Assembly: GCF_910592395.1 (NCBI RefSeq)
Contig: NC_088315.1
Coordinates: 15,733,808 to 15,797,807 of the forward strand
DNA length: 64,000 nucleotides
Reading direction: 5' to 3'
From: Lineus longissimus
Lineage: Eukaryota; Nemertea; Pilidiophora; Heteronemertea; Lineidae
A model generated the notes under the pieces. It was not told the origin of the DNA. It ran no database searches and saw nothing but the letters and a program-made list of their open reading frames with translations. The position numbers and the translations under genes were made by a program. Shown in pieces: positions 1-64,000 of the stretch (the stretch's first letter is position 1; each line of letters opens with the position of its first letter).

Positions 1-497
1 CATTCTTAGGCGTTAGTGTTCTATTTAATTCCTCTAATAGTTTTTTTGTGTTAATTTTATGTTTTTCAGATTTTAGGTGGTGGTTGTAGTTTTTCTTTAA
101 AACTTCAGAAAGCCAATCTCGACAAAATTCCTTTTTAGGTTGATACTATATTCGTTCCATTTAAGATTTTTTTTTTTTTTTAATTGTTATAGACTTGATA
201 ATTCGTCTATTTAAGAAAAAATAGTATTATAAAAGGAGGGCAAAATAAGTGAAAATAAAGAAGTCGAAAATGTCGAAAATCTATCGAAACTTTTAGATGA
301 TTTTAACATAGATTTCAAACCTAAAAATGAATTATGGTAAACTCGAAGACTTAGAAATCGGTGAAAAATGCAAAATAAAAGATATTTGAGTACAAAGTAG
401 GTATGGTGAAAGATTGGAAATTACTCTAATGTTTTCAAAAGTGTTTTAACCTGTCGTATATCGCCTCGTATGATAGGGGTTTGTCTTCAACTTCTCC
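1..497. other. AT-rich flank with a decayed reading frame
   Basis: AT-rich sequence with a long T run near 165-182. No intact gene is visible. The only coding-like trace is the broken frame at about 248-470, described separately. The stretch lies beyond the 3' side of the minus-strand retroelement and may hold its terminal repeat, but no repeat partner is inside the window to prove it. Confidence 0.4.
248..470 (+). pseudogene. Decayed small ORF, possible OB-fold ssDNA-binding-like protein
   Basis: An open stretch from about 248 is rich in Glu, Asn and Lys and ends at a TAA near 338. In a neighbouring frame it continues with the peptide KLEDLEIGEKCKIKDI, a TGA, then SRYGERLEITL. The pattern (Leu-Gly-Lys rich strand, then Lys-Tyr-Gly, then a hydrophobic strand) resembles small single-stranded-DNA-binding OB-fold proteins found in virus-like DNA elements. 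At least one frameshift and one stop break it. The assignment rests on motif memory only and the piece is short. Confidence 0.3.
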
Positions 498-1011
498 TTA
501 TTGGTTTACTGATCTGAAGAGGTAACCGTGGGAGAGGTTTATGTTCAGAGATTGAGTCAGTTCAAAACACTTTTCCAATGCTGCCACCGGGCATATCATT
601 TCATCTTGGCAGCAAAAGAGGGAGAATCGTTTGTTTTGTCTAGACAGAATGTTTTTCCCCAGGTGTGTTTTATCATATAGCACGATTTAGAAGGGAGGGA
701 CTTTACCTCTTGCAAGAGCATAATGCCAGCATCATGGGCCCGATCTCCGCCAAAAACATCATTTTAAATATCGCTTGGTCTCGTGCCAAGATATATTTTG
801 AAGTCGATTTTGGTTGAGTATCTGAGAGACGTCTGTCGATATACATGGAGATCAGAGCCAGCTTTTTTATAAAGAGCGGCACCGCCTGTTTTGGGCAGGA
901 GTGTGCGATGCTCTGTTCGTTCTTTATTTGTTTCAGGAAATCAGCGACCTCCTGTGAGTTTGCTGGGTTACCGTTTTTTTCAAAAATATCCCAAGGTTTC
1001 TCACGGCCCAA
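498..1011 (-). pseudogene. Tyrosine recombinase fragments of the DIRS-like element
   Basis: Two minus-strand pieces (703-1011 and 498-683) resemble the core-binding and early catalytic regions of retroelement tyrosine recombinases. One has a helix-rich segment ending ARDQAIFKMMFLAEIGPMML. The other has ICPVAALEKCFELT followed by YLFRSVN, which matches the usual CPV-A-L...YLF linker of these enzymes. A stop and a frame change separate them, and the catalytic HxxR and Tyr region was not found. In DIRS elements this enzyme integrates circular cDNA without a target duplication. Confidence 0.6.
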
Positions 1012-1398
1012 ATCCTTTTGGAAAATTCGTTTTAGTTGGGAAATTTTCCCCGCTACTGTCCTGAATGCTAATCTCCTGGGACATTTACAGCTAGGATTTT
1101 TTTGCCGTGATTTCCGGGCAAGAATGGATATGCACTATGGTTTTTCCGTTGTTGTCTTTCCACGCGAGATAAAGGCATATATCATATGGGGTGCAACTTT
1201 TTATATCCTTGCCAATTTGTTTAACGAAGTAGTCCAAATCTTGAAAAAGCTTACATTTGTTTCTCTGATATGCTGTGGCCTGAAAACAGCGTTTTATCGA
1301 TTGTACCCTTTCGTGCAGCCTTGACAGATTAATTTCAGCACTGGCTTTCTGGAACTGAATATTGAGAAAGAAGTTTACATTTCACTTTATATTTCGCT

Positions 1399-2555
1399 TT
1401 AAGTAAGTTGAAACCTTACCAAATAAAGGTTGTGTGTTATAGTGCTTGAAATGAAACCGTTTTGAGATGGGGCAAGGATACATTCTTCACCTTTGTGAGC
1501 CAGTATGGATAATTCTGCGTTTCTTTCAAGGTTAGGCAACCATGGCGGTAGGGGTGAGATATGTGGTATGACCAGAGAGAGTCTGATTTGCCTTTGGCAT
1601 TCTTCTAGAATGAACTTTATTAGTGGGCTGGCCATTGCGTGTGGGGGAAAACAGTAGTAGTTTTCTTTTGGATCCAGAATTTGGGCAAAACAGTTTACCC
1701 CGTGCTGCCTGGTAGTGGAAACGGAATGTAATGTGGCAGGGCTTCGCCCTTGTCTAATTGTACATTTGAATCGAGGGGCATTAGGTCAAAGGTGTGTGGT
1801 CCGTATCTGTTTTGTACTATTTTCCAGTGATGTGGAGACAGCATGGAATCGAGTTTGGACAGCTTGCGTGAGGGAGTGTCGGCCGGGTTTTTGTTTGATT
1901 GTACGAAAAGAAGTTTTAGGTCGTAGTTTGCTGATACCGTGATTTCAAATATTTTCTTTAGTAACCTGTTTAGGTTTATGTCTTTTGCACCTTCGTGCTC
2001 CCATGCTTTCAGGAGCGCCATGTTGTCCACGTATGCATCTACCCGTTTTTCTTTTAATTGATTTGAAACTGAGATCAACGTATTGAGAAGGGCTTCAGCT
2101 TCTTTGAGGTGAATGGGTCTGCTGTCTTCTTTGGGAAAGAAGTCGCCAATTTTCATCTCGCCAATGACGCCACCCCATGCGAATTTTGAAGCGTCTGAGG
2201 CAAGAGTGATTGAAAAGTGTTGCTCTTTTCTCCAGGGAAGCAGACGAACATTTTCCTCAAATATAAACTTCCACGCTTCGATCTCTTCTCTCAGTTTGCC
2301 CGATATCGGGATTGGTCTTGAAGATTTACCTGCCACAGAGATGGCGACAGCCATTTCTCTGATGAATAGTTTTGCGCCTGGAATGCATAGCTGGAAAGAT
2401 ATGCATTTCCCCGTAAACATTTGTATGATCTTAATGTGGACCGTGGACTGAGCGAGCAATGTGTTCATGAGGTTTTTGAAGGATTCTAATTTCGCGGTCG
2501 GAATTGAGAAATGCATTTCCACCGAATGAAGCAGAAAGCCAAGATGTTTTAGCAC
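1399..2555 (-). pseudogene. RNase H and connector region of the DIRS-like element
   Basis: The minus-strand frame 1695-2555 carries RNase H hallmarks: an Asp in LASDASKFAWGGV, a Glu in HLKEAEALLNTL, an Asp in YVDNMALLKAW, and the downstream NPADTPSR segment. The segment after it, FDLMPLDSNVQL, and the piece at 1399-1635 (IPHISPLPPWLP, then KGEECILAPSQNG) form the connector normally placed between RNase H and the recombinase in DIRS-type elements. A frame interruption separates the two pieces. Confidence 0.7.
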
Positions 2556-2603
2556 TTGAGTAGGAACCCAGATTATTTTATTAAAGGCGAAAGTATAACC
2601 TAG

Positions 2604-3600
2604 CTACGAGAGGGTGGCGGTGGATGTGTATAAGGATATACCCGTGCTATTGAATTGGGATGGGGATTTCGTTACTGGCGAGGGGCCAAGGAATCTGTCG
2701 TCTAAGTACTGAAGCGTAGTTATGCCCCTAGTCCTTAAATATTCTGTAGCCTGCATGCCTGTGGTTTGGTAGATATATGGACTCAGTTTGAATCCAAAAG
2801 AAAGGGTTGTGTGAATGAAATACCAGCCACCCCATTCTATTCCGAAATAGGTTTGGGAGTTTTCTGATAATGAAATAGGTTTGGGAGTTTTCTGATAATG
2901 AAATGCCATCGTAGGCGGATTTTTCGTCTGTACTTGCCATGAAATCTCCCTTGGAGACTTGTGTCTGAATAATGGGAAGTGTTTCTAAGTTGAAGCTAAT
3001 TGGGGTTATGAATAAGTTTAGAAATCTCTCATCGTGACACAGCCTGTTTTTGTTGGTTTGTGGAACCATAATCAAGGGCATTACTAAATGTGGTGGATTT
3101 ACTTCTCCAACTTTCCCCAACAGTCTTAACGACCCATTCTTCAATTTTTCAGTAATTTGTTGAGTGATTTCGGCCTTGAATGATTCACAGTATTTGTGAT
3201 TGTTGAAGATTGCTGGGGGAGGAGTGTCATGATTATAAGACTTCCTTTTGAAGTTTCCTTTGAAGTGTTTAAAGTATTTCGTTATGTCTACACCGTTGTT
3301 TATCCAATCCATCACGAGTTTGGACGAGTCATTATCAACAGAGTCAGTAACAAATTTCCAATTTTCTTTTTGAGAGTGCAATATGCCAGCAACAAAACTA
3401 TTTGGATCTCTGAGAGGAAAAGCTTGTAGCAGTGTTTCCCAGTTGCTTTCTGTGAGGTCTTCGTTTTCAATTAGTAGTTTTTTCTCGGGTGGAGTGGGGA
3501 GGGGGTGTCCCCTGCAATTTTTCCATGTCACTTCGTTTTTCTGTGCTAATGCTTTTATGGGGTCGAAGTCGGGGTTGGTTTCCCATTCGGGGATTACCTA
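2604..3600 (-). pseudogene. Reverse transcriptase of the DIRS-like element, frameshifted
   Basis: The minus-strand frame runs from about 3600 through VMPLIMVPQTNKNRLCHDER and STDEKSAYDG (finger and palm motif A). In a second frame it continues as TLSFGFKLSPYIYQTTGMQA and LQYLDDRFLG, which holds the YLDD catalytic motif. The frame change coincides with a 28-bp tandem duplication at 2844-2899. A pyrimidine tract followed by AG just upstream of 3600 looks like a splice acceptor, so the polymerase ORF may have been expressed from a spliced RNA. That point is inference. Confidence 0.75.
2844..2899. repeat. 28-bp tandem duplication inside the reverse transcriptase
   Basis: Two identical 28-bp units (2844-2871 and 2872-2899) lie head to tail between RT motif A and the following strand. 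Because 28 is not a multiple of three, the insertion shifts the frame and duplicates the peptide ISLSENSQTYF. This is direct evidence that this copy is inactive, unless it is an assembly error. Confidence 0.9.
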
Positions 3601-3648
3601 AAAAAACAACCAAAAAAGAAAAAAATGAAATTGTCTTGATGCAGGGGA

Positions 3649-3869
3649 CACCCCTTACCCCACTCCCGCGAAGCGTGTGCTTCTGGAGCTTAGGAGCTCC
3701 TGGAAGTGAGATTCGGAGAATCCTTGATTCTTTTGGGAAGGACCTTTGAACTATTTCTTTTTTTTTCTATTTATTTATTTTTTCTCTAGTGTCTCAGAGG
3801 GAAGGTTCTAATTTCCCCATTAGTTTCTTGTTTAAGAATTTTATCTTTCTTTCAATTTTGCATGATCGG
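3649..3869 (-). other. Spacer between gag and RT of the DIRS-like element
   Basis: Non-coding spacer on the minus strand between the gag stop at 3870 and the RT frame. It holds long pyrimidine tracts ending in AG (reverse strand, near 3600). A short GGGGACACCCC motif at about 3649-3659 is also present near 3500-3515. No ORF of note. Confidence 0.4.
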
Positions 3870-4560
3870 TTATTTTTCCTCAGAATTTGCCGATAAAGCC
3901 GCGATTTTTGGGCATTTATCCAGGAAGTGTTCCGTGGATTTACAGACATAGCATTGCCTTGGCCTTGGGTTTCCTCGACTAATACTTCCCCTATAGAAAT
4001 TGTTCCTACCCCTGTTTTGGAAGCCTCTCCCCCACGTTGGGCCATTAAAATTGTTGCCATAGTGTGGTGGAGGGGCCCACCATCTTTGAGGTTGCCAGTA
4101 GTTGTTCGGGCTTGAAGGGTTAGATTTATTTCTGTATTCATTATTTGAATCTTGAGTTGAGACTACATTTGTTGAGGGCGAGGACACTTTTTTGCTGATT
4201 TTCAACCAACTGTCAACGCTGGCATTTATTTTCTTAGCTACATCCGTACCAATCAATTTTATGACTAGCCCATGCAACAGGACTTTCATGTTGTCTTTAG
4301 CTCTGACGGCCACGAGGGCCATTTTAAAGTGTTCTTTTTCGGCATGATTGTGAATCACTGCAGTGTCGTATAGCACTTCCAATGCTGCTATAAGGGCCGA
4401 GTTAGTGGTGGTGGTCCTGTCGGCTAATGCTCTCACCTGCGCTAGAGCCGTGTCCACTGTAACCTTTCCGGAGGTTTCCTTCCACGTTTTCATTTGTTGC
4501 TCTAAAACAGCAAGTCGTTTTGTGCTTGTGGCATCCGCACTTTCCTCTGTTTCAGCCTGA
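3870..4560 (-). CDS. Gag-like protein of the DIRS-like element (5' end missing)
   Basis: The frame is open from about 4560 to a stop at 3870. It begins in frame just after a splice-acceptor-like TTAATTTCAG (minus strand, 4561-4570), and the first Met is at 4493. The C-terminal part has an Asn/Arg/Gly/Trp-rich basic stretch and one CCHC zinc knuckle, CYVCKSTEHFLDKC, typical of retroelement nucleocapsid regions. The N-terminal half is helical and alanine-rich. The 5' exon, if there was one, has been separated from this piece by the Polinton inserted about 50 bp upstream. Confidence 0.65.
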
Positions 4561-4613
4561 AATTAATATGAGCAAGTGAATCCACATGCCTAGGACGATT
4601 TTCCCTAACGTTT

Positions 4614-4619
4614 GGTGGT
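4614..4619. repeat. Left 6-bp target site duplication of the Polinton (GGTGGT)
   Basis: GGTGGT directly precedes the AGAATATATG terminus. The same six bases follow the other terminus at 23096-23101. A 6-bp duplication is the standard signature of Polinton integration. Confidence 0.95.
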
Positions 4620-4810
4620 AGAATATATGTATTGTGGTGGTAGGAATCTAGGTAATTCTAAGCTATTTTAACAAAAGCCCTTACAGGCCTTTTTGTCTCA
4701 AATTAGCTTAGAAACCCCTAAGAACCAGACACCACAATACATATATTCTATCATTCTTCAGTGAAGCGTTGCAGTGAAATGGTGAGGGAATACTAGAGTT
4801 CAATGGGTTA
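4620..4810. repeat. Left terminal inverted repeat
   Basis: This 191-bp stretch is nearly identical to the reverse complement of 22883-23095, which carries about 22 extra bp from a local duplication. The outer 130 bp (4620-4749) is itself a palindrome. The first 20 bases recur inverted at 4730-4749, flanking further imperfect pairing around a central CTTACA, so each end could fold into a long hairpin. Confidence 0.95.
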
Positions 4811-4882
4811 TTCCATTAAAATAAATGGTCTTTTTACTGTCTTCATTATCCAAAATTCAAGGAAAAAATTTAAGTAAATTAA

Positions 4883-6244
4883 ATGTATTATCCAATAGCA
4901 AATCAACATAAAAGTAAATTCACCTATGACTTCTTTAATTTAGAAGTAACTGTTAATACTAATAACTTCTTCAGACTACAAGAAACTAAGATAACACCTG
5001 GGTTTTTGAGCCTGAAAAATAAGAAAGACTGTCTGCTACTGGAAAAGAATCCATTATCGTTTTACCAGAACCAATTTAACATGGCTGTTTGGTTTGCTAC
5101 AACAGGTTGTGGTATTTCAATAGACGATCACTTGAATCACAGTGACCCATTGTTAAGGTCAATTTACAGGTTTCATGTTTACTATCAAATATTGAAGATC
5201 ATGAAGAATCTAGAGATACCAATTCCAGGTGAAAGTGATTTTAATGAGACAAACAATAACATTAACCGTAGGAAACTAGGAGGGTTATTGAGTGAATTTG
5301 GTTTAAAAGACGAGTACGATTTCTCGGTATTTGAAAATAACGGTGGTTGGAGATCATGGAGTGTACCGGATTACAACCCGAACATAACTGATCCCGGATA
5401 TTACATCAATGATTCTAAAATCAATTTCTTCCTCATGCAAGTTCATGAAAATAGAATGCCACCGATGTTCAGTAAAGACTGGGATGCTGGAATGGCTAAT
5501 TTCAAATATCCAGATATTTTCATCAAGGATCATGTCAGGAGACACAAGAATGTATTTGATGTAATTACACAAAATGAATGTCAAACCTATCAACAATTCA
5601 TGATATTTAAATCAAATGGTTTCTCTAATCCTGGAATAGAGAGGTTAAATGATACAATAAGAACATATGTTTACTGTATTCTGGGTGCTCAGGCGTTGAC
5701 CAGAACACCAATAATTGGAGTACCGGGTACAGAATTGGATGCACAGAAGGAATTTAACAAACTATTAAAGGATTCGATTAATCAACATCCTGATATTCCC
5801 ACTTCAATTCAAAGATACCAAAAAGCAGTGAGTGACACTCATACAAGACTAGATTATGTAATATCACCAGGATTGTATGTCATAGGTTCAAATATGGTAC
5901 TCGTTATTGGTAAGCTGGATAACTACAATAATAACATTTTAATAGCACCAAAAAATGCTAAACCCGGTAAGAATGACATTAACCACAAAAAGACCTTACC
6001 ACCACCACTGATGGAAGGAAATAGTTCTAAGAAAATAAGAGTTAAGAGTAGCGTTGGTACATCAATAACCAGTCATAAACCAAAGAGTAATGTTGATTCA
6101 CCAAAAACAACTGAAACCTCAAAGAATACTCCTACTACTACTAAACTTGACACCAAAGTTGAGAAGGAGGATGATACTCATGAAACAATTAAATTCATGC
6201 TTTACTCAGTTGTTGGTACATTGATTGTTTTTATGGTTAGATAA
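4883..6244 (+). CDS. Polinton protein of unknown function with C-terminal membrane anchor
   Basis: A 453-residue protein, the first gene inside the left TIR. The start is supported by an upstream AAATTAAATG. The first ~350 residues look globular, with aromatic-rich segments such as NGGWRSWSVPDYNPN and a later YVISPGLYVIGSNMVLVIG strand region. Residues ~355-430 are Lys/Ser/Thr/Pro-rich and probably disordered. The last ~16 residues (FMLYSVVGTLIVFMVR) form a hydrophobic tail suited to membrane insertion. A tail-anchored virion or membrane protein is plausible, but I do not recognise a family. It ends 10 bp before the next gene on the same strand, so co-expression is likely. It contains no double-hairpin insert. 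Confidence 0.75.
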   Translation: MYYPIANQHKSKFTYDFFNLEVTVNTNNFFRLQETKITPGFLSLKNKKDCLLLEKNPLSFYQNQFNMAVWFATTGCGISIDDHLNHSDPLLRSIYRFHVYYQILKIMKNLEIPIPGESDFNETNNNINRRKLGGLLSEFGLKDEYDFSVFENNGGWRSWSVPDYNPNITDPGYYINDSKINFFLMQVHENRMPPMFSKDWDAGMANFKYPDIFIKDHVRRHKNVFDVITQNECQTYQQFMIFKSNGFSNPGIERLNDTIRTYVYCILGAQALTRTPIIGVPGTELDAQKEFNKLLKDSINQHPDIPTSIQRYQKAVSDTHTRLDYVISPGLYVIGSNMVLVIGKLDNYNNNILIAPKNAKPGKNDINHKKTLPPPLMEGNSSKKIRVKSSVGTSITSHKPKSNVDSPKTTETSKNTPTTTKLDTKVEKEDDTHETIKFMLYSVVGTLIVFMVR

Positions 6245-6254
6245 ATAAGTAATT

Positions 6255-7886
6255 ATGGCTGAAGGAGGTGAAAATTATGAAATGGATGATTACGATTCAC
6301 AATCATCATCATCATCATCAGGAACTTTTGAACAAATTCTAGAAATGAGAAAGGATGATTTAATTAATCAATATATTCACGCAAGATACAACACAGGTGA
6401 AATCAATAGAACTTTTCAAGATGACGGCACAACATACAACACAGGAGGTGAATATATCCAAATGGATGAGATAGATCCTAATACAGGTGAAATCAATAGA
6501 ACTTTTCAAGATGACGGCACAACATACAACACAGGAGGTGGAAATCTTACTACTGAAACTTCATTCAGTACACCAGAAAGAGTAAGAGGTATTGTCCCTG
6601 AATTGATGGAAAAGGAGTTAAGTTACGATACAATAGAGGATAAACTTGATAAAGCATTGGGAGGATCAATCTGGAATTATGACAAGAAAAAATTGAGTAA
6701 TCTTTCACCACACATTAGTTACAATGGAAACAAACTTTATTACAATCCGAGAAATTCTGAATTTGATTTGATAAAAGATAAACGAGGAAACAAAAATTTA
6801 TTTGAATATTCTGATAAAAATGGAGAAAAGATAAAGTTAATTCCTTTAACTAAGGATAATGGAATCTTCTATGCTGAAGGCACATTAAAGACTAAGTTTG
6901 GTACTAGATTTGTTGACATGATTAGAGGTATGATTGCACCTGACCCACCAGTAAGGGAACCTACATTAGTAACCCCTGAAACACAGGCAGTAATTAATGA
7001 GGTAAATAGTTCAAACCAACCAATAGATAAATTAATTGATTCTAATGATGATGAACTTAAAACACTGGGTTTTACTGAAAATGCCTTGAGAGAACTTAGA
7101 GGGTTAAAACAGGCTGGTGATGATCTAGCTGCAGTAAAGAGGGATAAGGACATGCAAATACAAGAACTAGAAAATCAACTTCATAATTTAACAAGAGACT
7201 ATGTAAAGTCTGTAGAAGAAGATACTGAAGACACGGTGGATTTGAAAAAGCAAATAGATGAACTAAATGACAAATTGCATGAGGAACAGTCAAAGGTATG
7301 GAGGTTAGACAATGACAGGGAGTCACAAACTAGAAGAATTAAACGTTTAATTGTTGATGTTCTAAAGAAACCAGATTCAACTATTCCTCTGAAGGACAGA
7401 ATAAAGTTACTTTTTAAGACATATGGTGTAACTATTAGCGCCATAATAACAGCTGTTGTAATGACATTTACAACTCTAGGTCTTAGTATCAGTAGTGCTT
7501 TAAGTGGTGCCACTAAATCTGTAAAACCAACTCCAGGACCAGACCCAACTCCAGGACCAGACCCAACTCCAGGACCAGACCCAACTCCAGGACCTACACC
7601 AGAACCTGGACCAAAACCATCAATACCAGATAAAGTAAAAGAAGGTCTCAAGAAGTTTGCTGAATGGCTAAAAGAACTAGCCAAGAAATCAGCTGCGGCT
7701 TTACCGGGAATCATCTGTTCTATCGTATCATTTCTCCTGAAAACAATTGGTGCAGTTGTTGGCTTTCTAGCTGAACATCTGATCATAGCAGTTATTGCTA
7801 TTGTGAGCTCCATAATTTATGGTTTAATTGGGGGTGTTAAAGCCTTAAAATCACGTAAAACAGTAAAATCACGTAAAAGGTCTTAG
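6255..7886 (+). CDS. Polinton coiled-coil, Pro-repeat, multi-TM protein
   Basis: A 543-residue protein of unknown biochemical role. In order it has an acidic/Ser-rich N-terminus; two copies of a 30-residue unit (NTGEINRTFQDDGTTYNTGG); a conserved-looking middle; a coiled coil at ~285-360; a hydrophobic segment at ~390-415; four PTPGPD repeats; an amphipathic Lys-rich helix; and two strongly hydrophobic segments (~475-530) ending in a basic tail. This architecture recurs in Polinton proteins of many animals, from memory, without an agreed function. Roles in membrane penetration or virion structure are guesses. The gene follows the previous one by 10 bp. Confidence 0.75.
   Translation: MAEGGENYEMDDYDSQSSSSSSGTFEQILEMRKDDLINQYIHARYNTGEINRTFQDDGTTYNTGGEYIQMDEIDPNTGEINRTFQDDGTTYNTGGGNLTTETSFSTPERVRGIVPELMEKELSYDTIEDKLDKALGGSIWNYDKKKLSNLSPHISYNGNKLYYNPRNSEFDLIKDKRGNKNLFEYSDKNGEKIKLIPLTKDNGIFYAEGTLKTKFGTRFVDMIRGMIAPDPPVREPTLVTPETQAVINEVNSSNQPIDKLIDSNDDELKTLGFTENALRELRGLKQAGDDLAAVKRDKDMQIQELENQLHNLTRDYVKSVEEDTEDTVDLKKQIDELNDKLHEEQSKVWRLDNDRESQTRRIKRLIVDVLKKPDSTIPLKDRIKLLFKTYGVTISAIITAVVMTFTTLGLSISSALSGATKSVKPTPGPDPTPGPDPTPGPDPTPGPTPEPGPKPSIPDKVKEGLKKFAEWLKELAKKSAAALPGIICSIVSFLLKTIGAVVGFLAEHLIIAVIAIVSSIIYGLIGGVKALKSRKTVKSRKRS
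6393..6545 (+). repeat. 90-bp tandem repeat within a coding region
   Basis: About 58 bp starting ACAGGTGAAATC at 6393 recur at 6483, giving a 90-bp period (30 codons) that keeps the frame. The near identity of the copies points to a recent duplication. Confidence 0.85.
7527..7593 (+). repeat. 18-bp minisatellite encoding PTPGPD repeats
   Basis: Four copies of an 18-bp unit (CCAACTCCAGGACCAGAC and close variants) encode a Pro-Thr-Pro-Gly-Pro-Asp spacer between hydrophobic segments. The period is a multiple of three, so copy number can change without a frameshift. Confidence 0.9.
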
Positions 7887-7934
7887 GTGACCTTCTATCA
7901 AAACAATGTTTAAAAAAATAATTATTATGTAAAT

Positions 7935-9167
7935 ATGAATAAATACATCTCATTAAAAGACTATTATTCTAGTGAGCCGGACTTCGTCCTGAGAGCAGAG
8001 CTCGAGTGGAACAATGAGAATCTTAAAGGATACATTCGTCCTAGGGTTATGGATCGAGCTATGCTCTCAGGACTGCGTCCGACTAGAAATTTTAGTGAAG
8101 AAAATGTCAGCAAGAATTATGACAGTGGGAAATTTGATAAGCCTACTCGAGCTATGCTCTCAGGACGAAGTCTGACTAGGACAAAGTCCCGAGAGCAAAG
8201 CTCGACTGAGACAATCAAAGTAGTCCTGCCAAGAATGAAAGAATATGACGTCAGTACCAACACTAATGCTCAATTCTGCCGTAATTGTAAAAGGTGGACA
8301 CTTTTTGAGTATCAAAAAAACTTGAATTCAGCAAGGTACGCAGCTAAAACTGTGAAGTATCAATTCTGCACCAATTGCAATTCGACTACTTACGACGATG
8401 ATTTTAAAACTCTTGAGATCAATATTGACAACAAGACACGTTACTTTGACAGTATTCTAAGGAAACTTGGATGGAGTCGGCTGTCAGAATCGGCAGTTAA
8501 GTATTTAAAGGACTTTGTGGAAGGGTATTTACAGTGCTACTTTTCAAGTCACAGAAAATGTCTTAGTAAGCAGAGATATGAAAATACTCTTCAGTCAGCC
8601 CTAAAAATGGGTATTAACACTCTCCCCTCTAAGTTTTGTAACCAAGGGTTACATGGTGAAGCCATGCTTTTTAAATTTCACTGTGGAGAATATGATTGGT
8701 TTCTTGCCATTGAATTTATTAACAGGGCAATTGGTAAACCGCAATTAACCGATGAGAATATCACTGACCTTAGACTAGTGTACTATGCTTTCCTTAGATT
8801 TCTGCATTACTGTGGTGTGAAGGTCACCATTAACTACAAGGTATTTTTACACCAAGCCTTTAAAACGCTGAAAATTGATTATGTAATATTTACACCTTTT
8901 TTAACCAACAAGGAGCGAGTAAATGATTTGGAGATATTATGGTATGATTTCACTCAAAGTATTTTCTTCCAGAATTACAAGGTTGAGAAGGAATATGACC
9001 AGGATATTGACAAGCAGTTTGACGTTTTACTGAGTGCCAGTGCAGGTCGAGACATTAACTGCATCAGTAATATTAAGTTTACACCAGCCAGACTTCGTCC
9101 TGAGAGCACAGCTCGAGCCGGACTTCGTCCTGAGAGCATAGCTCGATCTAGTGTTAAGATGCAATAA
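7935..9167 (+). CDS. Unknown Polinton protein carrying several in-frame double-hairpin inserts
   Basis: A 410-residue protein whose start is preceded by TAAAT. Residues ~110-155 hold two CxxC pairs (CRNC and CTNC, about 37 residues apart), suggesting a zinc ribbon. The rest is helical and aromatic-rich with no family recognised. Six double-hairpin cores lie inside the frame, four near the N-terminus (7979-8203) and two at the C-terminus (9090-9144). They encode peptides such as DFVLRAELE, RAMLSGLRPT and AGLRPESIAR. They cluster at the two ends and leave the central region uninterrupted, which suggests selection has kept them out of the folded core. Confidence 0.7.
   Translation: MNKYISLKDYYSSEPDFVLRAELEWNNENLKGYIRPRVMDRAMLSGLRPTRNFSEENVSKNYDSGKFDKPTRAMLSGRSLTRTKSREQSSTETIKVVLPRMKEYDVSTNTNAQFCRNCKRWTLFEYQKNLNSARYAAKTVKYQFCTNCNSTTYDDDFKTLEINIDNKTRYFDSILRKLGWSRLSESAVKYLKDFVEGYLQCYFSSHRKCLSKQRYENTLQSALKMGINTLPSKFCNQGLHGEAMLFKFHCGEYDWFLAIEFINRAIGKPQLTDENITDLRLVYYAFLRFLHYCGVKVTINYKVFLHQAFKTLKIDYVIFTPFLTNKERVNDLEILWYDFTQSIFFQNYKVEKEYDQDIDKQFDVLLSASAGRDINCISNIKFTPARLRPESTARAGLRPESIARSSVKMQ
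7979..8003 (+). repeat. Double-hairpin element 1, plus orientation
   Basis: GGAC-TTC-GTCC, TGA, GAGC-AGA-GCTC, with both 4-bp stems perfect. It lies in frame in the 7935-9167 ORF and encodes DFVLRAELE. Confidence 0.85.
8056..8080 (-). repeat. Double-hairpin element 2, minus orientation
   Basis: GAGC-TAT-GCTC, TCA, GGAC-TGC-GTCC, with both stems perfect. In frame; encodes RAMLSGLRPT. The TGC loop differs from other copies. Confidence 0.85.
8149..8203. repeat. Double-hairpin pair 3, opposite orientations, 30-bp spacing
   Basis: A minus-oriented core (8149-8173, with one stem mismatch GGAC/GTCT) is followed 30 bp later by a plus-oriented core (8179-8203). The same two-core arrangement recurs inside the polymerase at 14173-14227. 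Both cores are in frame. Confidence 0.85.
9090..9144 (+). repeat. Double-hairpin tandem pair 4, 30-bp spacing
   Basis: Two plus-oriented cores (9090-9114 and 9120-9144) with loops TTC/ACA and TTC/ATA encode the C-terminal peptides RLRPESTAR and GLRPESIAR of the preceding ORF. The first stem of the first core has one mismatch (AGAC/GTCC). Confidence 0.85.
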
Positions 9168-9218
9168 AGTTGTGAAAACAGCATTTTGCACTTAACAGTC
9201 ATTTTTCCATAATTTTAA
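9168..9218 (+). promoter_or_regulatory. Short intergenic gap ending in a TTAAATG start context
   Basis: A 51-bp AT-rich gap. The next gene starts in AATTTTAAATG, the TAAATG context shared by most genes of this element. No terminator-like hairpin is in the gap itself, because the hairpins lie just inside the upstream ORF. Confidence 0.4.
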
Positions 9219-10070
9219 ATGAATAATCAGCAAATGAATAGTCAGACATCTGCAGTGATTGAACAACAGATGAAACAGATTGGTGTTATGAGTCCTGAGA
9301 GCTTAGCTCGAGTTGGGGCTTCTAACCAACAGAACACTGGTAGTTACCAACAAAACAGAACTAACTTTCAACAGAACTGCTCTACAAATCAACAAGTTTC
9401 AAACAAGCAGTTGAATAGTTCAAATTTTGTTAATCCTAGTCAAGGAATAGTTAATCCCAGTCAAGGAATAGTAAATTCTAGTTGCCAACTAGGCTCAACT
9501 CGAGCTACGCTCTCAGGACAAAGTCCGACTAGCAATCAACAAAATTTGAACTATTTGACTGATAGTGGCCTTAAAGCCAAACAAGACTTAGAGATTCTAG
9601 TTGCAACTGGTAAAAGCAAGGATTTCCTTAATAAACAAATAACTTTTAATGACTTAGATAATATGACTGAAAAAGAAATCTTAAAACACCATAGAATGTA
9701 TGAAACAAAGATGGCTGCCAGACTTAATGATTCTTTGGGTAAGACAGTAATTAAAGCTTACACTAAATTATCAAGGTGGTTATTACCAATAGATGATGAA
9801 GATAATCTTTATCATGATCTTAGAAATGATTATTTGATAACTAACGAGTTGGATAAATGGCTTGGATGGTTGAGTTTGAGAATGGGACCATTAACTGCAC
9901 TTGCCTCAACAACACTTATTACTTTAGGTCATTGTCATGAGGAATCATCTATGACTGCATCGAGTATGACTGCATCAAATATGAATACACCAAATATGAC
10001 TGTCTCTGAATGTGACAAATCAATAGATGAAAGTCTAGATATCACAGGTAGTGATGATAAAGAAGACTAA
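9219..10070 (+). CDS. Gln/Asn-rich Polinton protein, unknown function
   Basis: 283 residues. The first ~110 are a low-complexity Gln/Asn/Ser segment with a repeated NPSQGIV, and they hold two double-hairpin-derived peptides (SPESLAR and STRATLSGQSPT). Residues ~115-235 form a compact domain with Trp/Leu-rich helices (KAYTKLSRWLLPIDDEDNLY, NELDKWLGWLSLRMGPLTAL) that looks conserved but that I cannot name. The C-terminus has Met-Thr-Ala-Ser repeats and an acidic tail. The start is set by TTAAATG. Confidence 0.7.
   Translation: MNNQQMNSQTSAVIEQQMKQIGVMSPESLARVGASNQQNTGSYQQNRTNFQQNCSTNQQVSNKQLNSSNFVNPSQGIVNPSQGIVNSSCQLGSTRATLSGQSPTSNQQNLNYLTDSGLKAKQDLEILVATGKSKDFLNKQITFNDLDNMTEKEILKHHRMYETKMAARLNDSLGKTVIKAYTKLSRWLLPIDDEDNLYHDLRNDYLITNELDKWLGWLSLRMGPLTALASTTLITLGHCHEESSMTASSMTASNMNTPNMTVSECDKSIDESLDITGSDDKED
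9288..9309 (+). repeat. Double-hairpin element 5, eroded
   Basis: Only the second stem-loop is intact (GAGC-TTA-GCTC, 9299-9309). The first arm has lost its GGAC half but keeps GTCC. In frame; encodes SPESLAR. Confidence 0.7.
9502..9526 (-). repeat. Double-hairpin element 6, minus orientation
   Basis: GAGC-TAC-GCTC, TCA, GGAC-AAA-GTCC, with both stems perfect. It shares extra left flank (GGCTCAAC) with the copy at 10514-10538, so these two are close relatives. In frame. Confidence 0.85.
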
Positions 10071-10119
10071 ATTAACCTGGTTATGAGAACATAGTTCGAA
10101 TTAAATTCGGCCAAGATAA

Positions 10120-10626
10120 ATGGAACTTGAAACTGTAACTGATACTACTCGAGCTATGCTCTCAGGACAAAGTCCGACTAAAGTTTCAGTGTCTAAGAAA
10201 CCTCGATCAGAGAAACAATTAGCATGGTCTAGAGAACTGGGTAGAAGATCTAAGGAATTTAAGAGGATAAAAAAGGATAAGACGACATTTAAAGTACAGG
10301 ACTCCTCACCAAACAACAGAGTTGTGGAAAAGGAGGAAGAAGAATTAGAGGAAGAAGAACCACAATCTCAAAATACTGATGTATCACTGCGTGAATCTAG
10401 TAGTAATACTTATGTCTATGTACTAGGTTTAGGTGCAATTATTTTAGCATCATTTATCATGTTTAAGAAACTTCCTAAAAAAGTAAGTAAAGAGCAGCGA
10501 TCAGGCTCAACCCGAGCTACGCTCTCAGGACAAAGTCCGAATGAAGCAGTCATGAAGGGATCAATTAACCCTCTTGTTAAACCTGTAGTTAAAGAGAAGA
10601 AATGTACTATTCCTTTAATGGAATGA
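10120..10626 (+). CDS. Small single-pass membrane protein of the Polinton
   Basis: 168 residues, with the start in GATAAATG. It has a basic, helical N-terminal segment (EKQLAWSRELGRRSKEFKRI), an acidic stretch, then one transmembrane segment (YVYVLGLGAIILASFIMF, ~103-121), a basic stop-transfer and a short tail ending near LVKPVVKEKK. Double-hairpin cores are inserted in frame before the basic helix (10151-10175) and after the membrane segment (10514-10538). Small membrane proteins of this size are common in Polintons. The function is unknown and a virion-membrane or assembly role is speculative. Confidence 0.7.
   Translation: MELETVTDTTRAMLSGQSPTKVSVSKKPRSEKQLAWSRELGRRSKEFKRIKKDKTTFKVQDSSPNNRVVEKEEEELEEEEPQSQNTDVSLRESSSNTYVYVLGLGAIILASFIMFKKLPKKVSKEQRSGSTRATLSGQSPNEAVMKGSINPLVKPVVKEKKCTIPLME
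10151..10175 (-). repeat. Double-hairpin element 7, minus orientation
   Basis: GAGC-TAT-GCTC, TCA, GGAC-AAA-GTCC, perfect stems. In frame near the N-terminus of the small membrane protein; encodes RAMLSGQSPT. Confidence 0.85.
10514..10538 (-). repeat. Double-hairpin element 8, minus orientation
   Basis: GAGC-TAC-GCTC, TCA, GGAC-AAA-GTCC, perfect stems. In frame near the C-terminus of the same membrane protein. Closest relative of element 6. Confidence 0.85.
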
Positions 10627-10641
10627 TCTAATCAGGTGGTC

Positions 10642-10756
10642 CGACTTCGTCTTGAGAGCTCTGCTCGAGTCAAGCTTTGTTCTCTTGACCTTGTCCTAGT
10701 CCGACTTCGTCTTGAGAGCTCTGCTCGAGTCAGACTTCGTCTTGAGAGCAAAGCTC
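10642..10756. repeat. Four-unit double-hairpin array at a convergent gene junction
   Basis: Cores begin at 10642, 10672, 10702 and 10732, a strict 30-bp period. The second is in the opposite orientation and eroded. First stems are partly weakened (CGAC/GTCT, AGAC/GTCT) while GAGC/GCTC stems are kept. The array fills the gap between two convergent genes and its last unit codes the final residues of the minus-strand gene (IELCSQDEV). A 3'-end-forming role for both genes is possible. Confidence 0.85.
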
Positions 10757-11680
10757 GATTCTTAACTCTAAAGAAACCTCTGTTCCTCTGAAATTAACTA
10801 GCTTACCATTCTCATCAGTGATTTCGAATTTTATGTGATTAGTACACTTATTTATCGTTTTCTTACAATTCGGTTCGTATCGCTGCATTTTTATTTGGTC
10901 ACCATCTTCTACAGGTATGATGCAGAAAATGTTAGATGGTTTATTGTTGTAGAGGGTCTTAGCTTTGTCAACCAAATTAGCTTGCAGGAATAGATATTTC
11001 CTGTAAAAGTTGAGTGGTCTTGTGGAGTAGTATTTTCCTTTCTTGGTGAATTTAGTTTGCTTAAAGCCAAACCACTCATTCACCACTGTGAGCTGTTTTT
11101 CTATCACCTCTCTTATGGTTTTGCTTATTTGAAAACCTTCTGTGTTTCTCTCAATCTTGATTTTTTCATTTTTATCTAACTTGTCTACTTTCAGAGGGTA
11201 CTCTTTATCCTCTGTAAGTTCAAGGGTTATGTAATTATTGTTATCACAGTAAATTTTCACATGGCTTATTCCAATTTCTTTTATGTATTTTTGCCATACC
11301 TCACAAAACTCACTTAAACTAAAATGTCGAGAATATGGAAATGTGTATTGAGTAATGGTGTCTTTAGTTGTGGTAGAATCATTTTCCAAATGCCGTTCGC
11401 AAATTTTCATGACTTCCTTTTCAAGTGTATCTGTTTCAAGTCCAGGAGCAAATAATGTCCTACACCATAATTGTTTATCTAAGGGCTCATGTGTTGTAAT
11501 TCTGGTTATTTCGACTAGAAATGAGAAAATCCTTACTCCCTCTGGTAGAAAATCACCTGTCCACCATGAATTGTAAAAGGTTATCGATTTCAAAGTAATG
11601 GATTTTATGTCTAATTGGTCTGTTAAGTAGTACTCAAATTTGGCTTCATTAAATTCTTGTTCATTGATTATGAAGTCCAT
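10730..11680 (-). CDS. Penton-like minor capsid protein, second copy (penton-like 2)
   Basis: 316 residues on the minus strand. The N-terminal DIKSITLKSITFYNSWWTG and the C-terminal IKFEITDENGKLVNFRGTEV match the corresponding ends of the shorter penton-like protein at 20322-21089 (ACSITLTFAVIPCTFYNIS and LNIRLTDEKGDIIDLNGHNV). That is the layout of the single-jelly-roll penton fold of Polintons and adenoviruses. The middle region is longer and different. It could be a paralogous vertex or fibre-associated protein. The last residues are encoded by a double-hairpin unit, so its natural C-terminus has been altered. Its start follows AAATAGAA. Confidence 0.6.
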   Translation of the reverse strand: MDFIINEQEFNEAKFEYYLTDQLDIKSITLKSITFYNSWWTGDFLPEGVRIFSFLVEITRITTHEPLDKQLWCRTLFAPGLETDTLEKEVMKICERHLENDSTTTKDTITQYTFPYSRHFSLSEFCEVWQKYIKEIGISHVKIYCDNNNYITLELTEDKEYPLKVDKLDKNEKIKIERNTEGFQISKTIREVIEKQLTVVNEWFGFKQTKFTKKGKYYSTRPLNFYRKYLFLQANLVDKAKTLYNNKPSNIFCIIPVEDGDQIKMQRYEPNCKKTINKCTNHIKFEITDENGKLVNFRGTEVSLELRIELCSQDEV

Positions 11681-11736
11681 TTCTATTTAATTCAAGATAT
11701 TTATTGAATTTAATAAATTTTAATCTAATAAATAGA
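11681..11736. promoter_or_regulatory. Divergent promoter between penton-like 2 and DNA polymerase
   Basis: A 56-bp AT-rich spacer between two divergent start codons. Both starts have the same context, AAATAGAA(A)TG, which also precedes the major capsid gene at 22752. This differs from the TAAATG context of most other genes and may mark a separate expression class. Confidence 0.45.
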
Positions 11737-12446
11737 ATGACTGATAAGAATCAGAAAATACTTTGCACTACATGTGACAAGTACATATCCTACAATAATA
11801 TGGCTATTCACAGGAGAACCAAAGGTCACTTAAGTAAATTAAATCCGGATTATGTCCCTATTGCTCAACCCCGAGCCCCATCACTGATCCCTAAAACTAT
11901 GGATAAGAAACTTGCATTTGAGGAAAATGAGCTAGATGGCATAAAGAAAGTGAGTGGAATAGAAATAGTAAAACAATTTGGCAAGCCTGTAGTCACCATT
12001 AGTTTGAAGATTGACAGAGAAGCTAAACAAGTGTATGAATACAGAGATAAATTAGAGGAGGTATTATTTCAACTCAATGATTACCATCACAAAATTAGCA
12101 TATCAGTATTTGCTCAGTTTGATCGTCAGGGTGAAAGTGTAACACACCCCATACAGTCTCCAATGGAAAGCATAATTTCAAGGAACCAGGCAATTTATGC
12201 CATAACCAACCAGTTAAACTACATTAAGACACAGATTGAGGAAAGGTACTTTCAAGGTTCTGGACTTACTTTAAATAAAATAGAGTCTTGTAACATGACC
12301 ATCTGTTCTTACAAGAGGTGTAAAGGTGGTCATTACACTAAATTACCATTTAAAACAAAAGCAGTAATAAATGTGGAATCAAATGACAATAAATGTTTTC
12401 TCTGGTCTTTATTGGCCGCTAAATATCTGAAAGAAAATCCAGAGAC

Positions 12447-12471
12447 GGACTTTGTCCTGAGAGCAGAGCTC
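12447..12471 (+). repeat. Double-hairpin element inside the polymerase N-terminal region
   Basis: GGAC-TTT-GTCC, TGA, GAGC-AGA-GCTC, perfect stems. In frame; encodes DFVLRAELE about 30 residues after the DNKCF motif, probably in a surface loop. Confidence 0.85.
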
Positions 12472-14172
12472 GAGAGTACATTCAATATCACTACTGATAT
12501 CAAAATCAAATCATTTCCTGTATGTATTCAAAAGGATATCCCTAAGATAGAGAGTGATAATAATCTCAAGATTAATGTGTTCAAGTTAGAGAACGAATGG
12601 GCTAAGAGCACCTATGAGGCAAAACTAGAACCTCTCTACCTGTCCAAGAATTATGATGATGATGATGTCATCGATCTGTTGTATTTCAAGGACCATTTCA
12701 TGTACATAAGAGACATCAATCTTTTCTTCAGGACACTAGCTCATAGAGTGTATCTTTGCAGGAGATGCATGAATTACTTTTACAGGAAGTCAACACTAGA
12801 TAAACATAAAAAGAAATGTGGAGAACACGATTACTGTAAGATTACTTTGCCTCCACCTAACAGTAAATGGTCACAAATTAAATTTGAAAAACACTCATTC
12901 AAAAATAGAGTTCCGTTTGTTATCTATGCTGATTTCGAAGCGATAAGCGAACCTTGTTCTTCTGCCGAAGGCAACATACCAGTAGTATCAGTAGAGCCAC
13001 CTATGATGAAAGAACCGAGTTCAAAGAAACTTTTTAAACAAAATGCATCAGCTGTTGGTGTTTATGTTCACTCAGACTACACACACCTTTACAGTAGCCA
13101 GTATGTGTCTCACAGGGGTGCTGATGTTGTAGATGTGTTCTGTAATTGGTTAATCAGGATGGAAGAACAATTCTCTAATTTATTGAACTGTAACTTTCCT
13201 CTAACAATGACAGATGAAGACTGGCATAAATATCAATTAGAAACACATTGTTACTATTGTAATCAACCTTTGGGATATGACAAGGTCAAGGATCATGATC
13301 ACTACTGTGGTAGATATCGAGGTGCTGCTCACAACTCGTGTAATTTGAATGAAAAGAAAGCTATGTTTGTTCCAGTGTTTTTTCACAATCTCAGTAATTA
13401 CGATTCTCACTTATTTATTAAAGAATTAATGAATAAGCTACCGAAGTACAAGAAACTGAAAATACTTGCCAAAACATCAGAGGAATACATTTCATTTCAG
13501 TTCGGTTGTTTCAGGTTTTTGGACTCGTACAGATTCCTGCAGTCCAGTTTAGACAACATAACCAAATCAATGTTGGATGATGATTTTAAAATTACCAGAC
13601 AGCTGTTCCCAAATACCACTGACTTTAAGCTATTGAGGAAGAAGGGTTCAGTACCTTACTCTTTTTACACATCACATGAAAGCTACAATGTTACTTACCT
13701 AGAAAAGTCTATGTTTTTTGACGAATTGAAAAATGAAATGGCACCTGATTCTGCCTATGATGAGGCTAAGGTAATATGGGATCATTTCAAGATCAGGAAT
13801 CACGGTGAGTTCCTTGACCTCTACCTCAAAACTGATGTGATCCTTTTAGCTGATTTATTTGAGAAATTCAGGGATGTCAATTTGAACTACTTTCAGATAG
13901 ATCCATGTCACTGTTACTCGGCACCAGGCCTAACCTGGCAAGCTGGTTTGAAGTACACAGGAATAAACCTAGAACTACTGACTGATACCAACATTTTACT
14001 TACTTTTGAGAAAGCAATACGAGGTGGAATTTCGGGTGTTATGGGAACAAGACATGTCAAGGCAGATGAACACCACAAACTACTCTACGTAGACGCAAAT
14101 AATCTCTACGGCTGGTCCATGATGGAACCTCAACCCTATGGTAGTTTTGAAATGATAGATATTGATCCACTC

Positions 14173-14227
14173 GAGCTATGCTCTCAGGACAAAGTCCGAC
14201 TAGGACAAGGTCCCGAGAGCAAAGCTC
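14173..14227. repeat. Double-hairpin pair inside the polymerase palm region
   Basis: A minus-oriented core (14173-14197) and a plus-oriented core (14203-14227) with 30-bp spacing, the same arrangement as 8149-8203. They add about 20 in-frame residues (LELCSQDKVRLGQGPESKAR) shortly after the DANNLYGW catalytic motif. Confidence 0.85.
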
Positions 14228-14848
14228 GACTTAACATGAATGTTATCAGTAAAGAGCAGATTATGGCAATTCCAAGTGATAGTGAAGTAGGCTACTTTTT
14301 AGAGGTTGATTTGGAGTATCCAGGAAATATTAAATTTAAGTCAAGGAACTTTCCATTCTGTCCCGAATCTCTCTTTATTGAAGATGATGAATTAAGTCCT
14401 TACCAGAGAGAGTTACTGGGCGATGATAAAAGATCAAATGTAGAGAAACTAATACTAACACAAAAGGATAAAACTAATTACATAGTGCATTACAGAATGC
14501 TACAATTTTACCTAAAGCACGGAATGGTACTTAAGAGGGTTCATTCAGTGATAAGCTTTAAACAATCAAAGTGGTTAGCACCATACATTGATTTTAACAC
14601 TAAAAGACGTATGGATTCTAAGACTGATTTTGAGAAAGACTATTTTAAACTGATGAACAATGCGTTCTATGGAAAAACTTGTGAGAATGTAAGGAACAGG
14701 GTTGAAATTGAATTTGTATCGGACGGGGAGAGAGCCAGGAATGTAATGGCCAATCCCAGGTTTTCATCGATATGCGTATTTGACGAACATAATGCTGCTA
14801 TTAGCATGAGGAAAACATCAATGAAATTCAACAAACCAATCTACATAG

Positions 14849-14988
14849 GAGCTTCAGTACTTGAATTGTCTAAATTATTAATGTATGAATTCTATTATGA
14901 AGTTCTTCAACCGTACTTGAGCTTCAGTACTTGAATTGTCTAAATTATTAATGTATGAATTCTATTATGAAGTTCTTCAACCGTACTT
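14849..14988 (+). repeat. 70-bp tandem duplication breaking the polymerase
   Basis: Bases 14849-14918 are repeated exactly at 14919-14988. Seventy is not a multiple of three, so the duplication shifts the frame and leads to a TGA at 14932-14934. The exactness means it is very recent or an assembly artefact. Confidence 0.9.
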
Positions 14989-15236
14989 TGGTGAGAAAAA
15001 TATTGAATTGCTGTATCTAGATACAGATTCCTTTGTACTTAACATTAATACTGATGACTTAACTAAAGACTTAAAGGAGTTGAGACACTATTTTGACTTC
15101 AGTAATTATCCAAAAGATCATCCACTCTATGATACCAGTAAGAAGAAGGTACCAGGCTACTTTAAGGATGAGCTAGGAGGAGTAGAGATGACTGAATTCA
15201 TTGCCCTGAGAAGTAAGATGTACGCTTACAGGACCA

Positions 15237-15291
15237 AGACTATGTCTGGAGAGCAAGGATCGACTGGGACTACGTCCCGAGAACAGAGTTT
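15237..15291 (+). repeat. Double-hairpin pair near the polymerase C-terminus, with covarying stems
   Basis: The first core (15237) has AGAC-TAT-GTCT, a perfect stem with both arms changed from GGAC/GTCC. Its second stem-loop is eroded (GAGC-AAG-GATC). The second core, 30 bp later, has GGAC-TAC-GTCC and GAAC-AGA-GTTT. Both are in frame in the polymerase. Confidence 0.8.
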
Positions 15292-15583
15292 GACAAAAGA
15301 TTACGATTCTAAGAAATTGAAGGGTATTGCCAAGAATGTAGTAAGGAGAAATATCTCATTTGATGACTATGTTGATTGTCTTGAAAAGAGTAGGTCATTT
15401 TACCACAAGATGAGACACTTAAGATCAGATAAACACCAAATCTATTTGGAAGAAGTTGACAAAAAAAGCCTCAGTCCTTTTGATGACAAGAGGTTCATAC
15501 TTGAAGATGGAATAAGCACCTTACCATTTGGAATGTATTATGAAGGCTACATAGATTACAGCGATTCAAACTTCGCTTGAGTC

Positions 15584-15670
15584 GGACTACGTCCAGAGAA
15601 CAAAGTTCGAGTTGTAAAAATCATTATTCGGACTTTGTCCTAGTCGAGCTTTGACCTGAGAGCATAGCTA
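15584..15670. repeat. Double-hairpin cluster at convergent junction, left part
   Basis: A core at 15584-15608 has GGAC-TAC-GTCC, AGA, GAAC-AAA-GTTC. Both stems are perfect and the second is a full GAAC/GTTC replacement of GAGC/GCTC. Eroded stem-loops follow (GGAC-TTT-GTCC at 15630-15640; GAGC-ATA-GCTA near 15660-15670). Confidence 0.8.
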
Positions 15671-15778
15671 GATTAAACTAATGAATAGGGTGGTGCTGAT
15701 GGTAGTGTTACTTGGTGAAATTCATCCCTAACACCGAAGTCATGATAATAGTGATAGTGATACACCACATTAGGATTA

Positions 15779-15849
15779 GGACGTAGTCCGGGTCCGACTT
15801 TGTCCTGAGAGCATAGCTCGAGTCGAACTTTGTTCTCTGGACGTAGTCC
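15779..15849. repeat. Double-hairpin cluster at convergent junction, right part
   Basis: In order: GGAC-GTA-GTCC (15779), CGAC-TTT-GTCC + GAGC-ATA-GCTC (15795-15819), then 30 bp later GAAC-TTT-GTTC + GGAC-GTA-GTCC (15825-15849). The GTA loops are the reverse complement of the TAC loops found in other copies. Confidence 0.85.
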
Positions 15850-15863
15850 GGGTCCTGTTTGAT

Positions 15864-16523
15864 TTACTGAACTTTTAGTTTTTCTAGCATCTCTGTCTGT
15901 GCTAGTTTTTTTCCTTCTTCTAAAAAAGTCTTCTTTAAAGACTCTACATCAACAGCTGAACTTGCCTCCCTTTGTTTTTTCCTAATGGCATTTTTCATCG
16001 AAATGTATTTCTCCTTCTCCTTGAGAATCAAAGTAAACTCATCTGTAGATATGTGAGAATCGGTTAAGGCTTTACTAACCAAATCATTGATTGTGTTCAG
16101 TTTTGAAATTGCCAACATTCTGATATTCTCATGCTTTTCAATTTTCTTAAGAATATTCTTTTTCTCCCAGCCTAAGGCTGATGAAATAATGGCACTACCT
16201 ATTGTTACGCCACCCAAAGCTAAGCCTATCGGTGCCGTGATGACACCAGCTAGAGCGGAAACACCAACAGATCCGGCTGCAACGCTGGCAAAATTAAGGA
16301 AATGGCTAATGCCAGTAATTACGCTAAATGCTTTTTTGTACTTTGAAAATATCTTTCTTCTAAATTCAATCTCGCTTTCTAAGAAACTCTTAACCTCACA
16401 TATTTGTTGTAGTCTGAAAGCCTGAGGGTTACTTTCTGTATGCTTTTCAGACCGTTCATAGTTCAAATGACTTTCAGAGTTTAAATTACTTAAATCTGGA
16501 TAAACCTTATTGTCTCCATCCAT
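15864..16523 (-). CDS. Polinton two-TM helical membrane protein
   Basis: 219 residues, with the start in CTAATTAAATGG. The order is a basic amphipathic helix (EIEFRRKIFSKYKKAFSVIT), a glycine/alanine-rich double hydrophobic segment (~85-125: SVAAGSVGVSALAGVITAPI and on), then a long helical region (KHENIRMLAISKLNTINDLV; DEFTLILKEKEKYISMKNAI). From memory, similar proteins are common in metazoan Polintons and have no assigned function. The hydrophobic hairpin between helices suggests membrane insertion. It is transcribed toward the polymerase and lies 4 bp downstream of the next minus-strand gene. Confidence 0.7.
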   Translation of the reverse strand: MDGDNKVYPDLSNLNSESHLNYERSEKHTESNPQAFRLQQICEVKSFLESEIEFRRKIFSKYKKAFSVITGISHFLNFASVAAGSVGVSALAGVITAPIGLALGGVTIGSAIISSALGWEKKNILKKIEKHENIRMLAISKLNTINDLVSKALTDSHISTDEFTLILKEKEKYISMKNAIRKKQREASSAVDVESLKKTFLEEGKKLAQTEMLEKLKVQ

Positions 16524-16527
16524 TTAA

Positions 16528-16797
16528 TTAGTGGGAATAACTAGAATCAGTTGTTCTGTCATTTCTAGTGTTTAGTGTTGATCCTACAGACACTACAGGT
16601 TTTTGAAGTACATTAAATTTTAAAGGTTTTTCTGACCCAACAGGTTTTTCTGTCCCAACAGGCACAGCAGGTTTTAAAGGTTTTTCGGGACCAGGCTCCA
16701 ACTTTGACTCTACTTCTGCCTCTAATTCTCTATGAAATCGTTCTAATCTTTCTTTCCAATTACGTGGTCGTTTTGTGTAACCCCAAGTTCTATTCAT
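16528..16797 (-). CDS. Small Pro/Lys-rich protein, unknown
   Basis: 89 residues, with the start in TTAATTAAATG. It has a basic N-terminus (WGYTKRPRNWKERLERFHRE) then imperfect repeats of EKP(L/V) and PVG units. It is probably disordered and no family is recognised. The start context matches its neighbours and the gaps on both sides are very short, which supports it as a real gene in the minus-strand cluster 15864-17941. Confidence 0.55.
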   Translation of the reverse strand: MNRTWGYTKRPRNWKERLERFHRELEAEVESKLEPGPEKPLKPAVPVGTEKPVGSEKPLKFNVLQKPVVSVGSTLNTRNDRTTDSSYSH

Positions 16798-16816
16798 TTA
16801 ATTAAGTAAAATAAAA

Positions 16817-17941
16817 TCAATTCACTGCAAAGAGTAAATTTATTTCAAGTCTATTATTCAACTTAATCATCTCGTTTATGATTTCTGTCTGACTACATAT
16901 GTTAATGTTCTGGTTCATTCTCATGTTATTATTTAAATTCGATAATCTATCAAGCAGAATCATATTTTCATCACGAAGATAATCCCCGAAATGCTGTGAT
17001 ATCACTATTTTCCAATTTGGTATTACATCCTGGTCTCGAAAGACAAACCAGTTTTCACTTCTCATTTTTACCATGAAATCCATTGACCTATCCAATTGAT
17101 CCTTAAATAGTGTGTAGTCTACTTTAGCACTCTTCTGTCTGTTTTGTGTTTTAGACATTGGTCTAATGTTAAACCAAGCAAAGCACAGTTCAGGTTTATC
17201 TTTGAATTCCTTGATTGGTAAGACATGATCCAACTCTTCTTCTACTATTCGAACTCTGTTCTCGGGACTTTGTCCTATTGGAGATAGACTCCTCTGGTAC
17301 TTTAACCACTGTGAGAAGAAACTGTCTGTACATCCTAGATTGAATGATGAATTACCGTTACACTCTCCCTTAGAAATGCGGTTTAGACCAACTCTAATTT
17401 TGTGTCTGTCTCTATTACCATTTTGGTCAAGGTAATCCTTTTTGTAATATGAATTAAAACATGATCTACAGTTACCTCTATTTCCGTCTTTACCAAATTC
17501 ACCATCACTTAGTAATTTATTTTCATAACATTTATTACATACCTTGATTTTACTTGAACCACATTCTTTACAGTAATCAAGTAGTTTATTACGCCTGTTC
17601 TTTTCAAAATTAATTTCAGGTTTCTTTTCACAGCACTTAACACAATAAATTGTATGTTGATTTTCCATGTTTTGATTCATCATATTATTCTGATTTATCA
17701 TATTTTGATTTTCCATGTTTTGATTTTCCATATTTTGATTTTCCATGTTTTGATTTAAGATAAACTGATTTATCATATTTTGATTTAACATAATCTGATT
17801 TATCAGATTTTGATTTAACATATTATTTTGATGCAAATAATACAAAAACTTCTGAATATTTTGATTCATCATATTATCATGATTCATCATATCATTTTGA
17901 TTCATCATACCATTTTGATTATCAAATATTGCTCCATCCAT
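16817..17941 (-). CDS. HNH endonuclease-like protein with zinc knuckles and NQNM repeats
   Basis: 374 residues. The N-terminal ~100 are Asn/Gln/Met repeats (MNQNM, MENQNM). Four CxxC pairs follow (CVKCCEKK, CKECGSSK, CNKCYENK, CRSCFNSYY), then a segment reading EELDHVLPIKEF, CFAWFNIRPM and NRQK. That is the DH...(C/N)W-N-(I/L)RP...N-K pattern of HNH nucleases, with the Asp-His pair and the downstream Asn visible. A double-hairpin core is inserted in frame just before the Asp-His motif (17251-17275). The start follows AAAGAAATGG, not TAAATG. The role could be genome processing or homing-type cutting. The active site is not proven. Confidence 0.65.
   Translation of the reverse strand: MDGAIFDNQNGMMNQNDMMNHDNMMNQNIQKFLYYLHQNNMLNQNLINQIMLNQNMINQFILNQNMENQNMENQNMENQNMINQNNMMNQNMENQHTIYCVKCCEKKPEINFEKNRRNKLLDYCKECGSSKIKVCNKCYENKLLSDGEFGKDGNRGNCRSCFNSYYKKDYLDQNGNRDRHKIRVGLNRISKGECNGNSSFNLGCTDSFFSQWLKYQRSLSPIGQSPENRVRIVEEELDHVLPIKEFKDKPELCFAWFNIRPMSKTQNRQKSAKVDYTLFKDQLDRSMDFMVKMRSENWFVFRDQDVIPNWKIVISQHFGDYLRDENMILLDRLSNLNNNMRMNQNINICSQTEIINEMIKLNNRLEINLLFAVN
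17251..17275 (-). repeat. Double-hairpin element inside the HNH gene
   Basis: GAAC-TCT-GTTC, TCG, GGAC-TTT-GTCC. Both stems are perfect, with the covariant GAAC/GTTC form. It is in frame on the minus strand and encodes GQSPENRVRI close to the HNH core. Confidence 0.85.
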
Positions 17942-18029
17942 TTCTTTCTTTATTTAGTAGGACATTTTTTTTTTAAATTACGTTTTTCGAACTTGTTCTT
18001 GTGACTTAAGTCATTTTAGAGACTTTATT
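17942..18029 (-). other. Short AT-rich gap
   Basis: An 88-bp gap between the integrase stop and the HNH-protein start, both on the minus strand. It holds a poly-A/T tract and no hairpin element. Confidence 0.4.
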
Positions 18030-19181
18030 TCATTTCAATGATTTGATATCAGAAACTGGTAACCATTCATTGAACTTATCACTGTAACCCTTCCACTTCA
18101 CTAATCCGTATTTCTTGCCTTTACTGGTCTTGTACCTTAGGATTTTCTCGATCTTATACTCTAGCTGGTCAGGATTAGGAACATAGCTCAATTCCTCTTC
18201 ATAGAAATATCCTTGAATTTCTTCTTTGTGGTAATCCTCAAGCTGGTAGACGATAGGGTGAGTAAATATGATCTGTTTGATTTGGAACACCTCCTCAGTG
18301 TAGTTGGGCATGTAACCTTTACCGAAAATGGACTTGTACTTTGAAATTCTTACACTGTCACCTACTTTGTACTTTGGATCACCAAATGTCTCTTTGAGGT
18401 GAAGACCGTAAAGATTGTACCACACTGTTCCTTCGTTTTCCATCTTTCTGGCGTCTACAGGTTTCATACCTATTGATGAGTGAAATGTGTTATTGTAGCC
18501 GCTGACCAGGTCATCCAGAACGTCAATCCACTTGTCAGTCTCCTTAGCGGTGAAATAACGCCACATTTTTTCTTTAAGGGTTCTATTGAATCTCTCTACT
18601 ACTGCTGCCTTCTTATCAGATTTTGTGGAGAACCAGTCTATGTCATTTTCTGTTAAAAGTTCCTTGAAGTGTTTGTTGTAAAATTCTTTACCGTCATCAA
18701 ACTGGATTTTCGTTGGTTTTGCTTCCTCAAATATCACTTTAAATGCATCTCTGATTTCTTCTCCCCTCTTACTCTTAACTGCTAGAGCCCAAGAAAAACG
18801 ACTAAATAGATCTATGACTGTTAAAATGAATCTGAAACCCTTATTCTGTTTCTCAAATTTTTGCATGTCAACCAGATCTGCTTGCCATTGTTGATCGATG
18901 TACGATACCATTGTCTTCCTGAAGGTGAATTTCTTAATGGCCGGTTTGTGTAGTTGGTGAGTTGGTAGTGTTTCTAGAAATTCTTTCACTTCTTTTTTTT
19001 TAATAAGTTTTCCTGAGCGGGACTTTGTCCCTAACAACGAAGTTGTGCTCTGCTCTCGTGACGAAGTCATATCTTCCTTGACCTGTTTCCAGATTTTACT
19101 CAAAGAACTGTAAGCCACGGGACTCTCAGGGTTGTAGTACAAATCCCTTAGATACTGCTGTGTGTCATCCTTTACATTCAT
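18030..19181 (-). CDS. Polinton integrase with C-terminal chromodomain
   Basis: 383 residues. The retrovirus-type DDE core is visible as WQADLVDM (D102), IQFDDGKEF (D162) and VVERFNRTLK (E196), which inserts the linear element and creates the 6-bp target duplication. A zinc-binding-like N-terminal domain is reduced. An SH3-like region follows the core, and the last ~45 residues (KIEKILRYKTSKGKKYGLVKWKGY and FNEWLP) form a chromodomain with the aromatic Tyr/Trp cage residues, probably for targeting methylated histones. A double-hairpin cluster (19020-19069) adds a Ser/Thr-rich insert at residues ~40-57. The start codon forms a palindrome with the ATPase start. Confidence 0.92.
   Translation of the reverse strand: MNVKDDTQQYLRDLYYNPESPVAYSSLSKIWKQVKEDMTSSREQSTTSLLGTKSRSGKLIKKKEVKEFLETLPTHQLHKPAIKKFTFRKTMVSYIDQQWQADLVDMQKFEKQNKGFRFILTVIDLFSRFSWALAVKSKRGEEIRDAFKVIFEEAKPTKIQFDDGKEFYNKHFKELLTENDIDWFSTKSDKKAAVVERFNRTLKEKMWRYFTAKETDKWIDVLDDLVSGYNNTFHSSIGMKPVDARKMENEGTVWYNLYGLHLKETFGDPKYKVGDSVRISKYKSIFGKGYMPNYTEEVFQIKQIIFTHPIVYQLEDYHKEEIQGYFYEEELSYVPNPDQLEYKIEKILRYKTSKGKKYGLVKWKGYSDKFNEWLPVSDIKSLK
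19020..19069. repeat. Diverged double-hairpin cluster in the integrase N-terminus
   Basis: Three short stem-loops: GGAC-TTT-GTCC, CAAC-GAA-GTTG and TGAC-GAA-GTCA. All stems are perfect, but the last two have both arms changed from the consensus, which is the clearest compensatory change in the element. Encoded in frame as SSREQSTTSLLGTKSRSG. Confidence 0.75.
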
Positions 19182-19188
19182 TTAAATG
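19179..19188. promoter_or_regulatory. Shared start palindrome CATTTAAATG of integrase and ATPase
   Basis: The reverse-strand ATG of the integrase (19181-19179) and the plus-strand ATG of the ATPase (19186-19188) are only 4 bp apart, inside one perfect 10-bp palindrome. Each strand therefore reads TTTAAATG. The two genes cannot have separate 5' leaders unless these overlap the opposite gene, so a bidirectional initiator at the start codon is likely. Confidence 0.7.
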
Positions 19189-19806
19189 AGTGAAGTATTT
19201 ATTTACGAGCCACACAATATGTTAATTTCTGGTGTTACCAATTGTGGTAAGACATATTTTGCCCTTGACCTCTTAGAAAAGGAGTATCGGCACAAGTTCC
19301 AGAACATAGTCATTTTCTGTCCAACATATTTCAACAATAAGACATATGAAAGGAAATGGATTTACCAAGACAAGAACGTCTACATAGTTAATCCCGAAGC
19401 TGTGGCCAGTAATTTGGACCTTGTGCTTCAGTTTGCTACTCTGACCTTTGCTGGTTCTAACACATTATTCCTCATTGATGACTGTGCTAATTTGAGAGAC
19501 ACAAAAAAGAAGGTGTCCGAGTTATGTAATCTTGCCTTTTCCGGCAGGCACTACAATCTCACTGTTTGGTTACTAGTTCAGAAGTACAATTCAGTTGTTA
19601 AGGACTACAGAGAGAACATAAGAATTTTAGTATTATTTTTTAATAAGGATGAATCAGCCATGAAAGATGCCTTAGAAGAAAACAGTGTTATTCCTAAGGA
19701 GAAAAGACAGTACTACATAGAAGAACTTAAGATGAAAAAAGGATCAAAACTGATCATTAGACTACAACATCCATTTGGATTTACTCTTTCACATCAAAAA
19801 TCTTAG
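19186..19806 (+). CDS. Genome packaging ATPase (FtsK/HerA, A32-like)
   Basis: 206 residues, typical for Polinton packaging ATPases. Walker A is GVTNCGKT (residues 16-23) and Walker B is TLFLIDDC (93-100), followed by an Arg-containing helix region (AFSGRHYNLTVWLLVQKYNS) with the sensor-like Gln. In DNA viruses with jelly-roll capsids, this family drives genome translocation into the procapsid. There is no hairpin insert. It is divergent from the integrase and convergent with the next gene. Confidence 0.9.
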   Translation: MSEVFIYEPHNMLISGVTNCGKTYFALDLLEKEYRHKFQNIVIFCPTYFNNKTYERKWIYQDKNVYIVNPEAVASNLDLVLQFATLTFAGSNTLFLIDDCANLRDTKKKVSELCNLAFSGRHYNLTVWLLVQKYNSVVKDYRENIRILVLFFNKDESAMKDALEENSVIPKEKRQYYIEELKMKKGSKLIIRLQHPFGFTLSHQKS

Positions 19807-19824
19807 TCCCGCTTCTGATCATCA

Positions 19825-19856
19825 GGACTGTGTCCGATCATCAGGACTGTGCCCGA
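19825..19856 (+). repeat. Hairpin-related repeat at a convergent junction
   Basis: GGAC-TGT-GTCC (19825-19835) and a second, slightly eroded GGAC-TGT-GCCC 20 bp later are separated by CCGATCATCA. The unit resembles half a double-hairpin with a new partner (TGATCATCA is itself a palindrome). It fills the 34-bp gap between the ATPase and the next minus-strand gene and extends into the latter's C-terminus. Confidence 0.65.
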
Positions 19857-20299
19857 TCAGTTGTCTTAGTCTTTCTAACCCTAGTAAAATAATAAATTAT
19901 TAACCCTAAACCACTAAGTCCTAGGATAATCCATAGGTACTCGTATTTCTTCATTTCATCACTAGGTTGGTAGTAATCACTTAATTGTGGTCGCTGAGGT
20001 AGTACAATAGTTCTTTCTGGATGTAAATGATTGTAAACAGTAAGTGCTGAATCAGTATTGTTAAAATCAATAGAAGCGTCTCTTTCTCTCTTTAATTCAA
20101 GATTAACAAAGTCAATAGTACTCTTTCTATGCTCCTCCCATTCGGTTGAAGCTTTTTGTAATTGCTCCTGAGCCAAATCATGTCTTTTCACTTCAGTCTC
20201 ATAGCCATTCTTGTCTAGTTTTTTAAAAAGGTAACCGGATCCAGTGAATGCTAATCCATTGATTATTGCAGATCCAAATAACATGCCAATGCCAGCCAT
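19841..20299 (-). CDS. Polinton two-TM protein with charged middle, unknown function
   Basis: 152 residues, with the start in GGAATTAAATGG. A short N-terminal hydrophobic segment (GIGMLFGSAIINGLAFTGSGYLF) precedes a charged helix (KRHDLAQEQLQKASTEWEEH), and a second membrane segment lies near residues 122-139 (WIILGLSGLGLIIYYF) with a basic tail. The order of hydrophobic, RHDLA-type helix and TM is a recurring Polinton protein, from memory, without assigned role. Placement between ATPase and penton suggests a virion or assembly function. Confidence 0.7.
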   Translation of the reverse strand: MAGIGMLFGSAIINGLAFTGSGYLFKKLDKNGYETEVKRHDLAQEQLQKASTEWEEHRKSTIDFVNLELKRERDASIDFNNTDSALTVYNHLHPERTIVLPQRPQLSDYYQPSDEMKKYEYLWIILGLSGLGLIIYYFTRVRKTKTTDRAQS

Positions 20300-20321
20300 T
20301 TAATTCCAATGAATTTTAATT

Positions 20322-21089
20322 TCAATGATGTGTCCCTGAGAGCATAGCTCGAGTTAATACCAATTGGTACTGTACATTATGACCATTAAGATCGATGATG
20401 TCACCTTTTTCATCAGTTAAGCGAATATTCAGCTTATTGAATCTTGGTTTACAGGGAATTGCTATTGGTTTCTCAAATGTGTATGCTATTAAATCCCCAA
20501 AATTAGCTTCCTTTATTGGTCTTGTGGTTAGCACATCAGATGCTTCACCATTACTTAATACACTATTAGATTCGATTATGTCACAGTGAAAAACAAAATG
20601 GTTAATTGGTCTAAAATTGATGGGTTTCTCGCTTACAACATCATCCTTACTTTTATTGTCTAAAGGATAAGGCCATTCTGATTTCATGCCAAATAATTCA
20701 TTACTTTTACCAAGAAAATAGATCTGATAATGCGCCTCATTTTTTCTCTTTAGGAAGTGTAAGATGGCCTTACCTGTTGGTTCTTCAAGGTCAAATCTGA
20801 CAGCACCTCTACTCATACTATTTTCTTTCAACTTATCCGCAAATACTTTTGAAAAGCTCTGTAGGTCATAGAGACCATCTGGTAGCGTAATCTCTGCCAC
20901 ATCAAAACCCTTAACTTTGATTCGGTTATTCTCCCTGGCTGCACTTATGTTGTAGAATGTACAAGGTATTACTGCAAAAGTTAAAGTGATGCTACATGCA
21001 TCCTGAATTTCAGTCTTGAGATTGACTGTTAAATCACTTGAACTCTGATCTGGATAGTCACTTGAATCTATGTTCATTACAGTAATCAT
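20322..21089 (-). CDS. Minor capsid (penton-like) protein
   Basis: 255 residues, with the start in AGTAAATG. The N-terminus (SSDYPDQSSSDLTVNLKTEI, then ACSITLTFAVIPCTFYNIS) and the C-terminal NIRLTDEKGDIIDLNGHNV are typical of the single-jelly-roll penton of Polintons, which builds capsid vertices with the hexon-like protein. The gene sits beside the major capsid gene on the same strand, as in other Polintons. The final residues (TRAMLSGTHH) come from a double-hairpin remnant, so the C-terminus has been replaced. Confidence 0.8.
   Translation of the reverse strand: MITVMNIDSSDYPDQSSSDLTVNLKTEIQDACSITLTFAVIPCTFYNISAARENNRIKVKGFDVAEITLPDGLYDLQSFSKVFADKLKENSMSRGAVRFDLEEPTGKAILHFLKRKNEAHYQIYFLGKSNELFGMKSEWPYPLDNKSKDDVVSEKPINFRPINHFVFHCDIIESNSVLSNGEASDVLTTRPIKEANFGDLIAYTFEKPIAIPCKPRFNKLNIRLTDEKGDIIDLNGHNVQYQLVLTRAMLSGTHH
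20333..20350 (+). repeat. Double-hairpin remnant at the penton 3' end
   Basis: GTCC, CTGA, GAGC-ATA-GCTC remains; the GGAC arm is lost. It overlaps the penton stop region and supplies its last codons. Confidence 0.7.
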
Positions 21090-21194
21090 TTACTTAAGCA
21101 AATTTTCGTTTTCAAATTTACCTTTTATCAAATAAGTAAATTATTCTTACTTCATAATATTTCTGGGTAGGATTCCTTGATCGTAAAGGTACTC
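21090..21194. other. Intergenic gap without recognisable features
   Basis: About 105 bp of AT-rich sequence between the penton start and the small TM protein stop. It includes TTAAGC and TAAGTAAATT motifs. No hairpin element. Confidence 0.4.
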
Positions 21195-21383
21195 TCATGT
21201 TCCATTACTAATAGCTACAGTTCCTCCCAGTTTAAGAATTTCCTCTAGGGTGGCCTGACTTGGGGGACCAATATTGATTCTCAAGAACCTTTTCAGTAAC
21301 ATAGAGTAACCAATTGTTGTTGATGCCAACAGTAAACTTTGATACAGTGTATTTATGATATCTTTCTTTCCTGGTGTATCCAT
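21195..21383 (-). CDS. Small hydrophobic Polinton protein (62 aa)
   Basis: 62 residues, with the start in GTAATTAAATGG. A helix-rich segment (TLYQSLLLASTTIGYSMLLKRFL) is followed by a Pro-containing loop and a second weakly hydrophobic helix (EEILKLGGTVAIS). Small membrane proteins of this form lie between penton and hexon in other Polintons, from memory. The TAAATG context and the conserved position support it as real. Function unknown. Confidence 0.6.
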   Translation of the reverse strand: MDTPGKKDIINTLYQSLLLASTTIGYSMLLKRFLRINIGPPSQATLEEILKLGGTVAISNGT

Positions 21384-21427
21384 TTAATTACTTAGAAAAT
21401 CACTAGTAAAACTCATTTATCTAGTAT

Positions 21428-21500
21428 TCAGTGTTGGAGCGAACTTTGTTCTTGCAGCACCTCAGTGCTGGAGCGAACTTTGTTCTTGCAGCACCTCAGT
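21428..21500. repeat. 34-bp tandem repeat with nested hairpins upstream of the capsid stop
   Basis: Two units with a 34-bp period (GGAGCGAAC at 21436 and 21470). Each holds GAAC-TTT-GTTC. The second lies within a longer GTGCTG...CAGCAC stem, so it can form a nested hairpin. It is related to the GAAC/GTTC variant of the double-hairpin family but has a different outer stem. It lies in the 3' region of the major capsid gene and encodes its last residues. Confidence 0.75.
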
Positions 21501-22752
21501 GTTGGAGTGAAGCAATCTGAGAATTCTGAATGTTAACCTGGGCGTCAGAAACCACGAATATGTGCATTTTGTATGGTCCCTTTCCAGATTTCTTTGTAAT
21601 AGATAATTGAATACCATCTTTTGTGTTCTGGAGCTTCTTTCCTGATCCGTGAAGGCGATTATCCTCAGAAGTTCTCAGGTCCAACCATAAACCATAGTGA
21701 TTAGAATCACCATAGTATTTTTCCATGGTCATGTTACAGTCATGAGTTTTCTTCAAATCTTCAGACATAAAATGTTTCTTGATCTCCTCCCATTGATCCA
21801 TCATTCTCATTCCTTCTGGGAACACCTGATTGGCAACACCCTCTATTGTGATCTGCACTTTACTTATGTTAGGGTTTTCAAACTTCTCTGAATCTCTAGC
21901 TCCATCTACATAGTCAGACACAAATAGTAATAATAATCCTTTAATAGACATTCTTGGAAAGTTGATGTTCTCATTAATTAGTGTTTCATTAGCAGTAACA
22001 TTGACTGTCTTAAAATGGTCTACCCAATCATAAAATATTGAGAATCCAGAATTGTACTTGTTACTCAATTGACTAGCAATCATCTTATTAGTAACCGTGT
22101 CGTATTCAAAACAAATATTCTCTAGTTTGTAGCCCATGCTAGCTGTGGTTGTGGTGACTATGATTTCCTCCTTTGGTGCTAAAGTTATTTCAATAATCAC
22201 ATCTTCTTGAATTGGAAACTTGTAAAATGGAGCATGATGATGGAATAGTTCAAAATCTAATGGTATTTTGTACTTCTTGTCAAACACTTTCTTTAAAGTC
22301 TTTTCATTAGCTGTTTCTCCAGTGACATCAGCTTCAGCGACTCCTGATCTTAATTCTCTAAGATTTTCTGATTGAATACCCTGAAAAACTCTATCATTTC
22401 TTTCTTCTTCTGTAAACCACAGATCTTTAAATGTAGAATAATGACTGTATTCGTCAAGGTCAAATATCTGCTCTGTTCCCCACTTAACCACCATCTTTGA
22501 AATCAGGTTTCTACCAAGATTATTTACAACACTATTTTTAGAATCACCAGAAATGGTTACATCAGCAGACAGATAAAGAGATTTAGGTACAAAGAATGTA
22601 TTCTCTCGCAATGCCGGTATTCTAACATACAGTGTTTCTTTGGGATTTGCAGATGAGGGGTTATGAGTAATGATATGATGCTGCCTCTCAGCTTTCAAAC
22701 CAAGTGGAATCTTATGTGCCCTTTCGGTATTTAATAAATATCCTGTTGCCAT
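21496..22752 (-). CDS. Major capsid protein (hexon-like, double jelly roll)
   Basis: 418 residues. The N-terminal motif HHIITHNPSSANPKETLYVRIP, the following FFVPKSLYLSADVTISGDSK and VVKWGTEQIFDLDEYSHY, the central DLDEY/PFYKFPI strands and the C-terminal GPYKMHIFVVSDAQVNIQ match the double-jelly-roll capsid of Polintons. It is transcribed inward from the right TIR. The start context is AAATAGAAAATGG, shared with polymerase and penton-like 2. No hairpin is inserted in the body, fitting strong constraint on the capsid fold. Confidence 0.88.
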   Translation of the reverse strand: MATGYLLNTERAHKIPLGLKAERQHHIITHNPSSANPKETLYVRIPALRENTFFVPKSLYLSADVTISGDSKNSVVNNLGRNLISKMVVKWGTEQIFDLDEYSHYSTFKDLWFTEEERNDRVFQGIQSENLRELRSGVAEADVTGETANEKTLKKVFDKKYKIPLDFELFHHHAPFYKFPIQEDVIIEITLAPKEEIIVTTTTASMGYKLENICFEYDTVTNKMIASQLSNKYNSGFSIFYDWVDHFKTVNVTANETLINENINFPRMSIKGLLLLFVSDYVDGARDSEKFENPNISKVQITIEGVANQVFPEGMRMMDQWEEIKKHFMSEDLKKTHDCNMTMEKYYGDSNHYGLWLDLRTSEDNRLHGSGKKLQNTKDGIQLSITKKSGKGPYKMHIFVVSDAQVNIQNSQIASLQH

Positions 22753-22882
22753 TTTCTATTTATTTACTAGTAAAATTATGTACATGCAGTGAACAGTGCC
22801 AACATCATATATCAGGTAAAATGCACGGAAAAAAGCTATTGACGTGTACTTTCTGTTGGAATACAGTAAGTAATGATTACAT

Positions 22883-23095
22883 TAACCCATTGAACTCTAG
22901 TATTCCCTTACCATTTCACTGCAACGCTTCACTGCAACGCTTCACTGGGAATCTCATGAATGATAGAATATATGTATTGTGGTGTCTGGTTCTTAGGGGT
23001 TTCTAAGCTAATTTGAGACAAAAAGGCCTGTAAGGGCTTTTGTTAAAATAGCTTAGAATTACCTAGATTCCTACCACCACAATACATATATTCTG
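22883..23095. repeat. Right terminal inverted repeat
   Basis: 213 bp matching the reverse complement of the left TIR. The difference is an extra ~22 bp caused mainly by a 13-bp tandem duplication (CACTGCAACGCTT twice, near 22918-22943). The outer ~130 bp (22965-23095) is a palindrome beginning and ending with the same 20-base motif. Confidence 0.95.
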
Positions 23096-23101
23096 GTGGT
23101 T
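23096..23101. repeat. Right 6-bp target site duplication (GGTGGT)
   Basis: Identical to 4614-4619, directly after the terminal ...ATATATTCT. Confidence 0.95.
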
Positions 23102-23615
23102 TAACATTTTGATTGTTACCTTGAGGATGATGGTGTAGAGTTGTTGGCCGCAAATTGTTTCATGGGAGTAGAATTGACCCGGCAATTTTAACCCCTAATG
23201 GGCGGGCTGAAATATTGTGCCTTGGCCCTGCTCATGAGGCCGAATAATTATTGTCAGTGATTTCTTCCTAACAATTGATAATGGATTGACCACGCAAGTC
23301 TTATCTATTCTTCCCGTTTTTTGGGGTTTTTTTTGTTTTTTTTGTTTTTTTTTCGTACGATGTGCCCTACCTAAGGCTAATCATACTTTTTTTTGTGATG
23401 ATAGAATTAATGGAAACTTATGTTCTTTCAGCTTCCATTTATAATTGCCGACAAGAATTCAGTCTAAAGCTTGAATGGGCTGTCCCTGATCTGCAAGCGT
23501 TGTACGATTCCGATTAACCACCATCATCCCATTGAGCATTTATGGACATGGATTTGATTTAGTCGTTTACAGTTCTCGTTGGTTTTAAATTCAAGTCTGT
23601 TTTAACTGAGCCCAC
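23102..23615. other. Polinton right flank, no gene recognised
   Basis: Low-complexity T/G tracts at 23318-23352. On the minus strand a splice-donor-like AAG/GTAACA lies about 20 bp from the insertion point, opposite the acceptor-like site at 4561-4570 across the Polinton. It may be the 5' part of the interrupted DIRS-like element, but no recognisable gag peptide could be joined in frame, so this remains open. Confidence 0.35.
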
Positions 23616-23876
23616 TTAACGAAGTTTTTTTTCCCCGTTTGTTTTTGTTTTACTCACTCTTTTTTCCCCTTTATGAGCTTCCTCGTCAGGCTTGGCCTTT
23701 TCGTTTTGGTCCTTCTTCCCTTGGGGCGGTTTCTGCTTAAGTGCTTGCGTTGGCGTAGGCGTAGAACTTTTTTCGGTGGTGGGTCCGACGGGCGTTCCCG
23801 GCAGCGATATTTTTTTCTGCAGGATACTTCTGCCATAGTGTACATCTGACAGCCAATCAGAATTCAAGGCAAGCAC
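23616..23876 (-). CDS. Lys/Pro-rich hypothetical ORF
   Basis: 86 residues, very rich in Lys, Glu, Pro and Thr (TPTPTQALKQKPPQGKKDQN). Its 5' part lies in a segment that recurs inverted at 24660-24740, so the first 25 residues are repeat-derived. Composition resembles a disordered gag N-terminus, but it could equally be chance in a repeat. Confidence 0.25.
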   Translation of the reverse strand: MLALNSDWLSDVHYGRSILQKKISLPGTPVGPTTEKSSTPTPTQALKQKPPQGKKDQNEKAKPDEEAHKGEKRVSKTKTNGEKKLR

Positions 23877-24740
23877 GTGTCTTTGTTGACATCATCTTTC
23901 CACATGGCGCAATAATGTCAACAATGCCACGTGTTCTGATAATCTTGGAAAGAACAAGTTAGCAAATGGTTAGAGGAGTATATTAGCTAAAATATATTTA
24001 TTTGCAGTATCTTAACATGTATTTTCATTGTCGAGTGGACTGTATTTATTGGACTTGTCTGTTAAAGGCACACTGTGCTCGGCAAAATAGCCGAGGTTGA
24101 ATGTTTATCTGTCAACCGTGTAACTAGTTCTGCTGTATATGCATAGGTGGCGCCACTATTCAATTTATTTTGTTTGCTTGTCAAAATGTGTTTTATACAA
24201 TTCAACAATGTTCAAACTACCAAAATAGGCCTGATACCTTCAACAGCAGACATCGGATACACTGTCCCTTTAATAATTATCAACATTGGCAACACTGTCA
24301 GTGTCACTGCCCCTTAAAATTTCACAAATCGCGAGACATCGGATACACTGTCCCTTTAATAATTATCAACATTGGCAACACTGTCAGTGTCACTGCCCCT
24401 TAAAATTTCACAAATCAATGCATGCACTGCAATGTAGCGATCAGATCAGCTGATGCCTCTTTTGTACGCATAATATCATCAATTTTACAATGAATCTGTG
24501 CAATTCATTCCTAAACACTACGACACAAACCTTGAGTTGAGCATAATTGGGGTCAGAAAATGAACTATTGTCACATTCACAGTTGAAGTGGCACTCGGCA
24601 TGCGACTCGGTATCGTCCATTGTATTTGCATTATCATGCATAAATAAACAGTGTGACGTCAAAGATCGCGCCAATTGTGATTGGCTGTCAGATGTACACT
24701 GTGGCAGAAGTATCCTGCAGAAAAAAATTTCGCAGACGGG
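23800..24740. repeat. Inverted ~65-bp repeats around a 0.8-kb segment
   Basis: The sequence GATTGGCTGTCAGATGTACACT and its continuation GGCAGAAGTATCCTGCAGAAAA (plus strand, 24679-24725) recurs inverted at about 23813-23866. The two arms enclose AT-rich DNA with an 86-bp tandem duplication, a structure consistent with a MITE or the ends of a non-autonomous DNA transposon. Exact ends and TSD were not resolved. Confidence 0.55.
24249..24419 (+). repeat. 86-bp tandem duplication
   Basis: Two nearly identical units (24249-24334 and 24335-24419) starting GACATCGGATACACTGTCCC. No coding potential. Confidence 0.9.
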
Positions 24741-24936
24741 CAGGCGTTCGAGAAAAAAAATGTTATTTTGAGATTTCAATAAACCTTTTGAACGAATTCC
24801 ACATGGGCCGTGGTGGGATCCGAAGACACCTTAAGGAGGAATGTATGTTTGTATGGGGTACCATTGGTTTTGCAGATCTTCTGGTTTTTTCTAAAGAATA
24901 ATCAATATTCGCTAGCAGGCTTTTTATGCTCCCAGG
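24736..24936 (+). repeat. Dispersed repeat block A, copy 1
   Basis: About 200 bp starting GACGGGCAGGCGTT and ending TATGCTCCCAGG. It recurs at 28408-28612 with a few substitutions. In copy 1 it is separated from block C (26718-27400) by a 1.8-kb tandem pair; in copy 2 the two blocks are contiguous. Confidence 0.85.
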
Positions 24937-24940
24937 TAAA

Positions 24941-26717
24941 ATGTAAAGAGCAATCTCTAGTGAACTCACACAACTGTTTGACATGGGGGAGCCCCCAAAC
25001 CCCCGTCCTTCTGACATATATAGCCAGTACATTGGGGGATGAGTCCCCCAAACCCCCTCCCCGTTCTCTGAAAGTGACAGGTTTTAGTCAGTACATTGGG
25101 GGGAAGGCCCCCCCAACCCCCCCCCATTGGACTCTAAAAATAGAATTCCTTGGAGACGCTGAACAATAAGGCCCCATAAAGAAATAGTCCCCGCCCCGGT
25201 AGCTGTCTCATATCTGCTGAAAGAAGCAGCTCTTTGTGGTGAAATAATAATTGAATGCATGTCATGACACCCAGGAGCTTTTTCTCATTTCTGAAACAGT
25301 TGCATGGTTGGAATGAATTTCCAAATCAGTCCGTCAAATCTCTATCCAAATGGAACTTTAAGACCACTCTATAATTGTGCAGTAGTGTTAAAACAGACTT
25401 TTTTGAAGTAAAGTACGTAAATCGAGAAGAAGAGGACGTTTGCTTTGGTCTGCAATAAAAAAATGTCACATCTGTCTCCGCCGACGTTGTCCTGTACATA
25501 TGTCCTAGCAGACGATTTTTAAAATCATGATGTCCCACACCCGCACTTCAGTGGCGCCGGTGTGAATAAATCTACTTGCGTGAATGGTCAATGGCTCATG
25601 ACGTCATGAAATAATTGCGTCAACAAGGGGAATCATGGTAACTGTGGTTGCGGTGCGTCGTGAAAGCAGGATTGGCAAGTGCGGCCCGTATGGAATGCAA
25701 CAAACTGTACCGGAACCGGAACTGTCATGGGTCTGCACAAATTTTTTCAGATTCGATGGACATGATGGATATATGAATTTTGTTTACACTTTATATACAC
25801 ACGTAACCATCACACTCACTACGTTGTGTGAGTTAATATGTAAAGAGCAATCTCTAGTGAACTCACACAACTGTTTGACATGGGGGAGTCCCCCCTCCCC
25901 CAACCCCCGTCCTTCTGACATATATAGCCAGTACATTAAGGGATGAGTCCCCAAACCCCCTCCCCCGTTCTCTGAAAATGACAGGTTTTAGTCAGTACAT
26001 TGGGGGGAAGGCCCCCCAACCCCCCCCCATTGGACTCTAAAAATTGAATTCCTTGGAGACGCTGAACAATAAGGCCCCATAAAGAAATAGTCCCCGCCCC
26101 GGTAGCTGTCTCATATCTGCTGACAGAAGCAGCTATTTGTGGTGAAATAATAATTGAATGCATGTCATGACACCCAGGAGCTTTTTCTCATTTCTGAAAC
26201 AGTTGCATGGTTGGAATGAATTTCCAAATCAGTCCGTCAAATCTCTATCCAAATGGAACTTTAAGACCACTCTATATTTGTGCAGTAGTGTTAAAACTGA
26301 CTTTTTGAAGTAAAGTACGTAAATCGAGAAGAAGAGGACGTTTACTTCGTCTGCAATGAAATGTCACAACTGTCTCCGCCGACGTTGTTGTCCTGTATGT
26401 TCTAGCAGACGATTTTTAGATACACTTCAAGACAGTGGCGCCGGTGTGAATAAATCTACTTGCGTGATTGGTCAATGGCTCATGACGTCATGAAATAATT
26501 GCGTCAACAACGGGAATCATGGTAACTGTGGTTGCGGTGCGTCGTGAAAGCAGGATCGGCAAGCGCGGCCCGTATGGAATGCAACAAACTGTACCGGAAC
26601 CGGAATTGTCATGGGTCTGCACAAATTTTTTCAGATTCGATGAACATGATGGATATATGAATTTTGTTTACACTTTATACATACACGTAACCATTACACT
26701 CACTACGTTGTGTGAGT
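24941..26717 (+). repeat. Two 0.9-kb tandem units
   Basis: Unit 1 starts at 24941 and unit 2 at 25838, an 897-bp period. Each runs from ATGTAAAGAGCAATCTC through C-run-rich sequence to CGTTGTGTGAGTT. Small indels and substitutions separate them. ORFs inside are short and overlap the homopolymer runs, so no gene is supported. Confidence 0.85.
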
Positions 26718-27400
26718 TATGAAGAGGGTTCTATGTTCTTCAGGTTCTTTGTTCATCAGTCTGGTGTTCCTCAAGAGTCAAGTGTCTTCAAGTCTCTTGG
26801 CCTGCAAAAACCCTTTCCAACCAATTTTTTATGCATTAACCATTCGGCAACATGTTGGTGGGGGAAAAACCTGATCCCTGACCCCTTGAATTGGTTGCCC
26901 AGGTACGACCACAAGCAATTGTCTCAAGGAAGCCACCGTTACGACCTCTTGGTAGTCTTGCCAATATCGTGCCAGTGAAAAGGAAGGGTAATGATGGTTG
27001 AGGGTTGCAGTTAGGGTACCATCGAAGGAGTACCTCTTCCTCGCTCTGGGTTAAACGTGTCAAAGGACTGCACCATCATGAAGGTTTGGAGGTTCCACAC
27101 AAGCGCCCCGGGGTAAGCAGCTCAGAAGGACTTATTGAGAGGCCATTAGGGGGGTTGAGGGGCCTTCCCCCAATGCACTAGCTAAAACATGTCAGAAGGA
27201 CGGGGGTTAGGGGGGGGGGCTTTCTTTGCCGGCTATTAATGATGATGGATTTGAGTTACTGCCTGAGTTACTGCTTGAGAAAACTGTCTATCAAAACAAA
27301 AAATTGGCGGAAGGAACTATAGCAGGTTCCCAACCAGGGGGTTTGGGGGGTTTCCCCCCAACCTAAAGGCGCTGCGCGCTTACTAGGGCACTGCACTGAT
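26718..27400 (+). repeat. Dispersed repeat block C, copy 1
   Basis: Starts TATGAAGAGGGTTCTATG and ends near GCTTACTAGGGCACTGCACT. It recurs at 28613-29422. Long G and C runs and no ORF of note. Confidence 0.8.
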
Positions 27401-27531
27401 AATACGAAGCGCTACTATGGTTAACGTGCATACGACGTATCCAATGTAAACAATGTTTCTCAAGTCCATGGATTCGTTTCAAATGGCTTAAATTTGACTA
27501 AAAATGGCCGCCAGAAGAGATAAACGCGCGA

Positions 27532-28340
27532 ATGAAGCAACTCGACTATTCTGAGCTCCGAGAGAGAACCACACGATTATTCTCACTGTTTTTTAATCAA
27601 ACTTCAATTTCTGGGGGTTTACCCCCCCCCCCCCCCCGACATAATGTGTCTCAGAATCTCACAAAATCCACAATACCCAGCTCAATTAGGCACTGGTCTT
27701 CCCTTCCAATAGATGTCCAAACTCGTTACTCTCGAAAATCTTTCAAATACCACTTAAGACTATTCCTTGGCAGGAATCAAATGTCCATGGCTACGCCCAA
27801 ACTAAACCTACCCCGTCAAGCTGAAATCGTTTTGAATAGGACCAGATGTGACCTTATATTCAAAAACCACCTGTTTTCTCATAACTTTGTAAATGTTAAC
27901 GACCCTTACTGTAAATGCGGACACAAGGCGCAAACCACACGCCACCTCTTCTTCAATTGCCCTCTTGCCGACATGCTTAGGGTTGATCTTTTTGATGACC
28001 TGAATACGCTGCCATCATTCACCTTTATATTCTACAACCTTTGCCAAGAAGACAGGCTGCAGTTGTTATTGAATGGCCATTACAGATTGTCTATTGTAGA
28101 CAATATCTTTATCGTTACTAGAGTCAGCACCTTTATTGCTGAACTCGCCATTCTTTAACTTATGAAGCCTGTTTTCAATTATCATATCCTTGTTTGTTTA
28201 ATTCTTCTCTGCCATCATTCACTTTTCTCTATGTAATAATAACCAGGGCTAATAATGCTTGATAGCCTAGCCCTGGGATTCATCTGTATGTTACAATATT
28301 ATTGAAAGTAATAAAATTATTTCAAACAAACAATAATGTG
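27532..28340 (+). mobile_element. 5'-truncated LINE, ORF2 C-terminal end and 3' UTR
   Basis: The 208-residue frame (27532-28158) holds WSSLPIDVQTRYSRKSFKYH, LNRTRCDLIFKNHLF and the Cys/His cluster YCKCGHKAQTTRHLFFNC, the pattern found at the C-terminus of many non-LTR retrotransposon ORF2 proteins. The RT and endonuclease regions are absent. The 3' UTR ends near 28310-28340 in A/T-rich repeats (AATAAAATTATTTCAAACAAAC). It lies between the two copies of the block A/C repeat. A 15-C run near 27625 interrupts the upstream frame. Confidence 0.6.
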
Positions 28341-28407
28341 TTTTGATTTTAGTAATAATATCCAAAAGATGCTTAAAATGGATATAATCCCGAATTAATG
28401 AAGCAAA

Positions 28408-28612
28408 AGACGGGCAGGCGTTTCGAAAAAAAAATATTATTTTGAGATTTCAATAAACCTTTTGAACGAATTCCACATGGGCCGTGGTGGGATCCGAAGA
28501 CACCTCAAGGAGGAATGTATGTTTTTATGGGGTACCATTGGTTTTGCAGATCTTCTGGTTTTTTCTAAAGAATAACCAATATTCGCTGGCAGGCTTTTTA
28601 TGCTCCCAGGTA
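28408..28612 (+). repeat. Dispersed repeat block A, copy 2
   Basis: Matches 24736-24936 with scattered substitutions and is directly followed by block C copy 2. Confidence 0.85.
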
Positions 28613-29422
28613 TGAAGAGGGTTCTATGTTCCTCAGGTTCTTTGTTCATCAGTCTGGTGTTCCTCAAGAGTAAAGTGTCTTCAAGTCTCTTGGCCAGCAA
28701 AAACCCTTTCCAACCAATTTTTATGCATTAACCATTCGGCAACATGTTGGTGGGGGAAAAACCTGATCCCTAGATCCCTGACCCCTTGAATTGGTTGCCC
28801 AGGTACGACCACAAGCAATTTTCTCAAGGAAGCCACCAGTACGACCTCTTGGGAGTCTTGCCAATATCATGCCAGTGAAAAGGAAGGGTAATGATGGTTG
28901 AGGGTTGCAGTTAGGGTACCATCAAAGGAGTACCTCTTCCTCGCTCTGGGTTAAACGTGTCAAAGGACTGCACCATCATGAAGGTTTGGGGGTTCCACTC
29001 GAGCGCCCCAGGGTAAGCAGCTCGGAAGGACATATTGAGAGGCCAATAGGGGGTTTGAGGGGCCTTCCCCCCAATGCACTGGCTAAAACATGTCAGAAGG
29101 ATGAGGGTTGGGGGGGGGGGGGGGCTCTCCATGGCGACAGTTGTGCGAGTTCAATAGAGCTTGCACTTTACATTAGAATCTGCCAGAGTCCCAGACTACG
29201 ATAGTCTGGACACCTTTCGGGGGGGGGGGGGGCATTTTCCATTTCTTTGCCGGCTATTATGACGATGGAGTTGAGTTACTGCTAATGCGATACACGGAGA
29301 AAACTGTCTATCAAAAAAAAAAATTGGCGGAAGGAACTATAGCAGGGTCCCAACCAGGGGGTTTGGGGGGTTCCCCCCAACCTAAAGGCGCTGCGCGCTT
29401 ACTAGGGCACTGCACTGATAAT
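28613..29422 (+). repeat. Dispersed repeat block C, copy 2
   Basis: Matches 26718-27400, with an extra ~130 bp around 29130-29250 including G runs (29116-29127 and 29219-29231). Ends in the same GGCGCTGCGCGCTTACTAGG motif as copy 1. Confidence 0.8.
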
Positions 29423-30049
29423 ATTAATATAGATATTCATGCATGTATGTGCCATACTGTCTGTACTTGTGATAGTTGTGCAAAGAAACAATTCGAATTT
29501 GTGATTCGACGAATCTTTTCCTCGATAACTGGGAATACCCGACCCACTTTCGGAATTAATTCTCGATTCCAGGTCCCCTATTCTGTACGCTCAGTGTTTG
29601 CAACACACTGCAAGGAGGGAAGCTTGGGCCGAGTTTATCGGAACAAAGCGTGGCGCTTATCCAAGTTTCGATCGCTGTCTGTATTCTACTTGTCATAATA
29701 TTTCCTGATTCGGTCCCAGATCACCTGGTAGACTTGTGTATTCTGGACCAGAATTGTCTTCGTGCGAAACTTGCAGGAATTTCTATCAGCGGTAGGTAGC
29801 CTAGGCCTTAATTCATGAATACTAACGGTTTATTTGGTCTTGGACATGGTGCTTCTGTCATCAATTATCCACAGGGACAGATCGTCTCTCTTCGAGACCT
29901 CTTTGGATTTCTTGCTCCCTGTCACAGTATACACTGCAGTCCATTCCAAGTGTTCTCAATACACCTTGTTTCAATAATCTATAACTGTTGATGCAGTGAA
30001 AGTTGAGCAGGTCAGCAGGTACGGGCTGTTCCAATTATCTCCTAACGAA
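29423..30049. other. No feature recognised
   Basis: Unique-looking sequence with no ORF above ~100 codons supported by homology and no clear repeat. A short ORF at 29285-29698 extends in from the repeat block and is not convincing. Confidence 0.5.
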
Positions 30050-31830
30050 TGGTAGTTGATAAAGCTTGGAATCAGTGAAACCATGTACTCAGTGATAAAC
30101 CTTGGAATAGTCAGTACTAAACCGTGGAATCACTGTGCAAGTACCGCGTGAAATCGGGTGCGTTCCTTCCAAGATTTATACCTTTCCAACTGCTAATCTT
30201 GTCCCAGCTGACTTTATTGATAGCAATTTGCCAGTAGTTCCAGAAACGACCTTTTTGTGGAGGATGATGTCATCATGCAATGCATTTGAAATGCATTGTT
30301 GTCGTTAAAAAATAAACTTATATTCATGACGGGCCGCAATTGCAAATATCTAATGATTTCTTTTCAATGAAAGCAAGAGAAAGGTTTTGTGATTGTTTTG
30401 TATTCCATATACTAAAATAAAACGTTTTTATTAGAAGAATCAGTTTGTATATATAATGCTCTGATTAAGCTTGGTAGATAGGACAAACATGCACACGGGA
30501 ATCACTAAAAAATGTGTCCGCTTATAACTAACTGGTGACATCACGTAAAGATATTTACATCCCTCGATGTGTACATGAAGATGTACGAAATCGCTCACAG
30601 CGAAGGAATTTGTTCACATTTTCATCTCCAAACCCGGCTAAAACCTTCGGTAATAAACCTTCATCTACGTTTCTTGTCATGTTAAAGATGAGTTACGGAT
30701 AAGTGCCAGCCGGTACTGCATGATGTAGTCAATCTTCTCAGTATCAACCTGTATGATCACATCGCTCCGTAGCTCAAATAGGTCTCATTAGGGAGTTTTT
30801 TTTATTCATGCCCCTAGTAGTTCCTAAAATCATTGATTTTTCGGTCTTCACAGTATGTCACTTGTCAGTGTTGATTCAGCAGTTGTTTTGGCAAAGACAT
30901 GTTTTTTGGAGTTTCTGAAACCTAGAGCGCTACTCAATAGGCGGCTAACAAGAAACTATGCATTTTACTGTTGTAGCCGACGTATGTGTACACTGAACTT
31001 GGGATGTGCGTCGCCCCGTAGTGAAATGCCGTCCAGTGCCAGTTGGTGCGTTTTTCGCTGATTTGTGCAAAATTCAACATATCTCAAAAGTTCAATGGTT
31101 GACCCTCTATTTTTTTTGATTTTTGTGTAGCGCAAGCAACTGTCTTTCATGGGAGAATGGTCTTTGTAAGAATTATTCAGGAAGAAATGTATAATACTTG
31201 GGGGTTTTCGTGATTGTCCGGCCCAATTGGCAATATATTGCCATTTGGGATGGTGAACAGAGCTAGGAGCAAATGCGACGCTTATTATTTATTTAAAGAA
31301 ACAAAATGCCCGATTTAACATCCTGCAGAATCAGGGGAATCGGGCGTTTCTAGTGATATACGACACAAATGGGTTGTCCTCATGCATTCACTTTGGAAAC
31401 GCATTTTAAAATAGCTGATACATTCTGTTAATGGGGCACGTCATCATCGCGTACATTTGGGAAAAACTCCCTGACAAGACCACAGGCCCCGTGTGGTGGT
31501 GGCGTAGTAAGCGGAGCGCTGATTGGTCCATATTATGGGTGTGTGGTGGGCGTGTCGTGACGTGCATGCCCATATTTGGGAGATCAGTAATGTACACTGG
31601 AGCCGAGGTATGACTGGGTTGTTCTAAAATATAGATTGTTGAATCGGATATGCGACTGATTTCTAAACTACCGTCAAATTCCGATCTGATCATGTAAAAA
31701 TAATCTCCAAATATTGATTCGTAACCACCTTAGGTTCCAATGGCATTATTTCATATTTTTATGCATTTTTAGGACTGATTCCAAGGTTTATCACTGGTTC
31801 CAAGGTTTCACTGATTCCAAGCTTTATCAA
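30050..31830 (+). repeat. Dispersed repeat R, long copy
   Basis: Starts GGTAGTTGATAAAGCTTGGAA. Two segments (30050-30775 and ~31487-31800) match the shorter copy at 32390-33420 almost base for base. The ~710 bp between them is absent from the short copy, so it is either an insertion here or a deletion there. No coding capacity recognised. Confidence 0.8.
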
Positions 31831-31888
31831 CGACCCCAACGAATACAGGCTGACTCGGCCCATCGCAAACTCAGACCGCTTGTATATG

Positions 31889-31911
31889 GTCCTAACCCTA
31901 ACCCTAACCCC
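31889..31911 (+). repeat. Interstitial telomere-like (CCCTAA) repeat
   Basis: Three and a half CCCTAA units followed by CCCCAACC. CCCTAA/TTAGGG is the usual animal telomere unit. Too short to be a real chromosome end, and embedded in transposon-rich DNA. Confidence 0.8.
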
Positions 31912-31914
31912 AAC

Positions 31915-31964
31915 CTTCATTTTAATGAAGGTGAAACACAAATATTAGAATATTTGTGTTTCAC
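31915..31964. repeat. Two adjacent perfect hairpins after the telomere-like repeat
   Basis: A 7-bp stem with TT loop (CTTCATT/AATGAAG, 31915-31930) is directly followed by a 16-bp perfect stem with a 2-base AG loop (31931-31964, arm GTGAAACACAAATATT). Together with the CCCTAA run this forms a compact structured block of about 75 bp. Confidence 0.9.
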
Positions 31965-32389
31965 GTCATATTGACTTTCATCGTTGGTGTTAGTATATCA
32001 CGGTGCCCATCGTAGTTGGACCGAGCGGTACACAAGCGGTCCGAGTTGGTGGCCTGAGTTGGTGGGCCGAGATGGGGATGGGTTGAGTTGGTCATATACA
32101 CCCTCCCAACACTCAGTCGGTTCAACAGGTAATATTACTCGCCCCACAGGGAGTGCAAGTAACTGATTAAGCCCCATCATAACTAATCAGCAATGGCTTG
32201 GATTCTGTGCATGGTAGGGAGAATTGACAGTATCCGATTAAAAACTACTCATTACTGCTCTGCTGAAGTAAATTTTCGAAAATAAATGAAACGTTGCATC
32301 AGGATGTAACCAACATCCATGCCAAATCTCACGGCATAGCAAGAAATGGGGATTCCCCAAACATCTCAAATTGGAAAGTCCCACAGAAT
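31965..32389. other. No gene recognised
   Basis: About 425 bp with a GGT/CCGAG-rich stretch near 32020-32090 (ACAAGCGGTCCGAGTTGGTGG). Two 60-codon ORFs on opposite strands are complements of each other and unsupported. Confidence 0.45.
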
Positions 32390-33420
32390 TGGTAGTTGAT
32401 AAAGCTTGGAATCAGTGAAACCATGTACTCAGTGATAAACCTTGGAATAGTCAGTACTAAACCGTGGAATCACTGTGCAAGTACCACGTGAAATCGGGCG
32501 CGTTCCTTCCACGATTTATACCCTCCCAACTGCCAATCTCGTCCCAGCTGACTTTATTGATAGCAATTTGCCAGTAGTTCCAGTATCAACCTTTTTGAGG
32601 AGGATGACGTCATCATTGAATGCATTGGAAATGTATTGTTGTCGTTAAAAAATAAACTTATATTCATGACGGGCCGCCATTTGCAAATATCTAATTATTG
32701 CTCTTCGATGAAAGCAAAAGCAAGCTTTTGTGATTGTTTTGTATTCCATATACTGAAATAAAACGTTTTTATTAGAAGAATCAGTTTGTATATATAATGC
32801 TCTGATTAAGCTTGGTAGATAGGACAAACATGCACACGGGAATCACTAAAAAATGTGTCTGCTTAGAACTGGTACATCACGAAAATATCTCTACATCCCT
32901 CGATGTGTACATGAATATGTACGAAATCGCTCACAGCGAAGGAATTTATTCACATTTTTCATCTCCAAACCCGGCTAGAACCTTCGGTAAAAAAACTTTC
33001 ATCTACGTTTCTACGGATAAGTGCCAGCCGGTACTGCATGATGTAGTCAATCTTCTCTGTATCACCCTGTATGATCACATCGCTCTGTAGTTCAAATAGG
33101 CCCCGTGTGGTGGCGTAGTAAGCGGAGCGCTGATTGGCCGATATTATGAGTGTGTTGTGGGCGTGTCGTGACGTGCATGCCTATATTTGGGAGATCAGTA
33201 ATGTACACTGGTGGCGAGGTATGACTGGGTTGTTCTAAAATATAGATTATTGAATCGGATATGCGACTGATTTCTAAACTACCGTCAAATTCCGATCTGA
33301 TCATGTAAAAATAAGCTCCAAATATTGATTCGTAACCACCTTAGGTTCAAATGGCATTATTTCATGTTTTTATGCATTTTTAGGACTGATTCTCAGGTTC
33401 CAAGGTTCCAAGCTTTATAC
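32390..33420 (+). repeat. Dispersed repeat R, short copy
   Basis: Matches the long copy in two blocks, joined at about 33098 (TTCAAATAGG/CCCCGTGTGG). The joint corresponds to positions ~30782 and ~31487 in the long copy. Confidence 0.8.
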
Positions 33421-33749
33421 CCACAGAATCGGCAGTTGGCTTAGAGTGACTCAACCACTCTCCTGAATACATTACTGCAGTTGGTTGTGGATTTTCAAAC
33501 ATGGAATATTTCGCAAATTTGGAAGTTGAATGAGTATTCTACGAATCTGCGAGTGGGTCGGGCAGGCCCTGTATATAGAATGTTTGAGAACAGAACAGCT
33601 TTCTACCAGGTCACTGATTCAAGGAACCATTGCGATCAAGTGTCATTCTGTTGATAAGTTTTGTTTATCTATTTCCTCTAAGTAACACGGAACGAGACCA
33701 AGACTAGAGAGGCCACTCTCAATTACATGTGTAAAGGTATCAGGACAAT
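33421..33749. other. No feature recognised
   Basis: About 330 bp without supported ORF or repeat. Confidence 0.45.
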
Positions 33750-34640
33750 TCCCCGCCGGACAATTAATTGCCCCGCGACAATTCCTCCCTAGAAAATTGC
33801 CCCCCTCTAAAATTCCCCCCTAGTCGAATTGTCCGTCGTTAACTTTTGACAAAAGAGTGGCACGTTTCTTAACCACTTGCCCTAGAAGGTTCATACTTGG
33901 TGTGTGGGTACCCCTAGGCAAGAGTTTCTTTCAAAATGAAAATTAGAGCAATTTGACTGCTTGTCTGCCATATAGGTGGCGCTCTTTGAAAACCTATGTT
34001 TGGCTATATCTTATGAAAGATGCTAGCTGGAATCATGACATTTTTGCCGTTGATGCATCTCATAAGGGTGCTTGAAATGTAACCCATGTTTTTGATTTGA
34101 CCTACTTTTCAAGGTCACAGAGGTCAAAGTTTGCTATCGGTAGTGCCGTGGGGTAATAGCGGCACGTTTCGTCACCGCTGGTGTTACTGACTTGAAATCT
34201 TGTGCAATATGTATCCCTAGGTCAGATGACGTCAGAGACTAAATTTTGCTCCGGTCTGATTCTTGACATGGCCACCAGGGGCCAGAAGTGGAAACCTAAA
34301 AAGTGTTATATCTCTCTTATGAGTGACTCCTTTTCGATTAAATTTTTATGGCAGCTAGGTTCCCCGAGCAAGGATACATCACATATCATGCAGGACCTAA
34401 TTTTCAAGGTTGCAGAGGTGAAATGGCATAAATGGCCGTTTGAGTGTAACTATGGCACGTTTCTTAACCCCTAAAGTTATGAACTTGAAATTTGGTGCAC
34501 ATGACTACCTATGTCATAATTTGACTGGGGGGCAATTTAACAGGGGGTAATTTGACTGGGAGGGGGGGGGGGCAATTCTCTGGGGAATTATCGTTGGGCA
34601 ATTTACTGACGGGGGGGGGGGGGGGAGAATTGATCTAGAA
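33750..34640. mobile_element. Non-autonomous element with inverted ATTGCCCC minisatellite ends
   Basis: The left end (33750-33835) carries repeated CAATTnnCCCC units. The right end (34515-34635) carries the inverted GGGGnnAATT units, with G runs at 34560-34571 and 34611-34625. Between them are two degenerate units of the GCACGTTTCTTAACC repeat family. Ends and TSD were not resolved. Confidence 0.5.
33855..34500 (+). repeat. GCACGTTTCTTAACC repeat family, two diverged units
   Basis: Two units with the hallmarks GGCACGTTTCTTAACC, ACTTGAAATTTGGTGCACATGA and CAAGGT(T/C)(G/A)CAGAGGT. A member of the family found in arrays at eight places between 33.8 and 52.5 kb. Confidence 0.7.
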
Positions 34641-35509
34641 CCATGTGTAAAGCATCCTTGTATCAACCTTAAGCTGTAATGCTGGTATAAGTAAAGTGAT
34701 TCTAACCTCTCGGCCAACGGTATGGCTGTTGGTAATTCTTGTCCTCTTCAGCATCTGTCCGTGCGTCTGTCTGTCCTTCCTTGAGACTGCTTTATTTTTT
34801 GTTTCATATGCAGTGAATGTGTAGCATATCAGTAGGGGCTGTTCGCTACTGAAAATGCCTCAATCCTCTTAAAACGGATTTTCCACCAGGGGCATTTGCT
34901 GAAAACAGAAAAATTGCACTTGTTCCTATACGAATCAGTGGAATTCGATTTAACTCATATTGTGGGCATCTGCTGAGGATACATGTCATATTTCCCCTAT
35001 TTTTTCGTTTTACCCAATTTTCAAGGGCAGAGATTAAAGTTCAGAAGTTCATCATTTGTTCCTTGGCTAATGACGTTAAAGCTCTAACTTGAGACTGCCT
35101 CAAGATGTTCTTATTATATGCGATAGATGTGTAGCATATCAGTAAGTGCTCTTCGCTATTGAAAATCACTTTGATCCGATTGACGGATTCACTAATTTAC
35201 CCACTAGAGGCGTTTGCTGAAAATTGATCAAGTAGCCATTGCTTGTGTCTGATCTGTCATGCTCACACGTTTTCGATTGCAACATCATTGAAGAAATGAT
35301 TTGGGCTGCACCCACTGAATGTATGAAAGCATTATTTTTAGCCTAGCAAAAATATATTGCATGTGTTTTATTCATACTCAAGTTTATAGTCAAAAACCTT
35401 CTTCGGGAACAATGTTTTTTTTTTTTTTTTGCCTCGTCACCCTTATAATGACCAATGAAATGACTCAAACAATGTTTTCCATCATTTTGTCTGTCATGTG
35501 CACATACCT
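34641..35509. other. No gene recognised
   Basis: Contains a diverged pair of sequences with ATGTGTAGCATATCAGTA (34818 and 35129), a tandem-like repeat about 310 bp apart, and a T run near 35414. No supported ORF. Confidence 0.4.
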
Positions 35510-36176
35510 TATGCAGCGGTCAATTACAACTCTGAACCCCTCCTATCAGACATTCGACATTTATTCGACACCTGGGAAAAAAGGGGTCGTCCAGGAATTG
35601 AAAGTTTCTCACCCAGAGCACAAGATCCTTGCTCCAGGAATTCACTGCTTCTTCTTTTTAGGCATGGAGCTTCAGAGCATCACCTGCTTTTCACTTGTCA
35701 GAACAGTGAACGTCAGGAATGCCACACAAATTCACATTTTTGGGTACGAAATCTATTATGAATAGACTTGTTCCCATATCTGGGTAAGGGTTGGCTAATT
35801 GTGATGAGGATGCTGCTATAGGCCTAAGAGCAGTCCACTGTGTATGTATAAAAGCAACCGTAAACTCACCTCTCGCCACGATCCTTGAAGTGCGCTGCCA
35901 TGATGGAGCTCAAATGAAATCGCGGCTGAAAAAACGTGCATGGGTGATGACTGACCGCGGTCGCCAGACCTGCGACGGTCTTTCGGCATGTTCGGCGGTC
36001 CCGTACGCAGGAATTCACCAAAGATCATCTTTGTCATTTTCAGACATTCGACGAAATTCGATGCTGATTTTTACTCAGTTCCTCAGGATGCGACGCAGAT
36101 GCGGCGTCGCATCAGTGTCGACCCCTGAAACCCTTGAAATGGGGGGTTCAGAGTTGTAATTGAGCGCTGCATTAGG
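35510..36176. mobile_element. MITE-like element, ~667 bp, TIRs ~33 bp
   Basis: The left end ATGCAGCGGTCAATTACAAC(TCTGAACCCC) recurs inverted at 36146-36176 with two mismatches. Internal sequence includes a GCGACGC...GCGTCGC hairpin near 36090-36111. Flanking TSD was not identified with confidence. Short ORFs inside have no recognisable product. Confidence 0.55.
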
Positions 36177-36758
36177 GACCATCACAGTTGTCAACATTTA
36201 CACGAGCATACAAACCGTACGTTGGGGGGGGGGAAGGGGGTCAATGGCCTGCGTACGCTTTTTAGAGAAACACAAAAATGTTGATATACAATGTATTTGA
36301 TTTTTACTGAAGCACACTGTGAATTGAATGCCACTCATAAACCTCATTGCCCGGTACCTTGTCAGGCCCCATTGTATTATCCATCCATATACATTATACC
36401 TCACGCTGAGGTTTGTTTGTCTAGCGAACACAATAGCCACTCAAGCTTTTCAGCGGAATGGTTTGCATTCCTTTGTAAAAATTCAGCCAACAGCGGTACA
36501 CAGACAGCCAAATAAATTTTTTTGTCATTTTCAAAATATCCACACGTTTATCGATGGTAACATAACAAATCGGATCAGGTCACTTGTCAGAAGGGCTTTA
36601 TATGATAGTTTATCAGTGGCACAATTTTGTCTGACTGGACCATTCATCAAAATCAACAACTCACTTGTTTGTATGCCTAGCTTGTTCACTTATTCTTGAA
36701 TAAAATTTTTGTTGAATAAAATCAACATTTTATTTTGTACATTCTCAAGGGGGGTCTC
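36177..36758. other. No gene recognised
   Basis: Includes a G run near 36222-36237. ORFs of 74-123 codons overlap each other on both strands and lack any recognisable motif. Confidence 0.4.
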
Positions 36759-36784
36759 AAAAAGTGTACTCTTTGTACACTTTT
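36759..36784. repeat. Perfect 10-bp stem hairpin
   Basis: AAAAGTGTAC and GTACACTTTT flank TCTTT. It sits at the edge of the following repeat-family block. Confidence 0.85.
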
Positions 36785-36799
36785 GAAAATGTTGATAAT

Positions 36800-37440
36800 T
36801 GTGAACTGCCCCTTCCTGGACACAATTTGATCATGTTTTCAAGGTCGCAGAGGTCAAATGGCATTAATTGGTTGTTTGACTATGGCACGTTTCTTAACCA
36901 CTTAAATATTAATAACTTGAAACTTCGTACACAGGTCCCCATGGTCAGGTGACCTCTGACACTTAATTTTGGTCTGATCTGATTCTGAACTTGGCACCAG
37001 GGGACCAAAAATAAAATCTAGAAAGTGTGATCTCAATAGTTATGGAAGCAAGGCTTTTCATCTGTTGCGGCATTTTTTTGCAGTTTTGACAATTTTTTAA
37101 CAGTAAGTAGTAAAACTACTTTTGGCTATATAATCTTGAATGCTGCTAACTAAAATCAGGGAATTTTTACTGTGGACACTGCTCATGAGACTTCGTCACA
37201 TAAGTTTTTTTCGTTTATATCTTTTTCACGGTCACAGAGGTCATGTTACATAAAATACCTGTTATTAGTTCCTGGAGCATGTCTCCATAAACTAATGATG
37301 CTCGAATTTGCATCATTGAGTTTTAGGATGGTCTTATGGTGCCATTGTATACTTTGGCACTTTTGCTCATCAGCCAAAACAGTCCTGTTTTCTCACAAAC
37401 TACTTTCAGCTATATCACACGAATGATGCGCGTAGTCCAC
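36800..37440 (+). repeat. GCACGTTTCTTAACC repeat family, diverged units
   Basis: Recognisable blocks GGTCGCAGAGGTCAAATGGC, GGCACGTTTCTTAACCAC and GAAAGTGTGATCTC, with later units more diverged. No coding potential. Confidence 0.65.
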
Positions 37441-37603
37441 TAAGCCAACTTCACTATCGTGTCACCTTCAGCATGTGTGTGGGCTGAGGGATTATGCTCC
37501 TGTTGCGGTACTTTTTTAAAAACACGTTATAGTTACAGTTACAGATCCTTTTTTGATTCAGGTATATACACGTACATAACTGATTTGAAATACGGTTACT
37601 AGT

Positions 37604-37895
37604 ATGCCGAAGTTGGGTAAGGCCTACCCAGGAAGGGAAGGGCCTCCCACTGTGTGTCGCTGTGGAAATGAACCGGATTCCAACGAGAGTCAGCATGCCG
37701 CCAGTCCAGTGAGACGAGCTGTCGGAGACCAAAGGCGAGGCAGTGCTACCTCAGGAGAATCGGTTAATGCAACCTCGGTGACACGTGTGGAAGAGCCAAT
37801 GGATGTGGATTTGTCGAATGAAGAATCACAAGACACAAACAGACAGAAAAGGAAGAGCCACAATGATGCTCCAGCAAAAGACAGCCACTTGCAAG
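37604..37895 (+). CDS. RNF213-like gene, candidate exon 1
   Basis: A Met-initiated frame of 97 codons (MPKLGKAYPGREGPPTVCRC, then an acidic PMDVDLSNEESQ and basic RQKRKS stretch) ends at a donor CAAG/GTAGGC with one leftover base. That phase matches the next candidate exon. The composition is coding-like and unlike the surrounding repeats. It has only a CRC cysteine pair as a motif. The next exon lies 8 kb away, so it could belong to another transcript. Confidence 0.5.
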
Positions 37896-38599
37896 GTAGG
37901 CCTCTTTGAAATTTGAATCATGTGCGTAAATTGCAATATTTTTGTTTGAGGACTCATTTCCCTCTGCAGATAATGTTGTTATGTATTTTATGACATGTGA
38001 TTGTACTGGATGCCGGAATCCTTGTCTGGTTCTGCCAACCTCAGGATTTAGTTTGAGGCTGAGTAGCGACAATCGTCTATTATAGCTTGCTAGAATACCA
38101 GCGAGCTTTAGATTCTGCTTATTTTTGATTTAGAACAAATTATCATTTTGTGGTCAAATTGAGTGATGTATAGCACTAGGAGTATGCAGCATTGTGGAAT
38201 ATGCTCATATCCACAGTGTCACCTGCCTTGTGTGTGATCTCCACTGTACTGTTCTGGGCAAGCCTATCAGCGAAGCCCACCTGCTCTCCTGGCGTGCAAT
38301 TACTGGAACCCAACAACATCCCCTCGCCGAAATGCTCTGTTGTTAATAAACAAATTTTACGTGCTTTAGATTTACTGATGACCCTGACCTTAAGATATAG
38401 ATATATGAATTTAACCCGTCAATAAGACTCTAAAAAAGAGGGGGCATGCACTGCATTAATTCTGAAAATCCCTGGTGTGTTCCCAAATTTCATGGTCAAT
38501 ATCAATGATTATTCATGAATTAAGGGGGGGGAGGGTTGGTGTGGATCCCCCTTTGATTCACGCCTGACTGGTATTAGTTCAGATCTTTTGGAGATAAAT
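37896..38599. other. Start of a long intron, no feature
   Basis: Intronic or intergenic sequence. No repeat or ORF worth listing; a G run lies near 38524. Confidence 0.4.
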
Positions 38600-39500
38600 C
38601 CCTTTTTGAATCACCGCAGGGGAGTCTATACAATACTGTAGTGTCCGATGCCATCGTCGTTGTCGTCTGCCGTCATCTGTATCCTGTTTCAAAAAATGGC
38701 ACGTTTCTTAATGACTGGAGCTATGAACTTGAAACTTTGTATACAAGGAGCCTCCAGGTCAGGTGGCCTCTGACACTGAATTTCGGTCTGATCTGATTTT
38801 TGACTTGACCACGAGGGGACCAAAAGTGGAAACCTAAAAAGTGTGATATCTATATCTTATAAGTAACCCGTTTTCGATAACAAATTGTTGGTAGGTTCTC
38901 TTAGCAGGGATACATCAAATATCATACAGGTTTTTGATTTGACCTAATTTTCAAGGTCACAGAGGTCAAATAGTGTAAAATGGCCGTTTGAGTGTTACTA
39001 CATTGAATGGCACATTTCTTAACCGCTAAAGCTATGAACTTGAAATTTTGTGCACACGACTCCCTACATCATATTTATTTATTTATTTATTTAATCGTAC
39101 ATAATAGTACATTCAACAGAGTGCAGTGCTGTATTGTGCAGTGAGAAAAATGAATAGATGGAAGAACATTTTAAAACAAGTTAGAAACAGGCAGCGAATG
39201 CCACAACTAATTACCAGTGATACTCAATTGAACTTGTTTACAGATATTATATTGGCCATCAACAAATTATTCAGTCTCAGGTGTCTGTAGAATTTAGTTT
39301 ACACATAAATCATTTAATATAGTATTAATCTCATCAAGATTAAAGAAATTGCGGTCTCTATTGTCTCTTATAATCTATTGTCTCTTATAATCTCTGACAC
39401 TGAATTTTGTGTGATCCAATCCTATTCTACAATTGGCCATCAGGGGGCCAAAACTAAATGAAATGGCCAGGGCCATTGTGCTCACCTCTTTTGAAGGATT
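38600..39500 (+). repeat. GCACGTTTCTTAACC family element, framed copy
   Basis: The copy begins near CACCGCAGGGGAGTCTATAC and GTCCGATGCC, runs through two internal units, and ends ...AATGGCCAGGGCCATTGTGC with CTCACCT. Around 39063-39390 a (TATT)n-headed insertion interrupts the second unit. The shared start and end sequences argue for a transposable unit with internal tandem repeats. Confidence 0.65.
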
Positions 39501-40969
39501 GATGGATGACATGGAAAGTGAATTGAATTGAGGTAACTACAGATATGACAATGCAGAATAGACTATTTTATGATCCGACACTTTAGATTCAGTGACACAA
39601 AACACCCTGAGAGTTTGGTATCCTCAATGCTCATTCACCTACTGGTAAAAATTGATTTTTTGGTGGCCATCTCAAAATCTTAATTTTTTGCCATTTTCGC
39701 AGTTTTTCGGGCTTTTGTCCGCAGGGACCAAATATGCCCCGGAAGCATTTTTGGGGTATCATAACTTTTTGTTGTTGATCTCCTAGACCCTGGAAAAAAT
39801 AGACTGATGTACCCCACACATCTGTCTGGCAAAATGTTATTATATGTGTGTCTGATGGGTTCATTAGAAAATTATGGTTGCCCAAAAAGTCTCCCGCAAA
39901 ATAGCCAAAAATAGCATTTTTGATGTCCTGTAATTTGACAAATAGGATCTTCAAACCCTATATTCTCTCAGAACACATACTAGGGGGGGGGGGGGGGGAT
40001 GACTAGGAAATGCCAAATAAACAAGGTATTCTTACATACTTTTCTTTTTATTTGATCTCAGAAACCTATGATATTCGACCAGCCCCCCCCCCCCTCCCCC
40101 AGAGGGGGCGGTCGGCTTGACCCCATATCTCAAAAACCGTTCCATATAATTCAACAAAATTTTCTGTGCTTCTATTCTGGCCATAGATAAGAACATCTAT
40201 TTAGAAAAAATGTCCTTTCCTTGTGTTTGAAATTTGACTGCTGGTACCTACTCATTGGCAATGGCGATCCAAAGTGGTCATGATAGAATAATATAAGTTT
40301 AACTTAACCTAATAAGGCCGAGGATTTTTCCCCTGAAAATATCCTATGTGCCCAAAGGTATTTTGTGCCACAATACCCTATTTATTCGTGAAAAATGCTG
40401 TCAAAACTTATTTATTGACATAACAGGAAAATCCACCTATCAAAATCTTACATTATACTGCCGGAAAAACTATTTTTTGCCAATTCACTCTTTGTCCTAA
40501 TTGTGATGTGGATTAATTTTTCAATATAGAGTCGACATCCACTCCATCCAGCAACCTCGCCGTCGCAAGTAACCCATTAATGTTTAGCTAGAATGAGACA
40601 ACATCATCAAATGTTTCCATTATAAAATCAACTTTTTACCATTATGAAGTCGCTGATCACAAAAAGTTGGACTGTAAAAAAAAGTTAAAGTACGCCTAAA
40701 ACAAGCTACTCTAGGCCTAGGCCTACATAGAGCCTAGATATGGAACCTTGAAACATGTATCTACATCGAGTATTACTTCACCACTACTAAGATCAGCCAA
40801 TTAGCAATACACTATACCTACCATATCATGCATTATACATTACTTCTTAGGCTATGTCAATCATCAACGACCCTTTCAGCACTTAATTTCACCTCTTCAA
40901 CCTTGAAATCAATCACTACACTAGAGTGTGGAAGGAGATTTCAAAGTCATTAATTACTTCTACGGCCAT
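39501..40969. other. No gene recognised
   Basis: Unique or weakly repetitive DNA with homopolymer runs (G run near 39986, C run near 40084). A 107-codon minus-strand ORF at 39631-39954 has no recognisable motif. Confidence 0.4.
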
Positions 40970-41637
40970 GACTTGAGATCACAACAATATCCAGCTTCAA
41001 GAATGTTGAAAAACACAGAAATTTCTGCGATTTCCCCAGTTCACTGGAAGCAGACATGTTTATTTTGCATTCCAGTGTATCAGAATGACACCAGATGGCA
41101 TGGTCGTCCTGATCAGTGCATTTATAGTCACTGGGCTGTTTTTGGTTTTAGCCATCTAGTGGCCAAACGAAATATCAAACCGGACCGAAATTTGTTGCCC
41201 AAGGGTATTTCACTAGGAGGTACAATTGTACCAAGTTTTAAGTCAAAATCTTCATTACTTGAAAAATGTGCCAATATCGGCCAATTTACGCTATTTGACT
41301 TCTGCGACCTTGAAAAACAGTTCAAATCAAAAACCCGTATGATATGTTATGTATCTTTACTAGATGTACCTATAATAAAAATTTGGCAATGATCCAGCCA
41401 TGCATTAAGGAGATATAGCACTTTTTGTGTTTACGGTTTTAGCCACCTGGTGGCCAAATCAGGAATTAGACGGACTGAAATTTGGTCACCCAGGTGTCAT
41501 TACATGGGGAAACATGTGTACCAAGTTTCTAGTCAATAGCTCCAGTAGTTATGAAACGTGCCCTGCTAACGGACGACGACGGATGACGGTCGCCACGCCA
41601 AAGCAAAAGCTCACCTCTCAGAGAGGTGAGCTAAAAA
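40970..41637 (-). repeat. GCACGTTTCTTAACC family element, inverted copy
   Basis: The hallmark blocks appear here as reverse complements (GACCTTGAAAA, GAAACGTGCC, GACGACGACGGA). The copy ends in a perfect 25-bp palindrome (AGCTCACCTCTC, one base, inverted arm; 41608-41632), where it meets the next copy head to head. Confidence 0.7.
41608..41632. repeat. Perfect palindrome at the junction of two oppositely oriented repeats
   Basis: Twelve-base arms AGCTCACCTCTC around a single A. The GCTCACC/GGTGAGC sequence is the terminal motif of the repeat family. Confidence 0.9.
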
Positions 41638-43085
41638 GGCAAAAAGTGCAATATCTGAATTATTAGTGACTACTTTTCGCCGATATTTTTATGGGAGGTT
41701 TTATGAGAAAGGATGCATCACATATCTTATGGGTTTTTGATTTGACCTAACTTTCAAGGTCAAAGAGGTCAAATGGGGAAATTGGCTGTTTGACTTGTAC
41801 TCGTGGCACGTTTCTGAACTGCTAAAGCTGTGAAATTTGGTAGACATAATCCCCACATCATATAATCTCTGACACCGAATTTCTGTCCGATCTGATTCTC
41901 GAATTGGCCACCAGGGGGCCAAAATTAAAACAGATAAAAACTGCGATATCTCGCTTGTATGTGACTTGTTTTTGATGATATTTTTATTGTAGGTACTTAT
42001 TGGCTCACCGTTAGGGGAGTCTATACGATAGCCCTGTGTCCGTCGTCGTCCGTATCCTGTGTGGCACGTTTCTTAACCGCTTGTGCTATGAACTTGAAAA
42101 TTTGAACACATGACCTCCTAGGTCAGAGGTACTCTGACACTAAATTTCGGTCCGGTCTGGTTCATAACTTGGCAACCAGGGGGCCAAAACTGAAAACATA
42201 AAAAGTGTGATATGTCTCCTATTAATGATCCGTTTTCAATAAAACTTTTATGGTAGGTACTCCTAGCAAGGATACATCACATATCATACGGGTTTTTGAT
42301 TTGACGTACTTTTCAAGGTCACAGAGGTCAAGTGGCGTAAATTGGCCGTTAGGATGTCACTATGGCACGTTTCTAAACTGCAATGACTATTGATCCCAAA
42401 TTTGGTACACATGTACCCCTTAGTCAGGTGATCTCAGGGACCGAAGTTCGGTTCAATATGATTCACCACTTGACCATCAGGGGGCAAAATCCAAAAACCT
42501 TAAAAATGTGATTATTTCTTAACTTCTTGCCCGATTGCCACCAATTTGATATCATGTGTACATCTAACCACCATACAGTATATGTCACACAGGTTTTTAA
42601 TTTGACGTACTTTTCAAGGTCACAGAGGTCAAATGGCGTAAATTGGCCGTCAGGCAGTAACTATGGCACGTTTCTTAACCGCAATGACTATTGATCACAA
42701 ATTAAGTACATATGTACCCATTGGTCAGGTGATCTCAGGTACTGAAGTTTGGTTCGATCTGATTTGCCTTTTGGCCTCCGGGGAGGGGGCCAAATCCAAA
42801 ATTCTTCAAAATGCTATTATTCCTTAATTACTTGCCCGAATGGCAGCAATTTTATATCATAGGTGCATCCAATTCTAACAACCATTCAATGTGTCACCCG
42901 GGTCTTTTTTGATTTGACCTACTTTTCAAGGTCACAGAGGTCAAATTTACTGTAAATTGGCCATTTTGGGGAAATTGTAATTGGTTGGACCTGCAACAAA
43001 CCTAACACTACATGACACAATACCATACTCTTCATCCATCTTTCCTCCACATGAGGTGAGCACAATGGCCCTGGCCATTTCATGT
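41638..43085 (+). repeat. GCACGTTTCTTAACC family, 4-5 tandem units
   Basis: Units of about 280-340 bp repeat the order: drug-like phrase GGCACGTTTCTTAACCGC, ACTTGAAATTTGGTACACATG, CTGATTC...GGCCACCAGGGGGCC, AAAAAGTGTGATATCTC, TTTTTATGGTAGGTACT, CAAGGTCACAGAGGTCAAAT. A new copy starts at about 42002 (GGCTCACCGTTAGGGGAGTC) and the block ends at AGGTGAGCACAATGGCCCTG near 43055-43075. Confidence 0.75.
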
Positions 43086-43333
43086 AATATGTAGATTCGT
43101 TTATCAATAGCGTCCTACCTCCGTCTGTAGTTGTGGCAGATATATGTCCGGAAATTGGTATCCATCGGTACGATTAAGTTCGACTCCTTTTGTTCTTGTC
43201 TCGATATTGACAATGAGGGAGCCCCTACACACCATATGTCCGATTTGGACTTTGGGCATTGACCAAGGGCTGATTTCATATAATTTGAGTCGAGGGACTT
43301 CTGATGTTCCTCAGTCAGTTCGCCCAATGAGCA

Positions 43334-43537
43334 TTAGGTCTCTCCCACATACTCCTCACCACACGTCGCACACTTTTGAGAGTAGATTACTCCACATTTT
43401 TCATTGTTGTTGAGAGGGTCTTTTGGACGAACAAACGTGCTGCGTAATGTATAACCTGACTTACAGTAGAGGCTAATGTTATGTTTCGCGTACAGACGTT
43501 TCAGTCTCTCCGTAGTGGCCTGCATGTTAGCCAACAC
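43334..43537 (-). pseudogene. GIY-YIG endonuclease fragment of the Penelope-like element
   Basis: Contains GVIYSQKCATCGEEYVGET, the GIY...YVG pattern, preceded by a Cys-containing linker. The frame stops right after ET, and the LGELTEEHQKS continuation lies in another reading segment (43115-43327). Confidence 0.6.
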
Positions 43538-43825
43538 AACAGACCCAGCGGGTTTTTTGGTGCTGTCATAAGGTTCTTTACTTAAGCGCTTCTTGCTGTG
43601 ACCTCGCAGCTCACCCTCCTTAAGAGCTCACTCTACTCCGGATAGCCACAGGTCTTTAAAGTGTCCCTGATTCTTGACTGCTGTGTGTTTCTGAGTTGCT
43701 CTTATTCAATGAGGGTGTCGGCCCTATGCATGAGCCCAGTTTCTGATGCACAGGGTGATTTAAAGACATTGCAATTAGTGGTCTGCATGTGTCGGTTTCC
43801 TATAGATATCGGTGGTAATCTCCTC

Positions 43826-44122
43826 CTATTCCCTACACATCTGCACGTCCAACATAGGGAGCACACCTTTCTGCTCCTTTTCGATAGTGAAGGCTATGCT
43901 GTCCTGCTGTTGGTTGATGTCAGCGAACAGTTCATCTTCGTAAACTTGCTTACGTATCTGCCCCAGAGGGTGAGGGGCAGTAGCTAAGGCTTTCCTTTCC
44001 AACTCCTCCATGAATAGGTTAGCGAGTACCGGTGAAAGGGGGGAGCCCATAGCCATACTAAATGTTTGTTCATAGATGACCTCATTAAATTCAAAGTAGG
44101 TGGTGTCGACCACCATTTTCAA
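43826..44122 (-). pseudogene. Reverse transcriptase fragment of the Penelope-like element
   Basis: FNEVIYEQTFSMAMGSPLSP followed by VLANLFMEELERKAL matches the conserved Q-x-x-x-MGSPLSP-x-x-A-N block of Penelope RTs. The catalytic YxDD region should follow, but the frame reads YEDELFADI at that position, so the active site may be lost. Confidence 0.65.
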
Positions 44123-44627
44123 CAGTTCCCCAAACTCAGAGGGTGGCAGTAAGGTCCTATCACTCCAAGTGGAATCGAGTTGGTTGGCCTTCTTCAGAGA
44201 CCGCAGTTTGCGCTGTTGTCTGCCTTAAGCAACTTCGTTGTTGGGTACAGAGGGGGTAGGGTTTTTACGTGGCTTTTTCTGCGAGTAGCTTTTCACACTG
44301 GTCCTGGTACTCCTTCTTATCCATAGTCACCACAGCCTTTCCTTTATCAGCAGGAAGGATGGTGATATCCTTCTTTTCCCTCAACGATTTCAGCAACTTC
44401 CTCTCTGAATTAGGTAAGTTCGGCTTGGGGGCTTAAGCACTGCGTAAGACACCCACCACCTCGCTCCGCAGTATATCAGCTTCTTTATCTAACCAGAAAC
44501 ATGCCACCTCAGTGGTACTGATGATCTCTTTTACAGGGATCTTACTAGCTGCCACCGCAAAGTTTAAGCCTTTTGCCAAAGGTTTCATTTCACACTCAGA
44601 TGCTTTGTATTCAGATAAAACCTTTAC

Positions 44628-45056
44628 CTATTTCTTAAGTTGCGTACCTGTCAAGTCCACGCTGTGTGATACTTTGCTGCGTGGCATAGCTACTTTCTTG
44701 GCAGCGAGTCTATCAAGTTTGTTTACCTGCGCCACCTTAAATTTCTGGAAAGACAATTCCTGTGAGGTGTACACATTTGCACTTATCCGCTTGAAGAAAT
44801 TGTCATCTCCCTGACAACATTCCTTGAATGAATGACGCAATAAATCACTTTTTATGTGCAACTGACTGATCTTATGGTGAGTGAGGTGAAAACGTTTCCG
44901 GAGTAGAGCACGTTCCGCCTGATTGACAATTTCGGAAGCCCTTTGTGAAAGCACAGTCATCTGTAACTTGAGATTTTTCGGCATGATCTCAAGGTCCATG
45001 CAACGTAGGTTGAAACGAATATGATTATCTGATGGCGCGCCAACTGGTTTGCACAC
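44628..45056 (-). pseudogene. N-terminal region of the Penelope-like element
   Basis: 142 codons rich in basic and hydrophobic helix residues (NLRCMDLEIMPKNLKLQMTV, AERALLRKRFHLTHHKI), in the position of the Penelope N-terminal domain. Identification rests mainly on position and strand. Confidence 0.45.
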
Positions 45057-45539
45057 TTTTCCAATGATCTAACACAATGTAGGCCATCGTTTCCGTACTT
45101 CTCGTGTACGATAGTAAAGTCGTTCATATTCTATGTTAGTTTGATAGAGTATGTAGATTCGTTTATCAATAGCCTTCGAAAAATGAGAAATAAAATGTAA
45201 TTTTCCAAAGTTTCGATCATGAGCCGCGCAACGCGCACAGAAAGGTTTAGGAGGTTATCCACATACGAACAAAGGGAGCCAAACTTAATCGTACCATTGG
45301 ATACCAACTTCCGGACATATATCTGCCACAACTACGGACGGAGTTAGGACGCTGGGAATCATGCCGCCCGCATTCAAGGCCTTGACCCTGCCTCGTTTTG
45401 AGGTTGAGTCTCACATCCATGAACATGTGAGACAGTCGATGACAAAAATTTTGAAAATTACATTTTATTCCCCATTTTTCGAACACTATTATGATAAATG
45501 AATCTACATACTATATAAACTAACATAGAACATGAACAA

Positions 45540-45870
45540 CTTTACAATGGTAGGTACTTCAAGCAAGGATATATCACATATCCTACAAGTTTTTGATTTG
45601 ACCTACTTTTTAAGTCCCCGAGGTCAATTGGCGTAAATTGGCCGAGTGTAACAATGGCATGTTAACCCCTAAAGCAAACAACTGGAAACTTGGTACACAT
45701 GACCCTCTAGGTCAGATAACCTCTGACACCGAATTTCAGTGAGCCAAAACTGAAAAGGTAAAAAATACAATATTAGTGACTTGTTTTCAATAATATTTTT
45801 ATGGTAGGTACTCCAAGCAAGGGTACATCACATGTCATAACGACTTTGATTTGACCTATATACTAAACAA
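45540..45870 (+). repeat. GCACGTTTCTTAACC family, short partial copy
   Basis: About one and a half units, ending at GGTGAGCACAATGGCCTCTG (45921-45940), immediately upstream of the next RNF213-like exon. Confidence 0.65.
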
Positions 45871-46028
45871 GTAGCATGTTTCTTGATTGGGATGAATTCC
45901 TAACCACCAAATAACAATACGGTGAGCACAATGGCCTCTGAGCATTTCAGTATTCAATGAAAAGCAATTGGATATGGATGGAAAATGTTTAGTCTTTGGT
46001 TGTTGGATTGCAAAAAAACTCTTCACAG

Positions 46029-46250
46029 ATATGGCCAATTCGCTGGAGCAACCAGTTTGTCACGGAACATCGCCAGATCAACCTTGCAATACCCCAATCA
46101 CAACTGAACACTTCTGTGAATCATGTGGACAGAAGAACAAATACATCCAATGCCTTGGAAGTAGAAAAGATGATGCTTCACCTTGTAAGACATTTGTGGA
46201 ACCTGGTCACTCATGTCCATGCTGTGGACAACATGCCAAACCAACAACTG
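46029..46250 (+). CDS. RNF213-like gene, exon 2 (CxxC zinc-binding region)
   Basis: It reads MANSLEQPVCHGTSPDQPCN, EHFCESCGQKN and GHSCPCCGQHA, with two CxxCGQ half-sites plus further Cys. A short Cys-rich start is also found at the N-terminus of vertebrate RNF213. Two acceptors (before 46029 and before 45951) both keep the phase from exon 1; alternatively translation starts at the Met at 46031 or 45968. The donor is AACTG/GTGAGT. It ends with one base of a codon. Confidence 0.65.
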
Positions 46251-46620
46251 GTGAGTTGAATATTTAATAGGTACACGATCATGTAGTCTAAAACATGTAA
46301 AAGGTGGCGGTTGGGTTACTCTCTTCTCTGTCAATGGCTCTGTAAGTTTGGTATGATCAGTAATTTGTAGAACTTGCGAGACAGACACCAACAGATAGCA
46401 CACAGAAACATTGTTGAAATAATACACCTACTGTCCAGGTGAGGCTAATTACTGGCTCTTCATCACGGACCAACATAACGTTTGCACCTTCACACTGGCT
46501 AATTGTTCAGGTTCCGAAATAACAAAGAAAAAAATAGATGTCTTCTAAAATTTAAATGTGTGGTCATTTTATATTGGTCAGACAGTAAACTTATTACATT
46601 CCAGCATGTCATTATTTCAG

Positions 46621-47378
46621 CTAGCGCTGTAGTAGAAAAAAAGCAGATTACGGAGATGTCAGTCAATCTGAGGCCCTGTTACCAAAAAAATGTCAAAGAA
46701 TCAGAGCTGCGTGGAAAACCTACTGCTCAACATGATGTCGAAAATCATGGAAAAATTGACAGCATAAATGTTCCAAGGAAAAATGAGCGGGATTGCACTC
46801 ATCCGGTGGGAAAAGACAGAGCAACTAATCTTGGGAAAACTGACAGCAAAAATAACCTGGGAAAAAATGACAGCACAAAGAGTTTGGATGAAGATTGTCC
46901 TCAGACTGAAGATATCTCAACATTGGAAGTGGCTAGTGGAGGTGCCAGTGGCTCAGACAACTTTGGTGCAATGACTCATCCTGCATCAAAGAAGGTCTTC
47001 GGTGAGCCTATTGCCAATGGCAGTAAAATGTTCAAGAACAGGTCACTGTCGGGTGAAAACAAGACAGAAGTGGATGGCGGAGATGCATCAGCCACTACAG
47101 CCGAGGAACAAAAAAATCAGAGGTCTGAGAGTGCCTGTCAATCTCAAACAACAAAAGAGACTGGAGATGCTGACCAAAGTAAGACAAACACAGAGGCTGC
47201 TAAAGGAGAAAGTGACAGCTTGGAGAGCAAAGACCCACATGAGATTTCCAAGGAGGATGGTACTACCAATTGTGCAGAGCCATCTGATCCGAAAACTGAG
47301 CATGAATTGGGGGATGAAGGAGAGGATGCTAAGAATGGCAACCAAGAAAGTCAAGGTGCAGGTGCTGGGCATGAAAAT
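46621..47378 (+). CDS. RNF213-like gene, exon 3 (acidic low-complexity linker)
   Basis: Acceptor ATTATTTCAG, donor GAAAAT/GTAAGT. 253 codons, rich in Glu, Asp, Ser, Lys and Thr, with repeated GK(N/T)DS units (KIDSIN, KTDSKN, KNDSTK) and a long acidic tail. It resembles the disordered segment between the zinc-binding start and the CBM20 domain of vertebrate RNF213 in position and composition. Phase 1 in, phase 0 out, fitting both neighbours. Confidence 0.7.
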
Positions 47379-47770
47379 GTAAGTTGCTGTCATAGATTTT
47401 TTCTTTGATGCATTTATTTTTTCTATTCAGCCAATAAGCTATGGCCAATTACAAATTTTGGGACTGCATACTTAACTTGCTACCGCATGATATACGAATT
47501 AATGTCGTGTACTCATCCTTCGAAATTAAGGAAAGGATATTCTTTCTTTGACAACATAGACAAAGGAACGCACAGTTGGGTTTTTGTGTTTTGTGTGCCA
47601 TGATGACACTTTTTTATGATTCCCATCTTGCAAGTAACAGCAGTGGTGAAGAAACATTTATTTCCTTACTGTTTAACAATGCAACTTTAATAATAATGAA
47701 AAAACTCATGTGTCTCACCAATGTTACAACAACTGCGCATGCCTTATCACGCTTTGTCTGCATATTTTAG

Positions 47771-47865
47771 GAAAGCGGGGGAAAGCCATATAGGAAAGGC
47801 CAAGAGAAGAATTTGGTAGAAGGAACAAAAACAACAAGGGGAAACAAGAAGGAAAGTAAGAAGGG
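47771..47865 (+). CDS. RNF213-like gene, exon 4 (basic linker)
   Basis: Acceptor TATTTTAG, donor AAGGG/GTAAGA. 31 codons, Lys/Gly/Glu-rich (ESGGKPYRKGQEKNLVEGTK). Enters in phase 0 and leaves two bases, exactly what exon 5 needs. Confidence 0.65.
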
Positions 47866-48139
47866 GTAAGATTAATCCCTTATCACATTCACAGTGTCTG
47901 GTTTTAGTCAAACTTGGTCTACCAAATACAGCATTAATCCGACAAAATGTTTTTAAAATGTGCAGATAGCTTTCAGTTGCACGACGGACGTATTATGGGC
48001 CTGTCGTGCGTCCGGACCACCTTGGACGCGGCGAAAAAATGCCTCACGCGTCTGGGCTATTACTTTAGAATCATTAGAGATTCCACTTTCTATTTGTTTT
48101 GGTAGGAAGAACAGGGGACTGGTGAGGTTGAGTTCAATA

Positions 48140-48720
48140 TACGACGTGTTCTCACTCACGGTTTGGCCACTAGGGGCAATATGTGAAAACACAAAAAACG
48201 CAATAACTCTGCCAATTTTGGTTACCTCTTGGAAGGTGACATATTGTATCATACAGGTTTTGACCTTTACCTATTTTCAAGGTCACAGAAGTCAAAGTTT
48301 GTGTCAAATTACAAAATGTGAACATTTCGTAACCACTCAAGCTATTGATCGCAATCTCTGTAACTATGTACGTGACAGTATAAACTGATAGACCAACTTC
48401 CGACCTTATATCATTCCTGGTTTGGCCACCACTGAGCGTTATGCAAAAACACAAAAAGTGTGATATCTCACTTAATATTGGTCACAGCTTGTTGAAATTT
48501 TTATGGCAGGTACTTCTTATAAGGGGACATTAAATGTCGGACGGGTTTTGACCTTGGCTTATTTTTAAGATCACAGAGGTCAAAGTTTGTGTCAAATTAC
48601 GAAATGCTCATATTTCGCAACCACTGAGGCTATTGATTTCAATATCTGTTCATATTTACTCATATTCACTAGGCAACAGTTACTCGTAAATAAACTTTCA
48701 ACCACATGCAATTCCTTGTT
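48140..48720 (+). repeat. GCACGTTTCTTAACC family, strongly diverged
   Basis: Blocks TTTTCAAGGTCACAGAAGTCAAAG, GTGTGATATCTCACTTA and TTTTTATGGCAGGTACTT mark about two units. The GCACGTTTC core is altered (GAACATTTCGTAACC). Confidence 0.6.
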
Positions 48721-48779
48721 TCACCACTGGGGGGCATTACATGTATGCATACACATAAATATGATTACTCGCCGATGGT

Positions 48780-49430
48780 TGACCGGCTTGGTTTCGTATT
48801 ACTGTGCGACTGGGATGTTGGGGCTGGGTTAATTCCTAGTGATTTTCGGCCATATTCAACATCCGGTATGGCCCCCAGGCGGCCATCTTGGATTTCACAT
48901 TCCGGATTGTAACTGCTGAACAAGACAGAAGATGGCCTTGAATTTTCTCCGACATGATTGGGCTGGGTGTGAGAGGTCACCTGGGCATTTTTGGGCCTGA
49001 TCCACTATCAATTATGGCTGCCAGGCGGCCATCTTTGACTTCACATCCTGATGGAGTGGGATGGGAGAGGTGCCCTTTAGATGTTGGGCCCAGTACAATA
49101 TCCAGTATGGCTGCCAGGCTGCCATCTTGGATTTCGCACTCTGGGCGGTAACTGCAAAATGAGTCACCCAATGAACTTGAACGTTCTGTAGCATAATGGG
49201 CAGGGGATGGAGAGGTGCCCTATCGAGTTTGGGCCCGAAGGTGGCTTCCAGGTGACCATCCTAGCCCATGCATTCCAGACTGCGACTGTTGAACGAGTCA
49301 CCATTGGCTTTAAATTCTCTGTGGCATGTTGGGGTGGGGTGGGAGAAGTGCCTTATCTATTTTGGGTCCGATCTCAAATTCGAGATGGCCACTTGGCTGC
49401 CATTGCGGTGGTCTTTTGCTCTAGATAAGA
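48780..49430 (+). repeat. Imperfect tandem repeat, ~165-bp unit, about four copies
   Basis: Each unit contains GGC(G/T)GCCATCTTGGATTTC or a variant, an 'ACTG...AACGAGTCA'-like stretch and GTGGGAGAGGTGCC. Copies differ by many substitutions, so the array is old. Several short ORFs inside are artefacts of the repeat. Confidence 0.65.
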
Positions 49431-49765
49431 AATTCATATCAATGCAGCGGCATGGTGTATAATGTAGAAGCCGCAATCTCAAGTGATATAAATGATGTAC
49501 AGCTAGACCCAGCAACCACAAATTAACGGTCGGTTTTTCCATGCTTGTGGTTAGTTTTGGAGTACGGAGCGACAGGGTATATTGCTGCCGCTTTGTAGTA
49601 CACTTGTTTGGAAATTTCTCTTCAAATAACAATGGCATGCCTTTATGCAAAGGTTACCAGTCGGAAGAATGTTAACATTTTAGTATTCACCGACTGAAAC
49701 ATATTCAAAATCCAGACAGGGCGTACTGCATGACGAAATGAATGCCACATTGCTAGCATGACTAA

Positions 49766-50846
49766 AGCCTGCACCACACGGTGAAAATTTGCGTGATGCA
49801 AGTGACACGCGTGCATGTTGCGACAGGCAAATTCTCACTGTGTGGGGTCGTTTTTTGCTGCGTATCTTCCCTCGCGAGTCGAGACGCAGCCGATCTAGCA
49901 TGTTTGATATTTTCTCGACACGCGAGGAAGTTAATCACCGTGTGGGGGCTACCTGCAGCAATGTTGCGCGAGTTCGACGAATCACAACAAGCAGATCGGT
50001 CACATGATTTATAGGTCAGTCACATGATACCAAAATGGCAGCGCCCGGGAACTGTCAAATCCTATGAGAAGTATTATGGACCAAGAAGACCAAATTGCCC
50101 TTATTCTCCTGCTGTTACTCCGTCGGAGGTGGCGGCGGAGGTGGCGCCGCGTGGACCGTAGTCTTTGGACAAGGCCATGGATTCAGAGAAGAGAGGATAA
50201 GGGGGCCTATGCAAATCTAATTGCTGAATTGCGGGAGGAGGACCCCATGAAGTATCGCCAGTTCCACAGAGTGCGGGTCGAGGAATTTCAGGAATTGCTC
50301 GAGATGGTGGGGCCGCAGATACAAAGGCAGGATACAGTAATGCGACGCAGTATCGATCCTGGCCGGAGACTTGCTGTAACCCTGCGCTTTTTAGCAACGG
50401 GTAGGTAAAATTCCTTGGTTATCTGGATGCATCTTTATCCCTCAACAGGGCACGTCACGAAAGTTACATTGTTGGTCACCTGGGGTCCATTGGGCCCCCT
50501 TTCCGGTAAAAAACCAATGCCAGTTTGCTGCCTTTGGAGGAAATCATAAGATAAAAAATATGTGGGCTTGTTGGATGTCCATGGTATAATGTGACTGACC
50601 TATAAATCATGTGACCGATCTGCTTGTTGTGATTCGTCGAACTCGCGCAACATTGCTGCAGGTAGCCCCCACACGGTGATTAACTTCCTCGCGTGTCGAG
50701 AAAATATCAAACATGCTAGATCGGCTGCGTCTCGACACGCGAGGAAGATACGCAGCAAAAAACGACCCCACACAGTGAGAATTTGCCTGTCGCAACGTGC
50801 ACGCGTGTCACTTGCATCACGCAAATTTCACCGTGTGGTGCGGGCT
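49766..50846. mobile_element. Harbinger (PIF) DNA transposon, internally deleted, 1,081 bp
   Basis: TIRs of about 265 bp (49766-50031 and 50583-50846) begin AGCC(T/C)GCACCACACGGTGAAA and are flanked by a 3-bp duplication TAA (49763-49765 and 50847-50849), as expected for Harbinger elements. The ~550-bp interior keeps the first exon of a HARBI1-like transposase but no catalytic DDE region and no second Myb-like gene, so the copy is non-autonomous. Confidence 0.85.
50064..50400 (+). CDS. Harbinger transposase N-terminal exon
   Basis: The frame reads WTRPWIQRREDKGAYANLIA, FHRVRVEEFQELLEMVGP and IQRQDT, then ISIDPGRRLAVTLRFLATG-type sequence (SIDPGRRLAVTLRFLATG), closely matching the N-terminus of HARBI1-like transposases. 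It ends in a donor-like ACGG/GTAGGT, but no downstream exon follows before the right TIR. It is a truncated gene. Confidence 0.8.
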
Positions 50847-50998
50847 TAACACTGCGCTTTAGAAATATTCCAAGCTTGTGAGAATTCTCACCAAGTTGAA
50901 AAGGGGCAGAATTTTCATGCTTCATCTTGCACCCATACCTGGCATCACTGAGGTAACTGAGCACAATCAGTTTGCTGTCAATTCTTTTTCTTCTTCAG

Positions 50999-51202
50999 GA
51001 AAAACAAAGAAAATACAACTGTTCACACATCTCAGCACTTGCAAACCAAAGGCAAAACTCAAGGAAAGCGACAAGTTCGTTTTTATGTTGCATTGCACAA
51101 GGATTTCCATTATAACCATGCAAATGATTCAGTGTGCATCAGATTCCATCATCCGCATCTTGGTGGATTTGCTGAAAGTAAACATCGTATGGAGAAAGTG
51201 AA
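50999..51202 (+). CDS. RNF213-like gene, exon 5 (first half of CBM20-like domain)
   Basis: Acceptor TTCTTTTTCTTCTTCAG, donor GTGAA/GTAAGT. The frame includes KRQVRFYVALHKDFHYNHAN, then VCIRF and HLGGFAESKH. This follows the carbohydrate-binding CBM20 pattern (strand, F-x-x-x-(N/D), V-x-(I/V)-R, L-G-G-(W/F)) present in vertebrate RNF213. Note that the longest ORF here is in a different frame; only this frame fits both splice phases. CBM20 in RNF213 is thought to bind glycogen or lipid-droplet-associated glycans. Confidence 0.75.
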
Positions 51203-51559
51203 GTAAGTAATTATTTGATGGGTCAATCCTGTAGGAACAAACACCCAATACCAACATGCTTGGGTTGGACCTATATGCAGAACCAAGTTTGGATTAACAA
51301 ATCTATAATCTGTACTGCCAAGACAAGATATGTCCAAGAAGTGCCAGATGAATCCAAAAAAAACATAGACTAATCCACGAATATCCATTGAAAACTACTT
51401 CAGAGACAACCCCAGAAAACAACAGTATGTGTCCCTTACTCCTGACATTTTCTTAATAGGTTGTTGTACATCTTATAATTTTCACTACATGAATTATGCG
51501 GAAACTCTTACCCAAGTTGACCTACAACCTAAGAAATGAGACAAGACCGCCATTGCTTT

Positions 51560-52480
51560 TTGGCTCACCTATTTAGAACACTGCTGTGTCCGTCGTCTGT
51601 CGTCGTCATGGCTTCCGCTCTTCGCCGTCGTCTATCCTGTTTCAAAAACAGTGGCACGTTTCTTAACCGCTTCAGCTATGAACTTAAAATTTGGTACACA
51701 TGACTCCCTATGTCATGTAACCTCTCTGACACTGAATTTCGGTCCAATCTGATTCTTGGCTACCTGGGGGCAAGAAATGGAAACCTAAAAAGTGTGATCT
51801 CTTTTATAAGTGACTCTTTTTCGATAAGATTTTTACGGTAGGTTCTCCTAGCCAGATTACATAACATATCATACGGGTTTTTGGTTTGACCTAATTTTCA
51901 AGGTCAAATAGGTAAAACGGTGTAAATTGGCCTTTTGAGTGTAACTATGGTACGTTTCTTAACCCCTAAAGCTATGAATTTGAAATTTGGTGCACATGAC
52001 TCCTAATGTCATATAGCCACTAACGCCAAATTTTGGTCTGATCAGATTCTCGACTTGGCCACCAGGGGGCCAAAACTAAAAAAGGTAAAAAGTGCAGCAT
52101 CTCCCTTATTAGTGATTTGTTTTCGATGATATTTTTATGGTAGGTATTTCTTTCAAAGATACATCAGATTTCGTACGGGTTTTCGGTTTGACCTGATTTT
52201 CAAGGTCACAGAGGTAAAATGGCATAAATTGGCCGTTTGAGGGTAACTATGGCACGTTTCTTAACCGCTAAAGCTATGAACTTGAAATTTGGTACACATG
52301 ACTCCCTACGTCATGTTATCTCTGACACCTAATTTCGGTTTGATCTGATTCTCAACTTGGCCACCAGGAGGCAAACTAAAAAAGGGTGAAAAGTGCATTT
52401 ACTCGCTTATAATCTCGCTTATTTTTATGGTAGGTACTCCAAGCAAGGATACATCACATGTCATACCAACTTTGGTTTGA
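51560..52480 (+). repeat. GCACGTTTCTTAACC family, about three tandem units
   Basis: Begins GGCTCACCTATTTAGAACACTG with GTCCGTCGTCTGTCGTCG, then repeated 300-340-bp units with the usual blocks. The last unit is truncated near 52480. Confidence 0.75.
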
Positions 52481-53834
52481 CCTATATACCTATACACTAT
52501 ACATGTTTTCTCCAAGGCAAGCACATTCCGAGCTACCCTTTGGAGTGTAACATAATGAATCAGGGTTGGCACTAGGTCATGAAAGCTCTTAGCCAATGTG
52601 CCTAACAGTCCAAAAATCTCCTAGCCACACAAAGTTCGCCACAACATCACCTGTCTTTCTGTGCCGAAACCTTTCACCACACTTCGCCACTTTTCGCCAT
52701 GGTTAGCCAGTCCTAGCCACGAACAGCGCCCATGTGAATGATAAGCTCGCTACCAACAGCCGCTATACCCGCACGTATCTATATAATACAATGCGTAACA
52801 TTTGATTGAGAAGCGAGGTCGTAACCCTACTCTGTAGCCAATCATACGGTAGTTATCACGTGGGCAGCATTCGTTTCATCCAAATATGGCTACATTACAA
52901 CTGTCTATGAATGAGCTCAACTGGCCTTTCATCGCCACACACCGTTTGAATTCGCCACTGGCGGCGTGGCGAACGGCCAGCATGAAGCCTGTTCAGAATC
53001 ATCGACATAATTGCCTAGACTCTGTTCACCGATTTTAGGCAGAGTTAGCGCTCCAGGAACTCTTATTGATACTTAACCGCAACACTGAAATGTGACAGCA
53101 ATTATAGGTCTTGGTTTTCAATGGCACGCTGATTTGCGCATAATATTTCGAAACGCACTCTAGTGGGCTTGTGTTGCAAATAGTGAACAAACCGATGTGA
53201 ATCATAAAGTTCCAAAATGTCAAGCAGTTTTTCTCCACTTTTATAAAACATTTTTTCAAATTTTGAAAATAGAAATGTGCTGTTAACTAACTGGAGCTCG
53301 TCCGTATAACCGCGGATTCTATGGTTTTTTAAAATAGATTTCCGCGAAATTTCCGAAATAGAGAAACTATATGGAGTAAAAGCTATACTCTGTTAATTAT
53401 AAATTATTATTTTTTAAAATAATCAGCGGTTATACGGGCATGTTTTAGGAATGGCTGCATCCTTTCCAACAGAGTATGCTTCAATGCGACGTAGCATGTT
53501 GACATAAAATTGATAAAGGTGATTTTTACCTTCCCAAAAAAGTCATTTTTCCTTGGTAATGCAGAAGTACGATCCAGCTATTTAGGGGGAAAGTTCACTT
53601 AGATGCTTCATGCGTAACATATCGTACCATAGTTTTAAAAAAAATCATTGTTATCAATGAATTATCACGAGTTAAAATTGGGCAGTTTTGCGCCACGCAT
53701 AGGTATAGATCAACCTTAATATCTAAAAAGCCAGAATTATTCACCTTTATTATCTTAATTTTCATCATTATGCTATAACCTCACAGCGCCTTACTTGATG
53801 TCATGCTTTTGATTGTTTGATTTCTTTTCTTTAG
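52481..53834 (+). other. Remainder of intron 5, no feature
   Basis: Unique-looking AT-rich sequence. TATACGGGC/GTATAACCGC inverted motifs near 53295-53440 (CGTATAACCGCGG and CAGCGGTTATACGGG) are a short inverted repeat. No supported gene. Confidence 0.4.
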
Positions 53835-54040
53835 GGACTTTAGTGAAGGGTATGTTCTTTTTGAACTTACCGTTGTGATGCCTGACAGTATCACATGCCG
53901 ACTGCAATACAAATACGTGTTTTTTCATCAGACGGACAAAAATGCGAAGCCAAATTTCTTGTATGAGTGGATACCTGGCTATAACAAAAAAGAACAACCT
54001 TCTCACAATCGGATTCTTGATATGACTAAGCTTCAAAAAG
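53835..54040 (+). CDS. RNF213-like gene, exon 6 (second half of CBM20-like domain)
   Basis: Acceptor TTTCTTTAG, donor AAAAAG/GTTGGT (a weak but GT-containing site). It reads DFSEGYVLFELTVVMPDSIT, then LQYKYVFF and FLYEWIPGY, matching the strand order of CBM20 (YKY...E), with the usual Trp replaced. The phase fits exons 5 and 7. If the weak donor is not used, the frame meets a stop at 54085, so the boundary is the least certain of the set. Confidence 0.7.
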
Positions 54041-54113
54041 GTTGGTGGAATTTGCTGAAAAACTACAATAGAATCTTCTGTCAATAAAAAGTAGGCAAAA
54101 GGAATGCGAGGCT

Positions 54114-54356
54114 ATGGTGGTGTACAAAAATAGAATCCAGAAGAACTTTGCTAAGAATTCAACACCTTCAATTTTTGTCAGGAGTATCAAAATTGGGTTG
54201 GGGGAGTTTCAGTATACAAATATCGGGATCGAAACTTTTGCACTTCAGGTTGGCACTAAAATTAAAGTGATCAGAGATTCAAATGGGGACTTACAGACCC
54301 AATTGTCAAGCAAGGAATGTCACAAGCAGCCTATATGCACCGGATTGTGGTAGAGT
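54114..54356 (+). other. Unexplained ORF in intron 6 of the RNF213-like gene
   Basis: 79 codons (MVVYKNRIQKNFAKNSTPSI, then FVRSIKIGLGEFQY), with a faint resemblance to the CBM20 strand pattern of exon 5. No good splice sites keep it in phase with the neighbouring exons. It may be a decayed duplicate exon or chance. Confidence 0.25.
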
Positions 54357-54430
54357 GGTAACTATACATTATTGGGATCTTTTGCTTTATTGAACAATGT
54401 CTTTGAAAAAAGTGTTGTTTTAAGGAGCAG

Positions 54431-54834
54431 GTGGGGTCATGAGCCCTGAATCCCCCTTGAATCTAGCGAATTTTACTTGTTGCTACCATGGGAAAAATTG
54501 TGTCATCAAATTTGGTCATGTTTCAGATGTCTTGCATCAGTATGATGGTCTGATGCATCCTCCTGCTGAAGGCATTAGTTGGTGGGAAAAAGTTAAAAAG
54601 ACATTCACTGGAACATCGCACAAAGAACATAAAGAACATATGGATGAAGTGAAGGAAGTCACCCTTGCTATGCTACCAAGATGGCATTATTTCTACTGTG
54701 AGACCAGGGAAGATCAGGAACTGATAGCAGCTAATGCCGAGGAAGTTGTTGAACGTATCAGCAGTGTCTATAGATACATGGAGAGCTCGTTCAAGAATGA
54801 AGATCAGCAAACAAAGAGTAACAAATGGAAAGAG
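54431..54834 (+). CDS. RNF213-like gene, exon 7 (N-terminal arm)
   Basis: Acceptor TTTTAAGGAGCAG, donor AAAGAG/GTGTGT. 134 codons including GKNCVIKFGHVSDVLHQYDG, WWEKVKKTF, VTLAMLPRWHYFYC and ERISSVYRYMESSFKNEDQQ. In vertebrate RNF213 the stretch after CBM20 begins the helical N-terminal arm. The similarity is positional plus a few residues. Enters with phase 1 from exon 6 and leaves phase 0. Confidence 0.7.
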
Positions 54835-55390
54835 GTGTGTGTTTCTTTGAAGTGTGAACATTTGCTGTAAGGTTACAAAGCATTGAAGTACACATCCTAA
54901 TAGAATGTGATGTCATACTGTCAGCCCATTGAACAACCAATGAATGCATATTTTGCAGCATAGCCGTCAGCATCTTGACCACCAAGGTTCCTTGAACCTG
55001 TTTTCTGCTCCCGAACAATATACATCTCATAGACTACAATAGACTGTTATAGTAATGATATATAGCCTTACATGCATCTCTCGCAGGACTGATAAAACTG
55101 ATCTTTAGGACATTTGCCTTGAAGGCCAAACCCTCAGGCCCTATTGATTCACTTGGTAGTGATGATTTAAATCTGTCAATGATGTTATGTTGTAGAGTCA
55201 TTTCTCGACGACGGTATAACCAATGACGTTATGCCAATATTCATTTGAATATTGATTGGATCATAACGTTGTATGAACTCACTTTTCTGCAAGTTGCCAT
55301 GCATTTAGTTTCAGCCAGTGTTTGTTCTTTGTTATCTTAGATACACTGTACATAGTTATATTATTGGACATACTGGTGTTTGCATTTCAG

Positions 55391-55650
55391 ATTCTGTGGC
55401 AGTACCTTAAACCATGGAAAGACCATACAAGAACTCAACTTGCGGGGAAACACCCAACCAAAGAAGAGGCAAAAATACACCTGGTATCTGCACTTTCTGT
55501 TGTCGACTTGATATGCAAGTTTGATGGACATATCCTTGCAGATTTGGCTGATCTTGACCTGGTACTCGATTGTCTGCTGCTCAGGCCTGATGAAAATGGA
55601 GACATCCGACATGTAATCGAATGTGTTCGCGAACATTTCAAGGATCCAAT
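55391..55650 (+). CDS. RNF213-like gene, exon 8 (N-terminal arm)
   Basis: Acceptor TTTGCATTTCAG, donor CCAAT/GTAAGT. It reads ILWQYLKPWKDH, then HLVSALSVVDLICKFDGHIL and LVLDCLLLRPDE. The LWQ-x-L-K...L-(I/V)-x-x-L-x-x-V-(D/E)-x-(I/L) pattern corresponds to the same point in vertebrate RNF213. All-helical, as expected for the arm. Phase 0 in, two bases out. Confidence 0.75.
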
Positions 55651-55992
55651 GTAAGTATATAATAAGAGTTGCAACTACGATGAGATAACATACACAGCTT
55701 GACGTCACAACCTGTCTCTGAATTTAAAGGAGAAAATAATACACCGTTGGGGTATGATATGCTGATAATTGTTGTAATTCATTTTTGAGTTTAAGAATTG
55801 CATACAGAAATATTTAGGACCCTATTGTTAATATGTGATTTAGGGTAATTGTTGATTGTTCTTAGCCATCTTTGCTGACCTCTATGTGATGCATTTTAAT
55901 GTGGATGTCTGCATAGATTAGTTGTAAGAAGTCACTATTTTGCTGCTGTAACTTCTGTGCTTTATAACATCACCTATGTGTTCACTTTGCAG

Positions 55993-56223
55993 GAAATCCC
56001 TTTTGGGTCCACTTCAGTCGATCATCAAGTTCCTGGTGAATAAAGTTGCAGAAGCCCACATTGCTCAGAAGTGGCTCTACATTGTCCCATTAATCCACTT
56101 GTTGATGGAAGACTCATGCCAGCAATATTGTGACGAGCATCAAACTGCTCAATGGTGGGGCGTATGTTTGTTCAATGAACAACAAGAGAAATTTAAAAGG
56201 AACATGGAGTTTGGCAGTGAATT
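55993..56223 (+). CDS. RNF213-like gene, exon 9 (N-terminal arm)
   Basis: Acceptor TTCACTTTGCAG, donor GAATT/GTAAGT. It reads KSLLGPLQSIIKFLVNKVAE, then QKWLYIVPLIHLLMEDSCQQ and WWGVCLF. WL-x-x-(V/L)P-(L/V)-(I/L)H-x-x-ME is the recognisable RNF213 arm motif. Phases fit both neighbours. Confidence 0.78.
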
Positions 56224-56787
56224 GTAAGTAAACAGCACTTGTAGTACTTGAATTTAGTTGTTTTTGAATTGCCACGCTCGGAGATTTCTGTCAAAATGGG
56301 ATTTGGGGAAAGGTCTTCTGTTTATCACAAATCTATCGTTGTACTTCTGCCATAGAGGGAGTTGTAGGATGCATCCAAAATATATCCTATCACTCCACGA
56401 ACTGTTAACTGAACATTTATGTTACACTATGTCCACAAAAACTTACCCCACTATAATTATTTTGCCCTGCTATCAGTCCAAAGCAGATGTTTTATAACTG
56501 AGGTGAAGGTTTTGGATAAATGATAGGAAATATGCCTTTGGTTGCCAAACCATGTTTACCATTCCGTTATTACCTGCTCTATCATGTCTATTTGGCTTTG
56601 ATGATGTGTGCCAGTATATGGTATTGTTTTGTCACAAAGACTATCCTTCTTAAACTTTTTTTTCTCTTAGTTTTCAAAACTGATGATCAAGAACCTACTC
56701 ATGATCAAGAATCTTATCACCAAACTCCAGATGAGAAGTTTCATTCCATGACCTCAAGGATATAATAATATTATTCTTACTCCTTAG

Positions 56788-56989
56788 GCAACTTGACTTT
56801 TTGGTTGAGCAGTTGTGCCCTCTTTTTGGTGTAGACCCCTTGTTACCTAGAACTCTGATGACCACACTGAGCTGGAAACACCTACTAGATGCCATTCCTC
56901 TGCCTTGCTTTCCACCGGATGCTTGTATCGCATTGTGCTACCACTTCATCAAAGTGAAGGATTTTATACTCTACAGGGAAGATCAGCAG
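56788..56989 (+). CDS. RNF213-like gene, exon 10 (N-terminal arm)
   Basis: Acceptor TTACTCCTTAG, donor CAGCAG/GTAAGA. It reads QLDFLVEQLCPLFGVDPLLP, then TLMTTLSWKHLLDAIPLPCF and ALCYHFIKVKDFILYREDQQ. Helical, continuing the arm. Phase two bases in, 0 out. Confidence 0.75.
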
Positions 56990-57271
56990 GTAAGACAATA
57001 TCACCTAAGCTTTTGTGGTGTGACAAAACTACAGCTTGGAATAATCATATTTTGGAAGACCTGTTTAGGGTCAGTCATTCTTGTAAGTTTAACATGTTTA
57101 AGGGCAGAATTGCAAAATTGTCCTCAGATGCAAGTGGGTTGACTGCAAATAAACTTTCCCTCACATTGCTTGTGGAAGAGAACCATGAGCTCCTTTGTAC
57201 ATTTTGATTGGTTCCTTTCAAGTGACGTTGTGATGCTACTCAACATTCCAATGTTCCCTCCATCGCATTAA

Positions 57272-57586
57272 AGCGAACTGGAACCACCAAGCCAGTTCGT
57301 ATGACCTCGTTTTCATTCCCCGCGTATCGGGTGATCAGAGCGAGGCATGAATGAAACATGGCGCCTAGCTGTCAATCATTCAGTGACGTCACTACTATGG
57401 AATTTACTACGAAAATTCATGAATGAAAGATCGCATGACTCACGTGATTCTCACATGATTCTCAATAATAACAAATTGAACTGCGCATGCTCGGGCACTG
57501 GGGGCGGAGCTACAAATCTGAACTCGACTTTCTCGGGCGGTGAAAGTCGAAAAGTTGAACAAATCGCTCGGCGGTTCCAGTTCGCT
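57272..57586. mobile_element. TTAA-flanked MITE, 315 bp
   Basis: TIRs AGCGAACTGGAACC / GGTTCCAGTTCGCT at each end, flanked by TTAA (57268-57271 and 57587-57590). TTAA duplications are typical of piggyBac-like transposases, though a TTA/TAA duplication of the PIF type cannot be excluded. No coding capacity. It lies in the intron between exons 10 and 11. Confidence 0.75.
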
Positions 57587-57783
57587 TTAACTGTTTTCTC
57601 GTTTTAATTTTACCGAATTCATTGGGATAAAATAACTTTGGTCATTTAACTTGAATAATTTTAATTTGACTCTCCTATGGCATTGTGGACAAACAAGCAC
57701 TCCATTATTGGAGCTCTTCCAGTTCGATGTTACCAGGTGCATATTGTCTGTCTATCTCCAATGATTTGCATATTTTTTTGCAG

Positions 57784-57857
57784 GTGATTGAGAAGTGTTT
57801 TGAACTGGTAGTTGACAAGATCGAGGGTCTTCAAAGTGAACCTGTTGATGTGGTCCT
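57784..57857 (+). CDS. RNF213-like gene, exon 11 (N-terminal arm, last one in window)
   Basis: Acceptor TTTTTTTGCAG, donor GTCCT/GTAAGT. 24 codons (VIEKCFELVVDKIEGLQSEP) with phase 0 in and two bases out. The AAA core, RING finger and E3 module of the protein must lie beyond the window, past the DIRS-like insertion. Confidence 0.7.
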
Positions 57858-58479
57858 GTAAGTTTGCCTGTTCTTAAAGGGGTACGCTGTTCGTAACTAC
57901 TGGTGGTCCAGGGAAATAGAAATGTAGTTATACACAATGCCGTAGTACTGTTATTTTGCATACGCATTGACTGACACTTGGTATTTATAGTATTTTCATA
58001 TCTGTCTACACAACGGCAATGTTGAAATTTATATTCTGTACATATTTCTGCAATTGATCATTTTCAAATTCAATGACAAATTTCAAATCTTTAATGAACG
58101 GCATAGGCTTTAAGCCAATGAAATGTCCTAGGGTTGCACAGTTCTGGCACTCACTCACTTACTACTCTCGCACTTAATATTTCTATGTCAACTGTGCCAT
58201 GGCATCCCTTCTGGCCGTCTGTTTCAATTCAAACACTCTGGGTTACGACACCCGTCGAGTGTACTCGGCATGGAATCCCCCACTGCCTGCCTCATAATCC
58301 CAGGTTGCCACCCCACCAGCATCCTAGAGGGCCCTTCTTTCTCCACTCGTCACTCTTTCCCAAAACCAATTTTATGTCGTTCATACTCTACCCAGGTCAG
58401 ACTTTTGCATATGTACTCATATCGGATCTACCCGAGGAATTATTTAACTAATTACATTAGAAAATAACCAGCCAGTTCA
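57858..58479 (+). other. Intron 11 before the retroelement
   Basis: No gene supported. A 105-codon ORF at 58134-58451 is Pro/His/Ser-rich and unrecognised. The upstream terminal repeat of the DIRS-like element may extend into this stretch. Confidence 0.35.
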
Positions 58480-58818
58480 CAAGGCTACGTCCAGGCGGCG
58501 CCCCTGTACAGCCCATCAACCGTGCAAGCCGCCATATTGCCAGTACTTTTTCCTCGGCACCTTGTATCACAAGCACCGAGTTTCTGCTGCTGTTTGCGTT
58601 GATTCCCCCGCGACAGTATTGAGAAGGATCCTCCCCCGGACGTCCGTTTTGGAGCTGCCAATTTCAGGAAGCGGGTGAGACCATTCCTTTACCCATCTTT
58701 CTCTGAATTCGTCACTTAGAACGCTTTTTCTTCGCCGTTCTCCCAAAAATTTTTCTCGCTCCAGGCTCCGGTCACGTGACCAAATAAATCCAAGTTTTTC
58801 TTATCGTTCACTTTCTTT

Positions 58819-61341
58819 GTGTGGCCTCTCAAGATGCTGGCTCTGCCGCTCTTGTTAGCGTCCTTCTTGTCATTATTGGGCTTTCCAGCCCTCTTATTGG
58901 GCCTGTTACCCTTCTGGGTATTCAGGTGCCCGGGTGCCGGTGTATCGGGGATTATTAGTCCCCGTCCCGGTTCGTCCCCGGCTCGCCAGTCCGCCCCGTC
59001 GGACTCTGCGACTGCGGTTTCGTCCGCTGCCGGGACGCTGCCTTCTGCTTCTCCGGCCCCTCGGCCGTCGAAGAAGCAGAAGCCGACCCGGAGAGGCCCC
59101 AGAAAGTCTGGTGCGGCCTCTTCTAAGTCCCCCTCCGCTGTTTCTTCTCAGCGGGGGCGAGGCCCCCGGAGCTCTGGCGCCGTTTCGGCGCCCGACTCCG
59201 GGGCTCGGGCCGGGCACCCTCCATTCGGAGGTGTGCCCCCCGGGTTCTCTCCTAGGTTGAGCGCCGGTGACCCCCTCATCGGGGCGCCCCCTAGGGAGAT
59301 TGGCTCCTCCCCCCTTTCACAGGGGGTCGAAGTGAGCGGGACTCTGGACGCTTTGCGTCCCGATCCCCTGGGCGTTGAGCATACCCCGCTGGAGGCAGAC
59401 CTCCTGATTCAGGAACTCCTCCGGCTACCGGCCGTGGAGTCCTTAGTCACGTCTAAGCCCCCACCTGGCCGGGTTTCCTCCGCCCTCCCCCGTCGGGACC
59501 CCCCTGCTGCGGCATTGGGTCGTCCCCCGTCCTCCTCCGGGTTGGATGTGCCTCCGGCAGTGTCTTCGGTTGTGACTGTCTCGTCAGATTACACCGTCAC
59601 ATCTGACCGCTCTGAGGCGACGGGGCGTATCCCATCGGGTTATGAGGCCTGGCAGGCGGCTCACCCCAATTTCCGTCCCCTTCTGAGGACGTCGACCGCC
59701 TCCCCGTGGGTTACTGCAGACTCGGGCGTCACCCCCCCTGTTCTGCCGCCCCCTCTTGTCTCGCACGGAGGTGACCTACCCCCCTGGGGTAGGGGTGCGA
59801 CAATGGGGCATTACGTCCGTTCTAGAGACCCTAGGGTCTGTCCGGACGTCGGGAGGGTTCGCCCCACGATTTCGCCGGTGCGACCCCGTCCCTCCCTGTC
59901 TGGCTCTGCGGGTCTGAGCTCCACCCCCTTTGTGGTGAGTAGCCCCCCGCCATCCCTGCCTGCCCCAGGTATGTCCAGACAGGATCCCCGGCCTATCGCA
60001 CCGGGCCTTACGGCCCAGCAGCGTCAGGTCCTGCAGAGTTTGGCTGCCCATCTGGAGACCAAAAATCTCTCAGATAGGGCCCCTCAGCAGCAGGCCGGGA
60101 GACCAGTGGCCTTTGAGCTGCCCCAAGTCCCCATGGAGGTCGACTATCAATTCGATGAGTCGCAATCTTCCATCGGGCAGGCCCCTCAGGCTGACTGCCC
60201 CTCTGGAACAGAGGACCCCACCATTGTGGCTGGGATGCGCGATCTTCGCGCGCTCGTCCGGCAGTTCGTGCCGACCGAGCATTGTCCTCTCCCGCCGGTC
60301 AACCCCGCGCTCGGCCGTGCTCCCTTCGATCTTTTCGGGGATGCCGACGAGCCGGACTTGGCTGCCGTGCCGGACCGGGCACTCGATGAGTTGCCCCCCT
60401 CCCCTGCCTTGATCAGAGCCTCTCATTGGCTCGATTCAACGCTTAGGGACACGGCGCCGTCCTGCGGGGGCCACCAGCGCTCCCTGGTCTCGACTTTGCC
60501 GTCGACTGGACCGGGAGCCTGGACGAAGGCGGGGAAGCGCTTCACGGCCACTTCCCCTCACAGTCCTTCGTATAGGCCAGAATACTATAGAGTATCGCCG
60601 TCGGGGACTGACCCGGTCTCACTCATCCCCTTGAGGGATGATGTGCAGCTCGCCGGGTTGGTCGTTCCGAAAGTCCTCACGTCTGCTCCTATGAGGGATG
60701 CCAAGAACGATGAGGCCCTGGCCAAGGAGACGCAGTCGGTGTTATCGTACGCCGACTTGACGCTCTGTGCCCTGTCCAGGTCGTTGGCTGCGGACGCCAC
60801 GGATGAGCAACGCATCCTGGCTATGTCCTTACAGCAGTCACTGCAACATGCCAGTGACTTAGCTGCCAAACAAGCAGCCAACGCGGTGCTGAAGCGCCGG
60901 GACCTCCTCATCGAGGGGCTGAGTGTGGTCCGCGCCCAGTTTCTGCGCGGGGCCTTGCGGACCGCCCCTTTGGGCGGTCCCTTCTTATTCCACGATTCGC
61001 TGCCTGATACCTTAGGGGCTCAGCGCGAGTCGGATAAGAGTCGTGAGGGGGACCCTCCTCCCCCCAGACAGGCCCCCCGCCCGCGTTCCTCTTCATGGTC
61101 CGCGGGCCGGGGACGTCAGCCGGAGTTTAGACGCCCCCGGGGTGCGTCGGCCTCTCGTGGGCCCTCGGCCTCGCAGGGCTCCTCCGGGTCTTTTCGTCCC
61201 CGAGGGCAGACAGAAGCTGCGGCTCCAGCCCGCCCCTCCAATAAGCGCCACCGCTCCTCAGGTCAGGGCGGAGGTGGCGGGCAGCCCAAGCGCCCCTTCC
61301 GGCCACAACAGCGGAAGGGTCGCGGGGGCAGGCGTCGGTGA
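58819..61341 (+). CDS. Gag-like ORF1 of the DIRS-like element
   Basis: 840 residues. A hydrophobic N-terminal stretch (MLALPLLLASFLSLLGFPAL) is followed by a very Pro/Ser/Arg-rich region to ~residue 400. A better-conserved domain lies at ~470-720 (MRDLRALVRQFVPTEHCPLP; FDLFGDADEPDL; SYADLTLCALSRSLAADATD), and the basic Gly/Arg-rich C-terminus suits nucleic-acid binding. No zinc knuckle. Its last 299 bp overlap ORF2. The ORF's first Met may not be the true start because upstream sequence could also code. Confidence 0.7.
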   Translation: MWPLKMLALPLLLASFLSLLGFPALLLGLLPFWVFRCPGAGVSGIISPRPGSSPARQSAPSDSATAVSSAAGTLPSASPAPRPSKKQKPTRRGPRKSGAASSKSPSAVSSQRGRGPRSSGAVSAPDSGARAGHPPFGGVPPGFSPRLSAGDPLIGAPPREIGSSPLSQGVEVSGTLDALRPDPLGVEHTPLEADLLIQELLRLPAVESLVTSKPPPGRVSSALPRRDPPAAALGRPPSSSGLDVPPAVSSVVTVSSDYTVTSDRSEATGRIPSGYEAWQAAHPNFRPLLRTSTASPWVTADSGVTPPVLPPPLVSHGGDLPPWGRGATMGHYVRSRDPRVCPDVGRVRPTISPVRPRPSLSGSAGLSSTPFVVSSPPPSLPAPGMSRQDPRPIAPGLTAQQRQVLQSLAAHLETKNLSDRAPQQQAGRPVAFELPQVPMEVDYQFDESQSSIGQAPQADCPSGTEDPTIVAGMRDLRALVRQFVPTEHCPLPPVNPALGRAPFDLFGDADEPDLAAVPDRALDELPPSPALIRASHWLDSTLRDTAPSCGGHQRSLVSTLPSTGPGAWTKAGKRFTATSPHSPSYRPEYYRVSPSGTDPVSLIPLRDDVQLAGLVVPKVLTSAPMRDAKNDEALAKETQSVLSYADLTLCALSRSLAADATDEQRILAMSLQQSLQHASDLAAKQAANAVLKRRDLLIEGLSVVRAQFLRGALRTAPLGGPFLFHDSLPDTLGAQRESDKSREGDPPPPRQAPRPRSSSWSAGRGRQPEFRRPRGASASRGPSASQGSSGSFRPRGQTEAAAPARPSNKRHRSSGQGGGGGQPKRPFRPQQRKGRGGRRR

Positions 61342-63457
61342 CTTGTCACCTTCTCCTCGGGCGCTAATAGGCGACACTCCCTCGGACTCTGTCGTTGGGG
61401 GCCGACTGCGCCATTTCGCAGCCTTTTGGGTCGGATGGTGTCAAAAAGGCTCCCCAGTCCCGGACATGCTCCGGCACGGGGTTCGCCTCGATTTTGCCCA
61501 TCCTCCCCCAACGACATCGACTCCCCACCCGGTATTACCCCCCGTGGACCCGGCCAGGGCCGAAGCCCTTCGGTCCGAGGTCAACTCCCTCCTCCAGAAG
61601 GAGGCTGTCACGGTGGTGGAAGACCACTCCTCCCCGGGCTTTTACAGCCACATCTTCTTGGTTCCGAAGAAGTCGGGAAAATGGAGATTGGTCATAGACC
61701 TGTCCAGCCTGAACCGGTTCCTCAGGGTACCCAGTTTCAGGATGGAAACAACAAGGTCAGTGGCAACAGCGGTGCAGCCCGACGATTGGGCCGTCTCCAT
61801 GGACTTGCAGGATGCGTATTTTCACATCCCAGTCCATCCAGACTTTCAACATTTCCTTCGCTTTTACTTCGAAGGCAAAATTTATCAGTTTCAGGCCTTG
61901 CCTTTCGGCCTGGCTTCCGCTCCGCTTATTTTCACAACCGTCGTCAGGGCGTTCGCCGCCCCGTTTCACGCTTTGGGCTTCAAGCTCCATTGCTACTTAG
62001 ACGACTGGCTGCTGCGTTGCCAATCCCGTCCCCGTCTTCTCAAGCAGACTCGGTTCTTGCTCAAGACGGCGACCCAGGCCGGGTGGATAACAAACTTAGA
62101 AAAATCCGAGCTAGACCCGTCTCAGGATTTTGTCTTCGTGGGAGTACGTTTCCGTACCAGAGAGGGCCTCATGTCCCCACCTCAGGACCGGGTCACCAAG
62201 ATCCGGTCTCTGATTCGGGCTTTCCGTCGTCGAGACAGCGCCACAGCCAGACAGTTCCTGTCCCTGCTGGGCCTGCTCAATTCGGCGGCGGACCAGGTTC
62301 CTCTCGGTCGCCTGTATATGCGCCCCCTCCAGCTCCTCCTACTCTCGAGTTGGCGCCCCTTCTCGGACCCACTCGATCGAGCAGTAGCACTCCCTTCCAT
62401 GCTACTGGAGGACGTTTGGAGGTTCTGGGGGACGGGGACGGAGCTCCTCCGCGGGGTGCAGCTCCGTCCGTTACCCCCCCAGATGTCCCTCTTCACGGAC
62501 GCCTCCCTCTTCGGATGGGGGGCTCACCTGAACGAGGGCGACCTGACCACCAAGGGCACGTGGTCAGGGGAGGAGTCTCGCCTTTCGATCAATATTCTCG
62601 AAATGCAGGCTGTCATCCTAGCCGTGAAGGCCTTTTCGTCCCGGTTACGGGGTCACAGGGTATCTCTGTTCTCCGACAACTCGACTGTCGTCGCCTATAT
62701 TCGGAGACAAGGGGGAACGAGGTCCGACACTCTGTGTCGTCTGACATGGGACCTCCTACAATTTTGTCGTCGGCTGGACATCCAGCTCTTCCCCCGTCAC
62801 ATCCCCGGCAAGAGGAACATCCTGGCGGATGCTCTCTCCAGAGCCGATCGCTTAGTCCAGACCGAGTGGACCCTCCATCAGGAGATTGTGTCCCGGCTGG
62901 CCGGGATGTGGGATGCGCCGATTGTGGACCTTTTCGCCACTCGCCTCAACAAGAGATTCACCCTGTATTACTCCCCTCTCCCGGACGACGAGGCCTTGGG
63001 AGTAGACAGCCTGTCGGCCTCCTGGGACGGCCTCAATGCTTATGCATTCCCGCCAACCCCTCTGTTGCTGCCGGTTCTGAACAAAGTGGCCTCATCGCGC
63101 GTCAGGCTTTGCCTGATCGCCCCTTGTTGGCCGAACCAAGCTTGGTTCCCGGTGTTGCTGGAGCTCCTGACGGACCACCCCCGCAGATTGCCGGAGTGGG
63201 ACCGCCTGCTATATCACCCGATAGGCCGGGTCTACCATCAGGACCCTTCTTTCTACAGGCTTCACGCCTGGAGACTATCGGGCATTTCCTCCGAGAGAGA
63301 GGCTTTTCGGAGGACGTTATCCGAAAAGTCGCTCAGCCTCAGAGACAGTCTACCCTTACATCATACGACAGTAAGTGGCTCGTCTTTCGAGACTGGTGCG
63401 GAGAGCACGGAGTTTCTCCGATCGCTCCCACTCTTCCCAACTTCCTCGATTTCCTAA
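61043..63457 (+). CDS. Reverse transcriptase/RNase H ORF2 of the DIRS-like element
   Basis: 804 residues in the frame next to gag. Domain order: GGRLRHFAAFWVGWCQ entry region; RT fingers KKSGKWRLVIDLSSLN; motif A VSMDLQDAYFHIPVH; FQALPFGLASAPLIFT; catalytic LHCYLDDWLL; RNase H residues LFTDASLFGWGAHL, INILEMQAVILAV, LFSDNSTVVAYI and ILADALSR; then the connector APIVDLFATRLNKRF and LIAPCWPNQAWFPVL. All catalytic positions look intact. The C-terminal ~70 residues are read in overlap with the recombinase. Confidence 0.88.
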   Translation: MRGTLLPPDRPPARVPLHGPRAGDVSRSLDAPGVRRPLVGPRPRRAPPGLFVPEGRQKLRLQPAPPISATAPQVRAEVAGSPSAPSGHNSGRVAGAGVGDLSPSPRALIGDTPSDSVVGGRLRHFAAFWVGWCQKGSPVPDMLRHGVRLDFAHPPPTTSTPHPVLPPVDPARAEALRSEVNSLLQKEAVTVVEDHSSPGFYSHIFLVPKKSGKWRLVIDLSSLNRFLRVPSFRMETTRSVATAVQPDDWAVSMDLQDAYFHIPVHPDFQHFLRFYFEGKIYQFQALPFGLASAPLIFTTVVRAFAAPFHALGFKLHCYLDDWLLRCQSRPRLLKQTRFLLKTATQAGWITNLEKSELDPSQDFVFVGVRFRTREGLMSPPQDRVTKIRSLIRAFRRRDSATARQFLSLLGLLNSAADQVPLGRLYMRPLQLLLLSSWRPFSDPLDRAVALPSMLLEDVWRFWGTGTELLRGVQLRPLPPQMSLFTDASLFGWGAHLNEGDLTTKGTWSGEESRLSINILEMQAVILAVKAFSSRLRGHRVSLFSDNSTVVAYIRRQGGTRSDTLCRLTWDLLQFCRRLDIQLFPRHIPGKRNILADALSRADRLVQTEWTLHQEIVSRLAGMWDAPIVDLFATRLNKRFTLYYSPLPDDEALGVDSLSASWDGLNAYAFPPTPLLLPVLNKVASSRVRLCLIAPCWPNQAWFPVLLELLTDHPRRLPEWDRLLYHPIGRVYHQDPSFYRLHAWRLSGISSEREAFRRTLSEKSLSLRDSLPLHHTTVSGSSFETGAESTEFLRSLPLFPTSSIS

Positions 63458-64000
63458 ACTTTTTGTTTACGGTTCGGAAGTTTTCGGTCCAGGGGGTTAA
63501 GGGCTATCGCTCTGCCATTGCCGTCACCCTTAGACTGACAGGCTCCTGGCAACCGGCTTGGGATGACGCCTTGTCATCGTTGCTTCGCAACATGTCTCTG
63601 GAGCGTCCCCGCTCCTTACATTGCGTCCCCAAGTGGGATCTCTCGGTGGTGTTACGGGCTCTTATGAGATTTCCATTCGAGCCCTTGCACCTAGCAGATA
63701 GGAAGCATCTTACCTTTAAGACCGTCTTCTTGGTGGCCTTAGCTACGGCCCAGAGACGGTCCGAGCTCCATGCCCTAGCTTTTGACAAGCTAGCCTTCAA
63801 TGAGAGGGGCGCGGTCCTAGAATTTGTCCCAGGCTTTATTGCGAAGAACCAGGCGCCTTCCACCTCCAGGCGCCCGGTTCTTATTCCATCCCTTTCCAGG
63901 GTGGTCTCTCGAGACCTCCCGGATAGAACTCTCTGCCCCGTCCGGGCCTTGAGGTTCTATGTCGATAAGACCAAAGACCCTGCCGTCCGTCTCGGCAGAA
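63241..64000 (+). CDS. Tyrosine recombinase ORF3 of the DIRS-like element (partial)
   Basis: Open in the third frame to the window edge. The region RERGFSEDVIRKVAQPQRQS, then STLTSYDSKWLVFRDWC begins the core-binding domain. FKTVFLVALATAQRRSELHA holds the first catalytic Arg in its usual R-x-S-E-L setting, and TLCPVRALRFYVDKTKD is the conserved linker. The HxxR and Tyr residues lie beyond 64000. The exact start is uncertain because the frame stays open far upstream. It integrates circular cDNA by site-specific recombination. Confidence 0.82.

Follow-up and report, generated by a model that had tools for sequence, protein, structure and literature searches.

The yeast mitochondrial GC clusters (GC42 and relatives) are described as tiny palindromes flanked by the direct repeats AG or ACT, polymorphic for presence and absence, with stems more conserved than loops, and intron-encoded endonucleases have been proposed as their helpers; GC42 is 42 nt long, and 82 of its 89 positions are intergenic, the remainder being in introns (PMC4478555). 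The double-hairpin units described here, which sit in Polintons of Lineus longissimus, are likened to these clusters by features, not by sequence: they have flanking AGT or ACT triplets and copy-number polymorphism, with 0 to 7 units per site. Unlike the yeast clusters, they are not mitochondrial and are tied to the reading frame. Rickettsia palindromic elements are described as selfish and as inserted in-frame in coding genes and translated, each being a long stem-loop of 105–146 bp in a bacterial chromosome (PMC2229807); their target duplication is marked '?'. The Polinton units also lie in coding genes, where the reading through the unit is open, as judged by sequence, in 106 of 115 coding copies, and differ in having 27 bp and two 4-bp stems. 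The mobility of the double-hairpin elements of Allomyces and of the repetitive hairpin-forming elements of sponge mtDNA has been inferred from related genomes (PMC2800124). The Allomyces elements, in organelle DNA, have two hairpins, as the Polinton units do, and are said to be without flanking duplications, whereas the Polinton units have a target duplication.

In Pandoravirus salinus, the non-autonomous Submariner MITEs multiply in a eukaryotic virus genome, with 10 of 30 in predicted ORFs; they are reported as 243 bp long Tc1/mariner elements with inverted repeats of about 100 bp and a TA duplication, perhaps mobilised by the amoeba host (PMC4495683). The Polinton units likewise multiply inside a virus-like element, also within ORFs, and differ in their 27 bp and 3-bp duplication. 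Inverted repeats within protein-coding genes of an animal are also described for nematomorphs, where the genes are mitochondrial and the palindromes are perfect over up to 284 bp (PMC6649704). PARCELs, palindromic coding repeats in tandem arrays that are linked to mobile elements in some taxa, encode 25-residue protein repeats (PMC2996958), unlike the 10-residue insertions of the Polinton units. How mobile palindromes move is presented as unsettled in the literature on yeast GC clusters and on sponge and Allomyces elements, and literature searches turned up no such family. The units are probably a non-autonomous micro-transposon of Polintons, and the best reading, by analogy, is that they may work like the yeast mitochondrial GC clusters.

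The window, which is the whole 64-kb stretch of DNA analysed, contains one 18.5-kb carrier element, whose terminal arms of 142 nt are 99% complementary and which is flanked by GGTGGT (4614-4619 and 23095-23100), its 6-bp target duplication. With pPolB, an rve integrase, an A32-like ATPase, a capsid gene (weak match), long inverted terminal repeats and this 6-bp duplication, the carrier is a Polinton/Maverick element. Its main features are as follows.

4620..23094, unstranded: Polinton, with inverted terminal repeats at 4620-4761 and 22953-23094
11704..15580, plus strand: pPolB, two ORFs, split by a tandem duplication
16817..17941, minus strand: ORF9, endonuclease-VII-like (PHROG 1035 endonuclease VII, E 3.4e-9), a putative nuclease
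18030..19181, minus strand: integrase (rve and chromo, Pfam)
19186..19806, plus strand: A32-like packaging ATPase (Pfam)
21496..22752, minus strand: major capsid protein, weak Pfam match under the cut-off

Ten exact copies of GGACNNNGTCCNNNGAGCNNNGCTC are found in the window, versus 0.00 expected, and 24 near copies (at most 3 mismatches), versus 0.16 expected, all within 7979-19069. A position-weight scan of the 64 kb detects 26 units, every one of them inside the Polinton, at 7979-20350. The observed and expected counts, together with the scan, rule out chance or low complexity as the source of the units. Clearly, the units are spread through the Polinton in both orientations, within genes and in gaps, as the earlier note had claimed; its end point of 21500 goes too far, as the hairpin units stop at 20350 and the rest of that span takes in another repeat. 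This is a separate 34-bp tandem repeat at 21428-21511, distinct from the double-hairpin unit. Searching 4600-23100 against Rfam at gathering scores matched no known RNA family. The unit sites are listed below; none of 2,273 candidates is a homologue, at E 0.001, of ORF3, which carries five of the units.

7979..8003, plus strand: unit in ORF3, frame DFVLRAELE, target duplication AGT; empty in L021 and L034
8056..8080, minus strand: unit in ORF3, flanks AGT/ATC, empty allele ATC, so that the target is not duplicated over 3 bp
8149..8203, two units (- +): in ORF3; other copies hold 0, 1 or 2 units
9090..9144, plus strand: two tandem units in ORF3, target duplication AGC; other copies hold 0, 1, 2, 3, 4 or 7 units
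9285..9309, plus strand: decayed unit in ORF4, from the position-weight scan
9502..9526, minus strand: unit in ORF4, target duplication AGT; empty in L022 and L020
10073..10097, plus strand: diverged double hairpin TAAC-CTG-GTTA/TGA/GAAC-ATA-GTTC, recognised by structure, probable family member
10151..10175, minus strand: unit in ORF5, target duplication AGT (ACT on the plus strand); empty, single and double alleles genome-wide
10514..10538, minus strand: unit in ORF5
10642..10756, four-unit array (+ - + +): between the convergent ORF5 and ORF6, last unit within the 3' end of ORF6
12447..12471, plus strand: unit in pPolB
12949..12973, minus strand: diverged double hairpin TGCC..GGCA/GAA/GAAC..GTTC, recognised by structure, presumed family member
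14173..14227, two units (- +): in pPolB, where relatives are gapped over about 20 columns; the number in other copies is 0, 1 or 2
15237..15291, plus strand: two units in the second ORF of pPolB; the number in other copies is 0, 1 or 2
15584..15670, plus strand: two units (15584 and 15646) and a solitary hairpin (15630), between convergent genes
15779..15849, mixed strands: lone hairpin at 15779 and units at 15795 (plus) and 15825 (minus), between convergent genes
17251..17275, minus strand: CGA-spacer unit (subfamily B) in ORF9, target duplication AAT
19020..19069, minus strand: unit (19045) with another hairpin beside it (19020), close to the N-terminus of the integrase
20326..20350, plus strand: decayed unit, C-terminal in the ORF 20322-21089

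The 25-nt unit first noticed is real as a sequence, and the unit of insertion is larger, with a core of 27 bp and a target duplication of 3 bp, giving a 30-bp step. The core, C-[GGAC NNN GTCC]-TGA-[GAGC NNN GCTC]-G, has two 4-bp stems, and its outer C..G, which extends the 25-nt pattern, is present in 72 of 110 single units. The stems covary across copies, with 33 both-side changes versus 6.5 in shuffles (shuffle maximum 12). The target triplet is subfamily-specific: among units whose two flanking triplets are equal, those with the TGA spacer have AGT in 53 cases and ACT in 0, and those with an AGA or CGA spacer have ACT in 14 and AGT in 1. An asymmetric target combined with covarying stems would also fit an RNA-mediated insertion, in which a hairpin RNA is copied into DNA at a nick, as proposed for the Allomyces elements (PMC2800124) and the yeast GC clusters (PMC4478555). 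However, the insert length is constant and the alleles listed include no tails and no truncation series, and such a route is very improbable.

When site 10151 is compared genome-wide between copies with identical flanks, 61 alleles are empty, 65 have exactly 30 bp, 43 exactly 60 bp and one has 49 bp; these are the clean empty sites among close Polinton copies that the earlier note had proposed as a check. Even in Polintons that are almost identical, many sites have no unit, and the number of units at a site changes nearly always in 30-bp steps. In 11 of 17 filled/empty comparisons, for which only pairs differing in length by 30 bp had been selected, the filled allele has the 27-bp core and a duplicated target of 3 bp or more, usually AGT as read along the element, in agreement with the constant-length duplication of MITEs; in the other 6 the 3-bp duplication is absent. 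The duplicated triplet varies by site (AGT, AGC, AAT, ATT). Hairpin transposons of the IS200/IS605 type insert without a target duplication, unlike the Polinton units in these 11 of 17 comparisons.

It is possible, although unlikely, that no dedicated enzyme is needed and that template switching, microhomology and gene conversion at AGT triplets disperse the units during Polinton replication, the arrays being formed by slippage or unequal exchange. This agrees with the 30-bp steps in array length, with unit sites being common to several Polinton copies while filled and empty alleles are mosaic, and with the half-units amplified in tandem in L025, another Polinton copy. L017 and L020 lack the piece of gene that separates sites 8056 and 8149, as expected of unit-unit recombination, and site 8056 has an AGT that is missing from the empty allele. 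Slippage alone, however, is not expected to generate a constant 27-bp core with a site-varying duplicated triplet, nor the 29 different contexts seen in one Polinton. When 12 more Polintons from other chromosomes are compared, none of the mappable arrays occupies a new site (two arrays are unmappable), so that most insertions have been inherited in common and redistributed by recombination. This and the 6 comparisons without a duplication count against the preferred micro-transposon.

The genome has 1,960 exact unit copies and, by the Polinton ATPase count, at least 150 Polinton copies, which sit on contigs of many megabases, so that the initial attribution of the family to one Polinton was too narrow. 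Among the first 100 exact copies listed out of 1,960, 99 are beside Polinton DNA and the hundredth spans a border between stretches. In the 20 genome stretches that hold these copies, each of the 207 units adjoins DNA homologous to Polintons on one side or both, and no unit outside Polintons is seen in this sample, which, as far as the sample reaches, favours the earlier note, whose refuting condition was an equally dense unit in unrelated host DNA. PIF/Harbinger-like transposases make 3-bp target duplications, and an ordinary MITE moved by such a host enzyme would account for the duplicated triplet. This is quite improbable, with no copy outside Polintons in the sample, an asymmetric target (AGT for TGA-spacer units) and a length of 27 bp, the termini CGGAC and CGAGC being inverted ends of 5 bp only, and imperfect. 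Seven distant Polinton-like contigs (L001-L007) contain neither a family unit nor a double hairpin with 4-3-4/3/4-3-4 spacing. Other hairpin spacings are mildly in excess in L001 and L002; this excess says little on its own, because it is also found outside the Polinton in the window (for example, 5 versus 0.5-1.0). The strict pattern has 0 matches in IMG/VR, and a looser pattern gives two records with one copy each in a common 49-bp context, taken as chance.

For the preferred micro-transposon, copies would spread within the Polinton population while Polinton DNA replicates or is exposed, by an enzyme that would cut with a 3-nt stagger and act on or near hairpin DNA. The flanking AGT may itself be a target, which with unequal crossing-over would generate tandem arrays; recombination between Polintons would then shuffle filled and empty alleles, and selection would retain insertions in tolerant loops and termini. 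The nearest candidate enzymes would be the Polinton's own endonuclease-VII-like proteins, ORF9 and a pPolB segment, the latter an Endonuclease_7 match with a score under Pfam's cut-off. ORF9 is only a candidate for the mobilising enzyme; its putative assignment comes from the single PHROG match, and searches by sequence in Pfam, NCBIfam and PDB give no nuclease match. It is conceivable, but rather unlikely, that the virus-like element has its own transposon class, which may be the smallest to make a genuine target duplication, and in which the Polinton's endonuclease-VII-like resolvase cuts or pastes a cruciform. If true, most frames of any gene could accept a ten-codon insert, and viral proteins would be diversified in ten-residue steps by a parasite's own parasite that is compatible with genes. 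Apart from that reading, the virus-like element bears a swarm of probable parasites of its own, within genes for replication, integration and an endonuclease, and the filled, empty and multiple alleles of at least 150 close carriers make insertion, loss, target choice and frame selection measurable.

In one Polinton, 25 of the 29 sites are intragenic, at irregular places. A role as terminators at gene 3' ends was dropped, because the majority of sites are in coding DNA. It is extremely improbable that the units are functional sites under selection (for packaging, recombination, RNA processing or as protein linkers) and not parasites: the stems are maintained and 12 of 12 Polintons chosen by ATPase alone carry units within the part read, yet many sites hold no unit in elements that are almost identical, both orientations occur and the intragenic places are irregular. 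Both alternatives had been raised at the outset; tiny parasites of a virus-like element are favoured by the clean empty sites and the adjoining Polinton DNA, and packaging or RNA processing has found no support.

An insertion is frame-neutral, because 27 + 3 = 30 bp is ten codons, a size that lets the units reside safely in coding DNA. No TGA-spacer unit is seen in the single frame that would read TGA as a stop, part of this frame sorting of variants following from array geometry. The units in genes are probably translated and selected for an open frame. A search for traces of the element peptides in 240 protein relatives gives 3 one-mismatch hits versus 6 in shuffled proteins, and the P0132 hit is used solely because it is located at an insertion site. 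At the two-unit insert of pPolB (15237..15291) there are 20 extra residues when compared with 13 of 14 relatives and 19 when compared with the other, and at the unit of 19020..19069, 8 of 18 integrase relatives are 19 residues shorter.

The pattern GGACNNNGTCCNNNGAGCNNNGCTC is present in the window in 10 exact copies and in 24 copies when up to three mismatches are allowed, whereas 0.00 and 0.16 copies, respectively, are expected from shuffled sequences. A weight-matrix scan finds 26 units, organized in 17 arrays, between 7979 and 20350, with a spacing of 30 bp between neighbouring units, and zero units in the remaining part of the 64-kb window. All 26 units are within the boundaries of a Polinton, in agreement with the earlier note, which had restricted them to the Polinton part of the window.

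4620-23094: Polinton carrying the units, with 142-nt inverted repeats that are 99% alike

This Polinton has genes for pPolB, an integrase (rve and chromo) and an A32-like ATPase, as well as a weak major-capsid match, and it is flanked outside both ends by the 6-bp duplication GGTGGT. Each of its terminal repeats (4616-4753 and 22965-23094) is an imperfect long hairpin with arms of 57-61 nt that are 75% complementary. The pPolB gene (11704-15580) is interrupted by a tandem duplication in the window copy and is intact in other copies.

In the whole assembly, the exact pattern has 1,960 matches (985 + 975), and the reversed control pattern has 0. The first 100 listed of these 1,960 copies all fall in contig C1, no further than 14.2 Mb and apparently in positional order, and the surroundings were checked for 99 of them. 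The 20 stretches fetched for this purpose contain 102 exact matches; three of these are not among the listed 100, and one listed copy spans the border of two stretches. Polinton-homologous DNA is found on at least one side of all 207 units of these stretches, which are 74-97% identical to the window Polinton, demonstrating that no copy is outside Polintons in this sample of 20 stretches and 207 units. The ATPase search gives 150 scored matches (of 529 candidates), being 98-100% identical, and therefore at least 150 Polintons are present in the genome. Units are also present in 12/12 Polintons on other chromosomes that were picked by their ATPase alone (3.1 kb read in each); the earlier proposal of a family colonising one Polinton was too narrow.

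Clean empty sites among close Polinton copies, as anticipated in the earlier note, are indeed found. When alleles are compared by their flanks, which are often 99-100% alike, the gaps between matching flanks are 15, 45, 75, 105, 135 and 225 bp, corresponding to 0, 1, 2, 3, 4 and 7 units, which demonstrates the step size. Further indels generate other spacings at some sites, such as the 44-bp gap of the Polinton-containing stretch L036 at site 9502, which would shift the frame. An exact-flank search of the whole genome identifies 61 empty alleles at site 10151. At this site, 65 of the 66 matches having 1-30 bp between the flanks have exactly 30 bp, the remaining one being a 15-bp duplication next to an allele already counted as empty, and 43 of the 44 matches having 31-60 bp have exactly 60 bp, the other one having 49 bp; alleles of 60 bp do not always have the same element as their second unit. 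At the protein level, the pPolB pair at 15237-15291 adds 20 residues when compared with 13 of 14 public relatives, and 19 when compared with the remaining one. At the position of the integrase insert, 8 of 18 public relatives are shorter by 19 residues, and most of the others carry unrelated variable residues. The integrase relative P0132 of Lineus longissimus (76% identical) carries an insert whose make-up matches that of L025, a divergent Polinton of this assembly, where the 15-bp half-unit TTGAGAGCATAGCTC is tandemly amplified in frame in the integrase gene (~854-1004). An entry listed for Bartonella sp. CL29QHWL, the integrase fragment P0121 (94% identical), starts directly after the insert position and probably reflects contamination by a host whose Polinton is nearly identical.

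The anatomy of the insertions was analyzed by matching single-unit filled sites to empty partners whose length differs by exactly 30 bp. This gave 38 comparisons, which form 17 groups; two of the groups concern the same window site, 17361. The flanks overlap by 3 bp in seven groups, 4 bp in three, 5 bp in one and less than 3 bp in six, demonstrating insertion beside a duplicated triplet. Because the flanks of pairs differing by 30 bp overlap by this triplet, the core is 27 bp, C-GGAC NNN GTCC-TGA-GAGC NNN GCTC-G, and not the 25 nt given previously. Read along the element, the triplet in 11 groups is AGT (seven), AGC, AAT, ATT or GAC (one each), the GAC of site 15237 being one base off register. 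The six groups without a 3-bp duplication comprise decayed copies, sites with a differing empty partner, and site 8056, which has AGT on one side and the ATC of the target on the other. Equal triplets are found on both sides of 56 of 110 single units (shuffles: mean 21.9, maximum 30). Among 232 units, in counts that include orthologous and thus non-independent copies, the equal triplets of the two subfamilies are AGT 53, AGC 24, ATT 14, AGA 13 and ACT 0 with the TGA spacer, and ACT 14, ATT 7, AAT 5 and AGT 1 with the AGA/CGA spacer (subfamily B). The triplets are subfamily specific, and therefore the orientation of the element is tied to the target. Tandem arrays would be generated by insertion into the flanking triplet and by unequal exchange.

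The stems covary. Pairing holds in 91.3% of the cells of the 26 window units (reached by 1/500 shuffles), seven cells are changed on both sides (0/500), and the numbers of pairs with a both-side change (203/500) and of pair types (500/500) are no higher than in shuffles. In the 84 distinct 25-mers of the 232 units, the paired fraction is 93.2% (no shuffle exceeds 89.4%) and 33 cells are changed on both sides (a mean of 6.5 and a maximum of 12 in shuffles, and 3-6 with slid partners), these counts being inflated by the relatedness of the units. Typically, GAGC/GCTC is replaced by GAAC/GTTC, and GGAC/GTCC by AGAC/GTCT or TGAC/GTCA. The predicted fold of a lone unit is the double hairpin, with an energy no different from that of shuffles, and the inverted pair at 14173-14227 is predicted to fold into a single extended hairpin (z -8.1).

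Of 159 arrays (233 units in all), 141 could be placed on 29 window sites by 14-bp clustering, such that some neighbouring sites may be one. As 25 of these 29 sites are in ORFs and 88.8% of the Polinton is coding, genes are not avoided. No units are found in ORF2, ORF8, ORF12, the ATPase and the capsid gene (4,629 of ~16,400 coding bp), the capsid gene being covered by few stretches, and in ORF6 only the 3' end is reached, by the array at 10642. The frames demonstrably stay open in 106 of 115 coding copies, and the natural stop of the ORF at 20322-21089 accounts for four of the nine exceptions. Long open ORFs with units also exist in other copies, for example ORF3 of L031 (430 residues, seven units at one site). 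In the same-strand frame in which TGA would be a stop, the TGA spacer occurs in 0/25 units (9 sites) versus 147/184 others; this is partly because a subfamily-B unit next to a reversed unit lands in that frame. Likewise, the ATA loop occurs in 0/23 units (4 sites) in the frame making TAG, versus 83/186 others. When single units are counted by site, this sorting is clear for TGA (0/4 sites versus 22/25 site entries elsewhere) and weak for ATA (0/4 versus 14/25).

The units may move during the life cycle of the Polinton. In PHROGs, ORF9 is assigned to the endonuclease VII family (E 3.4e-9), and in Pfam, Endonuclease_7 matches pPolB under the cut-off. T4 endonuclease VII resolves branched DNA. 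The matches of ORF9 and pPolB point to a candidate hairpin-cutting enzyme in the same element, and to nothing further. Among the mapped arrays of the above 12 Polintons on other chromosomes (two arrays being unmappable), no new site is found, which counts against recent bursts; most sites are therefore old and have been reshuffled. Recombination between Polintons can be the source of filled/empty differences among 99%-identical copies. The gene segment between two units at 8056-8203 is absent in the Polinton stretches L017 (3639) and L020 (2479), which is consistent with recombination between units.

In mode of working, the nearest parallel is the mobile GC cluster found in yeast mitochondria, which is flanked by AG or ACT repeats (PMC4478555). 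Like the Rickettsia palindromic elements (PMC2229807), the Polinton units live inside genes; they differ from both families in location or size. In the top-ranked titles and abstract openings of the open-licence literature on Polintons/Mavericks, adintoviruses and mobile palindromes, no such family in Polintons is reported, and no paper on nemertean Polintons was found in the open-licence literature.

Other repeats are also present. The asparagine-rich N-terminal tail of ORF9 is encoded by 15- and 18-bp repeats (17653-17924). At the 3' end of the capsid gene (21428-21511), there is a separate 34-bp tandem repeat with GAACTTTGTTC and CAGCAC-CTCA-GTGCTG hairpins, of which two other Polinton copies have one or two repeats. 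Between the ATPase and ORF12 (19817-19859), a 19-bp repeat with GGACTGTGTCC differs in copy number among Polintons and adjoins a unit in some copies. The host DNA has tandem repeats of ~301-302 bp at 42284-42962 and 51652-52412, and at 58000-64000, where two long ORFs overlap, the GC content climbs from ~0.40 to ~0.6.
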